Assembly: GCF_000210295.1 (NCBI RefSeq)
Contig: NC_026743.1
Location: 3,038,001 to 3,102,000 of the forward strand
Reading direction: 5' to 3'
From: Trypanosoma brucei gambiense DAL972
Taxonomy: Eukaryota; Euglenozoa; Kinetoplastea; Trypanosomatida; Trypanosomatidae
DNA: 64,000 nt
The notes below the pieces were generated by a model. That model was not told the DNA's origin. It made no database searches and worked only from the letters and a program-made list of their open reading frames with translations. The number at the start of each line of letters is the position of its first letter. Position 1 is the first letter of the stretch. Made by a program: the position numbers and the translations under genes. Of the stretch, positions 1-64,000 are shown piece after piece.

Positions 1-30
1 GTGTTTCTCGCTGTAAGAAGCACTTGAGGG

Positions 31-921
31 TTAAACCTCCCAGAATTCTTTTCCCTCTTTATTCCTCACGTTGCGGTCAGCACCTTGACGCAGCAGATAT
101 CGGCCAAGTTCCTCGTTGTTATCCATTGAGGCATAAAACAACGCAGTATCACCACGGTAGTCTTGAAGGTTAATCCACCGCTTGTGCTCTACTTCAGTAT
201 GCCGTTTTCGACTCGCACCCACAAGCTCCTCAACAACATCCAGTGAGCCCCTACCAATTGCACGATGAAGTGCGGATTGCCCACGTTTGTTTGTATGGGC
301 AATGAAAGCCCCAGACTGCAGCAGAAAACTGACAATGGTGAGTCTCCCACGGCTAGCTGCGTGAAGGAGTGGCGTGTTGCCACTGTTGTCAGGTTGGTTG
401 ACAACGGCAATGCGATGTTCAGCAAGAGGTTCTTCCGTGTTTACACTGGCTTCCCCGCGTTTACTATCCCAAAATAGCTGTTGTGCGACATTCCACCTCC
501 TCTGCTCCGCTGCCTTCGACAAGATAGTGGTCAGAAACTGTATAGGAGCCCCAACCATGCACGCGGTCAAAAACGGAGACGCCCCGTCGTGGTCCACGCT
601 GTAGACGAGAGCATGATATGGAGCACTCATGAGTTTCCCAGCTAGCGAGTAGCTCTGCATCGCCACTGCCCAATGGAGCGCTGTCCTTCCATCATCATCT
701 TGGTGGCTCCATGCACCCCCAAAACTGTGTTGCGCCACTATGTGTGACTCAAAGCTGATGTTGGCTGCCTGACAGAAAAGGGTTGGACCTCCATCTTCAT
801 CTTCCTTCAAGTCACTGCTGGCGTCGATGACCACAGCGCGTCCAGGGCACAACCTTTTGAGGCACTCCAAAACAGCATCGATTTCGTCACTCTTGCATAT
901 TTCCGACAGGTGATCACTCAT
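31..921 (-). CDS. Ankyrin-repeat protein, gankyrin/Nas6 (PSMD10)-like proteasome assembly chaperone candidate
   Basis: A 296-residue protein built mostly of ankyrin repeats. Repeat cores are visible at residues 80-86 (TALHWAV), 113-121 (GASPFLTAC), 181-189 (GNTPLLHAA), 214-222 (GQSALHRAI) and 257-265 (GDTALFYAS). The order and wording of these cores resemble gankyrin/Nas6, the chaperone that binds the Rpt3 ATPase during assembly of the 26S proteasome regulatory particle; the LQDYRGDTALF and HRAIGRGSL stretches are especially similar. It is longer than the usual 226-231 residues. The extra length is an N-terminal extension of about 70 residues and an insert at about 130-175 between two repeats. 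There is no signal peptide or membrane segment. The ATG at 919-921 is the first in frame. An unrelated ankyrin protein cannot be excluded. Confidence 0.85.
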   Translation of the reverse strand: MSDHLSEICKSDEIDAVLECLKRLCPGRAVVIDASSDLKEDEDGGPTLFCQAANISFESHIVAQHSFGGAWSHQDDDGRTALHWAVAMQSYSLAGKLMSAPYHALVYSVDHDGASPFLTACMVGAPIQFLTTILSKAAEQRRWNVAQQLFWDSKRGEASVNTEEPLAEHRIAVVNQPDNSGNTPLLHAASRGRLTIVSFLLQSGAFIAHTNKRGQSALHRAIGRGSLDVVEELVGASRKRHTEVEHKRWINLQDYRGDTALFYASMDNNEELGRYLLRQGADRNVRNKEGKEFWEV

Positions 922-1301
922 CCCACAGTTGGTCCCCCCTTTATTCCTACGGCGCGAGGCCCATTAACGTTAGTGACAACAAACAGTCAGAGAACGCGTG
1001 GGGAAAGATATGACAAAGGAAACGACATCAGCAGCACAGTTTTCCGTTTGAGTCGTGGAAGGGATCCCCAAAAGACAACACATCCTCATTTTCGCATTAC
1101 AAAATACATCAGGAACACTACGATAAAGGTAAAGTAACACATGGACAAAGCACCGCAGGAAAAAAAAAAAAGAAACAAAACAAAATGCGATACAACGTTT
1201 GAAGCATAATCATGACGGCGATGGTTCACCATCTTCGCTTCCTTGGTTATTGTTAACTAACTGCGAAAACAGACATACTCACGATAACGAAAAGGGGGAA
1301 G
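922..1301. other. Intergenic UTR region
   Basis: 380 bases without a credible gene. It should hold the 3' UTR of the phosphodiesterase and the splice and 5' UTR signals of the ankyrin gene. It is A-rich, with a run of A at about 1159-1170. Short open frames here lack ATG starts or family resemblance. Confidence 0.6.
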
Positions 1302-3164
1302 CTAGGTTCCCTGTCCAGTGTTACCCACCAGGCGGTGGGATTTGCAAACTGCCGCTAAACCCAATGTAAATCCCATACTGGGTAGAAACTCGGCCATCAC
1401 TTCGAGGAAGGGAATGAAGATATAGTTTATGAACGACGTCTGTCCCTCAGCAATCATAGGGGTTTGGCGGTCCATGAACGGACTACATGACATACCCAGG
1501 GATCGCTCCCGGTCACCTTGCGTGTAGAACTCGTCGGACACCCTCTCGCTCCATTTAAGGTATAACGGAAGTGGACGACAACAATTCGAAATATCAGCCA
1601 GCTTTAGTGCCATCGCCAATGCGAGGTTCTGATCACAATCCTCCGTAAAAGGTCGCTTCTCGCTTAAACGACGCTTAAATTGCGTCATGTACTTCTCGTG
1701 CAAAGACATGTCAGTGGCCAATACCATGTCGATAACGGTATTTCGGAAATCTCGCCAGTGTTCCTCAGAAAAGCACGCCAAAATATTTAGCGCCGGATTT
1801 CTCATTAACTCAAATACGCTAGCAACGTGCATATTTTCCAGCACACTACGATCATTGTAAAGCGTGGCGTTGTACGTTTGCGTCAGTATACTAAAGTTGT
1901 TGTTAATGCCGGGGTGATTGTAATCGTGAATAGCCGCCGCAAAAAGGGCTGCAAGCACTTGCCTGTCGTTCAACTTGCATAGCTCCGCCAGACCGCCTTT
2001 GCTTAACAGATAGTGTGTGATATGAAGCACGTCTGCCGCGTGCATCGAGTTATGATACGGATTAGCATGGTATCCACCTTCGACGGCACTGAGCCAGTTT
2101 AAAAAAATTCGCTCGTTGATTTCAAATTTACGAAGAAAACCATACTTGACTACGAGGGCGTACATTGTTATAAATAGTGCGCCGCAGCCAGATTGATCAT
2201 TCTTGCAATTGATATCGTCCCCATCAATAGCTGCCTGAAGCTCAAACACGTTGTAGTCCCAATCGTCCAACCCGTTTAATGCCCCCCAAACCATTTTGTG
2301 TTTTTTGCTCATTCGACTAAGACGTTCAGGTAGTTCTGACTCAGTGTAGGGATCAATCAAGCAGTCTGAAGCATTGCAAGCCTTCGATCCTTCAGTTTTT
2401 GGCCACCTACTCTTGATTAGCCGTAGAAGTTCCACATCGTATTCCTTGCACTCTTTCTTCTCGAATACCAGGCGGAGAAGTTTCCTTTCCGGTATATACG
2501 AGTCTTCGGCATGTGGACCCGAGGTTTCTCCGACACTTGTCTCCGACACTTCCTTTGCTTTTGGGTTAATTTGATTTGATAAACGGGAAATATTGTCTCT
2601 TAATTTTCCAATCTTAAGAGTATTCTTGGTGTCCTGCTTTCTACGCCAAATATTGTTCTCACACAGCACGCGCACTTCCTCTTCCAGCATTCTCACCTGC
2701 AACTTTGCCTTTTCCAGCTCCTCCATTATCTTTTGAACTTTGTTTTTCTCCTCCTTAGGGTTTGCGTAAACGGCATTCGCGTCAACCAAACATTTGAGAA
2801 TCGTCGCCGAGGTATCTTCCTCAGTTTTTTGAATGGGAAAGCAGAGCGCACTCTTCTCGCTACAGTCCTCTTTGCCACAAAGAATGTGCGCAGTATCCTC
2901 CGATCTTGCTAGAATGCTAACGCAATTGCCATTGAACGCATTCCGAAGTACGTCAAAGAACAGTCCCCACCCAGCATCTTTCCCGAGCTGATATTTGATC
3001 GTCTCTAGAGCCTCTTCACCAAAATTGCTTTGATAAAACTCACCATTAGTGGTCGCCACGAAAAGCGCAAGCTGCCGAGCCGAGTTATCCATCTTGGCCA
3101 TGGTAGAGGACCCATCAGATGTAACGGCAAACATGGTCGGGCACTTTCGGAGCGCTTCCAACAT
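1302..3164 (-). CDS. PDEA: Class I cyclic-nucleotide phosphodiesterase, PDEA type (TbPDE1-like)
   Basis: Hydrolyses cAMP (possibly cGMP) to the 5'-monophosphate. The open frame runs to 3170 but begins with TTG. The first ATG, two codons in, gives 620 residues, which as I recall is the published length of T. brucei PDE1/PDEA. Positions below count from the TTG. Residues 1-140 are an unrecognised N-terminal region, followed by a short coiled coil (about 140-200). The catalytic domain spans about 290-610. It has the general acid His373 in YHNSMHAAD, metal ligands His377, His415 and Asp416 (HDYNHPG) and Asp526 (LADISNC), and the purine-clamp Gln577. All class I catalytic residues are present, so it should be active. 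It has no obvious GAF or FYVE domain, unlike the B- and C-type enzymes. The PKA catalytic subunit is the next gene upstream. Confidence 0.95.
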   Translation of the reverse strand: MLEALRKCPTMFAVTSDGSSTMAKMDNSARQLALFVATTNGEFYQSNFGEEALETIKYQLGKDAGWGLFFDVLRNAFNGNCVSILARSEDTAHILCGKEDCSEKSALCFPIQKTEEDTSATILKCLVDANAVYANPKEEKNKVQKIMEELEKAKLQVRMLEEEVRVLCENNIWRRKQDTKNTLKIGKLRDNISRLSNQINPKAKEVSETSVGETSGPHAEDSYIPERKLLRLVFEKKECKEYDVELLRLIKSRWPKTEGSKACNASDCLIDPYTESELPERLSRMSKKHKMVWGALNGLDDWDYNVFELQAAIDGDDINCKNDQSGCGALFITMYALVVKYGFLRKFEINERIFLNWLSAVEGGYHANPYHNSMHAADVLHITHYLLSKGGLAELCKLNDRQVLAALFAAAIHDYNHPGINNNFSILTQTYNATLYNDRSVLENMHVASVFELMRNPALNILACFSEEHWRDFRNTVIDMVLATDMSLHEKYMTQFKRRLSEKRPFTEDCDQNLALAMALKLADISNCCRPLPLYLKWSERVSDEFYTQGDRERSLGMSCSPFMDRQTPMIAEGQTSFINYIFIPFLEVMAEFLPSMGFTLGLAAVCKSHRLVGNTGQGT

Positions 3165-3323
3165 CGCCAACAGGGTACAATCCGCTCTCCTGGTTTCCCT
3201 AACTCCCTCCGCTTCTATTCCGCCAACCCCTCGCCTCTGGCTGAAGTTGCTGAAGGTGATGTCACACCTCCCGAGTCCCTAATAACCAACCGCCTCACCC
3301 CCGTATAGCGGCCTCGACTCTAA

Positions 3324-3347
3324 CTTAGGTGGACGAAAAAAGAAGTT
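3324..3347 (-). promoter_or_regulatory. Candidate trans-splice acceptor for PDEA
   Basis: On the minus strand a short pyrimidine stretch (complement of 3336-3347) is followed by an AG at 3324-3325. That would leave a 5' UTR of about 160 nt before the ATG at 3164. This is the usual kinetoplastid arrangement for spliced-leader addition, but the tract is modest and other AGs are possible. Confidence 0.35.
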
Positions 3348-3815
3348 GAAAAGTGAAATCATAAACAAGCAGTGGTAGCGGAGTAAAAACGCAAACATAC
3401 CCAACGTGGAAAAGCAGCTTCCACATACCCCGACAGAAGTAGTGAACTTGTATGGCAACGAGAAGGATAAATATAAAGATACACAAAAATTAATGTGTAC
3501 GATATTTACATATACATGTGTGCACAGAGGCGGAGAACACCCCAAATAAGGAAAGATTAGAGAATAAAAGTGTGCGGACGACCCCGCACCACACAACTAA
3601 CTCAAGGTAGCACAACTGCGCCCTTTTACCCTCTCCTTCTTTCTTCATTGGTTAGGTTAAATGCATTACGTTATTTCCCAGCATAGGCATCCGAACAATA
3701 AATACAGAGAAAAAAGAAAAAAATTAAACTAGACAACGGCATTCAAAGGCATGTTGGACTCACCCCTGCCGTGCAGTGCATCTCAGTTCGCATCACTCAG
3801 GGAAGCAGACAAACG

Positions 3816-3841
3816 TATATATATATATATATATATATATA
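3816..3841. repeat. (TA)n microsatellite
   Basis: Thirteen tandem TA units in the presumed 3' UTR of the PKA gene. Such tracts are common in trypanosome UTRs and often vary in length between strains. Confidence 0.95.
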
Positions 3842-5272
3842 CTAAAATAACTTAGGGCATAACATGGAAACTTGGTCAAAAATTACACTTTCGAAGGGAA
3901 ACAAAAAGAAAGAAGGATAACCCCATTCATTCAAACGAAACAATGAGCCCCCACCAGCCACGCCGGCACGAAGTGGTGGCCACACCGATTCGAGGACACA
4001 ACGTATGGACAGGTAAGCGCCACAAAAAAATGTCTGATTTCTGTCAACGGAGCGAAGTGACCAAACAATCAAACAGAAAATGTGGGTGGAATGGTGCGAA
4101 ATCAGTTCCTCGGGTTTGAGAAATTGTGGGGACGCACACCATCTCAGTGTAGGATGCATCTCGCAAGGAGCACTCGAAAGTTCATGCAACACAGTAAAGT
4201 GAACGTGGACACACAAACAACATCAATGTTTCCTCATAGCAGCAACGCGGATTCGGTAGTGCTGCGACGCAACAAACAAAGGTGAATGGGTACCTAATAG
4301 TCGGGGTACATAACTATTTTGAGCGAGCGAGCGGAGTCCCTTCCAAAGCTTCCTCGGTTTTAAAATTGCCTGCAACGCTCATAAAAACACATATCCTCAA
4401 GATACCTGGCATTCGTCCACATCTAACCACCATCACCCTCTCGATTGTGAAAAAGAGCGATCATGTAACCGACTGCTTACGCGCACCTGGTGTTGCAGAC
4501 TCACATCCACACGTCTCCCCCCGGCATTTCAGAAGAAGTCAAAAACGGGAGAATAGGCTGCGCATTTCAGCGTGATCAAAAAGTTCAAAGCAACACTGCC
4601 ATTACGTGCTTCCGTATTCTTACTCGATTTTATGCAGCTATAAAAAGATACGAGATACAACAACTTCCACCCTGGGACTCATATTTTACCCAATCGATGT
4701 ATTTTTCACAATCATTTAGCATATAACAAACCCACTGCAGTATCAGGCACAAAAACAAATATATGTTGTCACTGTCCCCTCTCCCGTTTATTTCCGGGCG
4801 AACCCATTACCGCTGTCCCTGTCCACTGTGTGCATATTACTTTCTGCACCCTCACCAACACCTTTAGTTCGACCCCTCGCACAACCCGAAACGAAAGTTC
4901 ACATAGTCTATAACGAGGGTAAAAGCATTCAACTGTATGATGGCAATTCTGTGACGGAATAAAAAAGGGGCTCCTCAAAGGGGACAATCACATTCTCTAA
5001 GTAAGAGCCTCTGCTGTACTCCTCGTTGCTTTCGCAAACGAAATACTTCTAACATGTGCCTCACCCCTCCTGCGGCACTTGAGGAGACAGCTTTGGCTCA
5101 TGCCATTCTCCCCTTTGCTGCTTCTGACACTGCCAAACACGAGCACGAAACCCGGAACCTGGCTTTTTGTCAACAGCAGAAAGAAATCACAGAAATCGGC
5201 TATTAGCAACAACATCTTAAGGGGTGCAAACATCACGGCTGTTGATACCGTTAAGGACGTCAAAGGAAGTGC

Positions 5273-6286
5273 TCAGATCCTCGTGTATTCACCATCGCAA
5301 AACCCCGAGAATAACTCCTGCTGTGCCTCAGTCAAAGGTTGAAGTGGATGGCGAGGACTTTCTGGATAACGATCGAAGTACCTAGTGTCACCATCGTTGT
5401 TTAGACGCACGTGAATGGGAGCGGCGACACCTCTCTGTAGGAGAACGTTCCAATTAACCCCACTGTAGAACTTGTGTCGCTTAACGTCCTGCACACCACG
5501 TTTTACTGACCCAAGGCGTTTCGTTGGTTCAATTGTTAGAAAACTCTTTATGAGGTCCTTCGCCCGCATCTCCACCCACTTTGGAAACTGAAGTTTCCCC
5601 TCTAAAATTTTTTCGTATGTTCTAAAAGGACTCTCGTCGAAAAAAGGAGGATAACCGACAAGCATCTCATAGAGAAGAATTCCGAGTGTCCACCAATCCA
5701 CAGCCCGATCGTGACCTTTACTTTGGATTATCTCCGGCGCAAGATACTCTGGAGTCCCACATAGCGTGTACGTTCTGTCCCTAACGCGTTTCGCGAACCC
5801 AAAGTCCGTAATCTTAATGTTTCCCTGCTTGTCCAAAAGCACATTTTCTGGCTTCAAGTCACGGTATACGATGCCGCACTCATGAATATATTCAAACGCC
5901 AAAACCACTTCTGCGGAGTAGAACTTGGCTACATCATTAGGGAATTTTCCCGCCTTCCGGAGGTGGGAGAACAGCTCGCCACCCACCACATACTCGAGGA
6001 GGAGGTACAATCGGTCATCATCCATAAAACCTTTATACATTGTCACAATAAATGGATGGCTCAACTCCTGTAGAATACTCGACTCGGCCAGTATATGGTC
6101 TACCTGTTTCATACGCAAAATTTCCTGCTTTTTAAGAATCTTCAAAACAACGTATTGTCCAGAAGCCCTGTGTCTACATAGGCGGACGCGCCCAAAAGTA
6201 CCGGTACCTATTGTCTCTCGGATCTCCAGGTCTTGCAGCTTCCAGCTGGACACGTCCTTCCTTGTCAAGCACCCATCCGACTTCAT
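5273..6286 (-). CDS. PKAC3: Protein kinase A catalytic subunit (PKAC3-like AGC kinase)
   Basis: A 337-residue AGC-family Ser/Thr kinase covering almost the whole protein. The glycine loop GTGTFG is at 27-32, the ATP lysine Lys49 is in VLKILKK, and the helix-C glutamate is Glu68. The catalytic loop YRDLKPEN is at 141-148 (Asp143, Asn148), the DFG at 161-163, and the activation-loop Thr174 in TYTLCGTPEYLAPE. The C-terminal tail ends in an AGC hydrophobic motif FSGF (326-329). These are textbook PKA C-subunit features and all catalytic residues are kept. In T. brucei the kinase is reported to be regulated by nucleoside analogues binding the R subunit rather than by cAMP; that is prior knowledge, not visible here. 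It sits directly upstream of PDEA on the same strand, which matches my memory of PKAC3 rather than PKAC1/2. A long 3' UTR follows. Confidence 0.95.
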   Translation of the reverse strand: MKSDGCLTRKDVSSWKLQDLEIRETIGTGTFGRVRLCRHRASGQYVVLKILKKQEILRMKQVDHILAESSILQELSHPFIVTMYKGFMDDDRLYLLLEYVVGGELFSHLRKAGKFPNDVAKFYSAEVVLAFEYIHECGIVYRDLKPENVLLDKQGNIKITDFGFAKRVRDRTYTLCGTPEYLAPEIIQSKGHDRAVDWWTLGILLYEMLVGYPPFFDESPFRTYEKILEGKLQFPKWVEMRAKDLIKSFLTIEPTKRLGSVKRGVQDVKRHKFYSGVNWNVLLQRGVAAPIHVRLNNDGDTRYFDRYPESPRHPLQPLTEAQQELFSGFCDGEYTRI

Positions 6287-6669
6287 CTCCTATCCCTTAG
6301 ACCCGTAATCGGGACCAAATATGCGCAGGAAGCTAGACTAAAGGTTTAATAATACCGCCACAGCGGATATTACTCTTTCCTCTCAACAACTTCCCGTTTC
6401 GATGAAGCTCGCTTCCCCGTGTCACACCTTTCAATACACGCTGTCCTGTTACCGTTTCTTTGGAGAGGAGAAAAAAGGAAAAGAGGAAACTGCAGATACC
6501 CTCGTCGCAGAAAGCACAATGTTAAGAAGGAGAAGTATTTTATACGCTAAAAGATATTCTTCATGGGCATGCACGTGACAGACATTTATGAAGTCCTCTG
6601 AATGCATTTATCTCACGGTTTCGAGGGAGAAATCGTCAAACACAGCATAAAACAAATGAAAGGTAACTT
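6287..6669. other. Intergenic region PKAC3-VPS16
   Basis: 383 bases holding the 5' UTR and splice signal of PKAC3 and the 3' UTR of VPS16. I see no gene. Confidence 0.6.
6458..6490 (-). promoter_or_regulatory. Candidate polypyrimidine tract and trans-splice acceptor for PKAC3
   Basis: The plus-strand purine run at 6462-6490 is a long C/T tract on the minus strand. It is followed within two bases by an AG at 6458-6459. Spliced-leader addition there would give a 5' UTR of about 170 nt. Both the tract and the spacing are typical for trypanosomes. Confidence 0.6.
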
Positions 6670-9417
6670 TCATCCGAATAATTTGGCCAATCTTACGGCA
6701 CCCGACTCTTGGACAGAATTCCATCCTTCCTCAATTTGCCGCAAAGCGTCAGTATCCCCTTTTGCTCTGTCCTTCAACTGACTTAACAATTCCGGTTCAG
6801 AATGACGGCGACAATCCGCACCCGCAGTTTTCCAATCGCCACAAAGGACATAGTATTCCATTCTCCATTCTATTTGAGGAATTTTAGGTATGTACTGTTT
6901 GGCTTGCTGTCGCTGACAATTGGCAAAAAGTGCTCTCACAAATGCAAAACCACTAACAGGGGACCTACCTTTGCCTCTAATATCACTTATCTCATCGACA
7001 AGATTCCACTGCTTTGTTTCCACAGCTGCTTTTACCATACACCAGGTATTCATTTTGTCGGAAACTCCAAACTTGTTCTTAATACGATCGGCAACATCCT
7101 TGCAACCATGCTCGTGGCAAAGAGTAATTGTTTTTGTGACACTGGCATCCAAGAAACGACGATCCTTTAGTTTCTTTACCAGATTTTTTTGTTCCTCCAT
7201 GAGATCCATGTGCAGCCGAAGCCATTTTTCGCTATCAGAGGGTGGTCGGAATGAACCTGAAAGCAGCGAGTGGGAGTAAGTGCTCCCACTCAAACCGCCT
7301 TTCGAAGGTATATTTACAGTACCCATTGGGCATGACAACAGCGTAGAGCGCACAATATTAAGCTTGATTACTAGCAAGTCCTCACAACTTTGACCCCCCT
7401 CCCCACGTTTACCGGTAGAAACCCTTACCTCCTCGAGGTAGCGTAAAAGATCTAAGTAAGCGCACTCATCTGGGTATGTCTTAAAGATTTCCATCACTTT
7501 ACTATTCGTCACTCTCGCTGACTTGGCAAATGCGAACAGCATTCTCCTTGATGTGACGAACTTCTTCAAGAGGGTCAACGCGTCACTGCTTTCAGAGGAA
7601 ATCAAATATTTTATGACCGTAAAAATTAATCCTGTATCACCCGACCTTATAGCTTGTCGAAGCCCCTCCTCCAGTTGATTGATTTGCAGCAAGTGAGATA
7701 TTCTCTCCGATACTGATGTTTCAGCCTCGAGTACAGCAAGAGCCGCACTTACTCTCTGACTGCGATAAAGTTTAAGCGCAATTTCGCAATATGCAGACTG
7801 CTTACAGCACTTTAATTTGTCCACAACTCTGGAGACCAGGCGCCCCTCATCTGCCTGCGAGACGGAAGAGTTCGTTAACATCAGCATCGCCCACTCCATC
7901 ATGACATCCTTGGCGCTGAAACCCAGCAACTCACACACATGATATGCAAGTTGGTGATAATTCAGCAGCGCGAGTCGCCTTACTAATTTCTCTTTTAATT
8001 CTGACAACTGCGCTTGGGATAACAACGTCCCTGCTTTACTCTTGCACAACATATTGACCGCTCGGAGGTGCCGAATAACGTCAACGAAAACATCAGATTC
8101 GTACATTGCACAAAACGACTTACCGAAGGCTGCTACACGCATCAATCGCTTCTGCTGCGATACACTCAACTCGAATTTGGCAGCGGCGATGCAATCGTCC
8201 ACTGCCTCGGAGAGCCCATGTTTGTCCCTTTGCAAATCACGGATTATTTTCACAGAGTTGGCGTTTCCACACATAAACTCATCATATGCCGATAACAACA
8301 TGGCGGATTTAGCTCGCGATCCCACAGAAAAAATACGTCGTACGGGCTCGGGTACAACCTGGAGAAATTGATACGAGCGAGCTGAAAGAATCCGCACACC
8401 ATCGCATTCAGGAACCAGGTGGGCATCGACCGGAATATCGTTGAGGTAATCTGATTTATCCGGATCATCGACACTGAGTAAACTGAGAGTCGTTGGAAAA
8501 TTAAGCGCAGCATCGAACTGCTTATTCCGATGCAAGTACGATATGCACCTATCCCCACACCACATAAACTGAGATGGTATTACATCTGTGTTTATGTTCA
8601 AAAGACGTGTGATATCATCAAAAGAACGTGAAGCAACATATACTGTACCATCACGAACCATAAAAGCCACACTTCGGCCGTTGGGAGAAAGCGCCATATG
8701 AACAAAATTCCCACCTTCGATGTAAACACCCAGATCGTGGCACATATACTTTTCGTGAAATACGATATGATAAACGGTCGAAGCGTTTTCCGTTGTAACA
8801 AAAGGTACAAAAATCTCGGTATGCCCACTATCGCTAAATCGCGGCGGTACTGCTAACATTGAACAAGGTTTATTATCATGAAGCAGACGAGGTATTGAAA
8901 TCGAGACCGCTTCGTACCCCTCAGTACTGCCGCTCTCAACCAGTACCAGTCGGAGTTCCTGAAGTCCTACAAGCAAGGCAACACCGGCTTCGGTGCTAGT
9001 ACATAAAGATGGTACTGGAACCCTCAGAGACGACCCAATAGGTTCTCCTCTAAAATTAAAAAAACGCAGCGCCCCAGAATTAGAAACGACTATAAGATTA
9101 TCTTTGGGATAATCCCAACATGCAAACATTAAGTTTGTCATATCATCCAAATATATTTGCGGAGATAAAGGATGTGGTGTCCCGTTGGCGTTGTAAAGTT
9201 TGATAACGCTTCCCCTACTCCCCGAAGAAGATACATTACGATGATACAAGGCCAGTAGTCCACCCGAACGACAATAAGCAATATCATACCTGAAAAAGTC
9301 AACGTCCAGTCCCCACAGTAAATCATCAAAGTCAACAAGTCGAACTACATTTTCTCGACCAAGAGCTATCCATGCGCCAACCCTTGCAGTTCTCACAAAC
9401 CTTCTTGGACGTGACAT
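6670..9417 (-). CDS. VPS16: VPS16, core subunit of HOPS/CORVET tethering complexes
   Basis: A 915-residue protein with the Vps16 architecture. An N-terminal beta-propeller region (about 1-400) is followed by the alpha-solenoid Vps16 C-terminal domain (about 415-890). Family-typical stretches in the second part are RVAAFGKSF (427-435), LNYHQLAYHVCELLG (485-499) and EGLRQAIRSGDTGL (584-597). It has no signal peptide or membrane segments. In other eukaryotes VPS16 scaffolds the class C core with VPS33, VPS11 and VPS18, and tethers endosomes, lysosomes or vacuoles before fusion. A cytosolic, endosome-associated role is inferred. The start is the only upstream ATG. It lies in the minus-strand array between PKAC3 and a calpain-like gene, with a short gap (245 nt) on the upstream side. 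Confidence 0.9.
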   Translation of the reverse strand: MSRPRRFVRTARVGAWIALGRENVVRLVDFDDLLWGLDVDFFRYDIAYCRSGGLLALYHRNVSSSGSRGSVIKLYNANGTPHPLSPQIYLDDMTNLMFACWDYPKDNLIVVSNSGALRFFNFRGEPIGSSLRVPVPSLCTSTEAGVALLVGLQELRLVLVESGSTEGYEAVSISIPRLLHDNKPCSMLAVPPRFSDSGHTEIFVPFVTTENASTVYHIVFHEKYMCHDLGVYIEGGNFVHMALSPNGRSVAFMVRDGTVYVASRSFDDITRLLNINTDVIPSQFMWCGDRCISYLHRNKQFDAALNFPTTLSLLSVDDPDKSDYLNDIPVDAHLVPECDGVRILSARSYQFLQVVPEPVRRIFSVGSRAKSAMLLSAYDEFMCGNANSVKIIRDLQRDKHGLSEAVDDCIAAAKFELSVSQQKRLMRVAAFGKSFCAMYESDVFVDVIRHLRAVNMLCKSKAGTLLSQAQLSELKEKLVRRLALLNYHQLAYHVCELLGFSAKDVMMEWAMLMLTNSSVSQADEGRLVSRVVDKLKCCKQSAYCEIALKLYRSQRVSAALAVLEAETSVSERISHLLQINQLEEGLRQAIRSGDTGLIFTVIKYLISSESSDALTLLKKFVTSRRMLFAFAKSARVTNSKVMEIFKTYPDECAYLDLLRYLEEVRVSTGKRGEGGQSCEDLLVIKLNIVRSTLLSCPMGTVNIPSKGGLSGSTYSHSLLSGSFRPPSDSEKWLRLHMDLMEEQKNLVKKLKDRRFLDASVTKTITLCHEHGCKDVADRIKNKFGVSDKMNTWCMVKAAVETKQWNLVDEISDIRGKGRSPVSGFAFVRALFANCQRQQAKQYIPKIPQIEWRMEYYVLCGDWKTAGADCRRHSEPELLSQLKDRAKGDTDALRQIEEGWNSVQESGAVRLAKLFG

Positions 9418-9662
9418 AGGTTGGCTAATAAGTTAACAATATTAAAAATTGGGGGAAAATATTTCTTTTAAAAATTAATTGAACATGCACACCAAATTCA
9501 GCTTTTCTTTCAATAACAAACGTGTGTGGAAACAGTACTAATGTACAACTCAATTTCATTACATACATTTATAGATACGCATACGTAGTCGTAATGTGTA
9601 AAATACATCGCAAACATATAGACACGCACTCAATGGTAAATAAATAAAAAGCGGTAAGTACG

Positions 9663-11903
9663 TTACTCCCATTCTAGAGGAACAACACAAAAAAGGGTTA
9701 AAGAAAACTGCACATCTTCATGTACACACCTAGCGCGAGGAACTAATCTATATGATTCCTGAGGCTTCATCGTTACGTCCAAATTGAAAACAACAAGAAT
9801 ATCTGACCTAAACTCCGTTAACCATAAAAGGTCATCACCGCCAGGACACAAAAAACAAGCACTACGTATTTCCAAGCCAACACCAACGGTTCGTTTGTGG
9901 TTTGGTATTTGTGATATTGCCACAACGAAATTTCTAACTGTTATATCAGTTTTATTTTTAATCACGAACGACGGGCCCAATTCTGACCCTTTCCTCCACC
10001 AGTCCTTAATTGTTTTAAGTTCCGGAAGGGAAAGTGGAACGAAGTCAAAGCAATCCAAGCACGTTGCGCCCAAGGTACATGGGAAAGGAGCAGAGGAAGA
10101 CACAGTTACCTGTAACGATTCATTTCCTTTGAGTAACACCACTAAACCAACCTCACCACCCTTGGCCTTTTTAGTAGAAAGCAATTCATTTCTGGGACAA
10201 ACATCACATCTTCGCATTCCCCCCAACCCGTCAGCCGAATATTTGAAAATATGTAAGTGCGTCCATTCATCATGCATTTCATTATCTCTACTAGACGCTC
10301 GCACGACCAACACTACCTCTTTCTCCGAATTGCTGTTATTTGAGAGGAGAAACGAAGGATTACTAGCAAAAGTTGACACAGTATCCGATCCTCCCAGACA
10401 ACAGCACGGATACTCAATCACATGTCTGTGAATATAGAGTGGATCACCGTGAGGCCAGAGAAGTAGGCCAATTCGTTCGAAATACGATATTGCATGCTCT
10501 AAGTGCATGCTATTGGATGGAAACTCTACTATACCATCTTTCACCAAATGTGGAGTAGCGCCGATATATTCAATTGGTTTATCATTCAAGGAAGAAAACC
10601 GTACCACACACGTATATCCTGAGTCAGCGTTAGGAGCCTCCACTGCCGTCAGAAGATAAGGTGTAAACGGAATAATACCAATTTCTTCCAAGCATCTAAA
10701 GGCTCTTTCAATCTCCGGATTCGCATGAAACGCAACTATTCTCCTTTTACGAACACAATCTTTCAAGAATCTGAATATATCAGCTACACTAACATGTTTC
10801 TTTAAATTCTTCATTTGAAGTTCAAAGCAGATACCACCGGTCAAGCACGAGAGGGCATAACCAAGACCAACTCCTGTAATATTTTTGTACCCGCCGTGAA
10901 GTTTTGCAAAAGCCTTCTCTACTAAACATCCCCAATAGTCACCACTGTTGCTTTCATGGTGAATACCCGCCGGACGATCACCGATCATCGGAATGAAGTC
11001 ATCAATAACGACCTCTATTGGAGTATCACCGGAAAAAAAACGAAATGCAAAGGCTCCTATGCAAGGAAGTTTCCAAATGCAAAGGTGCCTAAGCAAATAA
11101 GAAACCTGTTGGACCACACTAAGGGCAGCACGAAGGTTAGAAGTATCATTTATTACTGAGGCTACCAATGGTTTGTCACCAACACAGCATTCGTTTTGAT
11201 CCCTTTGGTCTTCTACAAGAGAGCTCACCCTCACCCACTTTATATCACTATTTTTTAAGGCAGTATCAGGCGGGAAACTATTATCTGTAAATGGGGCACC
11301 AGATGTAGCTGCGTTGTTCATAATGTCCCTGCAAGACGCATCGCATACCTCCGTTGAGCAATGACATGCTCCCATGAAGCAATCCTCATTCCACGATTCC
11401 ATTCGCCACCTCCAAATTTTTGCTGTCTCTGGAACAACTGCTTTTCGCCATCGTGTTTGATTTACTTCCCACTGCATTCTATTTATCTCCGTCTGCAAAT
11501 GTATTGCATATTCAACCTCACTTGATAAACCAGTGCCAGACAAGTCGACAACGTGTAACCCTGCACAGGCAACAGCCAAATCCTTTAATGCAGCACCGGA
11601 CGTGCTATCTAAGTGTACGTTGCACAATACGAGACGTGTAACCGAACTGCTTCTCAGAACAGTAAAAAGACGTACTAACTGATCTGTTGGTACTTGCATC
11701 CCACTGACATCTAACACCTCAATTTCAGACCGCCTTTCAAGAAAATGAATAACACAATCGAAAAATTTAGACGAATAGACATACCTGCTGAGATTCAGTT
11801 CGTTGGGAGATTTTTCCAAACCTTCCAGCAAATCTGAGTATACTTTACAGCCCAACCACTCAGAGATATACCGGTACTCCTCAGCCACACTAATTATTTC
11901 CAT
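9663..11903 (-). CDS. Calpain-like protein, probably catalytically dead, with N-terminal leucine-rich-repeat-like region
   Basis: A 746-residue protein. Residues about 60-135 look like two or three leucine-rich repeats (IEVLDVSG, VTRLVLCN, LHVVDLSGTGL). A calpain protease core follows (about 235-500), recognised by IEVVIDDFIP (296-305), DYWGCLVEKAFAKLHGGY (322-339) and ALSCLTGG (350-357). The part from about 515 onward resembles calpain C2-like domain III. The active site seems lost. The usual GDCW motif reads GDKP (242-245), placing Lys where the nucleophile Cys should be. The expected His position falls in a GYTC segment (429-432) and the Asn motif is not recognisable. Kinetoplastids carry many such calpain-related proteins, often cytoskeletal and without protease activity. 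It is the last gene before the divergent strand switch, so probably the first gene of the leftward unit. Confidence 0.85.
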   Translation of the reverse strand: MEIISVAEEYRYISEWLGCKVYSDLLEGLEKSPNELNLSRYVYSSKFFDCVIHFLERRSEIEVLDVSGMQVPTDQLVRLFTVLRSSSVTRLVLCNVHLDSTSGAALKDLAVACAGLHVVDLSGTGLSSEVEYAIHLQTEINRMQWEVNQTRWRKAVVPETAKIWRWRMESWNEDCFMGACHCSTEVCDASCRDIMNNAATSGAPFTDNSFPPDTALKNSDIKWVRVSSLVEDQRDQNECCVGDKPLVASVINDTSNLRAALSVVQQVSYLLRHLCIWKLPCIGAFAFRFFSGDTPIEVVIDDFIPMIGDRPAGIHHESNSGDYWGCLVEKAFAKLHGGYKNITGVGLGYALSCLTGGICFELQMKNLKKHVSVADIFRFLKDCVRKRRIVAFHANPEIERAFRCLEEIGIIPFTPYLLTAVEAPNADSGYTCVVRFSSLNDKPIEYIGATPHLVKDGIVEFPSNSMHLEHAISYFERIGLLLWPHGDPLYIHRHVIEYPCCCLGGSDTVSTFASNPSFLLSNNSNSEKEVVLVVRASSRDNEMHDEWTHLHIFKYSADGLGGMRRCDVCPRNELLSTKKAKGGEVGLVVLLKGNESLQVTVSSSAPFPCTLGATCLDCFDFVPLSLPELKTIKDWWRKGSELGPSFVIKNKTDITVRNFVVAISQIPNHKRTVGVGLEIRSACFLCPGGDDLLWLTEFRSDILVVFNLDVTMKPQESYRLVPRARCVHEDVQFSLTLFCVVPLEWE

Positions 11904-13833
11904 TTAATTACTTCCTTTGCGTTTTCAAAGCGAATATTGAGGACATAAAGAAGGAGAGCAAGTACCGTAGGCACAACACGCCACTCCCGGCCCAGGGATA
12001 ACAGAAACTATATTCATCAATTGAAAAGTAGATATCAAAGGTTTCAATGTCCCCCAGAGTCAGAGTAGACGCAAGCCGTTGCGGGTGTCAACGCCGCTGG
12101 TAACGCAAACAAGTAAAAGCTAAAAAATTACGTCCTTATCGCAGTCACCCTCCCCCCCCCCCAAAAAAAAACGTCAAGATCGGCCGCGCGTTGAGACAAG
12201 GCAAATAAACCACACATGGGAAAAGAGAATTTGTAGAAGCAAATGAAAACGCACCGCACACGAGCGGTGCAGAAGTACAGAGGTAGCTGGTAAAGAAAAG
12301 AAGTGACACCGAAACGCGCGCCGCCATAGGCTAAGCAACAACCCCCTCCACACAACCCATTTCGTGGAGCGCAACGGCGCTCCGGCGGCAACGACCACGA
12401 CCAGGCGCACCACGATCGGGCACCACGTCGAGGAAAGAAAACAAGGGGCCCCTACACAGCCTCGCCGCAGCAATCCGGAAATGCGCAGCAACCAACCATC
12501 GCGGAGAAGGTTCCGTTGCCCAACTCCGCCGCTAGAAGGGGGAAGGAAAAGAAACACGCAACACCGTGCCAGTTCAGCGCTTTAGAGGGCCCAAACGGTA
12601 TGTTCAAAGGAAAACCTGCTACGGGGAGGAGATTGACAGACGGTTGGTAACTGTCTGGACCTGTTCATTTCGGCTGCGTGTTACCCAAAGGGAGGCGGCG
12701 CTTACATATTCGGGTAACTGCCAGTCGTTATGTGGCTTCCGAGGCTTGTAGAAGGAGGAGGCCGAAACGGTATCAGCTACGTTACCGATTTGTGGTCGGT
12801 GAGCCGCCGATCCTGCGTTTGCTTGTCTTCGTAGGTCGCCAACATTTTCAACATCGACTTTGATGCTCCTTGCTCAGTTACGAGGCTGTTGGTGACTGGA
12901 CCACGCGACCTCGGCGGTTGAAAGCGAAGGTGAACACTGGGGCGGGTAAATTAAAGAAAGTCAACTCCTGGATGTGGGCGGACGGGTCGTTAATTTCGGC
13001 CGGTTTGTTAGCAGTTGTGGCGCTACTGTTTAAGCAGGTGAGGGGTGTGAGACGACACCGCGCACCCAATTATGGGAGGAGTACATCGGTGGAAAGCTGA
13101 CCCAGGGCGCTTACCGACATTGTGAGAAAGCGATGTCAAGGGAGGGGAACGAGTGACAGTGCCCACAAACTTTTCATCTCTTTCATTGGCTTCAAAAAAA
13201 AAAAAAAGGTCCTCTCAGAGTAAAGGGAAAGACTACGCAATCAGTATGGACTAATATGATAAAATCAACTGTAAGGAAGAAAACCCGACGGAGGTAACCT
13301 GATGCCACAACAAACCTCGGCGTGGAAGATGGGAATCATTGCAACTCCGAAAGGGTGGAAGAGAAGTGAGGAGGTAAACAGTTTGAGAGTGATTAAGAAG
13401 CTACATCATGCCGTTGTGAACCCGTGGGTTACACCCCGCTCCCGGTGGTGACTTCTTCAGAGGGAAAGGAAAAAATATTTGGTCAGCTGTGAACATGGGA
13501 CATTGAATCGATCGGTCGGTCAACGTGCGTAGCAGTGGAAAATGGGTCGTACGGCAAAAAATTCAGACAGTGTTCCAGAGATAACTCGGGTAATTCCCCT
13601 AGATCACACCTGACAACACTGCCAATGATGCCTGCTTGTCCGCCAGGAAACGACGTCAACGCCACGAACGATTCGACACATGGGCCCAATAATGTCCTCA
13701 AGGCACTATACTATACAATGGTGGAACGACTCGGCAACTAACCTCATGATAAAGATAGAAAACTGGGAAAGGGCAGCATTTGAACGGCTAAAAAGAACAA
13801 ATAAGGTTAAAAAAAACACAAGGGGAACCACAG
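11904..13833. other. Divergent strand-switch region, likely Pol II start region for the leftward unit
   Basis: Nearly 2 kb between a minus-strand gene and plus-strand material, with no intact gene. Genes diverge from here, and in T. brucei divergent switches are the usual transcription start regions. Short plus-strand frames (for example 12864-13100 and 13301-13450) read like protein in places but have no resemblance I recognise and may be older gene debris. I found no tRNA A/B boxes. Confidence 0.6.
12152..12171 (-). promoter_or_regulatory. G11 tract (minus strand) near the presumed leftward transcription start
   Basis: Eleven consecutive C then nine A on the plus strand, so T9 followed by G11 on the minus strand, about 250 nt upstream of the first leftward gene. 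Runs of nine or more G have been reported as enriched at T. brucei transcription start regions. Long mononucleotide runs also occur elsewhere in this window, so this is only suggestive. Confidence 0.35.
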
Positions 13834-16384
13834 TTGCGACACCCGTGTTGTAGTTTTTTGAAAGAGACAAATTACACTTTGGAAAGCGACTCCGTGTGGT
13901 TTGATTCAGCCTCTTCACACCCCTTTGCGTACGTATATGAGGAGCTTGGATGCGTTGTGAGAGAGCGGCGCAACTTTGAAGAGTGTGATACGGATGACGA
14001 CTTATTAGCTACTCGAAAAGCTCGTAATGTGCATAACAAAAATAAATCCAGCGTATAAGGAGACAGGAACGGTAAACACCCCAATGGAAACGGGAAGGGA
14101 AATGGATGCACAAAGGTTAGTGTCTTGTGTTAGCTTCCGGATTCGTAACGGGGACAACGTCGGCGAGGTAGTAGCACACAGAGTTGCAAAACGTTTAGTG
14201 AAGCAGTACGCGTCGTATGAAGATGGCACCTGCTATCCAGGATATGATGTACTACGTTTGGTGAATGTGTATTTGTTCGTTACGGTTCACGATTGGACAA
14301 GAGGAAGAGGCTTTGGTGGTTGGATACGAAGGTATTATAATTTATGAGGACGGACTCGAATAAATAGCTGGCTCGGGTTTCTTAAAGGTAGTTAAGCCAT
14401 ACACACTGAACACGTGGAAAGGATCCGGAGCCGCATCTGGTCGTGACAGCATCATCGTCGTAGCTCTTGTTATCGAACTTCACCATCTGTACGTCGGGTT
14501 GCGTGGCGGTGAAGTAAACACGTAACTGCCATGACAGACAAAGCTGGTAATGCCAGAGATTCCAGCATATCCTTCCCTCATTGTCTGTCTGGGGATGCTG
14601 TGAAGAGTGCAACCACTCGCCCCTTAATTTGTGCTTTTGGCATTCATCGGTTATACAATGCCATCGTTGCTAGGTGAGGTTGAAATGTTAACAATGTGAT
14701 GCGTAGCGATGTGAACGGAAAGTGCCCTTACATCGCCGACGAAACTGAAAAGGTTTGGAGTGCATGTCTGATTTCTTTACACCCCAGTGCGCCATCAGGT
14801 ACGTGGTTCACGTTGGAATGGGAAGGGGCGGCGAAGTGGCGAGGCATTTTTGTAATCTTAACGGACCTTGTACGTTTACTGTCTTCGTATTCGCGAGAAT
14901 ACACAACGTTACTTTACAAGTTATTGCGCGGCAGAAAGAATGATGTTGAAGCAAAGTGGCGCGGATCGTGCACACACGAAACGGTGGGGACACGGAACTT
15001 GCCAGTTCTACGACACAGCTTCATGTAAGCGATGAGGGAGTAGCTTCATCCCCCTTTAGTAAGAGTGGACATTCAGGCGATATACTCTTACCTTCACCGA
15101 CGTTTGGGATGAGGACGGCGGTGTGGACATTCTGACACGGGTGACCCGGTGGTATTGACGGCTCGCAATCAAAAGTTAGGGGTTAGTTGTGGTATGAACA
15201 GGGTGTCAAAAAATATGCGGGAAAGGCGGCGTTTACCGCCTTTCATTTATACTATAAGTGAATCTGCTCTGCGAGAGGTGAGTCTATGGGAGCACTATCC
15301 TGTTGTTTCGCGGAGGGTGCCATATTTTTTGCGCTCGTCATTAGTGTGGACCGATGGTGTCATAGTCACTACATATGCACCCTCTGACTTAACAGCACGG
15401 AGAGTCACTCAGGTACCAGATTATACGCCACATGTTTGCCGTGTGGTAGTCGCCTTTACGTCACCTTTTATTTTCATGCTTTGCTCTCCGTTGACACACC
15501 GCTGCTTGCCCCATGGCATATTCTGTGGATTTGTTGGGAGATGAGACAGGCTTGTGCCCAGACAAACGTACCGTATTTGAAGTCCAACCTTCTATTCAGA
15601 CAGATAATACTCGCCATCAGCTTACCGAAGTGATGTTAACTGATGAGTTTCGGTGTAGGGCTGTGTTTTTTATTCAGAGAGTTGAAGTGCGATTTATGTG
15701 TCAGGGGCGCCGTTTTCATACATGTACATATCACAAAGGTAGGTGGATGGAAGTGGTTGTTATTTTTTTAAAATGCAAATGAGCACACTTTATTCTAGTC
15801 ATGTCACGCGTAGGCGTGCAGAGGTTACGTTTGAAGCATATTACCCAGTTCGTAAAGCACGCTGAAGACATTGAAAAACACATCACCAGCTATGTTGATT
15901 GACACCACCAGTAGACAAAGCTGACCACTGTGTGTGAACACTTTTTCGCACATGCCAAATTCTTTAGCTATAATACCTATGAGGACGCGGTGTGTTTAGC
16001 TTAGTAGTAGTTTATGGAAGAGGGGGGACATGCTTGTAGGAAATGCTACTTGGTCGTTCGTGTGAAGGCTGTATAGCTCGTGCAGTTGAGCTGATTGCCA
16101 ATGGTGTACTGATGCTACGTCAGCGGTGAGTAAATACTGCTTTATTCGATACTTCTATGTTTCAAGGGGGTTTCTGCTAGATGGTAGTTTTTCACATTTT
16201 TTACTTTCCTTTCCTACACACGAAGTTTACTGTTGTTGGGAAGCAACTATCACGTGCATCGCCGTGGTTATATAAATGTTGTGTGCATTGGAAGTGGTTG
16301 CCCAAACTCCCTCACTACATGAAGGAGGAGGCATGCGTCCTTAGTAAACCCCGAAATACTTGCCTGTCGACGTGCTTCGCGTGA
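13834..16384 (+). pseudogene. Heavily decayed plus-strand gene, parent unknown
   Basis: Protein-like sequence continues for about 2.5 kb on the plus strand but jumps between frames and is crossed by stops. Good stretches, by frame and place, are: VWFDSASSHPFAYVYEELG (near 13900), NVGEVVAHRVAKRLVKQ (about 14157-14207), EEEALVVGYEGIIIYEDG (14301-14354) followed by TAA then more open sequence to about 14517, AIRYVVHVGMGRGGEVARH (about 14790-14846), LYVTFYFHALLSVDTPL (about 15450), TDEFRCRAVFFIQRVEVRF (about 15640-15696), and HITQFVKHAEDIEKHITSY (about 15840-15896). Frame 0 from 15513 to about 16070 is broken by TGA and several TAG codons, then shifts frame at about 16070. I do not recognise the family. 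It could be one gene or two merged relics. Trans-sialidase and cyclase motifs were looked for and not found. Confidence 0.55.
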
Positions 16385-16611
16385 CGTGAAGAGGGAGTTT
16401 ATGTCAGTCGTCTGCCCTCTCCCTCAGGGCCCGACCTGAAATGATGCTGGGGATGTTTAGTATTTCTTTGCTTCTGTACAGTTTTCTTTACGTATATACC
16501 CTTCGTCGCGACGGGCCCCACATGTCTGAGCACAGCTATTGCAGTCCAGAAAGCCCTGTCGCGTTGCATGACTCTCACTACCCCCTGGCATAAAATACTA
16601 CTAACAGTGTG

Positions 16612-16631
16612 TTTTCCTCTCTGTCTTTTAG
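16612..16631 (+). promoter_or_regulatory. Polypyrimidine tract and trans-splice acceptor for the adenylate cyclase
   Basis: A run of T/C with two interruptions ends in TTTTAG, with the AG at 16630-16631. This is a classic trypanosome 3' splice site on the plus strand. Spliced-leader addition here gives a 5' UTR of about 166 nt before the ATG at 16798. Confidence 0.65.
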
Positions 16632-16797
16632 GGCATAACAGTTTCGAGCCGTACAAATCCTTTTAGCTGCCACCGCGTGTTGACGGGGTTACCGCTACAA
16701 GACACTGCAACGACACACATACACAAATATATATATTACAACCTCCTGATCTAGGAAACGGTTCCCTGGTGACTGCAACTGGATAAATCCCTCCGCC

Positions 16798-19700
16798 ATG
16801 AAAGCACCAGCCTTGCTGTTGTTTTTACTGTCAGCATGTGCCGCATCGCCGCCGACGAGGGGAGCCGGGGGTGTACAAGTAACCGTGACAATTGTGTCTC
16901 TGATGTACAGTAAAAACTGGCCTGCTGAATATATTAACGCTGTCAATGCCGGTTTTAACGCATCCCTGGCCGCCCGGAACTGGGTGGTAGCGCCTGGGGT
17001 TAATGTTTCGGTAGTTCCACCCCCGTCGTACGACACCCCAGCATATCAGCACCTGGAGAAGTACTTAGGAAATGTAAAGGACGATAACAGCAGTATGGTG
17101 GTTGTGTTGGGTCCCATGGGCGAAGAGAGCAGCTTTGCCTCGTATGATACCCTGAAGAAACACGGTCTTGTTGGATTCGCTCCTATGACTGGGGCTGCGG
17201 GTTTTCAGACTTACCTTCCACATCTCTATTTTCTTCGCCCTGGTTTTACGGGTGAACTCATAGCCCTTATCCGTTATGCCGTGACTTACCTGCGCGTTCT
17301 CCGGTTGGGGTTTACCTACCTTGAAGGTATGATGGGGGGTACTACCACATACGAGAGTGCTGTGAACTTTTTGTCACGCATGGGATACACGTTTTGTTGT
17401 ATTTTCACAGTGCACGGGACAGCCGAAAGGCGGACGGTAACAGCTAGGGAGTTCGATGTGGCATGGAACGAGTTTGCTGGGAAACTTCCGCAGGCTGTTA
17501 TTGTTGTTGCTACTGTAAATGATGAAATAAAGAATTTCGTCAAGAACCTTGTGGCTGATCCACGCACCGCGGATGCGTACCTGTTGGCTCCCTCACTAAT
17601 GCAGAAGTCGATCGTGACAGTATGGAAGGAGGCATTGGAAGCTGCAAATGCCACTTTTGTCCCTCGTCGCGTAATTCAGACAGGCACCAACCCACTTGCC
17701 AACGACACAGACAGTCGTGCCATTAGTCGCTTTCAAGGTGAGATGCGGGATTATCTTACGGCACATGGGGAATGGGCCGGTGTCGACGACGCAGAGTGCT
17801 TCCTCAAGGACGACGCAGAGGGAGAACTGATGGTTGCTGGTTGGCTCGCTGGAGAGGTGCTATCGCAAGCTCTACGGAGCCATGGATGGATGAACAATCG
17901 CACAGCTTTCATGGAGTCGCTCTACGAGCAACGCCGTTACGTCGTTGACAACATCGTTATTGGTGACTTTGGAGGTGGTTGTGAGGACAATTCTACTGAT
18001 AGCGGTGCCATCTGCCAGTGCAACCGCGGCGGTAGGAAGGTATACATGAAGGAGATTGCAGAGGGCTACCGACTAAGACCGCTTGTTGGCGGCTACATCG
18101 TACAGTCCCAGCTGGAGTGTAATAGTGATCCTGCAATCCTGCAGCCGCCGCTCAGCGGACTCGCCATCCTCATAAATGATCGACAGGAGCTTACGAGGGC
18201 TGTGAAACAGTTTAAAATTGGCACGTCTGCTGTATCTGCAGATGGCGAAGACGATGACGTGGACAGGCTTGTCATTCAGGTATTTGACACAAAGGCGCAT
18301 ACTGCTTTCGACGATCTCAAGGCGCTGCAACAGAGGAAAATTTTAACTGCTTTGTTCGGTGTCGTAACTGAGTCGGTGCTAGAACTCTCGAACGTGACAT
18401 TCATTGACCCAATGGTGCCAGCCCCTCATTTAAACACTTTTAACAGGAATGTGATCCGCCTGTCGCCAACATTGGAGCAGCAGCTTTATGTACATGCGAC
18501 CTACCTGTCTAGCATCCGTGCTGTTAATGTCCACTGTATTGTTAGAAGCACCGAAGCGGCTCGCATCATCGACGTGCTTAGGAAGACGTTGATTACCTTT
18601 GGTCTGAATCTCAGTTCCACAAAAGTATTGGAGGCCAGGACCATGATTAGGGGGAATCTACCGACAAGGGGCAGTGTATTTCTCATTGGGCTCGTCGGCA
18701 CTGACATTGCGGCAATTGAAGAACACCTTCGCACACACGAGAGGACTCTTATATTTGTCCAGTATTCTGACATCGCGTTGCTATACAATGAGTTTGTGCA
18801 AACATTTAACAACACTCATACTGCCGAACGTCTTGTGTTCGCAACAAGTTTACCGCACTGGGCTGACGCCAACACGACATCGGAGACTGTGCGACGGTTC
18901 CAGGACGTTGTATCTGATGTGGCGCTACGGACACCGCTGTCACTGTTGGGTTTTGCCACCGGCAGGTTGATGCAGAGGAACTTGCAGCGTATGCCCAAGG
19001 TGACCCCTGAACTCCTGTCCGACCTCTTCTTCGAAGAAACAGTGATCACTGTCGACGACATGCGCTATGGACCATTCAGGCACTACGATTGCGTAATCAA
19101 CGATGTCGTTACCGAGGATAATTGTATAACAAATTTTGGTGCGGCGGACATCAGTGTGTGGTCGATGGCGCGTGCGCTACGACCACATGAGCCAGTACTG
19201 CAGGAAGCGATGTTTCCGTCGATGAAGTATAACGTTCCTAAAGGTAACGCCCTCACCCCCGCACAACTTGCTGGCGTAATCGGTGGGACCTCGGCAGCCC
19301 TGTTCCTCCTTTTGGGGCTTGGCGTGCTATTGTACTTCGTCCTTCGCGATGGTCGCGACAACGACAACGCGCCCAAGGAGCCAACAGACCCGGTGACGCT
19401 CATCTTCACCGATGTCGAGAGTAGCACTGCGCTGTGGGCTGCTCACCCCGAACTGATGCCGGAGGCCGTTGCAGCTCACCACAGCATGATCCGCTCGCTG
19501 ATTTCCCGTCACGGATGCTACGAGGTGAAGACGGTTGGGGATTCGTTCATGATAGCCTGCAAGAGCCCAACAACCGCAGTCAAGCTTGTGCTCGACTTAC
19601 AGGTGATGTTCATGCAGTACGACTGGGGCTCTTCTGTGTTCGACGATTCGTACCGCGAGTTTGAGTTGCGTAAGGCGGATGATGTCGACGGTTACGCCCC

Positions 19701-20427
19701 ACCAACCGCGCTCCTTGACAGCGCAACGTACGGGCAGTACTGGAACGGGCTGCGAGTGCGAGTTGGTGTGCACACCGGGTTGTGTGATATTAGACATGAT
19801 GAAGTGACGAAGGGTTACGATTATTACGGGCAGGTTCCCAACCTTGCTGCGCGGACGGAAAATGTGACGAACGGCGGGCAGGTGCTGCTAACGCACGCGA
19901 CGTACCTTGCACTCAGCACCGCAGAACGTGAGGAATTTGACGTGACCCCATTGGGTGAAGTACCGTTGCGTGGTGTGCCGGAGCCTGTTGTAATGTACCA
20001 GCTGAACGCCGTTCCCGGCCGCTCTTTTTCTGCACTTCGTTTGGACCGAGTTATTGACGTGCTGGAGGAAGGCGGGGACGGCACAGGCACTTCTGGTAGC
20101 GACCGCGCGTCAACAGTCATCGAGCTGAGTGAATCTGCGCAAGCGATTGCTTCTTCCCTGCTGTCTCTACTGGGGACCCTGACACCCGCACAACGCCACA
20201 GGACGCTCATGCTCTTCTGTGAACGCTGGCGCGTCGCACTTCCTCGTAGCTTGGGCCCCGTATGGGACGATGACGGCTGTCGTGAGGTTATACGGCGCGT
20301 CGCCGCAAAGGTTGGTCACGTTGTAGATTTTCATTCACTGGGAACGAGTGAGCGCTCGTCAAGCACGTTGTCAAGCGCATCGATAATTATTATTCCCAAT
20401 CGGACCACGGATTTTGATAAGTTTTAA
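16798..20427 (+). CDS. GRESAG4: Receptor-type adenylate cyclase, ESAG4/GRESAG4 family
   Basis: A 1209-residue type I membrane enzyme that makes cAMP from ATP at the surface or flagellar membrane. A signal peptide (about 1-20, hydrophobic LLLFLLSACA) leads into a large extracellular region of about 800 residues. This has the two-lobed periplasmic-binding-protein-like fold typical of the family and several N-glycosylation sequons. One transmembrane helix lies at about 826-848. The cytosolic class III cyclase domain starts with FTDVESST. The metal aspartates are Asp872 there and Asp915 in TVGDSFMIA, and the later motifs RVRVGVHTG and NLAARTENVTNGGQ are intact. The C-terminal tail (about 1080-1209) is Ser-rich. 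It is intact and should be active as a dimer. It is the only intact gene on the plus strand, flanked by two pseudogenes, so it forms its own small transcription unit opposite to its neighbours. Confidence 0.96.
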   Translation: MKAPALLLFLLSACAASPPTRGAGGVQVTVTIVSLMYSKNWPAEYINAVNAGFNASLAARNWVVAPGVNVSVVPPPSYDTPAYQHLEKYLGNVKDDNSSMVVVLGPMGEESSFASYDTLKKHGLVGFAPMTGAAGFQTYLPHLYFLRPGFTGELIALIRYAVTYLRVLRLGFTYLEGMMGGTTTYESAVNFLSRMGYTFCCIFTVHGTAERRTVTAREFDVAWNEFAGKLPQAVIVVATVNDEIKNFVKNLVADPRTADAYLLAPSLMQKSIVTVWKEALEAANATFVPRRVIQTGTNPLANDTDSRAISRFQGEMRDYLTAHGEWAGVDDAECFLKDDAEGELMVAGWLAGEVLSQALRSHGWMNNRTAFMESLYEQRRYVVDNIVIGDFGGGCEDNSTDSGAICQCNRGGRKVYMKEIAEGYRLRPLVGGYIVQSQLECNSDPAILQPPLSGLAILINDRQELTRAVKQFKIGTSAVSADGEDDDVDRLVIQVFDTKAHTAFDDLKALQQRKILTALFGVVTESVLELSNVTFIDPMVPAPHLNTFNRNVIRLSPTLEQQLYVHATYLSSIRAVNVHCIVRSTEAARIIDVLRKTLITFGLNLSSTKVLEARTMIRGNLPTRGSVFLIGLVGTDIAAIEEHLRTHERTLIFVQYSDIALLYNEFVQTFNNTHTAERLVFATSLPHWADANTTSETVRRFQDVVSDVALRTPLSLLGFATGRLMQRNLQRMPKVTPELLSDLFFEETVITVDDMRYGPFRHYDCVINDVVTEDNCITNFGAADISVWSMARALRPHEPVLQEAMFPSMKYNVPKGNALTPAQLAGVIGGTSAALFLLLGLGVLLYFVLRDGRDNDNAPKEPTDPVTLIFTDVESSTALWAAHPELMPEAVAAHHSMIRSLISRHGCYEVKTVGDSFMIACKSPTTAVKLVLDLQVMFMQYDWGSSVFDDSYREFELRKADDVDGYAPPTALLDSATYGQYWNGLRVRVGVHTGLCDIRHDEVTKGYDYYGQVPNLAARTENVTNGGQVLLTHATYLALSTAEREEFDVTPLGEVPLRGVPEPVVMYQLNAVPGRSFSALRLDRVIDVLEEGGDGTGTSGSDRASTVIELSESAQAIASSLLSLLGTLTPAQRHRTLMLFCERWRVALPRSLGPVWDDDGCREVIRRVAAKVGHVVDFHSLGTSERSSSTLSSASIIIIPNRTTDFDKF

Positions 20428-22479
20428 GGGTTTTGGGGGGGTTAATAGCACAACAGGAGCCCGAGTCACGTGCCAATACGCCCTCCCGAGCAAAACTCTT
20501 TGCCAGATGTAAAGTGGCTTTGTTGGTTTTCCACTCCCCGCCGGGTGCCTTGTTTTGTTCCTATTAGCTAGTGCCATTTTAAAAAAAATTTGTGGTGAAA
20601 ACGTTTTTTACAATTTCCTCCTTCCCTATGGACAGATATTTTAATAAATAGGAACTAACACATGTGCTTACTAACAAAAGTTATGTTGTTGTGCTGGTAT
20701 CTGAGCGTAGTTGTTGCGCACATATGCGCTAATGGGTTATCGACCTCTCCCGTATTCTACGTTATGGGAGGGAGGGGGGGTTTGGTCTCTTGTGTTTTTC
20801 CCTGCAGTTGGTACTTACACATCATTATGTAACCATGCGCCAAGGAAATTCACCTCCGGCACTGCTAACAAACCTATTTAGGTTATATTAGTGGTAAATA
20901 TTTTTTTTTTCAAGTAATAGTGAACCTCTTTTTTCGAAATATTTTCTTAGCAGCATACATATCTTATGGGGCGAGTGCTCAACAACGTCTCCGGTGGTGA
21001 AATCTTATTATTTTTTTTTTCGTTCCCGATAGCCTGATGGCCTTAACAAACAAGAGAGAGTCTCTGTCACCCTTTCTTACTTACGGTACCCGTCCCTGTG
21101 CTTCGTCAGTGACGTCGCGGTAGCTACACCTGCAACTTTTAATGGAGAAATTTCCTGCAGGTTGTTGTGTACTTTTTCCCTTTTGCTTTCTCTTTTTTTT
21201 TTTTCGTCCACAACGCACAAAAGTGGGATTGGGTTTTGTGGTGATGACACCACCCCAGTACTTTAGCGGAACATGTTGGGCGTATGAAAACTAAAGCTGA
21301 AGGGAAAGTATCTCATGTGATGCCAGTCGTGCCAACGTGAGTCGGAGACCAACGTCTCCACGCTACTTGGAGAGACTGAGAATCACTGGCGTACCATACC
21401 TGCAAAGCGTCGGGGTGTGCGCTAGTGTTTTATCGGTATGATCGCATGCTGCAGGATGCGACAGTGTATTTCTGCCACCTGTGTCGGGTGCGTGCTCCCC
21501 ACAGTCCTGGTTAGTGGGGCGAGCAGCTACGATGTTAAGTGAAAAAAAATTTTAATTGATGGCGGAAAAATGGCCCGATGCTGTCTGTTACTGTTACGTT
21601 GCACGACATCCGGCCATTTTTCCGCCATCGCGGCTAGCCGTGTGAATACATGGTTCCGCTCACATTTACTAACCCCGAGCAGAGGTGCTTGCTGCCACAC
21701 GGCTTCAGCTTGCAGGAGATGGGTGGTGTATTATAATTGTTGTATCCGAAGCACTGAGAGCTGTGCAATGCGAACCTTGTTGGTTGATATTTACACTTGT
21801 TGATGGGATTTTCATGCGCGAACCTTCTCCTCATTCGGATGAAATTTTCTTTCTTTGAGTCGTGTGGACACGTCTTAACAGTCTTTCGTTGCAAGTCTAC
21901 CCAGCTCTTTCTTTCCTTTTGTCGTTGTTTACCTGCGATTCAAAAAGAATGTGTACCTGAAGAAAAATTATCATGTAATCATTTCATCGAGTGTGTGGTG
22001 TGTTATCCCCAAGGCTTGTTGCTTGACGTCGCCGCTACCCAGTTGGCACATCGCCCTCCCTTCGTATCACGCCTCACTAACAGGGTCAAGTGGGTGTGTT
22101 TTGGTTATGTTTGTTTCGAACTGTGAGGACACAATTCCACTCGATTAGAGGCGTTTGTGGAGGTCAACTGTTGGTGCTGTCGTCCACTCACCAGATGTAC
22201 TTCGGTGGAGTCACTCACTCAGGCGGTAATTACGCTAAATCTGTATTTGTTTCTTGTTTTGACCCATCGCGGAGAAATGCCGGTTTGGGGGGAGGGGAGA
22301 GGGGCAACACGTGAAGTGCCCCTCGAAGGAGGTCGGTGGGAAAAACAGAGTGAATGGGAAAAGGGCGGTTGGAAAAGCTCCCCCGAGTGGAACGCCGGTT
22401 ATGAATGGTGGGAGCAGGTGTATGGACTCGGTTGCTAAAAGAAGCCAGGGGAAAGGTTTGCCGCAAGGAGTGGATCTCT
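20428..22479 (+). other. Gene-free spacer after the adenylate cyclase
   Basis: About 2 kb holding the cyclase 3' UTR and several T runs (near 20900, 21010 and 21190) that could act as polypyrimidine tracts for a downstream gene. A strong inverted repeat at 21558-21629 is listed separately. A smaller complementary pair, GGAGAC/GTCTCC, lies at 21344-21359. The frame at 21797-22126 reads partly like protein but has no recognised family. It might be an N-terminal relic of the following pseudogene. Confidence 0.5.
21558..21629. repeat. 72-nt near-perfect inverted repeat (23-bp arms)
   Basis: The left arm 21558-21580 is the reverse complement of the right arm 21607-21629 at 22 of 23 positions. The arms include an uninterrupted 18-bp match (GATGGCGGAAAAATGGCC). 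The loop is 26 nt. A perfect 10-bp palindrome CGGCTAGCCG follows at 21631-21640. It could be a small transposon relic, a hairpin RNA or a structured UTR element. It does not match the ingi/RIME 5' signature as I remember it. Confidence 0.9.
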
Positions 22480-24360
22480 CAAAGAAGGAAAGGATACACG
22501 CTGGTGCCGAAGAAGAGAGCTCCGTTTAGGGAACAAAAAGGAACAAAGTGGATGTGCAGCGTCCACTCTCTCCGTGGCCTTCCGTTTGTTGAAATTAGTG
22601 GGGTATTGGTGGGCATTGCCGACACGTACGGTACATTTCAACTGCTGATTTCACCTTCACTGAGACAGTTGCCACCTACAGTGCTGACGGTGGGGCCAGT
22701 TGAGACACCAACACCGACATTGGGAACACCTGTGTGAACTCTAATTTCCCCCCTGTTGTCGATCCCACAGTTGGTATCAAGGAAAATAATATATTCGTTC
22801 TCGTGGGAAGGTGTAGCTCTTCCAGTAAGCATTGGACATGGAAACATTACGGTGAAAACTGGGATATACTCATGTACAATGGTACTGAAAAAGGAAGCAG
22901 GATCTGGTATGCCAGTCGTAACCGTAAAGTGGAACAGACTCCAAAAATTGAAATATCTTTTACCAGCGCTGCTTCCCCTTGGAGATAAATCTCCATTACG
23001 GTTCCTCGGTGGTGCAGGAAGCGCGGCCAGCACATCAAGTGATCCGCTTGCCTTCCCCACTTACGCGAAGAACACACGGAGGCATACAGCTGCAGAGATG
23101 TTGTATTAGGTTGGTGATGGCAAAATGTGGCCCCTTGCCGTAGGTGAGACGCCCGTTGGTGTGATGGGGACTTTTGTTTCTCGGTGAAATTAGATTTCTT
23201 AATGGTAGGACCTGCCCGAGATACCGCACGATGCTCGAGTCGAAAGGCGTTGGTGCAACGTGGAATGAGCTGCTTGGAACTGTGCCCAGCGCGGTTGGCA
23301 ACTCACCAAACCATAGACGACCCGGAAACACCGAGAGGACCATCATATTAAAGGTTGAAGACGTTCTCGTGATCTTCTTTACTCGGCCGAAAACACGAGG
23401 GGGACTCCGGCGGCGTGATCGCACCCGCCCATGGCCAGCGAATGGCAGTCGGACATATACCTCGCGACATTGAATAAATTCCTTATATTTCTTTCTTCTA
23501 TGTGAACGGCCGATCGCCCACCTGCTCGTATGAACAAAACTGCCACAGAAGTTCTCACCATTTGCCTTGCACGCCCTGTGGGCAAATTCGAGGTTGTCAA
23601 GTCTACGGTGAGGTTATGGAACTAACAAGATAAACTGCTGTGCGGTACGTGGCCTTCCGTGACGGAATCCCTGCGCCGCCTGCGCCGTCAGTTTGCTCGG
23701 AGGCCCCCCTGGTGTAAGAGTGTGGATTGATGATCTTGACACTGTTGTATAGTTGCCAGCCGTTATTGTGGGGAAAGGAAAAGCAGTTTCAAGCGAGCGA
23801 ACCGTCACATGGCGAGCGCGGCAGTGATGTTGCACGTGCACGCCCTCATCCTTAGCCAAAGGTGTTTTTTTTCGCGCTGCTTCCGTTTCGGGAAACCTCA
23901 CGAGGGCTGCAGCTCGAGATTTTTATTTGGCATACTTCGATGATTTCCCATAACCTTTGCACACCAATTTGGTAAATACGGGAGGTACGGGGGGCGAGCC
24001 ACACACACACACACACACATCAACCATAGCTTTTAAAGGAGTAGGTGTAAACGATACATCAACAGAATTTTTGTTTTGCTTGGGAAATGCCACTTTAGGG
24101 GATGGGGAACAATTTATGGTCGATGATGAGGCTTCCCGGGCATTTTGGAAAAGAAGGATGGAATTGCTCAGGGTCTGGTGGTTAAAGTTTTGCAATGGGA
24201 GTGTGCCGAGTCCCTTCCCACAACTTTTTCCTCACTCGAGTGAGTGGCCCGACTTTTACGTGTCGTCTCCCGGTTGTTTCGGTGGCGATGCTTCTGAATG
24301 TTTTCAGTCAAATGAACAGGAAGAAGGAGCCGTGCCCCTCAGTAGGAAAGGTGGCGTACG
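22480..24360 (+). pseudogene. Trans-sialidase (sialidase superfamily) pseudogene
   Basis: A broken plus-strand gene clearly of the trypanosome trans-sialidase family, read in pieces across all three frames. Frame 1 from 22561 has VHSLRGLPFVEISGVLVG. Frame 0 from 22629 has RYISTADFTFTETVATYSAD, ending at an Asp box whose Trp position is TGA (22701-22703). The same frame continues with VVDPTVGIKENNIFVLVGR and NWDILMYNGTEKG. Frame 1 from 22909 gives RFLGGAG, then TAG at 23107 inside a second Asp-box region (VGDGKMW). Frame 2 from about 23205 gives RYRTMLESKGVGATWNELLG and GNSPNHRRPG. Frame 1 near 23542 gives EVLTICLARPVG. Frame 0 near 23661 gives DGIPAPPAP. Frame 2 from about 24030 resembles the C-terminal lectin-like domain (VGVNDTSTEFLF, DFYVSSPG). 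The length fits a full gene of about 1.9 kb or more. At least two stops and about six frame changes make it non-functional. Confidence 0.85.
24000..24019. repeat. (CA)n microsatellite inside the trans-sialidase pseudogene
   Basis: About ten CA units lying between the propeller-derived and lectin-derived parts of the pseudogene. They have no counterpart in the family, so they are probably expanded after decay. A (GT)n run at 24396-24413 lies just beyond the recognisable end. Confidence 0.9.
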
Positions 24361-25686
24361 GTGGATCATTTCGCACAGCATTGGAGGGCTTCGGATGTGT
24401 GTGTGTGTGTGTGGGAAATTCTTCCCATACTGCAGGGATAAAAAAGGGTTTCCCGGATTCTATCCTCTTGTCTGTGTTTCCCGATGTCGCGGCAGACCCC
24501 TTTTAGGCTGCTACCGTGGGTTTTACATGCAGTAGGGCTTTGCTGAGAGAAGGTGCGCGGGTAGGTCAAAAGAAAAAGACACAAACCGTAGGGAAAAGTG
24601 ATCATTTCGCCAGCGTCTGAAAAGAAAATCCCCACTTTACCAATTTTTCTAACGGCGAGGGGCTTCACCACGAATAATTTTATAAGCGCAAGTTCGTGCG
24701 TCGCCGGTGTCAGGGGAAGTGGGCTTCATCAGGGCAAACGGCAGTGACACCAACATTCGCTCGCTCCTGTACAAAAAGAAAATGAATAGGGTGCAAAAGG
24801 TAATAAATCAAAAGAAAAAAAAAAGGAAAAAGGCGAAAAGGAAAAAAAACGAAACGTCTTAACTAAGTTGGTGTACAAGACACGAAATTTTATATCGTCC
24901 CTTCAATAAGGAGCGGACTTCATGTTGAACGCCCAGGCACACACAATCTCCCCGTCAGTTGTGGTGGGAAGCGACTAGAGAGGACGCGGTGTGCCAAACT
25001 TTCTCGTCACCACTGGACCCCGTAGTGCTGTAACTGTATTTTCGTGTGTGCAGAGGGGAGGATCATATTCTGCCGCGTCGGTACGACACATGGCGCCGCA
25101 TTTTGTTAGTGTCAGAAGGACACGCCCTTCGTGGCAGTAGCCGCGGATGGCGGACGGTTTTCTTTTTTCTCCCCCCCCCCTGCACATCTCTACCCCTCAT
25201 GCGCAAACCTTTCCATCGTTAATTTGCCGTCATGGTGCAACATTCCCCCAATCGTTACGGGCGGTCGTTCTAATACACAACGTAGTCCCAATCTTAACCC
25301 TTTTCCGGTTCCAACATTTTGATGCAATATTTTTTTCCGCATGGAGTAATGACCCTTTCCTCGCAGCACCATGCATTTCCGTTACACAGTTCCCATGTTT
25401 CCACGCAGTCGCAGTGTGTGCGACCACCGCTTCTGAGTTCTCTGTTTAACAAACAATATAATGCACATGCCCACCGAGTAAAACACCCCGCAACCAGCCA
25501 AAAGGGGGAAAAAAAGACGTCCGCTACTCGATTCCCGCTTCTTCACCGCACTCACCTTTACGAGCGCAGCATTGTACGGAACGTACACGGCACTCACCAT
25601 CCTCGATGGCGTTTGCGGCGTCTCTGGAGCTGGCTCCGGTTGCAATAACCCTTTTTTTTTTCATGTCACCCACGTTCTTCGCTATG
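24361..25686. other. Convergent strand-switch region
   Basis: About 1.3 kb between plus-strand pseudogene material and the 3' end of a minus-strand gene. It contains a (GT)n run (24396-24413), purine-rich A/G runs at about 24770-24850 and a C10 tract at 25171-25180. No gene, tRNA or snRNA was recognised. Convergent switches in T. brucei are usual transcription termination regions, marked by H3.V/H4.V and base J; none of that is visible in sequence. Confidence 0.55.
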
Positions 25687-28600
25687 TTAGCTGTGAAACC
25701 AGCGGACGAGGTATTCGGGATAACTTCGCGTACCGGGTGACGGCACCGACAATTCCCACTGACCTGCCGCGGGCCCGCTGCCTCTCACCATCGCGCATCG
25801 CTGCACAACAAAGAGGTCGGTGTCAGGCCCCGCTGACGGTACGCAACATGTTTCCATTTCGTCCTCATCACTCACCACAGCCCCCAGTGCGACGCGGAAC
25901 GCGATTGCCCACGTGGCCCACGGGTTGTCATCGTTGCGTGTTTGTTTTTTGGCCTCCATCCACGGCGGAACAAATGCAAACCGGCATTTTTCTTCCTTAG
26001 TCCCCTCGAGACATATTTGCCATGCCTCCTCCTCGTCCTTGCAGTTGTACCACAAGAATCGTTCGTTGACCTCACAATCGTCGCTGCACGGTAAGAAGTG
26101 AGGTTGCTCTCTCAACGCCACCGGCACTGAAAAAGAACTACACCCGCGCGCCAGCACCAGTTGCTGGCGATATTTCCAATATGTTTCCCACAAGTAAATG
26201 TTACGGTTGAGAAACACCGCGGTGCCCTGAGGTGATCGGTGCATGAGAACGCGGTTGTCTGGAAACAACGAGACAGGCCCCATGTTTTTTTGCGCTGTCC
26301 AATACGGCGGGTAGGAAACCTCCTTGGTAAAGAGGTATTGACGTTCGTCACAATCATAGTTTACTTTGATAAGGCGCCGTACGAAGCCTCTTGCATCCAG
26401 CAGACTCCAACGAGGCTCCAGTTTACCCGTCAAACGGTCAGCGACTTCCAGAAACACATTAAACATTTCCCTTATCTGTTGCTCGGCCTGGCCGCATCCA
26501 GTCACCACACCTGAAGAGGCCCTGTCGTCACTAGCGTTGCGATGGGGAGAAGATTTGGTCTGCGGCAGGGTACCACGAAGGTATGGGAGTACTTCAGCGT
26601 GTAGAGTCACTCCAAAGTCAGCAGCGTCATCCTGAGCGGTTTTCGTCCCGTATTTGTGCACCTTCAGGGAGTTTGAAAAAAATCCGAGCGTCGTATTTCC
26701 AAAGTCATCATGTGTGAAGTTGGACATGCAGATATCGCCATGGGTTACCTGGCACGAGTGAATGTCAATAATAGCCTGCAAGGCGCCGTGGAGCCATCGA
26801 ACCCCGTGTTGTTTGATTCTTTTTAAGATGTCCTGGGGTGAGCTAAATCGCACTTGTGTTCCGCCCCGGGGTAGATGAAAATATATTTGATTTGTGTGCT
26901 CATCACCGAATACTTCAATTGCAGAGGTCACGCGACAGGACGCGCACGTCTCCTGAAGTCGCAGCTCACGTTCCATGAGGGTTTTGAATACCTTGGTTGT
27001 TTGTACCGAAGACTCATTTTCATATTTTGGGAATGTATACCGCTTGAGCCAGCATGGTGTAACGGTGCCGCTGATGGGATCCACATACTCAGCGCACAAC
27101 AGGGCAAACTCGATTTCGTTGATCTCTTTTCCATCTTTTAACACCATCCCCTGATAGGTTGCAGGTTTGTGGGGCTCCAATACATTTCGAGGCTCAACCA
27201 CAACGTGCTTGTAACTCACTAAGGTACGTTCACGCTCGTATTTTACATAGCGCCGAATTTCACATTTTTGGTGCGCGCAACGGGCGCAGGAGGAAGGCAG
27301 CAATTTGAAGAACCCAATATTTTCTGGCAGGTGCACACTGTAGATATTGTATAACTCGCACGTGGCGGCGTCTACCTCCGTAAACACTTGGTGAAAAAGC
27401 AAACTTTCCTTTGTGTCCCCTTCACGTTGTTCGCTCGACTTCAATTTTTCCTTCTTAGTGGTAGATTTGGAGGTTCGCCCCTCTACTTCATGCGTTGCGT
27501 GCCGCAGTGACGCAACACTCTTCATTTTGCTGTCCCGCGCTCTGTAATATTCCTTGCACGTTTCCCGTAGTCGCTGGTGCGTATCAACGGCGTGTGCTCC
27601 CGAAAGCGCAAACCCCGCAATAAGCCCGATGATTTTCACCTCATCCGCGAATTCCACCGTCCTCTCATCTTCTGTTTCATCAGATTCTTCCAACGAATCG
27701 CTGTCGCCGGTGCAGAGTGCTTGTATCGCGGTCTGTATGTCAAACAGCGTACTGAGTGTCTGTCCCGTCCCCGCCACCACTGTTACATCAGCAGTGGCAC
27801 CGGTGTGCTGCTTGAAAAAGCTGTGGGCGAGGCTTTGTGCGGTTTTCCACAACTCAAATGCCTCGATCAACTTGCCGGTCACGTGCTTTGGAAAGCAAGT
27901 TGCGACAATTGTCCTCCTTAGATCCTCACGCTTTGCCACCGCCTCACATTTTGTGCACCACCGGAAATCATAGCAGGAACGCTCGACGGGTAAAACGGTC
28001 GTTGCGGTATCCCTCGCAGCGACTTCATCCGCGATGTGAACAAATACATGCATTCTGATGAACATGTGCACGTTGACCTTGAGCCGCGACCATCCCTCAT
28101 AATCCCTGTGCAGCTGTTTCAACCACGAAAACGGAACTGCCTCGGTTGTGAGTTGGTAACAACGCTGAATAGCGGCTAGTACTACACAGATGCTGTGCTG
28201 CGTCGTCGAAGCTTTCGTTTCCGAAACTGCGTATTCCTCATCAGCGATACTTTCATCCGGCTCGTCCACGCTAAGTTCCTCCAGTTCGCTCAACTCCAGT
28301 GGGGTCCCCGCTTCTAACGCCAAGAATCCACTGTCACACAGCTCTTGGGCTTCTTGTGAAGAGTTCTTTCCAGTACGAAACAGCGATTGCAGGAAGCTCA
28401 CAACGGCATTCTTCTTTCGTTTTCGGGGGCGCCGCGCACCATCTGTGTGGATTGCTTCCTCATTTTCTTGACACAAACGCCGGCAATCCTCATGCCAGCC
28501 CTGGCAGAAGGCGTAGACCTCAAAGTCATGGTTCAGCACACCCGTCAACTCACCGCTCCCGCCTCTGTCGGGGTGGTGCACGAGCAAAAGTGCTCTGTAA

Positions 28601-29442
28601 ACCTTTCTGCACTCATTGCGTTCGTTTACAAAACCCCACTTCCGCTGCAGCTGAACTATCGCAAAATGCTGGAAGGATATAGGCATCAACGCAATATTAG
28701 CCGAGGCACGGTACTCGCTAATATCCGTGAGACCCTCCCACCCGCATGCCACTCGGTAATCTCTGTAGTGTTGGACGATACGGCATGTCTCAAAGGAGAG
28801 CAGGCAATGCTGTGGTTCGAGTAGTTCCTCGAAGCGCCTCCGGGCCCCCTGTTCGTTACGGGGGTACCCGTACTGTCTCCTAAGCTTAATTTTAAGAATT
28901 AGACGATCAACATGCCGAGTGAGTAGCGTTACAACGCAGAAGTTTAAAGCAACAGAAAGCACTGTAGTTGCAATAACTTGCCCAACCACTGGAATGGAAC
29001 CCAACCCGATCAGCGATCCAATGGCGTATCCAATCGCCAAGCCAGTGGCTGCGGTTCCAACCTCCTTGCCAATGCGCAACGCCAAATCCGTACGATCCAT
29101 TGGCAATCCCAATACGTTAAGCGCCCCACGCCGGTAGTCGCTGACAGCGCGGAATGACTCGTATGCAGCGACCGCTGCCGCCGCTATCGGGTTGGCCACA
29201 GTTGCCGAAAAGACAAGGTTGGTTGTGATGCTCACACCCGTGCGAGCAGCACCATCAACAATATCTCCCCTCTTCAAAGCAAGAACCGACTCGTGGGAGT
29301 TTGTTGGGGAAACGGTGTGATCCGATGCATTCTGAGGTGTAAGCGACAGTTGAATGTTTTCCTGCGTCGGGTCCTCCTCTCGTCGTTTTGATTCATCATC
29401 ATCAACAATAATAAACTCACTGGCATCTTCCTTATCCGTCAT
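25687..29442 (-). CDS. J-domain protein with membrane-hairpin-like segment and C-terminal pseudokinase
   Basis: A 1251-residue multidomain protein. Residues about 125-175 form a glycine-rich hydrophobic stretch (GYAIGSLIGLGSIPVVGQV) that could insert in or lie on a membrane. A J domain follows at about 260-320, with the HPD motif at His290-Asp292. It should stimulate an Hsp70. The middle (about 330-680) is acidic and charged, without a recognised fold. Residues about 780-1030 look like a protein kinase: a VAIK-like CWLKRY (Lys800), a helix-C-like MERELRLQ (Glu826), a hinge-like YFHLPRGG and a catalytic loop THGDICMSNF (Asp903, Asn908). The DFG is replaced by LGFFS, so magnesium binding is probably lost. 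A DDAADFGVTL stretch matches the helix-F region. The last 200 residues are unrecognised. It is the first minus-strand gene after the convergent junction. I know no standard family with this layout. Confidence 0.85.
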   Translation of the reverse strand: MTDKEDASEFIIVDDDESKRREEDPTQENIQLSLTPQNASDHTVSPTNSHESVLALKRGDIVDGAARTGVSITTNLVFSATVANPIAAAAVAAYESFRAVSDYRRGALNVLGLPMDRTDLALRIGKEVGTAATGLAIGYAIGSLIGLGSIPVVGQVIATTVLSVALNFCVVTLLTRHVDRLILKIKLRRQYGYPRNEQGARRRFEELLEPQHCLLSFETCRIVQHYRDYRVACGWEGLTDISEYRASANIALMPISFQHFAIVQLQRKWGFVNERNECRKVYRALLLVHHPDRGGSGELTGVLNHDFEVYAFCQGWHEDCRRLCQENEEAIHTDGARRPRKRKKNAVVSFLQSLFRTGKNSSQEAQELCDSGFLALEAGTPLELSELEELSVDEPDESIADEEYAVSETKASTTQHSICVVLAAIQRCYQLTTEAVPFSWLKQLHRDYEGWSRLKVNVHMFIRMHVFVHIADEVAARDTATTVLPVERSCYDFRWCTKCEAVAKREDLRRTIVATCFPKHVTGKLIEAFELWKTAQSLAHSFFKQHTGATADVTVVAGTGQTLSTLFDIQTAIQALCTGDSDSLEESDETEDERTVEFADEVKIIGLIAGFALSGAHAVDTHQRLRETCKEYYRARDSKMKSVASLRHATHEVEGRTSKSTTKKEKLKSSEQREGDTKESLLFHQVFTEVDAATCELYNIYSVHLPENIGFFKLLPSSCARCAHQKCEIRRYVKYERERTLVSYKHVVVEPRNVLEPHKPATYQGMVLKDGKEINEIEFALLCAEYVDPISGTVTPCWLKRYTFPKYENESSVQTTKVFKTLMERELRLQETCASCRVTSAIEVFGDEHTNQIYFHLPRGGTQVRFSSPQDILKRIKQHGVRWLHGALQAIIDIHSCQVTHGDICMSNFTHDDFGNTTLGFFSNSLKVHKYGTKTAQDDAADFGVTLHAEVLPYLRGTLPQTKSSPHRNASDDRASSGVVTGCGQAEQQIREMFNVFLEVADRLTGKLEPRWSLLDARGFVRRLIKVNYDCDERQYLFTKEVSYPPYWTAQKNMGPVSLFPDNRVLMHRSPQGTAVFLNRNIYLWETYWKYRQQLVLARGCSSFSVPVALREQPHFLPCSDDCEVNERFLWYNCKDEEEAWQICLEGTKEEKCRFAFVPPWMEAKKQTRNDDNPWATWAIAFRVALGAVVSDEDEMETCCVPSAGPDTDLFVVQRCAMVRGSGPAAGQWELSVPSPGTRSYPEYLVRWFHS

Positions 29443-31001
29443 TTTTTTCCTCGGCCCACCCTTATGATCCCAACCACGGATAACTTTAAAGCTTCTTCTT
29501 TCCCTTTGGAGGCCCTTCCCGAGGGCAGCGGTGAGGCAGACGACGTATGGGGGAATCGGATATTAAAAAAACGGGAAGAGGAAAATGACGACGCTCGGTT
29601 GAACAATGGGATGATACTTCACACCATAAATTTTTGCAATCTTCAAAAACCTCTCCGATATTCATCACGTATTTCTTTGCCTTCACACAAAAGCGGCGTA
29701 CCGAGCACTCGAGTGTTCCACATGTATCTGAACTTTTGACTAAGTGGTAGCCCCAATTTATTGAGGAGCCAAACGATAGAACCCGTGAGGTAAAATTGAG
29801 CAAAAAAAAAACAATGGAAAATGAAGCTGCGCCGTGAAACCGGCAGTCCCTGCTGCTGGCGGGGGCCCACACCACCTCCTGCGGCAACGCACGTGATACA
29901 AATAACGGAAGGAAGGAGGGGGGATGGAAAGATGTAACAACGCAAAAAAAAAAAAAGAAAAAAAAAGCATATGTAAAAATAAAAAAAACTCGTTTTGCGC
30001 AGAATAAAATCATCCCACTGCAAAAACCACGTGCCAATTAGAGCGGTACGTGAAGTTTAAGTTTGGCTGCCCACCATACATGATATAACACACCAAGAGG
30101 GGTGCCAACAGGAAACCCATGGGGACTGCAACAATAATTATGCTAAGGGAAAGCACCACCACCAGCACCTCCGTTTCACTTCCAGTAAGAGTGGTAGTTG
30201 TCTTGCATCGTTTTTTTTAATTATGGTTAATATTGCCTTTTTGCATCGATGGGAAGTAGAAGAGGGGGGGGGGGAAGTCGCCAATGCTATTGCAACTTTT
30301 CCGGGCGATATCGCACAGTTGCGGTCAGCAAATACGAATACTAAACTGAAGGGACGTCCGTGCGCCGCGAGTACCTTCCACTGACTTCTTCCTGCAATTA
30401 ATACCAAACGACTAACAGTACATCGGAAAAAGGGAGCTGGGAAAGGTACCGAGGACAGCGCGGATGGTTTCCCTTATGCAAACAGAGGACACATTAAGGA
30501 GCACATCGCTCTCAACGATCAAAAACACTTGCTGAGAGAAATGTTCCCCAATCCGTCGCATGAGCTGAATTACGAAGACAAGTAAACGTATAAATATAAA
30601 TATATAATATCCCAAAACACGACTTCCATATTGAAACAAACCCTGCTAACGCTACGCTTTGTCTACCTTTTAACATCCCCTTCGGCACTAATTGCATCGG
30701 GAAGTGTTGTTTACCGCACAACGTCACTCACTGGAACACGCGCACAGGAAGGCGGAGCATGCTGGAAAGGGATTAATTATGAAACCACAACAACCCTACC
30801 AGGCAAGGAGGAGGACGGGGAAAATACACTGGTAAGTGATGCAAAGCGCATTGTAAGAATCACACACGCTATTGCAATAAACAAAAAAGGAGCTGCGTAC
30901 CACCTGTAATGTTCCAATTAACCCCATGCACGTTTCGTAAATAGATGTGTTGCGCCAGCCGAGAGGCTGTGAATCTGACCACGAATTCGAGCACGTACAG
31001 A
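29443..31001. other. Long intergenic region
   Basis: About 1.56 kb with A-rich and T-rich runs and an 11-base G run (plus strand) at 30264-30274. It probably holds the 3' UTR of the PhoD-like gene and the 5' UTR of the J-domain gene. Several frames (for example 29486-30037 and 29643-30023 minus) are hydrophobic products of T-rich sequence and are not supported. Confidence 0.55.
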
Positions 31002-32759
31002 TTACGCCTTCTTTGCCTTTCTGTTTTTGTAACACTGACAGCAAAGCGCAACGGATATGGCACCTACAAAGATAAGCAGAAGAAATGTCGCAAGGAGGAA
31101 GCGAAACAACACTTGAAGCAAAGTGCAGTCCGGCCAAACCTGCCCCTGAACCGACTGCATCACGTATGTAACAAAGGGCGTGGGGTAGGTTGGGGGGTAG
31201 TGTCGGTCGGGAATGCCAGTACCACGTTCGTCACGTTCTTGGCGAAACATGGTTTCACATTCTTGTTGTTTAGCTAATGTGGCATCCTCAATCCACCCAT
31301 ACTCGTTTGCCTTTGCTTTGTATAGTTGACAACCCGACTTATGTGTAAGGGCACTAAGCGGCAGCGTTAGGTGCAGGGCCACTGCTCCATTTTCAGGAAT
31401 GCTGTGAATTAGAATGGAAGCGTTCACATCCCTCTCGAATTGCTCTCGACGTTCCTCGTGCGCCCTTGTCTCTGACAACTCAAACCGAGCCTTTGAATTC
31501 GCTGTTAACTTCAACACACCGAAGTTACGCTCAACATAAACCCCAACCCGTCGTCTGCTCGGAAACAGAGACGTGAGGATTGTTGGCAGCGCAACGAAAC
31601 TAGCCGTGCTATGCGTGAACCCAGAACTTGTGGCCTCTATAATGGGATATCCAAGTGTCCTCATGGCGGCTTTTCGGGTGTCCATCCCGATTTCACCCAA
31701 GTGGACGTCACCACTCATAAAGATTACCCGATCAGTCCGGAACTGCCGCAGTAGTGCAAAGAGTCGGTCACGGGATCGGGGGAAGGCAGCCCAGCTTTCC
31801 GACACCTTCTCGTCTAACATAATTTGCACACCATTTGCTACCACCGTAAGAGCACAACGCTCACGACCGGTCGCTGGGTTACGCCCCGCCACGTCGTCCC
31901 TAAGTCGCTCTTCCAGCCACTGCCACTGTGTTTCACCTAACATATTTCCACTCCGAGTAGCGTTGGATGGATCTCTGAAGTATCGCGCGTCCAGTAGCAG
32001 AAAACAAAAAGCGTTATCATAAAAATGTTTCATTACATTTACCGCAGCGGTTGCTGCGGTGTCACTGCCAGCCGTAGAACTTAACAATTCAACTGGAACG
32101 GCCTCAAAGTGGTAAACTCCTTGCCGCTTTCTCCTTGGATCAGTGCGAGGCACTCCCAGAAAGTCTAAATAGAACTGCTGCATCGCGTCCTTGTCGGAGA
32201 ATTCTGCTCCCCCGTCATTCTTTCCCATGTCATGATCATCCCATACGCCGATGACGCGATGCTCCTCCCCTTCCCCTTCCACACGTTTGCCAACCTCTTC
32301 ACTAGAAGATGGAATGTTAGTACGTTTTCGCTTAGCAACGCAAGTGTGGCGGAAAGCAACGTATTGCGGGGCGTTAGCTTGATGGACAAACTTGGCCTGT
32401 GCAGCCTTTAAGTCAAGTGGCGGTGGAGTTTTCCGGAGTATCACAGTTCTGTCCGCGTACACGGCGTCACCAGTCCATATCAGTGCATCTACCGGGCGCC
32501 GCGAAATGCATTGTCCCATTTGCTTGTCTACGGAGCCGCTGAGGCGTTGCTCAACCGTAGTGGCGATGACGTCCCAGTAGTTTTGATCACCGTCGTGTCG
32601 GTTACAACTGAGAAACACAGCCTGCCCCACGGTGTGGTTTATCCCATACACCTCAGCACCAATGCTTCTCCGCACCGTTGATTGAAGTGCCAACAGAATG
32701 AAGGCGATCAAAACCATTAAAACAACCGGTGCCGTTCTGTAAACGCCTCGCCTTAACAT
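31002..32759 (-). CDS. PhoD-like metallophosphatase, membrane-anchored
   Basis: A 585-residue protein of the PhoD/alkaline-phosphatase-D type. An N-terminal hydrophobic helix (about 10-28) is a signal anchor or signal peptide. The catalytic domain (about 45-450) carries the metal motifs TGDAVYAD (Asp98), GVWDDHDMG (Asp174, Asp175, His176, Asp177) and MSGDVHLGE (Asp351, His353), with QWQWLEERL between them. A second membrane helix lies near the C-terminus (about 545-572) before a short basic tail. The family removes phosphate from phosphodiesters and monoesters using calcium and iron or similar metals. The substrate here is unknown. The domain is predicted to face the lumen or outside, giving an ecto- or endomembrane phosphatase. 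Family assignment is strong; location is inferred. Confidence 0.9.
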   Translation of the reverse strand: MLRRGVYRTAPVVLMVLIAFILLALQSTVRRSIGAEVYGINHTVGQAVFLSCNRHDGDQNYWDVIATTVEQRLSGSVDKQMGQCISRRPVDALIWTGDAVYADRTVILRKTPPPLDLKAAQAKFVHQANAPQYVAFRHTCVAKRKRTNIPSSSEEVGKRVEGEGEEHRVIGVWDDHDMGKNDGGAEFSDKDAMQQFYLDFLGVPRTDPRRKRQGVYHFEAVPVELLSSTAGSDTAATAAVNVMKHFYDNAFCFLLLDARYFRDPSNATRSGNMLGETQWQWLEERLRDDVAGRNPATGRERCALTVVANGVQIMLDEKVSESWAAFPRSRDRLFALLRQFRTDRVIFMSGDVHLGEIGMDTRKAAMRTLGYPIIEATSSGFTHSTASFVALPTILTSLFPSRRRVGVYVERNFGVLKLTANSKARFELSETRAHEERREQFERDVNASILIHSIPENGAVALHLTLPLSALTHKSGCQLYKAKANEYGWIEDATLAKQQECETMFRQERDERGTGIPDRHYPPTYPTPFVTYVMQSVQGQVWPDCTLLQVLFRFLLATFLLLIFVGAISVALCCQCYKNRKAKKA

Positions 32760-33876
32760 TCTTTTCTTCGGTCTACTTGACCCCTCTCCCGCGTTATTTA
32801 TGACCGCTTAAACGTTGGAAAATCTCAAAAAAAAAAAAAAGACTCGATAAAAGACCCACCAGCATGCATTTGCACTGGCTTTATTCAGATGATATTCCCA
32901 GTAAACAAAAAGTTATGATAAAACTAGGACCGGGCAACTAAAACGTCACTAAATGGGCACGGAACTCAATTCACACTCAAACCAGGTCCATGTAGCGTCA
33001 AATTGTATCGACTTTATCAGCGCACGTCTGTGTGATCGGTGACACAATTGAAATCTACACAATCATGGTAATGCGTGTCACCTGCTTCAACCAAAGCCAC
33101 TTCTCCCAATTCAACACCATCGTCGCTTCGGGTGGAAACAGGGGAGAAAAAGCGATTTCCATATGTGATAAATTGGTGTTTGTCCTTCACAGTTTTTTCG
33201 TCCCTCACCCCCCCCAAATAAAAAAACAACAATTTTTAACAGTGTGATCATGAAAAAACAAAAACACACTTGCGCTCGTCACTACATCATGCATGCCCGC
33301 ACTGACTTCTTCTATCCCCCCTTTTTTTTTTCATTTCACACGTATATTTTTAAAGGGGTACGCGAGCATAGACAACTTTGCGTATGGTTATTTTGGTACG
33401 CTTTGGTGATGAGTGTGTTCAGATGATCGGCGCCCTCGCCCTACCTGCCATACATATACCATTGGTACTTATCCATACATGTATGTCTTTGCTTTTCTAC
33501 GTATCATTTCGTTCGCACATGCCTTTGCAGAGATGTGAGGAAAAAGTGTTTGAAGTCAGGTGGGAATTGCTTGTGGTGAATCTTTCGGAGAAACACGCAA
33601 ACAAATAACAGTGATGATAATTGTTCTAACATTCACATGGAAACATGTGGTTTAGCCAACGAAGAGGTGTGCGCGCTCGAGGGGCGCTGAAAATGTTCTC
33701 CAACCCAGTGCCCTGGCCCATGACGTCACATTGCCATCACCAAATTTTCTAGAAGGAATGCAATAGACAAAGAGCAACTAAAAAAAAAAAAGCAAACAAA
33801 AAAACAAAATATAAACACATTACGTTGTAGAGAAGACGAAATTAGCATTGTATTCGATTTTCGAAGTCTAATATAT
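32760..33876. other. Intergenic region
   Basis: About 1.1 kb of UTR-like sequence with A and T runs. It holds the PhoD 5' UTR and the 3' UTR of the coiled-coil gene. I see no gene. Confidence 0.55.
32824..32841 (-). promoter_or_regulatory. Candidate trans-splice acceptor for the PhoD-like gene
   Basis: A run of about 14 T on the minus strand (plus-strand A run 32827-32840) is followed at once by G then AG at 32824-32825. This would give a short 5' UTR of about 64 nt. Confidence 0.5.
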
Positions 33877-35193
33877 CTAGTGAGCCAATAGTGACATCTG
33901 TTTTTTCAGTGCCTTCCATTCTAGTTTCTCCTTCTCAAGAACAGTAACTGCATTCGTTGCCTCCTTGAGCTTCGTCTCTTGCCTCTTGACATTAATATCG
34001 TGCTCTTTGAGCCGCTTGGCGACATCCTCTTCCAACTCCTCGTACCGCCTGTGCATCCTTAGAGCATACCTTTCCATGGTTGCCACTTGCCTGCGGAGGC
34101 CGTCCAGTTCCGGATCGTTGGAGACTCGGGGGAGATATTCCCCCGTGAACCTCGCCGGATCTGTCGTTCTAGTTGCATTTGTTTCGACTGGGCTCAGTAT
34201 TTCTTCACCATTCACCAAACGTGGCGATGCAAGTTCCTGCTTCTCAGTATCAGCTTCCACTCGCACCGACGTGCCGTCGCCCTTTTCATCTCCGCACTTC
34301 TTTTCACCTTCCAGCGGATCGGAGTGCCGATTCTCTGCAATCAATAAGTTACCGTTGAGCAACAGTCCATTGTTTTGAGATGTTTTGTTGTGCCTGCGCA
34401 GCCGACTCTGAAGCTCACTGCGCTCTTCAAGTGCACGTTGGATGGCAATTCGGAGTTCCGCCACCTCCGCTTCTGCTGCCTCTCCCATAGCTTGCAACAT
34501 GCTGCGGCCGCTGCGTTGCATACTTCCCACTTCCTGTTTATATTCGTGTTCGATGCGGCTCAGAGTCCTTTCCTGCAACACCATCTGCTGTGTATATGTT
34601 TCTATGCACTCCACCTGCATGGCGAGTTCTACTTCACGATCACGAGCCATTCGGCTCATCTTGCGAATACTTTGGTGGAACACGGTGGCGGGGTGATCTA
34701 GGGCGTGCGACATGCTGCTTCGGAAAAAGCGGTAGATGCCGTTCGCATTGCGGCGTAATAAGTTGATGTTCTCCCATTCCTCAACCGATGGCGTACAGTC
34801 GCATTCCGTGTCGTTATTCAATTCCTCGTCTGACTGCGTGCGCGACTTTCCCAATGCCGTTTCCACATCACTGAGTTGCTGCAACAACATGTCCCGACGC
34901 CTCTGCTGGTGAAGGAGTTGCGTTTTCCTTTCGAAAAGCATGCCCTCGAGCATATCGAGGTGCTCGATGGAGTGTAAATAACTCCGCACGGCATCCGTCT
35001 CAGCGTTGACTTCCTTTACTCGTTCCAAAATCATTCCCTTTTTTCTATCTAAATCGTTGATCTGATCTTTCAGCTGGCTAAGGAGGGATTCCTTTTGCCT
35101 TTGCTCTACTTCCATGTCCTCCTCTCTCTGTTTTAAAGCTGCAAGCTTTTGTTGAGCAGCTTTAATTTTTCTTTCCAACTCATCGTCTTTCAT
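33877..35193 (-). CDS. Coiled-coil protein of unknown function
   Basis: A 438-residue protein dominated by charged heptad-type helices at about 1-125, 175-275 and 365-435. The stretch between about 285 and 355 looks disordered and rich in Glu, Asp, Asn and Thr. There is no signal peptide, membrane helix or catalytic motif. The pattern suits a cytoskeletal or flagellar structural component, but this is only a guess from composition. It starts at the first ATG of the frame and lies in the minus-strand array between PhoD and the dynein light chain. Confidence 0.8.
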   Translation of the reverse strand: MKDDELERKIKAAQQKLAALKQREEDMEVEQRQKESLLSQLKDQINDLDRKKGMILERVKEVNAETDAVRSYLHSIEHLDMLEGMLFERKTQLLHQQRRRDMLLQQLSDVETALGKSRTQSDEELNNDTECDCTPSVEEWENINLLRRNANGIYRFFRSSMSHALDHPATVFHQSIRKMSRMARDREVELAMQVECIETYTQQMVLQERTLSRIEHEYKQEVGSMQRSGRSMLQAMGEAAEAEVAELRIAIQRALEERSELQSRLRRHNKTSQNNGLLLNGNLLIAENRHSDPLEGEKKCGDEKGDGTSVRVEADTEKQELASPRLVNGEEILSPVETNATRTTDPARFTGEYLPRVSNDPELDGLRRQVATMERYALRMHRRYEELEEDVAKRLKEHDINVKRQETKLKEATNAVTVLEKEKLEWKALKKQMSLLAH

Positions 35194-35933
35194 TCTGTGT
35201 AGTGGAGCCGCAAGACTGAAACCCTAGTGCTCTCCGTCAACGGTACTTTTTAAAAAAAAAAAGAAATGTAATCTATAACCTGTTGGGGGCTGTTGCTGCT
35301 ACGAGATGTTACATGAGTACATCAAATACAAACAAACATATACATAATAAAGCAGAAGAGATGGAGGAATACAAGACTTGAGACTTACGCATGCACCAAA
35401 CAAGGTGCAAAAATAAATGACCTCTTTGAGAAGCGTAGAGATTCCTCACCACGGTTAACAACAAGGTGGGGAAGGGTGGGAAGGGGAGAGGAAGTAGTCG
35501 TTGGTGTCTGAGGAGGATGGGGAATAAATAACTGTATTATCTAATCACTCCTCTTCCGCCTCTTTATTTCCTCCTTTTCATGTAATATGTACATTTAATG
35601 TCCAAAAAAAAAAAAAGAAACACACACACACACACACACAAGGGCGAAGGCTAAGAAGGTTAGAGAAGTGTGGCTTTTATCTGCCTGCTTACATGCGGAA
35701 AACGAGGAGAGTTTAAGCGGGCACATCGCACCAGAAAAATCCAATGCATATCCCCTCGCTCTTATCTACTTGAACACTCTAATCGTAGATGAAATGTAAC
35801 CTTTAAAAGCCAGTAAAGCTTCTCAACAAAGAACTGCTAGCACCAACTTTGTACCCGACAGCACTCTTCTTCTTTTTTTTTTTCCTCGCCTCATTCCTCA
35901 ACTAATAAAACCTCATAACGCAACTCAGTTACT
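35194..35933. other. Intergenic region with (CA)n repeat
   Basis: 740 bases of UTR sequence. It contains an A run then about ten CA units at 35620-35640 and a T run near 35873-35882. I see no gene. Confidence 0.6.
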
Positions 35934-36290
35934 CTACGCATTTACACCATTTGCATTGGGGACAGCATCTCCACTCTCCACCTGCTGAATGACAATCAGG
36001 AGATATTTCGTGTCGGGTGCGACGAGTACTTCATGTTTTTTCGTCCGAACGCGAAGGAAGAGAAGTTCATTGTTGTTATCTATTTCAAGCACAGCATTTC
36101 GGGCTTTCATGGCTAAACTTTGGAACAATGCACTGTACTGCACTGCGAGGAGCCGTGAGTGCTCTTGAAACGTGTGACGAATGGGGATTCCATCCGTGTT
36201 GACGATGATTATACCCTGAACACCTGGATGGTTTGTAATTTGCTTCAGTAGTTCTTCAATGTCGCCGCTCCCGCCTCCAATTGCAGCCAT
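35934..36290 (-). CDS. Dynein light chain, roadblock/LC7 type
   Basis: A 118-residue roadblock/LC7 domain protein. The typical pattern is clear: an N-terminal helix with EELLKQITNHPGVQG (12-26), the strand IIIVNTDGIPIRHTF (27-41), a central helix and the closing strands LLFLRVRTKKHEVLVAPD and YLLIVIQ. These proteins dimerise and bind the dynein intermediate chain in cytoplasmic or axonemal/IFT dynein. With a flagellated host either role is possible. The length is slightly above the usual 96-105 residues because of a short Gly-rich start and an Asn/Ala-rich tail. Confidence 0.93.
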   Translation of the reverse strand: MAAIGGGSGDIEELLKQITNHPGVQGIIIVNTDGIPIRHTFQEHSRLLAVQYSALFQSLAMKARNAVLEIDNNNELLFLRVRTKKHEVLVAPDTKYLLIVIQQVESGDAVPNANGVNA

Positions 36291-37019
36291 TTTTGCTTAA
36301 GTGTATCCTTGTTCTTTTTTTTTTTCTCTCCACCCTTCCTTTAGGTTTCGTTTTCTTCTCGTAGACCCCGCTTGGGTCCCCTTTTCTTTTCTGTGATTGT
36401 ATGATTTGCGCTTATGGTTGCGCCACCTCTCCAATTGAGTGTGGTGAACCTGCTGATGTCGAAGGAAGAATTAAGGCAAAGGTAACAAATCTGATATAGT
36501 TTTATAAGAAGGGCATTACTAAAGCGTACATATACGCAACATTTCCCTCTCCCTCGTAATTGACGGGTGACACACAAGTACGATATGTAGAAGTTAAACA
36601 AACAAATAAACACACACAGATAGACACACACCGTAAGGGGAGAGAGTATTATTTAATGGTGATTAAACCTCACTTTATCAGATGTAAACACACCACTTGC
36701 GGAACCTCACTGGGGTTCATGTAGAAGTGGCGCCTCTGTACACGCAATGAGGCATCGTACTCGCTTTTAATTCTCTTTCTTTTTTTTTCCTCACAGAAAA
36801 AAAAACTATATGCACACCATTTAATCCAAGGTTATACACCTATGAAACCGATGGTGTTGCCGTTAAACGTGTTGGTATATCATTTCGATGCTATAACTGC
36901 CAGGGAAATTGATGGTACGGTGGCAAAATAACGCTCTTCAGGCAGTTGCGAGACACTCCAAAATTTGTGAGTTGGTTGCGAGGGCGACATTCAGACATTC
37001 TGGCAATATATATATATAT

Positions 37020-37050
<31 letters not shown>

Positions 37051-37131
37051 CAAATATAACCCATCAGCAACAGTGCGGAATAGATGGATATCACAGCAAC
37101 GTGTACCACACCATTTCTCCTCCCCCCCGCT
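36291..37131. other. Intergenic region with compound microsatellite
   Basis: About 840 bases between the roadblock gene and the carrier gene, likely carrier 3' side on the right and roadblock 5' UTR on the left. It holds the compound AT/CA/TA repeat listed separately. I see no gene. Confidence 0.6.
37006..37050. repeat. Compound (AT)n(CA)n(TA)n microsatellite
   Basis: About 15 bases of AT, ten of CA and twenty of TA in a row, about 80 bases from the 3' end of the carrier gene. Likely length-variable. Confidence 0.95.
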
Positions 37132-38337
37132 TCATATTTGTTTCCAGAGTTCTCGGTCACTTCCGAGCTTCGTTAACTCAAATACTGACGAGAAAACCAC
37201 GCCACCCACAACTGATGCTCCTACGTTTGCAACAGTACCCTTAAGCAACCCTCGCCATCCCTCCGCTGATAAAAGGTCACATACTACAGTACGCAAAGAG
37301 GTGTACTGGGCGCCCTTGACAGCGCCAGAAACTGTAGGGAGAGCCTGCATCCTCGTATGTAGCACATCAACGGGATTAAATAAGAACGATGTTACGCAAC
37401 TTGCGACCACACCCGCAAAGGCGTTCAGTGCGGGGTTGTCTGTTGGGGAAAGAAGCCAATTTTGCTGCCATGGTGACTTTTTCTCCTCAACGAGGCTCAT
37501 CTCCCGCTCCCAGCGCGAGAGGGTTGGTTCTGCCATTGTATATAGAATAGCTTTTGACCTGCTGTAGAGTGCCCACCACACGCCACTTGCGGGGAGTGTC
37601 ATGATACCGGGCAGAAGCCCAGCGTAGAGACCACGCAATTTGTATCGAGCAGTGCCCCAACTTGTACCGACGCCGGGTTGCTTGTAGAGATTACTGACCT
37701 CCCGTAAAGTGTCACGGAGTGATCCGTAGGTGTTGCTGCTACTCATGCCATACCCCGCAGTCATTTGGCGGTTGCACACAACCACAATGGGAGTTACAAG
37801 AAGAAGTGATGCTAGCTCCCCCGCCATGCCACCCACAGCTGCTGAGAAACTGTTGGTCCGGAAATCACGGCCGCGCTCAGGAGCAACGTTCGCGTCGGCG
37901 AATGCGACATCCAGTGCCTCTTTCGTCCACTCCATCGTGTGGAGATAGACCAGTTCGCCTATAAGGTTTCCTATCATTGCCGCCCCAACACCACGATAAA
38001 TAGCCCGAAGACCCCTCACTTTCTTACTCGAGTTGTTGCCACCGCCCACTTCACCACGGTATGCAGAGGCTATGATGGAGAATACGGATGGAGGTTTCGC
38101 TTCCCTTGTGATGCGCTTACGGGATATGGCAAGGTAAAGTGGATGCAGCAGCAACGTTCGTAGCATTGCGTTAAAGCTGACTAACACAAACCATGTATCT
38201 TTGTGAAGATCAGAGAAACTGCGGTTCACTGCATTTCTAGACAGTGACGTTGGTGACGGTGCGCTAGACGGATACTCAACCTTTGATGAACTACCAGATG
38301 TAATGTCGTCAACGGCAGCGATGTTGGTGATACTCAT
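37132..38337 (-). CDS. Divergent mitochondrial carrier family protein
   Basis: A 401-residue protein with three tandem carrier repeats (about 50-145, 160-270, 300-390), each with two hydrophobic helices. The carrier signature P-x-[DE]-x-x-[KR] is intact only in the third repeat (NPVDVLHTR, Pro322, Asp324). The first (HPLYLAISR, Pro66) and second (TPIVVVCNR, Pro183) keep the proline but have lost the acidic residue, so the matrix salt-bridge network would be incomplete. An N-terminal Ser-rich extension of about 45 residues and a long loop at about 270-300 are unusual. It probably sits in a mitochondrial membrane. Transported solute, or a non-transport role as in degenerate carriers of the outer membrane, cannot be told from sequence. 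Confidence 0.85.
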   Translation of the reverse strand: MSITNIAAVDDITSGSSSKVEYPSSAPSPTSLSRNAVNRSFSDLHKDTWFVLVSFNAMLRTLLLHPLYLAISRKRITREAKPPSVFSIIASAYRGEVGGGNNSSKKVRGLRAIYRGVGAAMIGNLIGELVYLHTMEWTKEALDVAFADANVAPERGRDFRTNSFSAAVGGMAGELASLLLVTPIVVVCNRQMTAGYGMSSSNTYGSLRDTLREVSNLYKQPGVGTSWGTARYKLRGLYAGLLPGIMTLPASGVWWALYSRSKAILYTMAEPTLSRWEREMSLVEEKKSPWQQNWLLSPTDNPALNAFAGVVASCVTSFLFNPVDVLHTRMQALPTVSGAVKGAQYTSLRTVVCDLLSAEGWRGLLKGTVANVGASVVGGVVFSSVFELTKLGSDRELWKQI

Positions 38338-38907
38338 CTAACTTAATGTGAGGACGTCCACTATGTTTTTTTTTTTTAAAGGTGAAAACAAACACACACC
38401 GTTCCCAATTTATGTGTACAATGCTGAAGGGTACAAGAGACAACTTTTTTTATTGATTTTTTTTGTTTTTAATAAAGTAGGGAGGGGGGGGGGCAAAGCA
38501 GCGCTAGTCCCGAGCCCAATAAAAATGTCATTTGATTAACTGCATGCAAAGACAGGTAAACGAAGTGGGGCTAAAAGGGGAAAAGGAGCGGAAGGAAAGG
38601 TTCCGCCTCCTCCCTCCGACTCCCAAAGTTTATTGGATTTTCACTGTTATCGATATCGCTAAAGCTGCTAAAAAAAATATGTTCGCAGACAAGAGAGGGC
38701 AAATGTGAGCCTCACATTGAAAAATAAACTCCATAAATCCGTTTTGTACTCTACAAAAAAAAAACAGCCATAGAGCTGTTGTCAGCGCTGCAAGCAGTGG
38801 TAAACACATATGCCCAGCATCAGATAATGCAAGTACTTGTGTGTACCACACTTTCCTAACCTCCCCCCCTTTTCTCTTTAGATGTGACAGGTAAGCTGTT
38901 TTATCAC
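38338..38907. other. Intergenic region
   Basis: 570 bases of UTR sequence with T runs and a ten-base G run at 38484-38493. A small hydrophobic minus-strand frame (38630-38851) starts at GTG and is not supported. Confidence 0.55.
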
Positions 38908-40365
38908 CTACTCGACTACCACAACCTCATTGTCAAGAACGCGTCCGTTCCCAATGATCAGAGGCTCTTCCTTCAAATTTTTAATAACCACATTCCCTCT
39001 AACGGAAACGTCGGCACCAAATTCCACCAATCCACGGACGGTAAGTGATGTGCATTGTCGCAAGGATGGCACTCCTCCCTTCACAAGCTTTTCGAATCCG
39101 TCAATCATCTTGTAATGCTCACCGTCAAGATCAATAGCTGGTGGCTTTCCATTTCGCTCCTCACACAGAACAAGACGCTGATCCTCCGTCACCTGATACG
39201 CATCAGACCTTAACGCAAGTAGATCACTGCAAGTCTTCACAGGTGCAAACCGTTCCCTTGGAACCACTACTGCTTCCGATCTATCAAATAGAGAAATTGC
39301 GGCACCCATCGCCACCTCCAGCTGGTACACCTTCGTTGATTGACTGTCCTGCGGGTTCACCGTCTTGGGGTTTCGCATCACTGGAAGCCGCAGCACTCCC
39401 AACTGCTCGTCCATCATCTTCTTCAATTCCATGAGATTTATCCAAATGTTGTTCGTATTAAAGAAACAGTGCTTCGCGATGTTTTGAAAGCTATCCTCAT
39501 CTTCTTTTGGACACTGAGCAGATTCGCGAAGAACAAAACGTCGTCGCGTTTGTCCAGTAGTCTCGTCAATGACATCCTTGTACGCCAAGTGGCCTCCCTT
39601 TTTGTCTGACTCCGTACGGCGACACACCTCCATGAGAAACCCCAGCTGTTTTTCGTGCATATAGTCCAGAAGCCTCACATCTAGTGTCGCGCCAAGGTTG
39701 TCTCCGTTTGATATAAACATGTAGCGGTAGCCTTTGCCCAACAGGTAATCCAACTTACCACTACTGTAAAGCACCGTATATACGTCCCCGTGTCCTGGTG
39801 GTACCCACTCGCACGTTGGGTCAGCCTCGTAGGTGACGGGAAAGAAATTGTCTTGCCTTATCTTGGGCACTCTGTTTTGCATGAGTTCGATGTCTGAGTC
39901 AAACACCTCGTACAAGGTGGGATACTTCCGAAGAAAATCCTTAGTTTCTCCCGATGTGGAAAACGAGTTCATCAGCATAAACGGCACGTTACAGTTACGC
40001 ACTTGACGAAAATGCTCCAATTGCAGGGCTGTGAAGTCAAGAAACGTCTGGCCATTCTTCATCTGTAGCAGGCTCTTGGGGCCGTTCAACCCCATCCCGG
40101 TACCAAGACCGCCGTTGAGTTTAAGAACGACCGCTTGTCGCAGTAACGCAGTGTTTTCTCCCTTCGTTTCGATACCCTGAAGGAAGGGAAGAGATTCCAC
40201 CGGAGATATTGACTTCTCGGGTATATAGCCGGTTTCTCCTTTCCGGACAAGAGCGTGTTGGATGAGGAAAATATGAATACACTTCTCCTCAACACCTGAT
40301 GCCTGCATTTTTTCCAAGCAGGCCAAAGCTGCCCCTGAAAAGGCTGAAGGAGGGTTTAGCGGCAT
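38908..40365 (-). CDS. UGP: UDP-glucose pyrophosphorylase (UTP-glucose-1-phosphate uridylyltransferase)
   Basis: Makes UDP-glucose from glucose 1-phosphate and UTP, feeding galactose and glycoconjugate synthesis. The frame is open to 40503 from a TTG, but the first ATG at 40363-40365 gives 485 residues, the usual size for the trypanosome enzyme. The upstream extension is a run of cysteines coded by a TTG/TGT repeat, and a likely splice acceptor at 40442-40443 would cut it off. The nucleotide loop LNGGLGTGMGLNGPK is at 83-97 counted from this ATG, with the catalytic-loop Lys97. The C-terminal part (about 400-485) has the repeating strands of the left-handed beta-helix domain typical of UGPs. 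No C-terminal SKL-type glycosomal signal is present. The T. brucei enzyme has, as I recall, been reported in glycosomes. Confidence 0.95.
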   Translation of the reverse strand: MPLNPPSAFSGAALACLEKMQASGVEEKCIHIFLIQHALVRKGETGYIPEKSISPVESLPFLQGIETKGENTALLRQAVVLKLNGGLGTGMGLNGPKSLLQMKNGQTFLDFTALQLEHFRQVRNCNVPFMLMNSFSTSGETKDFLRKYPTLYEVFDSDIELMQNRVPKIRQDNFFPVTYEADPTCEWVPPGHGDVYTVLYSSGKLDYLLGKGYRYMFISNGDNLGATLDVRLLDYMHEKQLGFLMEVCRRTESDKKGGHLAYKDVIDETTGQTRRRFVLRESAQCPKEDEDSFQNIAKHCFFNTNNIWINLMELKKMMDEQLGVLRLPVMRNPKTVNPQDSQSTKVYQLEVAMGAAISLFDRSEAVVVPRERFAPVKTCSDLLALRSDAYQVTEDQRLVLCEERNGKPPAIDLDGEHYKMIDGFEKLVKGGVPSLRQCTSLTVRGLVEFGADVSVRGNVVIKNLKEEPLIIGNGRVLDNEVVVVE

Positions 40366-40441
40366 CGTGTGACACAACAGCACACACTGACACCGTTCCG
40401 AGGTATCTGATCTTATGAGTTTGCGTATTTTTCTGTTCGTT

Positions 40442-40495
40442 CTGAATTGTGTGTGCGTTTTTTTTTTTAAAAAACAACAACAACAACAACAACAA
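40442..40495 (-). promoter_or_regulatory. Candidate splice acceptor and (TTG)7/T tract for UGP
   Basis: On the minus strand a (TTG)7 repeat (plus-strand CAA, 40475-40495) runs into a T stretch, then an A run and an AC-rich stretch. The first AG after it is at 40442-40443. Splicing there gives a 5' UTR of about 76 nt and supports the ATG at 40365 over the longer TTG frame. Confidence 0.5.
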
Positions 40496-40856
40496 TCAAT
40501 CAATCAAACAAGCAACAAACATTCCAAGAAAAGGATGAGAGAAGGAAGTACACTAAGTGACAACAAGGAAAGCAAAAGGTCGCTACCACCACACACACAC
40601 ACATGTGCATACTTCCCCAATCACTGGTCATTTTACGTGAATTTTTCCTGTTGAAAATCATACTGCATTAAATTTATTCCCTCTAAAAGGAAACAACATA
40701 CGGTAACGCGAGAGTGACTTTAACTGGTCCTGCTGCTGTGTATTTGAAACTGCCACCACATCAGGACTGACGCACCGAGCGATTATTCCTTTTTTTTTTG
40801 TGTGTGTGAGTGTGTGTTCGTTAACCCCCCCCTACACACACACACACATTGAAACG

Positions 40857-41402
40857 CTATGTGGTCAAGTGTGCAAACATCTCATGGAGCTCATGCTCTC
40901 CAACCCCCTCTTCATCGTCGTCATCAATATCTTCCCATTCTTCATGTTGGCATATCTTATTACTAGCTTTTTTACCTGTTCGCAACAGGATAGCTTCCTC
41001 AATAGCACCGAGTTCCTTCCGGTGTTTTTCCTCCTGTTCCTTTTGCAACTGCCGAATGTACTTCCCTAATTCCCGCCGCTCCATCTTGGCATCTTCACCC
41101 TTCCTAATCCTCTGCCGTCGCACCTCCAGTTCCCGTGTGTGTTCCTTTAGCACCATCCGTTCGGCCGCTTGCCGCTTTAGGAGTTTGCTACGCTCCGTCC
41201 GCAAGGCTGCAAAAACGTCTTGATCGCGTTTACCTGACCGCTTGTGGCCAGTCATCTTTTTCATTCTCAATGGCACAGTTTTGACCCCACGAGCAGCCGC
41301 AATCACAGCAGCAACGGAATCCAAACAGCTACCCTTTTTAGCGCCCCTAACCTTCTTCTTGCGGAGGACACGGGAGTTACCCCCAACTCGGCGTTTGCCC
41401 AT
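40857..41402 (-). CDS. Small basic coiled-coil protein, nucleolar-like
   Basis: A 181-residue protein with an Arg/Lys-rich N-terminus (GKRRVGGNSRVLRKKKVRG), a charged central helix (about 65-150) and an acidic end (EEWEDIDDDDEEG, about 154-166). This basic-helix-acidic layout is common in ribosome biogenesis factors, and the first 20 residues would act as a nuclear/nucleolar signal. I do not recognise a specific family. It lies just downstream of UGP with about 490 bases between the coding regions. Confidence 0.75.
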   Translation of the reverse strand: MGKRRVGGNSRVLRKKKVRGAKKGSCLDSVAAVIAAARGVKTVPLRMKKMTGHKRSGKRDQDVFAALRTERSKLLKRQAAERMVLKEHTRELEVRRQRIRKGEDAKMERRELGKYIRQLQKEQEEKHRKELGAIEEAILLRTGKKASNKICQHEEWEDIDDDDEEGVGEHELHEMFAHLTT

Positions 41403-41843
41403 ACCCCCCAGTGAGCCTCACTAAAAGTAATGAAAGGAACAGAGTAGCGTAAATGTCATTTCATAAACCATTTGGTTCATAATCGAAAGAAAATAAAGTT
41501 ATATACACGAGATACACTGCAATAGAAATTGTCTTTTTTTTTAAAAAAAAACTGGTAATAGTTTACATTCACACTAAGGTGAAGTGTGTCTGGGGAGGGG
41601 GGGACGGAATGTCAAACAACGTCCCCCTCCCTTAGGGAGTGTGTAAATGTGTGAGAATGGAGCCCTTCGTGATTATTTGTATTGTTACCCACTCCTTCGT
41701 CCCAATGCCTCGTCAAAAAACCGCTCTTTTCCTCTTGAGGATCTCTGACACCCAATTCTTACATGTAGTTGACACACACAATAATGAAAATAGGGAAGTC
41801 GTCGTGTTTTTTTTTCCTTTTTGAACTCCCCTCACAAAATACC
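41403..41843. other. Intergenic region
   Basis: 441 bases of UTR sequence with T and A runs near 41531-41550. I see no gene. Confidence 0.55.
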
Positions 41844-44402
41844 TCAAAGTTGAGAAGTACCGAATCTGGAAGACCCAACCCCGCCCATGGTGGTTGAATC
41901 GTGGGGTGCCACCGGACATATACGCCGAAGCTGTACATAATCAGCCCCACTACTGCAACTCTTAAAGAGCTGTGGTGGAGGGTTTATTTCACTTCGTTGG
42001 AGAGGTTGCATGGGTTCTGGTCTCAACTGACGCGATACCCGTAAAAGTGGAAAACGTGGCTTTTGCGTTGTGTGGCCCTGACTGATACCTGTTTCGTCCC
42101 TACGGATAACCTGATCATTACCGCCGCAACGCCCACCTCCCCTGGGTGGTTCGGCTACTGTGCATCCGTCAGAGGAATAGTGGCCTGTTGGCAAGTGACT
42201 GGCACTTTGGGGTAGCTGAGTCCCACTTTTAGTGCCACTCTCCTCCAGTTCTTCCACCCTTTGACTTCGCTCCCCGCTGACTAAAGATGTAGTAAATGTT
42301 TCACGATGAGTAGCGTTGTAGACATATTGCCTGCCAGAACCATTGCTTATGGGGTCTAAAGACCTCCGCCCCACCAAGTTTTCATTACCATAACCTGAGG
42401 TGAGGATTTCGCTGCGCCGCTCCACATCAAAAGAAGTTTCACGTGGGCTCGTGGCAAGCGTGCTGTGGATATTGTTTACATCATAAGATGGAAATCTCTC
42501 ACGTGAAGGGTTTTGCACCACCTGATGCCATGAGGACGCAACTGAGGCAAAATGTTGACTATGTAAGGTGGGTCGACTGTGCTGCAGCTGCGGTGCATGA
42601 CGTGACGCACCTGATTTTGTTAGCAAGGGTAGTACGGTGATGAATGGTAATCCTTGTCGTTGATGGCGGGGAGACACTAATCCTTGGACAGTAACTGACA
42701 TAATCGGCGACACAACAGTGGTGTCCTGGTACACTTCGCATGGAATATTTCCCGAGATGGAGTACTGTCCGGTCGGACTCCCTCCCTGTGCATCATTCTT
42801 TGTCACAAAAGACGTAGCGTTGCCGGTCTCCTCTCCGCGCCTACCGATAAAACCTCTAAGTGTCTTTACACGCTGCTTTATCCACTTCCTCCGTTCCTCG
42901 GCTGCGGCGCTACGCATTGGCCGATCCAAGAACTGCAGTGGGATAACCATATACTCCTCTAGCATCTTATGACGCTTTTCCTGTTCTTCACGAAAAAGCT
43001 TTTCTGCCTTTCGAACCACCCATGGTTCGTCCAGTTGCACCAGTAGATTCGCGTAAAGCGGCGGTGCGGTACCCACCGATTGAATCAGTGATGAAGCGAA
43101 ATCTAGTCTTCGAAACATCTCCCCCCGACGTCGCTGAATATCTGCTTCAACTGCTTTCCGCTCCACGGATTCTGTGCATACGAGGAGTTCGAGAAATGCA
43201 CCTATCAGTTGTTTAAGTGATCCGTCGTTCCCGCACGGAGTTACTACGTGGGGTGGCCTTTTAGTTCCCGTGTCATCTTCTGCTAACTGAGGGAACGCTT
43301 GCGCACCCTTACACGAGGGCAAATCTATTTCCCTACCATCAATGTCCAATTTCTCTCCCCCTGCCCGAGGGCATTGGGGCAGCCAACTTTCAAAAAGTTC
43401 GCCTAGACACCGTCGTGTGCCCTCTTCACTATGCAGGGCAGAGGTCCACGGTAATTCGTTGATGGTTAAAGGCAGCCTTCCGCCACTCCCAGCAGTGTGC
43501 GCATCCGTTTCCTCTGCTGCCCTCGTAAGACAGTCACTATCAACATCTTCGACCTTTAGCGGAGGGGGTGGAATGGCGCCACAACCAGTGGTTTGCAGTA
43601 TCTCATCTTCAAGCACCACACGGGGGATCATGGGTGTCAACACCGTGTTAGCTACTCTGCTCATCATGTGTTGTATTTGCAGGACCTCCATACGCTCTTC
43701 ACGCATGATAGCCAGTGCCCTCGAGGCGTATTGGGACTCGTACGCCCGCCGCTCGTCACGTTGAAGCGAAAGGTTTTCCCGACAACGATGTGCCACACAT
43801 CGTTGCAAAAAGAACCGTATAAGAGAAATAGCCTGATTGTACTTCATATTTTTGTACATCCAGTGGACAAAGTGCCGCTCCTTCTGGGACCGAAAAACGC
43901 GCTGCAAAAAGCGAGCAGCTAATTCTTTCCTTCTGGAAATGCGCGTCAGCCGACTTCGCAAGAATGGAACGAGCACACTAATTGCAGTCCTCTGGCGAAT
44001 ACGCTTCCGCTGTTGACGGTCACGCCACATACATTGAATCTTATAAGCAGCCCTTACTTTTTCAACGGTTTCGAGTCGGACCTGCTTTCGGTACCGGATC
44101 AGGACGCGGCGCATGGCGGCAGCGAAAAGCAGCGAAAGGGCACAGATGAAAAGAGGCCTAACTTTCCGTCGAAGTGAGAGATGCCTGTAGAGGAAACGCT
44201 TCGGCATGTTGCCTGCAAGCCGTCTGTACCTGGACAGCTGCTCTTGTGATGCTAGCGACGTTCTCGCGCTTGCTATATATCTTCCTACACATGAGCTTGG
44301 CTGTCTGCTTTCAATCGAAGCGCGGCGTCGTGAGAACTCGGTTTGTTTGCCAGCCAGCGTAGATCCCCAGCCTTTCTTGCTGTTGGAGGTGAAGCCGTCC
44401 AT
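41844..44402 (-). CDS. IQ-motif protein of unknown function
   Basis: An 852-residue protein. Near the N-terminus it carries an IQ calmodulin-binding motif (YKIQCMWRDRQQRKRIR, about 120-136) and a second IQ-like segment (FLQRVFRSQKERH, about 165-177) within a very basic helical region (about 50-240). The middle contains acidic and coiled segments. The C-terminal third (about 540-852) is rich in Ser, Pro, Gln and Arg and probably disordered. There is no catalytic domain or secretion signal. Calmodulin or centrin-type binding, with a cytoskeletal or flagellar role, is a reasonable but unproven inference. The start is the first ATG. Confidence 0.8.
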   Translation of the reverse strand: MDGFTSNSKKGWGSTLAGKQTEFSRRRASIESRQPSSCVGRYIASARTSLASQEQLSRYRRLAGNMPKRFLYRHLSLRRKVRPLFICALSLLFAAAMRRVLIRYRKQVRLETVEKVRAAYKIQCMWRDRQQRKRIRQRTAISVLVPFLRSRLTRISRRKELAARFLQRVFRSQKERHFVHWMYKNMKYNQAISLIRFFLQRCVAHRCRENLSLQRDERRAYESQYASRALAIMREERMEVLQIQHMMSRVANTVLTPMIPRVVLEDEILQTTGCGAIPPPPLKVEDVDSDCLTRAAEETDAHTAGSGGRLPLTINELPWTSALHSEEGTRRCLGELFESWLPQCPRAGGEKLDIDGREIDLPSCKGAQAFPQLAEDDTGTKRPPHVVTPCGNDGSLKQLIGAFLELLVCTESVERKAVEADIQRRRGEMFRRLDFASSLIQSVGTAPPLYANLLVQLDEPWVVRKAEKLFREEQEKRHKMLEEYMVIPLQFLDRPMRSAAAEERRKWIKQRVKTLRGFIGRRGEETGNATSFVTKNDAQGGSPTGQYSISGNIPCEVYQDTTVVSPIMSVTVQGLVSPRHQRQGLPFITVLPLLTKSGASRHAPQLQHSRPTLHSQHFASVASSWHQVVQNPSRERFPSYDVNNIHSTLATSPRETSFDVERRSEILTSGYGNENLVGRRSLDPISNGSGRQYVYNATHRETFTTSLVSGERSQRVEELEESGTKSGTQLPQSASHLPTGHYSSDGCTVAEPPRGGGRCGGNDQVIRRDETGISQGHTTQKPRFPLLRVSRQLRPEPMQPLQRSEINPPPQLFKSCSSGADYVQLRRICPVAPHDSTTMGGVGSSRFGTSQL

Positions 44403-44744
44403 CCTCTACAAAGGGGCGCTAAACAATGTGATAAATGCTTGCCCACTGCCTCTTCCACTTCTGTTTCAGTCGCATAGAAACACAACAACAACAACGAAAG
44501 CAATAAATGATTCAAGAAAAAGAGAAAACAATAATAATTGATTTGTGTGCTCAGCAGAATCTGGATAACCCGAAAATACTGCAGTGCATCCGGACACTGA
44601 GAACCACATTACCCTATATCGTAAAAGTGGCATCATCCGCTCAATCTTTTACGCTGTGTTTTATCCATCCTTTGGTCACACACAGAGTAGGCTCCATCCA
44701 GAGCAACAAACGTTCACCGTGAAGGCTTCCTTTCAATTCCCACT
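44403..44744. other. Intergenic region
   Basis: 342 bases of UTR sequence between the IQ protein and PIG-V. It contains ACA/ACAACA repeats near 44480-44495. I see no gene. Confidence 0.55.
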
Positions 44745-46337
44745 TCAGGTCCATGGCAAGCCATTTGGTACAAACAGTGCGCCTATACAATTCCAGAGCA
44801 GGAATATACGAACCATTACAACTGTGTTCCCTCCCCACGGGTCACACACAAACTGCCGACCCCAAAGCCAATACAATGCCGGAGAAGACATGACTAGACG
44901 ATTCACCACATTAACATGCGCCATAGTGGCGCCAAAAGCGAGAATCACGAGAAGACAGATGATGTTGGAAGACTGAACAAGGTTCTCCATTAGTTTGTAA
45001 ATTGAAAACAGGCGTTGCTTTTTATTTCCACACCGGTCTTCCCGGCAATCGCTTCTCGGTCCTTGATATTCTTTTGAAATATTTGACTCAGTTTCCATAC
45101 TCCGCGCCAGAGCAGGCTGAACTATAAACAGAACAAAGCCGCGCACGGTAAAAAACATAATGGGAGCACTGATGAGTACATTCGGTGCATTGCCCCAACG
45201 GTAAGACTGCAGGAACCCGACATTCCAGTACCGCTTTTGCATCCAACCGTAGAATGCCCAGAAGCGACCGCCGATTGCGGCTCTGGACATGTCATCCCAC
45301 AATGGAACGAAACGGCTATAACACAAGTAGTTTAGCCCGAGATATGGTGTAATGATGATAACCACCTCAATCAACACAATCACACCTCTTGCTAAGCTCG
45401 GCCACCGACGAATTGGAGAGGTTACGCCATACCGCTTGGCGTATCGCTTTCTGTAGGTGTCAAAAAAAAACACCTGCAAGAAGACAGGATACAGGACGAA
45501 TCCAATGTATGTTGTCGCGTTGGATCGAGCACAACCTGCCACGGCGAAGCACAACACGGCCCCTGCCTCAGCAGCAGCAGTTCGCCACTTCCCTTGAGGT
45601 GAAACGATAAGCATATACACGCCAAGAAACGTTGCAAAGGAGAAAACACTTTCCGTGTAAAGCACCACGCTGAACACAGCCGTAGGACTTAGCATCCACA
45701 TCAGCACTGTTGCACCTACTTCCTTCCATAGCCTAGCGTTCAAGTGTTCCTTCACCGTCACCTCGTGCCGATAATACGGAGGCGGCAGCGGAAGGCTGTC
45801 CAACCAAGTTCCGGATGTCATTGACATTACTTTACCCTTTTTATTGGTGTAATCCACGCCATGGGACCCACTGAGCAGGGTAAGGATGGTGATGCGCCGC
45901 AAACAGATAGCCGCGGCACCACCCATGGCAACATTCAGCAACGCCACCTGAAAGGTAACTGGCACCGCCGTCAAAAATTCCGGTAAAAGCACGTCGTTTA
46001 ACCATGAAACTGTCCGAACAATAAATGGAACGAGTGGGAAGAACGCGCAAACATTTTCATGGGAGTACCCATGTTTGGCCACGTGGAAGAAATGCACACC
46101 ATCCCAACTCCGAGGAAAGTTTAACAGACTCCACGTACTGTTCATATCATCATATAGCAAAGTCCCGCTGTCCCATAGCAGCTCCGTGCCATAAATATGC
46201 GGAAGTGCAACGCGAAGGAAGAGCATCAGCAGCAACAAGAACATGCGTGACCCGGACACAAGAAAAAACAGTTTCACATCCGAGCAGCAGGCGATTCGTT
46301 CAAGACCCTCGAGTCTTTGCGCACGAGTTGGCGACAT
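44745..46337 (-). CDS. GPI18: GPI mannosyltransferase II (PIG-V/GPI18)
   Basis: Adds the second mannose (alpha-1,6) to the GPI anchor precursor in the ER lumen, using dolichol-phosphate-mannose. The 530-residue protein has about eight to ten hydrophobic helices. Family motifs are clear: WDGVHFFHVAKHGY (78-91), HENVCAFFPLVP (93-104), the LSPTAVFSVVLYTESVF helix, CARSNATTY, NVGFLQSYRWGNAPN and, near the end, NRLVMSSPALYW. The WDG in the first luminal loop is the probable catalytic region. The GPI pathway is central in T. brucei because its VSG and procyclin coats are GPI-anchored. The start is the first ATG; no cleavable signal is obvious. Confidence 0.93.
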   Translation of the reverse strand: MSPTRAQRLEGLERIACCSDVKLFFLVSGSRMFLLLLMLFLRVALPHIYGTELLWDSGTLLYDDMNSTWSLLNFPRSWDGVHFFHVAKHGYSHENVCAFFPLVPFIVRTVSWLNDVLLPEFLTAVPVTFQVALLNVAMGGAAAICLRRITILTLLSGSHGVDYTNKKGKVMSMTSGTWLDSLPLPPPYYRHEVTVKEHLNARLWKEVGATVLMWMLSPTAVFSVVLYTESVFSFATFLGVYMLIVSPQGKWRTAAAEAGAVLCFAVAGCARSNATTYIGFVLYPVFLQVFFFDTYRKRYAKRYGVTSPIRRWPSLARGVIVLIEVVIIITPYLGLNYLCYSRFVPLWDDMSRAAIGGRFWAFYGWMQKRYWNVGFLQSYRWGNAPNVLISAPIMFFTVRGFVLFIVQPALARSMETESNISKEYQGPRSDCREDRCGNKKQRLFSIYKLMENLVQSSNIICLLVILAFGATMAHVNVVNRLVMSSPALYWLWGRQFVCDPWGGNTVVMVRIFLLWNCIGALFVPNGLPWT

Positions 46338-47709
46338 TCTACTCGACGCACAGGTTGTACAAGTGGTCCTACGAGGTCCCCTCTCACCTCTTATCCGAGT
46401 GGTGTGTGTGTGGGGGGGGGGGGAATTGGCGGTATTGATATGGTGGACAATGATTTAAAAAAAAAAAGAAAAGTATAACGTTTTGCAGCTGAAGATAAGA
46501 CAAAATAAATAAGGAAGCAATAACCCCAGTTTTCCCCGCTTAATCCAACACCTCCGTTCGCTACAGTTTGTGTAATACAAACTTAACTTGTGTAAGTCGC
46601 ACGCCACAGAAACACGGTAGAATGGCTTGTAGATCGACAAAGGTATATGTTGGGATGTTAATATAGATCCCTCTCCATTGCACAGTCCGGAAGGGTGTTG
46701 TCCGCACCGATTAACACTGCGGCAGGCATCGTAAGCGGCAAAGCGTATCACCGCTCGAGAAGCGGTGAAGAACAGTTGAGGAGAAACTGATCAACACATT
46801 AAGTGTACACGCGTTTGATACGCACACTTGTACACCGTCGATGCGCTGACTGCGCTAGTCGCAGACATACAGGTGCTGGTGACCACAACTCCCAGGGTGC
46901 TATTTAAAAATTATATAGAGATCACGATAAGCGAACTCATAATCGTATAACCAAGCTCCTTCTCGTCCCGTTGAATTCACTGAAAACTTTTCCATTGGTT
47001 GAGCCATCCGTACTGATTCCTTTTTTTTCTTTCATTTACCTCCCGTTGCGTAGCACTTCTTACCCTACAGTGCGCACCATCGTAACTTGTGACCGTCGGA
47101 AAAGGTAAACCTTCAATCCGGTGACCGTACCTCAGCGTTATGTCCTATCTCTGCCTCCGTATGCACGTGGGGGTTATCAACCCCCTATTGGTAACGGAGT
47201 GTGCGCGATATGTCTGGAACTTACCTCCTACGTCTTACCAAAGGCACAAAGCGGTCGTAAACAATTCCCGTCCAACAAAACTTTTTTCACAGGAAATTGG
47301 CTCCACAGCACAGCAACCGCCTAAGGCAAGTGACGATGAAAAACACAGCCGCAAAGGTGTGAAAACTGTCGATTTTTTCTCCAACGGATTGCCTTCTCGT
47401 GCTCATAACTATGAGGGAAAAAGGCCCAGTTGCATGGAGCTAAATTAGGAGCCAACCGCACGATCCGAAGGAGCGAGAAAAGCTTAGGAATACGACGAGA
47501 AACACTCATGGACTGGTGTGATGTTCACTTTCTTCATTACCAGAGGCATGAAATGTGTACTAATGAGGGGCAGATAACGCTTGTCATAATAAAATGATTT
47601 CTACGTGGAATAGGTACGGTCATGATGAATCTCGTGTATACCCCCTCATTCCTTTACCTCCATTGAAATTCGCATATATTGCATAGTCGGTGAAGACCCT
47701 TCCACAATA
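46338..47709. other. Long intergenic region
   Basis: About 1.37 kb. It contains a 12-base G run at 46412-46423, an A run at 46456-46467 and otherwise plain UTR-like sequence. Plus-strand frames at 47121-47448 look like protein only in short pieces and lie on the wrong strand. No gene is supported. Confidence 0.55.
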
Positions 47710-48741
47710 TCAGCCGTGGGTGTGGTGGTGGACGTATTCCATCATCCACTGTGCCTTGGTACTGCGACAAAGTGGGCAACACCGCGGGTCGTTGGCCAAT
47801 GAAGCGCGTTGACGTCCTATGCTGTATTTTTTCTTGCGCAGATGTGGTCTCCGGGCTAGTTGCCTTGCCCTCTCCTCCTTCGCCGCTTCCGCTTCGTATT
47901 CAAGCCAGCTCTGAGCGACCTCGCCACGTAAAAGCGTGCGCGGTCGGGCCGCATAGACATGAAAACACCGAAGACAGCGGAAGAGAGTCTTTTCGCTACT
48001 TTGCACTAGCTTACTTTTAGTTACGGTACGATGCAACAGAAGGCTATGTTCCACTACCTCACGACTGGCTGAACATGGAGACAGGTACTTCGATAGTTTC
48101 AGTGCTCCTACTGGAGCCAGCGCGACGTCAACATGTGGCGACACCTCTTTTGTGGTGGGAGCACGCTGATGAGATTGTCGGAATGCGCGCCTCTCTTCCA
48201 GCAACCACTTGTTGTCTTTCCGTAGGCGGACGCAGTGTCGACCTGCTTCGTTGAAAATGTTTCGAAGTGCTCTTTGTTGAGTCTCGTAAGACTCAATTGA
48301 GAAGAGTTGAGGCGAACTATTGGTGCCGTCGCGCTCATCATTTGCTTGCCGGGCACCCCCCTCTCCATCGGTAGCGCTGCGTGAGTTGGGCAACACAAAG
48401 GTCGGTGTTCGACTTGCTGCCATAGCAGCCTTCTTTAATTTCGTTGCACGAGGCGTTGGTACAAGGTACTCGTCGGCGACAGATGACGTTGAGCCCAGCG
48501 CCGCCGGTCTCACTGCATCAAACGCACCATTGGAGACCATAGACTCCTCAACAACACCACTGGAGGTTGCTTCCGTCGTGCACGTGTCGCGCACGCGGTC
48601 CAGTTCGGCAAGCAGCGGTCCGCGATATGTCATCCGCCCAGGAGCTGGTCGCCGCTGGGGGATCAGGTTCTGGGGAAGCAGCCGTGCAGCCCCCGGAGTT
48701 AACGACTTTTGTAACAGTGACGACGAAAGGTGGCGTGGCAT
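47710..48741 (-). CDS. Hypothetical protein with C-terminal zinc-ribbon-like cysteines
   Basis: A 343-residue protein. The first 150 residues are low in structure and rich in Ser, Ala and Arg. A short helix lies at about 150-190. The C-terminal part has CLRC (256-259) and, about 60 residues later, CCPLC (321-325), which could bind one zinc as a split ribbon. It ends in a His-rich VHHHTHG. Between the cysteine pairs is a basic helix (about 280-305). I do not recognise the family. Nucleic-acid or protein binding are both possible. Confidence 0.75.
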   Translation of the reverse strand: MPRHLSSSLLQKSLTPGAARLLPQNLIPQRRPAPGRMTYRGPLLAELDRVRDTCTTEATSSGVVEESMVSNGAFDAVRPAALGSTSSVADEYLVPTPRATKLKKAAMAASRTPTFVLPNSRSATDGEGGARQANDERDGTNSSPQLFSIESYETQQRALRNIFNEAGRHCVRLRKDNKWLLEERRAFRQSHQRAPTTKEVSPHVDVALAPVGALKLSKYLSPCSASREVVEHSLLLHRTVTKSKLVQSSEKTLFRCLRCFHVYAARPRTLLRGEVAQSWLEYEAEAAKEERARQLARRPHLRKKKYSIGRQRASLANDPRCCPLCRSTKAQWMMEYVHHHTHG

Positions 48742-49094
48742 TACAAACTACTAACCATCACGTTCATAAATCTGGGGTGAATGAAGATCAAGTGGGAAAC
48801 AACTTTAAAAACAAAGGGTAACACAATACTAATTATGTGCATATTCTGTTAATTACCATGGCGGACATGTTCTACGGTTATTGCCTAGTCTTGTGGCAAA
48901 TATTAATCGTCGTTAGTACCTAACCAAAACCTACGCTTATCCCCGACTGACGAGGGGCATGTTACGAATTATCCCTGACCTCTTCCTTTTTATACGCCAG
49001 CTCGTTAATTATGTACAACCAGAGGTCTGTTCCCTTTTGCCGCCGATGCGCCCAAATATGACAAGCACCGCCCCCTCCGAAGTGTGCCGTTAAG
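48742..49094. other. Intergenic region
   Basis: 353 bases holding the 3' UTR of the Nrap gene side and the 5' UTR of the zinc-ribbon gene. I see no gene. Confidence 0.55.
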
Positions 49095-52000
49095 TTACTT
49101 CACTTTTCTCTTCGCTACTTTTTCAGTTTTCTTATTTGTTTCTCCATTCGTTCCCTTACTCCTTCCATCCTGCTCAGCCACCGCTGACCTTTTCTTACCC
49201 TTATCTGCACTGCTCTTCCGGCTGTCATGCTGCGACTGTCGGACTTCTAACTTCGTCTTGCTGCCCTCCCGCCGGGGCCGCTTTGAACTCTTACCTTCTT
49301 TCCCCTCATTTATGTTCGATCTCTTTCTGCGCAGTGCACCGCGAGCCGCGGCCACAATGGCGTCCTTATCCATTACATTATGCACACGGGACGAGACCCC
49401 CTTTGTCTCCATAACTTCATTGGTTGCAGTCTCTTCCTCGGACGTGAGCGACCTCAGTGCGGTCGGCAGCAGAGCACCGCGACTAATACGGAGGATATCA
49501 TCGTGGAGTTTGCTGCAGTGGTTCCGCGGTGCATGCGAAGTAATAGTAATTACACTGATGGAACGAGGGGCAAGACAATCGTAGAAAACCATTGAGCGGT
49601 CCCTCGTAGCGGCGCGCACACTCCTTACCACATGAGCCGCCGGCTCTCGTTCAACAAGTTCACTAATATAAATGCGGCTCTTCGCCGCCTCCAGCTCATC
49701 TAACCTCCATACTCGCGCTGTCGCCGGAGAATCTGTCGACTCTCCTGCCACTGTCCCTGCACCCGAGATGCCACTCCCAACGCCGTTCGCCCCTGCTGCT
49801 TTAACCTTTTCAATGGAAGGAGGTGCGATAAGACGGTCCGTTTGTAGAAGTAGGCATGGGTGCAGAACCATTTGGAAGTCAAAGTCACTGGGATTGGGCG
49901 TGAAGACAGCAGCTTCGAGGTGTGACGGAGAATCGTCTTCACTAACCAGGTCAATAAGTGCCGAAAGAGCTGCCTTCGCGAGCTGCACAACGCGATGGAC
50001 GATTAAAGGTCTCGGTGTATGCACTGTGAAAGGACTTTCCAATGGTGCGTAAGGTGTGGCAATGAACATACCTCGTTCTTCACCCATGGAGCGCACAAGT
50101 GCTGCTGCTTCAGCCTGCTCTTTGCTGTCCATTGAGTATGGAAGCACAAGTGGCTCTTTCCAGTCATGACAAGCTAGCAGCTGTAGGAAACGCAGGAACC
50201 CACTTGCGGGAGTTTTGGGGGGCGCGGCCCCCAAATATGCATTAGCAACTAGAAGCTCCACCGCCTCCGGGACAATAAATTCATACAAGAGCATGGCACT
50301 CATCCACCGGCTAGCGATGCGTGTGGCTGTCGCGTAGCTACTGTGTCCGAAGGATATTGTGCGGAGAAATTTGGCGTGCTGTGCGCTCCAGAAAAGCTTC
50401 CGCTCAATCGTGGATGCCTCAGACTCGCGTCCAAGGGCCCTTAGAAGAGACACTTCACGGTAGTGGGCTATATATAGTCGGAAGAGATAGCCTTTGAAAA
50501 TGATATCCACCGAGTGAGCTGTGCATGATGACCGGATATGCAACTTCTCAGTTTCTTTGCCGCATGTCTCCCCCCCTCCTTGACGGCTGAGATGCTCTTC
50601 ACGCTCTTTTTTTAACTTTCCTTCTTTCCCTTCGATGGATGTTCCTCCATCAACCTTACCTTCGTCGTCTCCATATTGTTCCTGTAGTACCTTTGAAAGT
50701 TGAGCACAAATAGCTCCCTTCATTGTTGCGATAGCTTCTACAGTGTCGGGAATTTTGTTCCTGTCGTCAATTGTCAATACGCCGTGCACTGGCTCGATGG
50801 TGGGCGCAACACTGAGTCCGGCAAAACATGGTTGGGTGATGTCATCAGTTGTGTACGTGAGCGCAATGTGGGGACGAACGGGGAACGTTGCAGTGTGACG
50901 TTCGCTGGCTGAGACGATATCCAAAGAGGTAATTTTGCACGGCAGTGCAGTGCGTGGGATATCCACCACCATTGTTTCGACGGCTCGGCAGGCGTCCAAA
51001 AGTGACTTCTCCACCAGCGGCGCCGTGTCGCGCCACTCTGCGCCAACACGCTCCGCCAAAACACCCTCAAGTCCGTTCAGCAGCACTGCAACACGTGCAG
51101 ACGCTCCAATGTGCTTCTCTAGAGCAAATTGAACCACACGTCGCACAACTGTTGTAGCTGGAAGCACAATAGCATGGCTAGCAGCATCATGGTCAAATGT
51201 CCACAGTACGCATCGGTAAATTCCACCGTCGGGAAATTGCCGCGTTGATGTTATATCGTTACCCCAGAAGTTGTTGAAGCGGCTGACGGCTTCCGTATCT
51301 TCCAATGGTGGGCCACGAGTTAGGCGGTTGCGACCTTCAGCTTCGGTCGCCAGCCGGACAGCGACATGTGCAGCATCGGCACTCCGGCGCCACATTGTTA
51401 CATAACTCGCACGCACACCTAAGGCCTCACACACAACCAAATAAAGTTTCTGCGTGACCTCCTCCGGTCTTAAATATGCGGCACCCCCCGTTTTCCCGTT
51501 CCCTGCAGAATTTGTCTCTGCAAAATGAGCCTCAAGGCCAGAAACCACGAGACAAACATCCATACTTAATTGCAGTGGCTGAAAGGGAGTTTTCAGTAGC
51601 ACCTCTGAGGAGCGCTGGTACTGCATTGCATCGTCCGCAGCCTTTTTAATAACCTGTTTTAAGAAGGATGTGGAGGTACGAAATAGCAGGTTCATAGTCT
51701 CTCCCTCAAGACGCAGAACGGCCACGTCACTTCGATTACCCAGTGATAAAGCACCCGCAACCTCTTCGTGGTTTTTGCCCTCTCCGTCATTGTTGAGAGT
51801 AGCGTAGCTCTCTGTCAATGTCAAACCGCGCGAAAGGTAGACCCATACGGCACGCACAACGTTCTCCTCCGACATGCTTGGTGATACAACACCTTCTTCC
51901 ACGAGCCGCAATATGACCGCAGAGAGATGAAAGCCACTGAGTGCCTCAGGATGCCCTGAAGTACGGGCCATTATTCCAGTGTGATGTGCCCAGCAGTTGA

Positions 52001-52805
52001 GGAACACAGCCGCGCGCTGAAGGGAGTTGCTATTGGAAAATAGGTTGTGCAACTTGCGCAGATGAGTAGTCATGAGTGCGTCTTCCAGCACAAGATGACT
52101 GTAGTAGGGGTGTTTGCGGATGGCTGCTACGCTGGCGATGCGCCCTGATACAGATATTGGTTGGAAATGCAGATCCACGTGAAATACCTCGCGTCGCGTC
52201 GCGTTGCTGCTGTCCCTGAGAAAGACAATACGAATTATGTACTTCTCTTCATTAACCCAGCAGTCACCGAAGGGAACGCGCTGGATATCCCACCGTATAT
52301 ATTTTCGCCTTTGTCTCCCATCTTCCTTAACATCCGAACTACCGTCTCCATTTCTTCCACCTTCACTAGCCCCACCGTTTTTTCCTGTCTCCTCCTGAAC
52401 CATACGCTTCGCATATTTACGTAGGAACCTCTCTACCTTCAACAGAAACTCATGTCGCCGATCCAGATACAAACCAATCTGAACGTCTTTGAGTGAACAC
52501 ACCTCCTCCGGCACAGTGAGTACGAGATCCGCACCTACGCCACGTTTCAGCTGCGTTTCGTAGAAGGGCGTGGAGTGCACACACGTACGCAGTAGAAAGC
52601 TTCCTGCAGCCTGCACGGGGTCGGTTGCATTTCGTCCTATTGGCTCAGAAACGCTATCGAGCGCCTCTGCACCCGTGAACGAAGCGGTGCTGTAGTTGTT
52701 TTTCTGGTAGAATTCATTTAAACATGCGTGCAGCTGCCGCAACCGCAGTTCCACATGTCGTATGAGCTCCTCTGACCACTGCAGATGGTACGGCGTAGGG
52801 AGCAT
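49095..52805 (-). CDS. Nrap/Utp22-like nucleolar pre-rRNA processing protein
   Basis: A 1236-residue member of the Nrap/Utp22 family. This is a set of inactive nucleotidyltransferase-like and PAP/OAS1-type domains that scaffold Rrp7 and CK2 in the small-subunit processome. Diagnostic stretches are GVGADLVLTVPEEVC (about 89-103), the helix with AVFLNCWAHHTGI and SGFHLSAVILRLVEEG, and the segment around residue 820 (HSSYATATRIASRWMSAM) followed by EAVELLVANAYLG and GFLRFLQLLACHDWKEP. The last 70 residues are Lys/Arg-rich and should direct it to the nucleolus. The length is close to yeast Utp22 (1237). A minus-strand AG with a C/T tract only about 20 nt upstream of the ATG would give a very short 5' UTR and overlaps the small frame at 52824-53120. 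Confidence 0.92.
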   Translation of the reverse strand: MLPTPYHLQWSEELIRHVELRLRQLHACLNEFYQKNNYSTASFTGAEALDSVSEPIGRNATDPVQAAGSFLLRTCVHSTPFYETQLKRGVGADLVLTVPEEVCSLKDVQIGLYLDRRHEFLLKVERFLRKYAKRMVQEETGKNGGASEGGRNGDGSSDVKEDGRQRRKYIRWDIQRVPFGDCWVNEEKYIIRIVFLRDSSNATRREVFHVDLHFQPISVSGRIASVAAIRKHPYYSHLVLEDALMTTHLRKLHNLFSNSNSLQRAAVFLNCWAHHTGIMARTSGHPEALSGFHLSAVILRLVEEGVVSPSMSEENVVRAVWVYLSRGLTLTESYATLNNDGEGKNHEEVAGALSLGNRSDVAVLRLEGETMNLLFRTSTSFLKQVIKKAADDAMQYQRSSEVLLKTPFQPLQLSMDVCLVVSGLEAHFAETNSAGNGKTGGAAYLRPEEVTQKLYLVVCEALGVRASYVTMWRRSADAAHVAVRLATEAEGRNRLTRGPPLEDTEAVSRFNNFWGNDITSTRQFPDGGIYRCVLWTFDHDAASHAIVLPATTVVRRVVQFALEKHIGASARVAVLLNGLEGVLAERVGAEWRDTAPLVEKSLLDACRAVETMVVDIPRTALPCKITSLDIVSASERHTATFPVRPHIALTYTTDDITQPCFAGLSVAPTIEPVHGVLTIDDRNKIPDTVEAIATMKGAICAQLSKVLQEQYGDDEGKVDGGTSIEGKEGKLKKEREEHLSRQGGGETCGKETEKLHIRSSCTAHSVDIIFKGYLFRLYIAHYREVSLLRALGRESEASTIERKLFWSAQHAKFLRTISFGHSSYATATRIASRWMSAMLLYEFIVPEAVELLVANAYLGAAPPKTPASGFLRFLQLLACHDWKEPLVLPYSMDSKEQAEAAALVRSMGEERGMFIATPYAPLESPFTVHTPRPLIVHRVVQLAKAALSALIDLVSEDDSPSHLEAAVFTPNPSDFDFQMVLHPCLLLQTDRLIAPPSIEKVKAAGANGVGSGISGAGTVAGESTDSPATARVWRLDELEAAKSRIYISELVEREPAAHVVRSVRAATRDRSMVFYDCLAPRSISVITITSHAPRNHCSKLHDDILRISRGALLPTALRSLTSEEETATNEVMETKGVSSRVHNVMDKDAIVAAARGALRRKRSNINEGKEGKSSKRPRREGSKTKLEVRQSQHDSRKSSADKGKKRSAVAEQDGRSKGTNGETNKKTEKVAKRKVK

Positions 52806-52823
52806 ACAGGCGGCACACTAAAA

Positions 52824-53120
52824 CTAAGAAAGGCTGGTCGCAAACCACAACAATGCAAGATTTGAAAGGGAAGACATGAGTACAAGTGCAGTGGCACGCC
52901 AAGATCTAAGTGAAACGAAGGCAACAGCAATCAAGAAAAAAGGCACTGTTCCACATGCAATAGCTTTGTTCGTTCCCACCTGAAGGACAAAAGTCAACGT
53001 TACAAACAGTGGCGGGTTTATGAACAACACACATATACCCAATAAACTGAGGTTTGTAATTGCATATCGCCTACGATGTTGCCACCGGCTGCGTTCCACC
53101 GAATTGCATCGCCTCTTCAT
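52824..53120 (-). CDS. Possible small membrane protein (98 residues, three hydrophobic helices)
   Basis: An ATG-started minus-strand frame in the gap between the Nrap and ARPC1 genes. After a basic N-terminus (MKRRCNSVERSRWQHRRR) come three hydrophobic stretches, at about 22-47, 53-70 and 75-96. Against it: T-rich splice-region sequence easily encodes hydrophobic residues, and the stop codon overlaps the likely splice acceptor of the Nrap gene 18 nt away, leaving no room for a separate 3' UTR. If real it would need alternative processing. No family recognised. Confidence 0.4.
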   Translation of the reverse strand: MKRRCNSVERSRWQHRRRYAITNLSLLGICVLFINPPLFVTLTFVLQVGTNKAIACGTVPFFLIAVAFVSLRSWRATALVLMSSLSNLALLWFATSLS

Positions 53121-53321
53121 AATCGCAACGATACTGCAGTCCCTGCGCAACACGTGACATCTGGAGGCGAGCTACCGCTACGGTCCCGGAAACACCGTCA
53201 CACGAACAATAGGAAGGGTTCTAGCAACAACATGTCCTCACGACTTCCACAAAGTTCGAGAACACGCCGATAAGGGCGTCCTTCCTTTTCAAATACTTGG
53301 CTACACGCACCGCGCAGTGAA

Positions 53322-54479
53322 CTAAAGCTTCGTGACGTCTTTTCTTGCCCACACCTCCACACGCCCGTCCAGACCTGCTGTGGCAAAGAGCGGACGTTCC
53401 GTATCCGACAGCTTCTCAGCAGCACCAGGTCGGGGATTCAGAGCAGTCAAACAACATACAAAATTAATAGTATTCTTGTGACGGCTACGCTCCTCCCCAA
53501 ACATGTTTACTCTACCGACGCGCGCGTCCCCCTCAAACTTCGCACGGGCTAGCTGTTGGGTCGTTACTATCTCCTTTGCATGAGCCACAACCCACTTCCC
53601 TGTCATCCTCCACCCCCGTTCTTCCTCGAGTGCGAAAATTACAGGGTAATAATCAAATCCACCACCAACTAGTTGATCCTCGTCAATAAACGCAAGCGCC
53701 CTCAGTGGCAGTATCGTCATATTTATTGTGTGTAGTGTTACTGCCTCCTTTCCTCCCTCCAATATTTCGGAATAAACGACATCGAGGACTGATACGCGGC
53801 TATCGTGTGTAGACACTGCGAGACGCTGACCCGAGGGCGTCCATGTTACGGCATGCACCCACGCACTGAATTTCTTCTCAAAGTAAACATAACCAAACGG
53901 CCTGCTTTTGGTTGTATCAAGTTTCTTCATATATGTTGAAACGAGTAGTAGGTTACCGTCTGCACCACCTGATGCAAGAAGGGCATCGTCTGAAGGATGC
54001 GGGGCTAGCGCGGTGACAGTACTTGTGTGGCCGGTCAACAAACGACATATCCACCACTGTTCACTACACTCAAAGCGCCCAACGGCGATGTTGGCGTCCG
54101 CAGACCCTACGTATATCTTGGACCCTGAGAAATTCCACGCACAGCAAGTCAACCCACGTTTCACGCCAACGTCAAGCAACACCATCTGCGGCTTCCACTT
54201 CTCCTTACTATCACGGTACCACACGTACGCCATACGATCGTGCGCACACGAAAGAATTTTGCCTGTAGTCCCGTGCCATGCGGTAGCGGACACTGATTGA
54301 TCGTGCTGTTCCAGGGTAGCTTCAACTCCCCAAGTTGAGCAGTCGTTGATGTCATCGCACCGCACAATAACAAGTTGGTGGTTGTTTGGGGAAAAAATAG
54401 CCTCCGAAAAATCACGGTTAAAGGAGAAAGCAACGACCGGAGCCCCCAAAACGGTGTTTTTTTCTTTTTGAGATCTCAT
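53322..54479 (-). CDS. ARPC1: Arp2/3 complex subunit 1 (ARPC1/p40), WD40 protein
   Basis: A 385-residue WD40 propeller, part of the seven-subunit Arp2/3 complex that nucleates branched actin, used for endocytosis at the flagellar pocket. The frame is open to 54632 from a TTG; I use the first ATG (54477-54479), which gives the usual ARPC1 length. The start matches the family pattern of a first blade with APVVAFSFNRD, followed by LEQHDQSVSATAWH and WWICRLLTGHTSTVTAL. The ARPC1-type fifth blade reads AWVHAVTWTPSGQRLAVSTH. QLVGGGFDYYPVIF and RHKNTINFVCCL, then ATAGLDGRVEVW, match the last blades. The long insert before the last blade corresponds to the Arp2/3-binding loop. Confidence 0.88.
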   Translation of the reverse strand: MRSQKEKNTVLGAPVVAFSFNRDFSEAIFSPNNHQLVIVRCDDINDCSTWGVEATLEQHDQSVSATAWHGTTGKILSCAHDRMAYVWYRDSKEKWKPQMVLLDVGVKRGLTCCAWNFSGSKIYVGSADANIAVGRFECSEQWWICRLLTGHTSTVTALAPHPSDDALLASGGADGNLLLVSTYMKKLDTTKSRPFGYVYFEKKFSAWVHAVTWTPSGQRLAVSTHDSRVSVLDVVYSEILEGGKEAVTLHTINMTILPLRALAFIDEDQLVGGGFDYYPVIFALEEERGWRMTGKWVVAHAKEIVTTQQLARAKFEGDARVGRVNMFGEERSRHKNTINFVCCLTALNPRPGAAEKLSDTERPLFATAGLDGRVEVWARKDVTKL

Positions 54480-54761
54480 CGACGGTGCGCACACCGAGCA
54501 ATCTCTCGGTGAAGCTCGGGTTACACCACCTCCTCTTCTGCTCCTATTACTGCTACCCTCTTCTACGGAGGGAAAGGCGGGTAAGCCCTGAGGAGTTACA
54601 GGACCGATACGTAAAAAAAAAAGCGGGAACAACAGGGGGTGCTGGTATCGATAAGTTGGTCAAAAGCATAAGACAACGGTACAAACCACAGGGGAATAGT
54701 GCTAAACTTCGCCACTGCTCTGAGAAGCACATATTGTTACAAAATATATCGATGAGTATAG

Positions 54762-57548
54762 TCAGACGCGCGACATCGATAGGGCAGGGTCAGTGACTAG
54801 GGATTTAACAGATACCACAGGTGGCCGCCAATCCGGGCTAGTTCGGGGGTTGTGATACGAAACACGGCGCAACCCAGCCTTCAGCCCCTGTAAACTGTCA
54901 CGTGTGCCCTTCTTCGGACTTTGATCAGCGTCACCTCGCTGTAGGAGTTCCTTCTTAACATCCACGACAAACCTTCCACATTTCTCAAAGTTGGTCGAAA
55001 CGAGAACTATTTGGCATTCTTGTTCAGCATATATTTTTGTAACATTTTGGATATCCTTTCGAGCGAGATTCAGCGCGAGAGCCGCGCAGCGAGTGAATGT
55101 CCTCTTAACACCAATACCATAGCGATCGCAGTCACGGCTCAGCGCAAGTTCTTCAGCGAGAGAAACCAAATGAATGACGTCCTGGTATTTCTGCAAAAAA
55201 CGCAACAAGGCGGCGCGACGCGCCTGCTGTATTTGCCGTTTTTCGCCGCCACACTCACAATAAAGAGGGTCTGACAGCAGACGCACTGGGGTTGCCGCTG
55301 CTGCGGCATTCACCCGCCTTCCTCCGCCGCGTTGCAGTGCTACAAGAGAAGAATATGGAATCACCACAGCCGAGTAAAAAGATACAAACGGAAGAAAATA
55401 TTCTTCAATATTTGCGAGCACATCGGCTGCGAGCACAGCAATCGCAGCACCCTTAGGGACAAATGTGGGGGCTTGTGGGGCCATCGTGGTAAAAGAGTTC
55501 ATACGTCGCTGCGCCACTCGAAGTAGCGGCCGTATGTACGGTTCCAGTCGTGGGTCAACGCGTGGATCAACGCGCAGTTGCAGCAGTGCCAACTCCAACG
55601 CCTCACCATAAGCAGGATAAAGTGAAAGAACTTCTTTTTCCAGTTCCGGAGCAACTTCGCTTGTGCTCAGAGCGGTCCGTTGTGTATTGCATTTTTCCAG
55701 TAGAGTCTGTGGAACTGTGTTACCCACACAAGGATATCTCTCGAGCAAGCTTTTAATGGCCATTTCTTGCCAATCAAAAATGGAGAGCACCGTCGAAACT
55801 CCGACTGATTCTGCGCCCGCCGCCGCAATAAGATACGCGTAGGTTTGTGGCGTTGGAGCGATGTTGTACTTGGATTGCATGAGCTGTAAAACCTCTTGCG
55901 CGTCACGATGCGTAACAGCACAAGCAAGAACTGCGTGGAACGCACTGCGGGTGAGGGGAGCTCCTGCCTCCACTAAAACCTCGAGAGTTGTCCGCGCGTC
56001 GGAACCATACCCTGCACGGGCGTACGCCAGCAGCAAATTAGTATATACCGCTGGTGTGAGTCCCCCCACTCCACACTGTTGCCGTGCCTCATGGTAAAAC
56101 CCAAAGCCCATCGTCGGCTCCTGAGCACTTGCGCAGCACGCGATGAGGGCTGCATACGTGTCTGGAGTTGGATCAAATCCCCCGTCCCGGAGCTGGCGGT
56201 AGAGCGCGAGAGCGACCTCCAAACGGCGGGGGTTCTCTGATGCCCTACCTGCCGCTTCGATGAGAGCTGTGTACAGATCGACAGAAACGGGGACAACACG
56301 CGCAGCTTCGCTTTTTACAAGAAGCTCCTGCGTCATTGCAAAATCCGCTGTGTTACCACTGCAGCGGGCAAGAGCAACCAACGCAGCGGTAACATCATCT
56401 GCGGTAATGACAAAAGTGCCACATTCAGCATGCTGCATGAAGCGTTGAAACAACGAGTGAGCAATATCGAACTTCCGTGTTTGCGCACAGCTCGTAATGG
56501 CCATGATATGGTCTTCCGCACTCACAGCTATCAGGTGCTGCCGCAATTCCCCCTCCACACTTTCAACGACATTGTCTAACGCAAATGTTGTCTCTTCCAC
56601 CACTGCTTTATGCACCCTTTGATGCGACGTACCTTTAGCTTTCCTTTCCCAGCCACCTTCCCGAATCACTTGACGATTTAATTTTTTTTCGATATGGCTA
56701 TTTAAATCACTGAGAGCGATTATCTCTTCTAGGCATTCCACTGCAAGCGCGTACGCACCTGTTAAGCCGCAAACCACCAATAACGCCCTTCGTATTTCAA
56801 CTGTTACAACGTCGGGGAGTGTCCACTTTAATAAATTTCCATTGTTTTCACCACAAGTGTACAAAGAGTTGTGCTGCTCCTCGGTGGTAGCACTCCAGTG
56901 ACGCAGTCGCTGGGCCAACATCTCCACTTCACGCAACTCCCTTTGTAGTTCCCTCTCGCTGAATACGTCACCCAATGCAGATGCAGCCTCCGTTGCGTCC
57001 TTCAACATGCCGATCGCGCGACGCAGCACAGCCCGAACGTCCAATACGTCGGAGAGGGACCTTGTCACACGATCAAGAACCTTTAACGCATCGTTTTGAT
57101 CTTCACAACTTTGAACAACGTAACCCCCTTCTCCCGGATTTTCTGCAAGTTGGGACTTCAGCCGGCCGGCTTCATCGAGAAGGTCAGCGAGGACACGCAG
57201 GGGGTGAGGGGCACATGGCGCTGACATGAGAGCTACAAGACTCTCGAAATGCCCGTGCTGCACACGATAGAGATATGCTAAGGGAGAGGTGATACCTGTA
57301 GTAGAGCGACCACGCTCTCCGGGTACGCCATAGTTTAAAGAGCTCTTGTTTTCTGCGATCCTTGTAGTTTCTTTGATACTCGATGCAACATCCCGAGTCA
57401 CGTTTTTAGGTTGTTTATGCGAACTGGACAACGGCTCAAGGGACTGGTCAAATACAGCAGGAAAATAACGGTGCTTGCGGGACAGAAGAAAAGCCTTTGT
57501 TGCAGTTACATCAAATGACTTTCCCCTCCTAAGAAGAGTCAGTGTCAT
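54762..57548 (-). CDS. Pentatricopeptide-repeat protein with C-terminal PIN-like domain
   Basis: A 928-residue protein. The middle (about 341-600) has PPR helices, best seen in LYTALIEAAGRASENP (425-440), TYAALIACCASAQEP (464-478), VYTNLLLAYARAGYG (501-515) and TYAYLIAAAGAESVG (569-583). The C-terminal part (about 700-865) resembles a PIN nuclease fold: a first strand with an Asp (VLAADVLANIE, Asp709), later strands ending in CQIVLVSTNFEKCGRFVVD with Asp863. Whether all acidic residues for metal binding are there is unclear. The basic Leu/Arg-rich start (MTLTLLRRGK) suits a mitochondrial presequence. Mitochondrial RNA processing or ribosome assembly is the likely setting. It lacks the DGANIGL-type motif of protein-only RNase P. 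Confidence 0.8.
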   Translation of the reverse strand: MTLTLLRRGKSFDVTATKAFLLSRKHRYFPAVFDQSLEPLSSSHKQPKNVTRDVASSIKETTRIAENKSSLNYGVPGERGRSTTGITSPLAYLYRVQHGHFESLVALMSAPCAPHPLRVLADLLDEAGRLKSQLAENPGEGGYVVQSCEDQNDALKVLDRVTRSLSDVLDVRAVLRRAIGMLKDATEAASALGDVFSERELQRELREVEMLAQRLRHWSATTEEQHNSLYTCGENNGNLLKWTLPDVVTVEIRRALLVVCGLTGAYALAVECLEEIIALSDLNSHIEKKLNRQVIREGGWERKAKGTSHQRVHKAVVEETTFALDNVVESVEGELRQHLIAVSAEDHIMAITSCAQTRKFDIAHSLFQRFMQHAECGTFVITADDVTAALVALARCSGNTADFAMTQELLVKSEAARVVPVSVDLYTALIEAAGRASENPRRLEVALALYRQLRDGGFDPTPDTYAALIACCASAQEPTMGFGFYHEARQQCGVGGLTPAVYTNLLLAYARAGYGSDARTTLEVLVEAGAPLTRSAFHAVLACAVTHRDAQEVLQLMQSKYNIAPTPQTYAYLIAAAGAESVGVSTVLSIFDWQEMAIKSLLERYPCVGNTVPQTLLEKCNTQRTALSTSEVAPELEKEVLSLYPAYGEALELALLQLRVDPRVDPRLEPYIRPLLRVAQRRMNSFTTMAPQAPTFVPKGAAIAVLAADVLANIEEYFLPFVSFYSAVVIPYSSLVALQRGGGRRVNAAAAATPVRLLSDPLYCECGGEKRQIQQARRAALLRFLQKYQDVIHLVSLAEELALSRDCDRYGIGVKRTFTRCAALALNLARKDIQNVTKIYAEQECQIVLVSTNFEKCGRFVVDVKKELLQRGDADQSPKKGTRDSLQGLKAGLRRVSYHNPRTSPDWRPPVVSVKSLVTDPALSMSRV

Positions 57549-57918
57549 GACTCACCGATTCAGTGTCTTGGGTACCATTTACAGCACCGATACATAAGCA
57601 GAATTGAAGAAGCACAAGGAGAGAAGACACAGCAATTCCACTGAAAACACGAAAAGAAGGGGCATATGCAGAGGCGGATTAATAACGTGTTTGTACCTGA
57701 GAAAATTAGTTTAGAAGATATGTAAGAAAAGAGGCTGCACGCACTTGAACACACACGAGTCAGTTATTGGGTCCTGCGCATGCTCAAACACTGTCTGAAG
57801 TAAGAAGCGACTCGGCCACTTACTGCTCACCTCGAAGACTACCTGAACTCTTTGATGCACGCGTATACATATATTTGTATCTTGTGTTATTTAGGGTTAC
57901 TTGTCATCCTTCTCACAA
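57549..57918. other. Intergenic region
   Basis: 370 bases of UTR sequence. A 64-residue hydrophobic minus-strand frame starts at GTG and is not supported. Confidence 0.55.
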
Positions 57919-59751
57919 TCAGAGTAAGTTCGTTAACAAGGGCATCAGCACCTCTCCCCAGTTCTCATCCCACGTTCCGGGCCCGTTTTGTGCCACCTGC
58001 CTTCTTTTTTCCAGTAAGGGTCCATTGGTCAGGATCAACTGCTTCCACATAACTTGCCCTAGCTCTTCAGCATTGCTGAAAAACCAACCTCGTTTGTCAT
58101 CTAGTAGTTCATGAAGTGATTTGTAACGTAGGGCTACAACAGGAAGACCGGAGCCCAGCATGTCCACTGCCTTCATTGGCAGGTCCAGACCACTCGATGA
58201 GTTGTGCATACATAGTCCCACATCTGCTGCACCAAGCGCCATAGCATAATGCTTATACGACTGCATGTACATCGTTGTGACTACCACGAGTGAAGACAAG
58301 TGAGCTTCAGCGACAGCCATTTCAAACCGCTTGCGAGCTACACCCTTTCCTGTCACAAGGAGCCATACGGACTTCGCCGCAGTTGGTTTGCTATCCTTAC
58401 CCTGAGAGCACTCCTGAAGTTTTTCATCGACCTGTTTTAAAGCCTCCACCACCATCGTATAGTCATCGTCTGGTGTCCAACTCGTGGAAGCGACTATGAA
58501 GATGCCACGACTGTCAGTCGCAGCTGTAGATTGTAACACCCAATCTGGCGGCAGTGAACATCCTATCACTTCCTCACCATCTTGGGAATGCGCACTCATG
58601 ACGGGGCGAATCACCTCCTGCACGAAACGACTTCTTGGCACGAGACCAAAAAAAGATGGAGCACTGTCGTACATGACCCAGACGTCATCAACACGATTCG
58701 CCACCTTTGACTGCTTGCTGACATCTAACAAAGCCCTACGCATTGCTTTGCTAACTGTAATGTTGCGATCACCGAAGCACAAATTACATTCAAGTAAGCG
58801 ATACAACCACACCGCTACTGCCGGGCGCCCATCGTTTCGCAGAACTGTATAACCGAAGTTATGCCAGTCCACCACGAGAGCCGGGGACAGGACGAATTTC
58901 GGGCAGGAGTTGGAATTTGTGGGGTCCTTCTTCATAGGATTCTTCTCCACAGGTAGCTGCCGCTGACGCTGCAATTTTATACCCTCAGTGATCTCCTTGA
59001 GGGCGGTGCTTAACCACGAGCCTGTTAAAATGATACAGTAATAAGTTACGGCGTTGGCAACAAACGCACATGGTTGTACAATGTACTTCACCACCGGCAC
59101 GAAGGGCACTGCAGGGGGCGATTGCATAAGAATAAGATCCACTAACATCAACTGCCCACGACTATTTACAAACATCATTGACGCGCGGACGAGGACCCAA
59201 GTGAACACCACAGCACAAGCGCATGCACGGTAAAATGTAGATGCTAACCAGTGCAACTTTGGATGTGGGAACAAGATACGAAACCACAAGGGTGGAGTTA
59301 TCGGAGGAATCAGATATGCCGTTTCGACGACACATTCGAACTTTTCTACGCTAGAATCGTCGTAGGAGCCGTCTATATTTTTCTTTTTCTCCCTCAACTT
59401 GAGTTCTTCACTTAGACGATTCCCCATGTCGAAGCCAACCAACACTACCTCCTGAAACATGCCACATTTCGCCAAACTTAAGGCATGGTACTGCATCCGA
59501 GGTGATCTGGCGAAGTCACCGCCAACAACAACTACCACGCGGCGCAACACAGCCTTGCTATTCCGGTGTTGTGCACCCGTGGCCTTATCACCTCGGCTCT
59601 CTATCTCTGCGATATGTTCACGCGCTTGTTTCCATTTCTTGCGACCCGACTCAGCCCGTACCACCAATGACACGGTTATAGAAAACCAAATAGCAAGAAA
59701 ACAAAACGTAGGAAATGATATTGTCCACACAAGATCATCGTAGCTAAACAT
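57919..59751 (-). CDS. ALG1: ALG1, chitobiosyldiphosphodolichol beta-mannosyltransferase
   Basis: Adds the first mannose to the dolichol-linked GlcNAc2 precursor on the cytosolic face of the ER, using GDP-mannose (family GT33). The 610-residue protein starts with a membrane helix (about 10-32). Family motifs are GGDFARSPRMQYHALSLAK (77-95), VDWHNFGYTVL (about 313), STSWTPDDDY (about 440), the GKG loop and, near 515-540, SSSGLDLPMKAVDMLGSGLP, the GT-B nucleotide-sugar site. It is longer than yeast ALG1 (449) because of inserts at about 110-135 and 255-290. An upstream ATG frame of 60 codons (59744-59926) overlaps the start and could be an upstream open frame. Confidence 0.93.
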   Translation of the reverse strand: MFSYDDLVWTISFPTFCFLAIWFSITVSLVVRAESGRKKWKQAREHIAEIESRGDKATGAQHRNSKAVLRRVVVVVGGDFARSPRMQYHALSLAKCGMFQEVVLVGFDMGNRLSEELKLREKKKNIDGSYDDSSVEKFECVVETAYLIPPITPPLWFRILFPHPKLHWLASTFYRACACAVVFTWVLVRASMMFVNSRGQLMLVDLILMQSPPAVPFVPVVKYIVQPCAFVANAVTYYCIILTGSWLSTALKEITEGIKLQRQRQLPVEKNPMKKDPTNSNSCPKFVLSPALVVDWHNFGYTVLRNDGRPAVAVWLYRLLECNLCFGDRNITVSKAMRRALLDVSKQSKVANRVDDVWVMYDSAPSFFGLVPRSRFVQEVIRPVMSAHSQDGEEVIGCSLPPDWVLQSTAATDSRGIFIVASTSWTPDDDYTMVVEALKQVDEKLQECSQGKDSKPTAAKSVWLLVTGKGVARKRFEMAVAEAHLSSLVVVTTMYMQSYKHYAMALGAADVGLCMHNSSSGLDLPMKAVDMLGSGLPVVALRYKSLHELLDDKRGWFFSNAEELGQVMWKQLILTNGPLLEKRRQVAQNGPGTWDENWGEVLMPLLTNLL

Positions 59752-60034
59752 CCCTGGGTGATCTAAACTTTCCCTTGGGGAGAAACTTCATAAAATCCAC
59801 AAATTCCGTGGAGGGTAAGAGTGAGGCAGGGGGCGGTAACATTTTAGGGTTAAGAGCGTGCCACAGCAATGAAGTATGTAAACGTGCCCCCAAACCGTAA
59901 GGGCAGTGTCGGTGGTACGCAAACATAAACGAAAAACACAGGGCGACGAGCGGTTAACCGCTTTCAAGGTGTTCCACGACGCCCTGGTAACGCCCTCACG
60001 GCATCACCGCCCACCAGTTTCTGCCTTCAAACAC

Positions 60035-62776
60035 CTATTCCAACGATAACCCTTCTTCAGATACCGCAACTTGATCAATAACGACAGGCATCACTGGTTT
60101 GTCGTCTCCGTTCCTCTCCACCTGTGACACGGAGAGCACAACTGACTTTCCAGCGGTGACAAACCCAAAAACTGTGTGTTTTCCGTTTAGCCACGGTGTA
60201 GCTTCACCTAAAGTGATAAAAAATTGTGATTCGTTTGTATTCGGTCCGCGGTTTGCCATACACAGCCACTGCACCCTTGGGTAAGAAAAGAAATCCATTG
60301 CGTCAACGCCTTCGTCCTCGAATGGCTCACCGAACGAGCTCAGTCCCCCGGTGCCATCACCATGTGGACACCCACCCTGTATCATGAAACCCGGTACAAC
60401 TCTATGGAAGGTGAGAGTGTTGTAGAACCCACGCCTTGACAGTGTGGAAAAATTGGTTACTGCTTTCGGGGCGAATTGAGGCATAAGGCGTACTGTTATT
60501 GTACCGAACGTACGGACAGATATGGTAGCACCAACACAAATATCGGTCCACGACACAACCCGAGTTGAAGCGGCGGAGATAATACTTTGAACTCGCCGCT
60601 CCTCCACTTCACCGTCAAATCCACAGCTATTCTCGCTTGCTTTGCTATGTTCCACCTCCGAAGTTGTTCTTTCTTCCTCATCCCTCGGAGCCAAAACTTG
60701 GAGAGAGGACTGCAACTGCAGCAAATCATCACAGTCGAAATCCCGTTTCGCACGCAGCGTAGACAGGAGAAGTGCGCGCTGCCTCTCGTTTCCCGTGTCA
60801 TCTTCTGTATTTTTATCTGTGTTGGGAATGCCAACAGCGCTTTGCATGACGAAATCGGTTAGGGAGATTTCGTATTTTGTGTACAGCAGAAGGGCATTTC
60901 CTCCCAGGGATGTTGTACAAATCGTCGGGTCATCAACATGAGAGTTATCCTCCTCCGTAAAGCCAGGCGAGGGCGTTGCACTGCTTGCCGCTTCAAAAAG
61001 TCGCTTAATGTCTTCCTTCGAAAGCGCACAACCAACCGGAGACTGTGCGACGAGGTTCTTCAGAGCTTGACTAGCGGGGACACACAACCTCAGTAACTTA
61101 AGGGGGGCAGCAAAACATCTAAATTCTCCGCACGCCATCCGCGAAAAGGAATTTATGATCTCCATGAGCATGCTGTCACCACGAACATCAACTTCCGATT
61201 CTCCAATTGAACACGGAAGTTTCTCGATGTAGAAACTTGACTTCAGAGCCCCCGCTTCCTTCGCCGAAGGAGCTGCACGAAACGTCGCAATACGTCGACC
61301 ACCCACACATTCCCTGGACGGCTCTGGCACCCCCGTTATTTCTGGGACAAAAATCCACACGCCACGGGGCGAGGAGTTAAAACTATCCTTGATAACTGCA
61401 TTAAACACGAAACCTCGCAGGGTGCTTTTCGCCTCTTGTAGAGTACACAGCTCACCAAGTTGAGGACAAGGCACTTCACTCGTTTCACTGCTGCAAAGGC
61501 ATACTCCGCTAGCAAACTCGAAGAGATGCAGGAGGACGCAAACAGCGCCCCGACGCAGGGAAGCACTAGACACCGTGAAATAGTTTCCAGTTGGTGAAAA
61601 GTCAACACTAAGTGGTATGATCACCTTCCCTGTTTTCGCGGCACATGTGACTTCACGCACCAAGGCAAAAAAACCCGTCTTCTGTCGTCTCTCGAATGTG
61701 ATCCATTGCCTGACTTTCAGTGGATCTGCTGCACTGCGCGATGGGAAGCCCCCAACAACCCGGAGAGAAAGGATTGTTCTTCCTTCATCGTTCAGATGCT
61801 CAACAATTCGCGCGTAGTCCACGATTCCCTCCTCGTCAACAAGGACAATCAATCCACTCGGAAGATGCTGCTGGCAACAGACTATCAAATTTGCACAACT
61901 CAACGCCACAGTAGGAATGGGCTGACCTTCCTTTGTGAAATCGGAGCTGCAGAGACGTGACGACTTCTCGACCCCGCACGGAATGAAGACAACACCGTTG
62001 GTATCATCGTCTCGTTTCGCGAAGAAGGCAATGTACGGTTGATAATCGTGATGAAACAAAAACGGTCGTGGGGTGAATGACTCTTTCCACGGTTGCGTAG
62101 CAGAAGGGTGGCACCGACGGGCGGCATTAAACTGAAGTGAAAACCGCCCTTCGAGCGCCATGAGTAGGCCATTCACACGAGATACCTCGACGTTTACACT
62201 GATATTCCCAGTATCATCAGCAGCATGCGGAGTGACGCAGACGAATAAAATGCATGAGTTTACCGGGTCCGGCAGGACAAAGTGAAGGCCTGCATTAGTG
62301 ACCTCCTCTGATTCCACGCTTTTGGGGAAAAACTTTCTGTACTCTCCCGTGAAGAAAACGCCACGGGGAAGCTTACGCCAAGCACGCACCACTCCTACTG
62401 CGTCAACGGTTACAATCAGCGCACCGTTATCATCTGCTAATGTGGCAATGTCCTGTACAGGACTTCCATGCCGGTAGCTTCGTTCATACAAGAAGGAGCA
62501 AGGGTATCCCTCCGCGCTCAGCATATCCATGGTGCTTTGCTGCTTCTTGCATTTGCTCACCCCTTCTTGTACATCATCGCTGGTATCAATAGGTTCATCA
62601 TTTCGATCGCTGGGCCCCAGTGAACGAGGTCGTTTCCCACGCACACTCTCTTCTCCAGCACGCGTAGGTTCAGCGCTATCAGCTTCGGAGGTGTTCACAA
62701 GCAGCACAGGAATAGTCGGGAGGAAATCTTCCTCGTCGTCTTCGCTGTTTTCATTGCTCGACCGATGTACCTGCAT
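60035..62776 (-). CDS. WD40-cyclophilin (PPWD1/CYP71-like) peptidyl-prolyl isomerase
   Basis: A 913-residue protein. An acidic start (about 1-85) is followed by a WD40-like region whose opening (FLYERSYRHGSPVQDI, VVRAWRKLP) resembles the first blades of PPWD1. The propeller is degenerate further on, with long loops. The cyclophilin domain occupies about 745-913: FHRVVPGFMIQGG (Arg about 789), MANRGPNTNESQFFITLG and TPWLNGKHTVFG, the Trp of the cyclosporin site. These match active cyclophilins. PPWD1-type proteins act in the spliceosome or, in plants, in chromatin regulation, so a nuclear role is likely. No signal peptide. Confidence 0.9.
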   Translation of the reverse strand: MQVHRSSNENSEDDEEDFLPTIPVLLVNTSEADSAEPTRAGEESVRGKRPRSLGPSDRNDEPIDTSDDVQEGVSKCKKQQSTMDMLSAEGYPCSFLYERSYRHGSPVQDIATLADDNGALIVTVDAVGVVRAWRKLPRGVFFTGEYRKFFPKSVESEEVTNAGLHFVLPDPVNSCILFVCVTPHAADDTGNISVNVEVSRVNGLLMALEGRFSLQFNAARRCHPSATQPWKESFTPRPFLFHHDYQPYIAFFAKRDDDTNGVVFIPCGVEKSSRLCSSDFTKEGQPIPTVALSCANLIVCCQQHLPSGLIVLVDEEGIVDYARIVEHLNDEGRTILSLRVVGGFPSRSAADPLKVRQWITFERRQKTGFFALVREVTCAAKTGKVIIPLSVDFSPTGNYFTVSSASLRRGAVCVLLHLFEFASGVCLCSSETSEVPCPQLGELCTLQEAKSTLRGFVFNAVIKDSFNSSPRGVWIFVPEITGVPEPSRECVGGRRIATFRAAPSAKEAGALKSSFYIEKLPCSIGESEVDVRGDSMLMEIINSFSRMACGEFRCFAAPLKLLRLCVPASQALKNLVAQSPVGCALSKEDIKRLFEAASSATPSPGFTEEDNSHVDDPTICTTSLGGNALLLYTKYEISLTDFVMQSAVGIPNTDKNTEDDTGNERQRALLLSTLRAKRDFDCDDLLQLQSSLQVLAPRDEEERTTSEVEHSKASENSCGFDGEVEERRVQSIISAASTRVVSWTDICVGATISVRTFGTITVRLMPQFAPKAVTNFSTLSRRGFYNTLTFHRVVPGFMIQGGCPHGDGTGGLSSFGEPFEDEGVDAMDFFSYPRVQWLCMANRGPNTNESQFFITLGEATPWLNGKHTVFGFVTAGKSVVLSVSQVERNGDDKPVMPVVIDQVAVSEEGLSLE

Positions 62777-64000
62777 CTGCTACGTCCGTTTCGCTCTTTC
62801 TCTGTCCACCCACCGCCGCACCCCGCTTTTATCCTCACGGTGGCAGAGCGGCCCAACTACTAGTCTTCGTCAAAGAAAAGAATGGAGAAAGTCCTTGCAT
62901 TCTGTGCCATACGAGAAGCAATCTCGAATATGTCACCCCGCTACGGGTGATACATCAGCTAGTACGCACATTTTTGAGACCCCAGGGAACGTAAAAAGTT
63001 CGACGCAGTACAAGGCGAAATGACAGTGGTGGGATGCAACTGAAAACACGTCCGACTACTCCAGAAGTGGAAAACGGAGAATGGAACATGACCCAATAGC
63101 AGCAGAAAAGGAGTCTGGGACACAGTCCTACAATGGGACAAAAAGAATTGCAGAAAGGAAGGGAATAGCCAGCCTAGAAGGGGGTGACGAACGAAAACTT
63201 TTCAGATGCAACCCTCGCTGCCCTCGTATTCGTTATTTTCCCTTCACCAAAAAGGAGGTGCACATCACAGAGAGGATTGCTGCACCATCTTTCCATCAAA
63301 ACCCCAACCAACGAAAAAAAAGTTTGCGGTATTTACCTTCCATAGTTTCAAACACGTTCGCACCAGGGTCCACACTTGTTAGGTTCGCCAATAATGTACA
63401 CTGTACCTACCACCTTTTTTTAAATCTCATGAACATTTCCCCAAATATACCAGCGTATGCTTCTGTTCGTTTTTAATATATTGCCTACGCTATGTAACCA
63501 AATGCGGATAAGGTAACAATATTCACCTTCTTTCCCTCGCCACTCTACAGCAACACGACGGTTACCACGTTAATGTGTGATGCTGAAAACCTTTCGTGTT
63601 GGTAATTGAAGCCACCACTGGTAGGCACCTAACCCCCGTAAGAGAAAACACCCGAAAGAGGAACAATATTTATTTCCTTCAAACAACTCAGAACTCACTA
63701 GCGAAAGCCGCTCGACGGCAAACAAGATAAAAAAGGTAGAAAAAGGTGTTTCCATTCAGGCTGGGATAGTAGATGAGATGACGTGTCGGCACCGAAATGA
63801 ACTTTAGCTCATCGTGTTGCTGCCCGACAACTGAATCACACACGACCTATCCTCTTAGCAGGTCCTTATTCTCCCTCCGCTTGTGTTTCCATATGTACTT
63901 TCTGTTACACCTATTTTACGTGAACGCTTTCACCCAGTCAAAGGAGTATCCAAATGCCTCCATCCTCAGAGAGAAATTACGTCGACTGTTTGCACAAACC
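62777..64000. other. Terminal intergenic region
   Basis: About 1.2 kb with the 5' UTR of the WD40-cyclophilin gene and presumably the 3' UTR of the next minus-strand gene beyond the window. The plus-strand ATG frame of 131 codons at 63081-63476 is on the wrong strand and has no family resemblance. Confidence 0.5.

What the first reader, a model, noticed from the sequence alone, without database searches (positions are those of the whole stretch)
22480..24360. Unannotated-looking trans-sialidase pseudogene beside an adenylate cyclase
Pieces of a trans-sialidase can be read in order across all three plus-strand frames: the HSLRGLPFVEISGV start, YSADGG Asp box, VVDPTVGIKENNIFVLVGR, RFLGGAG, LESKGVGATWNELLG, and a lectin-like end. 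One Asp box has its Trp position changed to TGA at 22701-22703. Frame breaks hide it from ordinary ORF calling, yet order and spacing are those of a full-length gene.
Basis: partly seen in the sequence, partly recalled or inferred. Interest (0 to 1): 0.8.

Follow-up and report, generated by a model that had tools for sequence, protein, structure and literature searches.

The report
Broken trans-sialidase gene in sleeping-sickness trypanosome
Next to a receptor-type adenylate cyclase on chromosome 10 of a sleeping-sickness trypanosome lies a long-dead, apparently chimeric copy of a trans-sialidase (a parasite surface sugar-transferring enzyme) that has lost its end; it is a real but fairly ordinary gene fossil.

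Summary
Confirmed: 22244-23732 (+) is a decayed trans-sialidase (TS) gene. A DNA profile of four intact TS genes of the same genome finds it as its only match in the window (E 7.8e-199; nothing in the reversed window). Of 9 TS places found in it, only this one is split into several pieces.

New: the relic looks mosaic. Up to about 22889 it is 82-83% identical to the TS genes of contigs 5 and 7 (inferred SA B and SA B2), after that 54%, equally far from those of contigs 5, 7 and 8. The four intact own-genome pairs tested show no such fall there; T. congolense relatives show a smaller one. The cyclase's closest relative lies beside SA B2, and about 3.7 kb upstream of the two cyclases is 95-98% identical, so the two loci have exchanged DNA. 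Most likely a non-functional fossil of ectopic recombination. Annotation status was not testable.

The parts
22244..23732 (+). trans-sialidase relic (whole recognisable span)
   Evidence: single nhmmer hit of a 4-paralogue DNA profile, E 7.8e-199, model 49-1597; pieces at C10:3060304-3061734 in six-frame protein searches
22299..22888 (+). 5' tract, SA B/SA B2-like (82-83% nt)
   Evidence: 485/585 and 480/585 identical columns to L002 and L003 (counted to 22887); change point 22889, 2-lnL interval 22885-22898, 0 of 200 shuffles reach it; also found by plain DNA search
22889..23732 (+). 3' tract, deep trans-sialidase lineage, about 54% nt to the paralogues of contigs 5, 7 and 8 alike
   Evidence: 459/842, 459/842, 458/842 to L002, L003, L001 and 421/833 to L004 (counted from 22888); piecewise protein scores nearly tied
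22229..22444 (+). protein piece, profile 12-83
   Evidence: hmmsearch iE 2.3e-16, X at stops
22429..22626 (+). protein piece, profile 77-144
   Evidence: hmmsearch iE 9.4e-22
22623..22889 (+). protein piece, profile 143-231, with first Asp-box place
   Evidence: hmmsearch iE 1.4e-37; the overlapping stretch 22704-22985 matches trans-sialidase chain 1mr5_A, E 1.1e-6
22882..23169 (+). protein piece, profile 230-325
   Evidence: hmmsearch iE 3.5e-17
23219..23458 (+). protein piece, profile 351-430, with a later Asp-box-like place
   Evidence: hmmsearch iE 2.3e-16
23539..23658 (+). protein piece, profile 462-501
   Evidence: hmmsearch iE 1.1e-7
16798..20427 (+). receptor-type adenylate cyclase (GRESAG 4), open frame of 1209 aa
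   Evidence: Pfam; 99% to T. b. brucei TREU927 protein P0023
12883..16974 (+). upstream tract shared with the contig 7 SA B2/cyclase locus: 95-98% from 13276 to about cyclase nt 177, 70% at 12883-13227
   Evidence: the contig 7 side holds a run of 380 N within the tract
25687..29442 (-). next long ORF, opposite strand (no Pfam match): makes 20428-25686 a convergent strand-switch region

Best explanation
22244-23732 is a dead, 3'-truncated trans-sialidase gene in the convergent strand-switch region after a receptor-type adenylate cyclase on T. b. gambiense contig 10. Shown: homology, order, frame breaks, no detectable lectin end, a step in identity at about 22889. Inferred: a TS gene of an old lineage had its 5' half replaced, by ectopic recombination in the T. 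brucei line, with sequence from an SA B/SA B2-type gene, and the chimera then decayed as a unit. It makes no trans-sialidase; if transcribed, it is part of or downstream of the cyclase's 3' region. The data require no function.
For: Profile hit E 7.8e-199 in one collinear span, no hit in the reversed window. Eight other TS loci in the genome, none with a stop inside the matched stretch. 83% versus 54% identity with a sharp change point against L002 and L003; 0 of 4 intact own-genome pairs shows a fall there. Frame-breaking gaps are about equally dense in both halves (3 in 589 bp, 5 in 845 bp; Fisher p 1.0). Differences are in excess at third codon positions in both halves (27/28/50 and 102/110/171; chi-square p 0.008 and 1.4e-5), as for once-coding DNA. 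Exchange between this locus and contig 7 is visible separately: 3.7 kb at 95-98% upstream of the cyclases, ending at cyclase nt 177.
Against: SA B2 (L003) also becomes less like its T. congolense relatives at this point, P0003 (0.73 to 0.63) and P0004 (0.76 to 0.61), so part of the step may be uneven conservation. Eight frame-breaking gaps are too few to show equal age of decay. The third-position excess in the 5' half means that not all its divergence is neutral decay. Among the intact pairs, the fits for L003-L001 and L003-L004 are weak with broad intervals that include 22889, though there identity rises, not falls. The order of TS and cyclase differs between contigs 7 and 10, so a simple block duplication does not fit.
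Confidence: 0.85

Rival explanations
1. A plain duplicate of an SA B/SA B2 gene that decayed everywhere, with no chimera; the 3' half merely changed faster.
For: The 5' half is closest to SA B/SA B2; SA B2 against T. congolense P0003 and P0004 also falls after residue 242.
Against: Identity falls from 83% to 54% within an interval of about 14 bases while frame-breaking gaps stay about equally dense; after the step the relic is as close to L001 as to L003.
Confidence: 0.12
2. Assembly or sequencing errors break a gene that is really intact.
For: The genome is a draft assembly ordered on the T. b. brucei reference (PMC2854126, passages).
Against: 8 frame-breaking gaps against L003, stops in 4 of 6 pieces, 17-46% divergence and an undetectable last third; the neighbouring 1209-codon cyclase is open and 99% identical to TREU927.
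Confidence: 0.02
3. The relic has a regulatory role: convergent transcription makes small RNAs from it that match SA B/SA B2 mRNAs.
For: It lies in a convergent region; PMC3447711 (passages) reports siRNA accumulation at each of 49 convergent units surveyed, and cites a bloodstream-form study in which VSG and RHS pseudogenes gave small RNAs; the relic has 24 positions with an exact 21-mer of L003 (SA B2) and 20 with one of L002 (SA B), and exact runs of at least 30 but under 40 bases with L003.
Against: The same paper saw no mRNA change without DCL2 at the two convergent units tested and found only two siRNA-making pseudogenes in procyclic cells; PMC4721609 says the function, if any, of such siRNAs is unknown (passages). 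No read data could be examined.
Confidence: 0.04
4. Chance resemblance or an unrelated protein.
For: Single fragments score weakly: Pfam BNR_3 E 0.0012-0.11 for 3 of 10 pieces; the first piece alone finds a sialidase only at E 0.85, below an antibody chain at 0.44.
Against: E 7.8e-199 collinear hit, none in the reversed window.
Confidence: 0.001

Closest known systems
TbSA B2 (L003, C7:2197807-2200254; 99% to TREU927 protein P0001) and TbSA B (L002, C5:201232-203661)
   Same: 5' tract 22299-22887, 82-83% nt identity
   Different: Both have an open frame of 816 residues with the end part; the relic's 3' half is only 54.5% identical and the end is not found. The names rest on PMC3795030 (passages) plus contig number; the step from gene to name is inferred.
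Contig 8 trans-sialidase L001 and T. congolense IL3000 proteins P0003/P0004
   Same: The 3' half is as close to these as to SA B/SA B2 (L001 by DNA; all by piece scores)
   Different: The 5' half is further from them (summed piece scores 344, 561 and 325 against 758 for L003; P0004, 654 aa, appears to lack the N-terminal part, which lowers its score)
Trans-sialidase and sialidase chains 1mr5_A and 1n1s_A in the PDB (T. cruzi and T. rangeli, recalled)
   Same: Catalytic-domain sequence around the VVDPTV stretch, E 1.1e-6 and 0.0019
   Different: Distant; active enzymes with a complete lectin domain (recalled)
Shuffling of catalytic and lectin parts among African TS genes
   Same: PMC3855035 (section 12 read) reports that lectin domains of T. 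brucei and T. congolense TS do not group in the same orthologue pairs as the full genes
   Different: There the joint is between domains of intact genes; here the step lies inside the catalytic domain of a dead gene

Membership tests
Trypanosome trans-sialidase family (as a sequence relic) | Collinear homology to the catalytic domain of intact family members | tested here: met
   nhmmer E 7.8e-199; pieces
Trypanosome trans-sialidase family (as a sequence relic) | Asp-box motifs (motif recalled) at family positions | tested here: met
   Two Asp-box-like places line up with the paralogues; the first has a stop in place of its Trp codon (read; pieces)
Functional trans-sialidase gene | One open reading frame | tested here: not met
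   Pieces change frame repeatedly; stops in 4 of 6 pieces
Functional trans-sialidase gene | C-terminal lectin domain | tested here: not met
   No hit of the end-part profile to 23600-25686 at E<=10; homology ends at about 23732
Functional trans-sialidase gene | Signal peptide and GPI-anchor signal | tested here: inconclusive
   The profile match begins near residue 17 with 36-47% nt identity to L001-L004 at 22244-22298; the anchor end is not found with the last third. No signal-peptide predictor was run.
Functional trans-sialidase gene | Enzyme activity | not testable with these tools
   -
Pseudogene | Homology to an intact gene plus disabling lesions | tested here: met
Pseudogene | Lack of a translated product | not tested
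   No expression data available here

The most novel reading that the evidence does not exclude
The relic is a chimera whose 3' half is the last trace in T. brucei of a trans-sialidase lineage otherwise lost there, and, lying in a convergent transcription region with exact 21-mer matches to SA B and SA B2, it feeds small RNAs that tune those two surface enzymes.
Probability: 0.03. Interest if true: 0.6.

Novelty: new member of a known kind. Interest (0 to 1): 0.22.

Why it matters
T. brucei has a small trans-sialidase family (9 members cited in PMC3855035, passages). A further, dead and apparently chimeric place suggests that ectopic recombination between TS loci reaches inside the catalytic domain, and it ties a contig 10 cyclase locus to the SA B2/cyclase locus of contig 7. 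The small-RNA idea can be checked in published read sets. Otherwise it is a normal gene fossil.

Tried and rejected
Lectin-like end at 23954-24532: rejected. One of seven paralogues (L004) scored slightly above the 95th shuffle percentile; I take this to come from the stretch before 23746 that the same paralogue matches in the same frame. On the whole window the end-part profile gave four matches at E 1.4-9.8, none of them in 23600-25686.

Simple block duplication of a TS-cyclase pair: the window's cyclase and L018 lie in one clade with GRESAG 4.3 that excludes T. congolense P0026 (99/98), and the TS 5' tract is closest to SA B/SA B2. But the order differs (contig 7: TS then cyclase on its strand; contig 10: cyclase then TS), no TS relic was found in the 6.3 kb after and 5.5 kb before the contig 7 cyclase (the latter with 380 N), and the cyclase pair differs more at third positions (592/1204) than the TS 5' tract does from L003 (50/195). 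Kept only as shared locus history. The contig 5 cyclase near SA B (L048) is not close (43%).

Retroposon or repeat origin: apart from the TS stretch itself and one inverted match of 20428-22539 to itself, no other copy of 20428-22539 or 23481-25686 was found in the genome (that search skips simple repeats and very common words). Rfam: no match at gathering threshold in 11000-26000.

Annotation status: not testable; considers only proteins of 0.55-1.75 times 816 residues. Paper searches, whose listings are capped, showed no paper that I recognised from title and abstract start as describing this locus; supplements could not be read. This is no proof of absence.

Full report
What the window is. 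It is G000:C10:3038001-3102000 of a 22,148,088-base genome in 11 contigs. Contig lengths 3,899,268 (C10), 4,531,609 (C11) and 1,432,056 (C4) equal those given with proteins named T. b. gambiense DAL972 (P0037, P0032, P0046), so the genome is that assembly. PMC2854126 (passages) describes a draft of which 22.1 Mb was ordered on T. b. brucei 927. That contig numbers are chromosome numbers is inferred.

The observation. tblastn with own-genome trans-sialidases gives ordered pieces from 22241 to 23746. A DNA profile of four paralogues (L001-L004) gives one match in the whole window, 22244-23732 on +, model 49-1597, E 7.8e-199, and none in the reversed window at E<=10. A protein profile, run on frames with X at stops, gives six plus-frame pieces with independent E-values from 1.4e-37 to 1.1e-7; three minus-frame matches have E 2.8-5. 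Genome-wide, P0001 (the TREU927 protein 99% identical to L003) finds 13 matches at 9 places: eight places give one match each without a stop inside (one of them, L006, being a shortened gene), and the ninth, this one, accounts for 5 of the 13. T. congolense P0003 gives the same split, 5 of 13. Taken singly, pieces are weak: in Pfam BNR_3 at E 0.0043, 0.11 and 0.0012 for 3 of 10 pieces, with two other pieces matching unrelated families at E 0.09 and 0.15. By PDB sequence, 22704-22985 hits trans-sialidase 1mr5_A at E 1.1e-6, while the first piece finds a sialidase only at E 0.85, below antibody chains at 0.44 and 0.59.

What is wrong in the finding. The homology does not begin at 22480 and does not reach 24360. 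Nothing of the C-terminal lectin part is found in 23600-25686. The relic stops near residue 532 of 816 (model position 1597).

Mosaic. In an alignment of the unaltered relic with seven paralogues (L006, shortened, was left out), 22299-22887 is 485/585 identical to L002 (contig 5), 480/585 to L003 (contig 7), 278/483 to L001 (contig 8) and 301/570 to L004. From 22888 to 23732 the values are 459/842, 459/842, 458/842 and 421/833; L005, L007 and L008 are at 36-43% in both parts. A change-point fit over 22329-23732 puts the step at 22889 (interval 22885-22898) with gains of 65.6 and 67.5 log units against L003 and L002; 0 of 200 shuffles reach it (maxima 10.0 and 9.0). The relic against L001 and L004 shows no significant step (29 and 17 of 200 shuffles reach the gain). 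Of four intact pairs, none falls there: L003-L001 is not significant (36 of 200), L003-L004 is borderline and rises (6 of 200), and L002-L003 and L001-L004 have smaller significant steps elsewhere (22465 and 23208; 0 of 200 each). Against this reading, L003 and its T. congolense relatives P0003 and P0004 also become less alike after residue 242 (0.73 to 0.63; 0.76 to 0.61); the other seven pairs looked at change by 0.02 or less. Frame-breaking gaps against L003 are 3 in 589 and 5 in 845 bases, about the same density (Fisher p 1.0), but the numbers are small. In both halves differences are in excess at third codon positions, so the DNA was once under coding constraint. By summed piece scores the 5' half is nearest SA B/SA B2 (733-759 for L002, L003, P0001, P0002, against 561 for T. 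congolense P0003); the 3' half is a near-tie (P0004 408, P0003 405, P0007 398, L001 397, P0005 386, L003 377). I infer that an old trans-sialidase gene received an SA B-like 5' half in the T. brucei line, and that the chimera then decayed.

Surroundings. The gene upstream is a receptor-type adenylate cyclase with an open frame, 99% identical to a TREU927 protein. ORFs from 25687 onward run the other way (one + ORF of 164 aa at 62529 overlaps a - ORF), so the relic lies in a convergent strand-switch region. I compared the cyclase with 31 loci (30 of the 58 matches plus L048); one of the 31, L021, is the window's own gene. The closest of the rest is L018 on contig 7 (66%; next 53.6%), and in the protein database the closest after its own TREU927 copy is L018's TREU927 counterpart P0024 (66%; L018-P0024 98.5%). 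L018 lies roughly 6-7 kb from SA B2. In a tree of 31 rows both fall in one clade with GRESAG 4.3 that excludes T. congolense P0026 (99/98); inside it L018 groups with GRESAG 4.3 at only 84/84. Window 13276 to cyclase nt 177 (about 16974) is 95-98% identical to contig 7 upstream of L018; within the cyclase, identity falls from 0.95 to 0.69 at nt 177 (0 of 100 shuffles reach this). By identity this exchange is more recent than the trans-sialidase step. Of 9 trans-sialidase places, 3 (contigs 5, 7, 10) have a cyclase within 10 kb and 6 have none listed within 50 kb (positions; one search's counts are lower bounds).

How it works. Most likely it does not: it is a fossil. T. brucei convergent units make siRNAs (PMC3447711, passages: each of 49 surveyed), and the relic has 24 positions with an exact 21-mer of L003 and 20 with one of L002, so siRNAs acting on SA B and SA B2 are possible. 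The same paper found no mRNA effect at the two units tested and only two siRNA-making pseudogenes in procyclic cells; PMC4721609 (passages) leaves the function open. I give this 4%.

Known or new. PMC3855035 (passages; section 12) cites 9 T. brucei members and reports domain shuffling in the family. PMC3795030 (passages) names SA B and SA B2 in T. b. gambiense. PMC3605285 (passages) treats trans-sialidases as Fam47 and places several T. brucei-specific surface genes at strand-switch regions. I did not see this locus in the passages I read; annotation databases and supplements were out of reach. It is a new member of a known kind.

Noticed in passing
window 12883-16974; about C7:2191540-2196344: About 3.7 kb upstream of the cyclase (no ATG ORF of 150 aa), plus its first 177 nt, is 95-98% identical between contigs 10 and 7, with an abrupt end inside the cyclase gene and a 70% stretch beyond its other end. 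The contig 7 side holds a 380-N run whose two sides both match window 16160-16414, so that gap is probably an assembly artefact.
   Followed up: partly
window 21557-21630: A hairpin with arms of about 19 bp (predicted -43.8 kcal/mol, z -6.5) between the cyclase and the relic; its 15-base arm word occurs in the genome only as these two arms.
   Followed up: partly
L006 (C7:1946278-1950036) and L004 (C11:2205600-2209619): The contig 7 trans-sialidase frame is cut at 427 residues and is 98.5% identical over 389 residues to a 771-residue copy on contig 11; TREU927 has a 771-residue protein on a 2,205,233-base contig (P0008). PMC2854126 mentions a trans-sialidase and ESAG insertion after Tb11.02.5830 in T. 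b. gambiense (passages).
   Followed up: no
L002 versus L003: SA B and SA B2 rise from 84% to 94% nt identity at a point aligned with window 22465 (interval 22359-22549; 0 of 200 shuffles), which may be a conversion tract between contigs 5 and 7.
   Followed up: no
L008 (C11:3021363-3025295), L007 (C5:115854-119843): Very diverged trans-sialidase-like genes (22-32% to the other own-genome members) on long branches.
   Followed up: no
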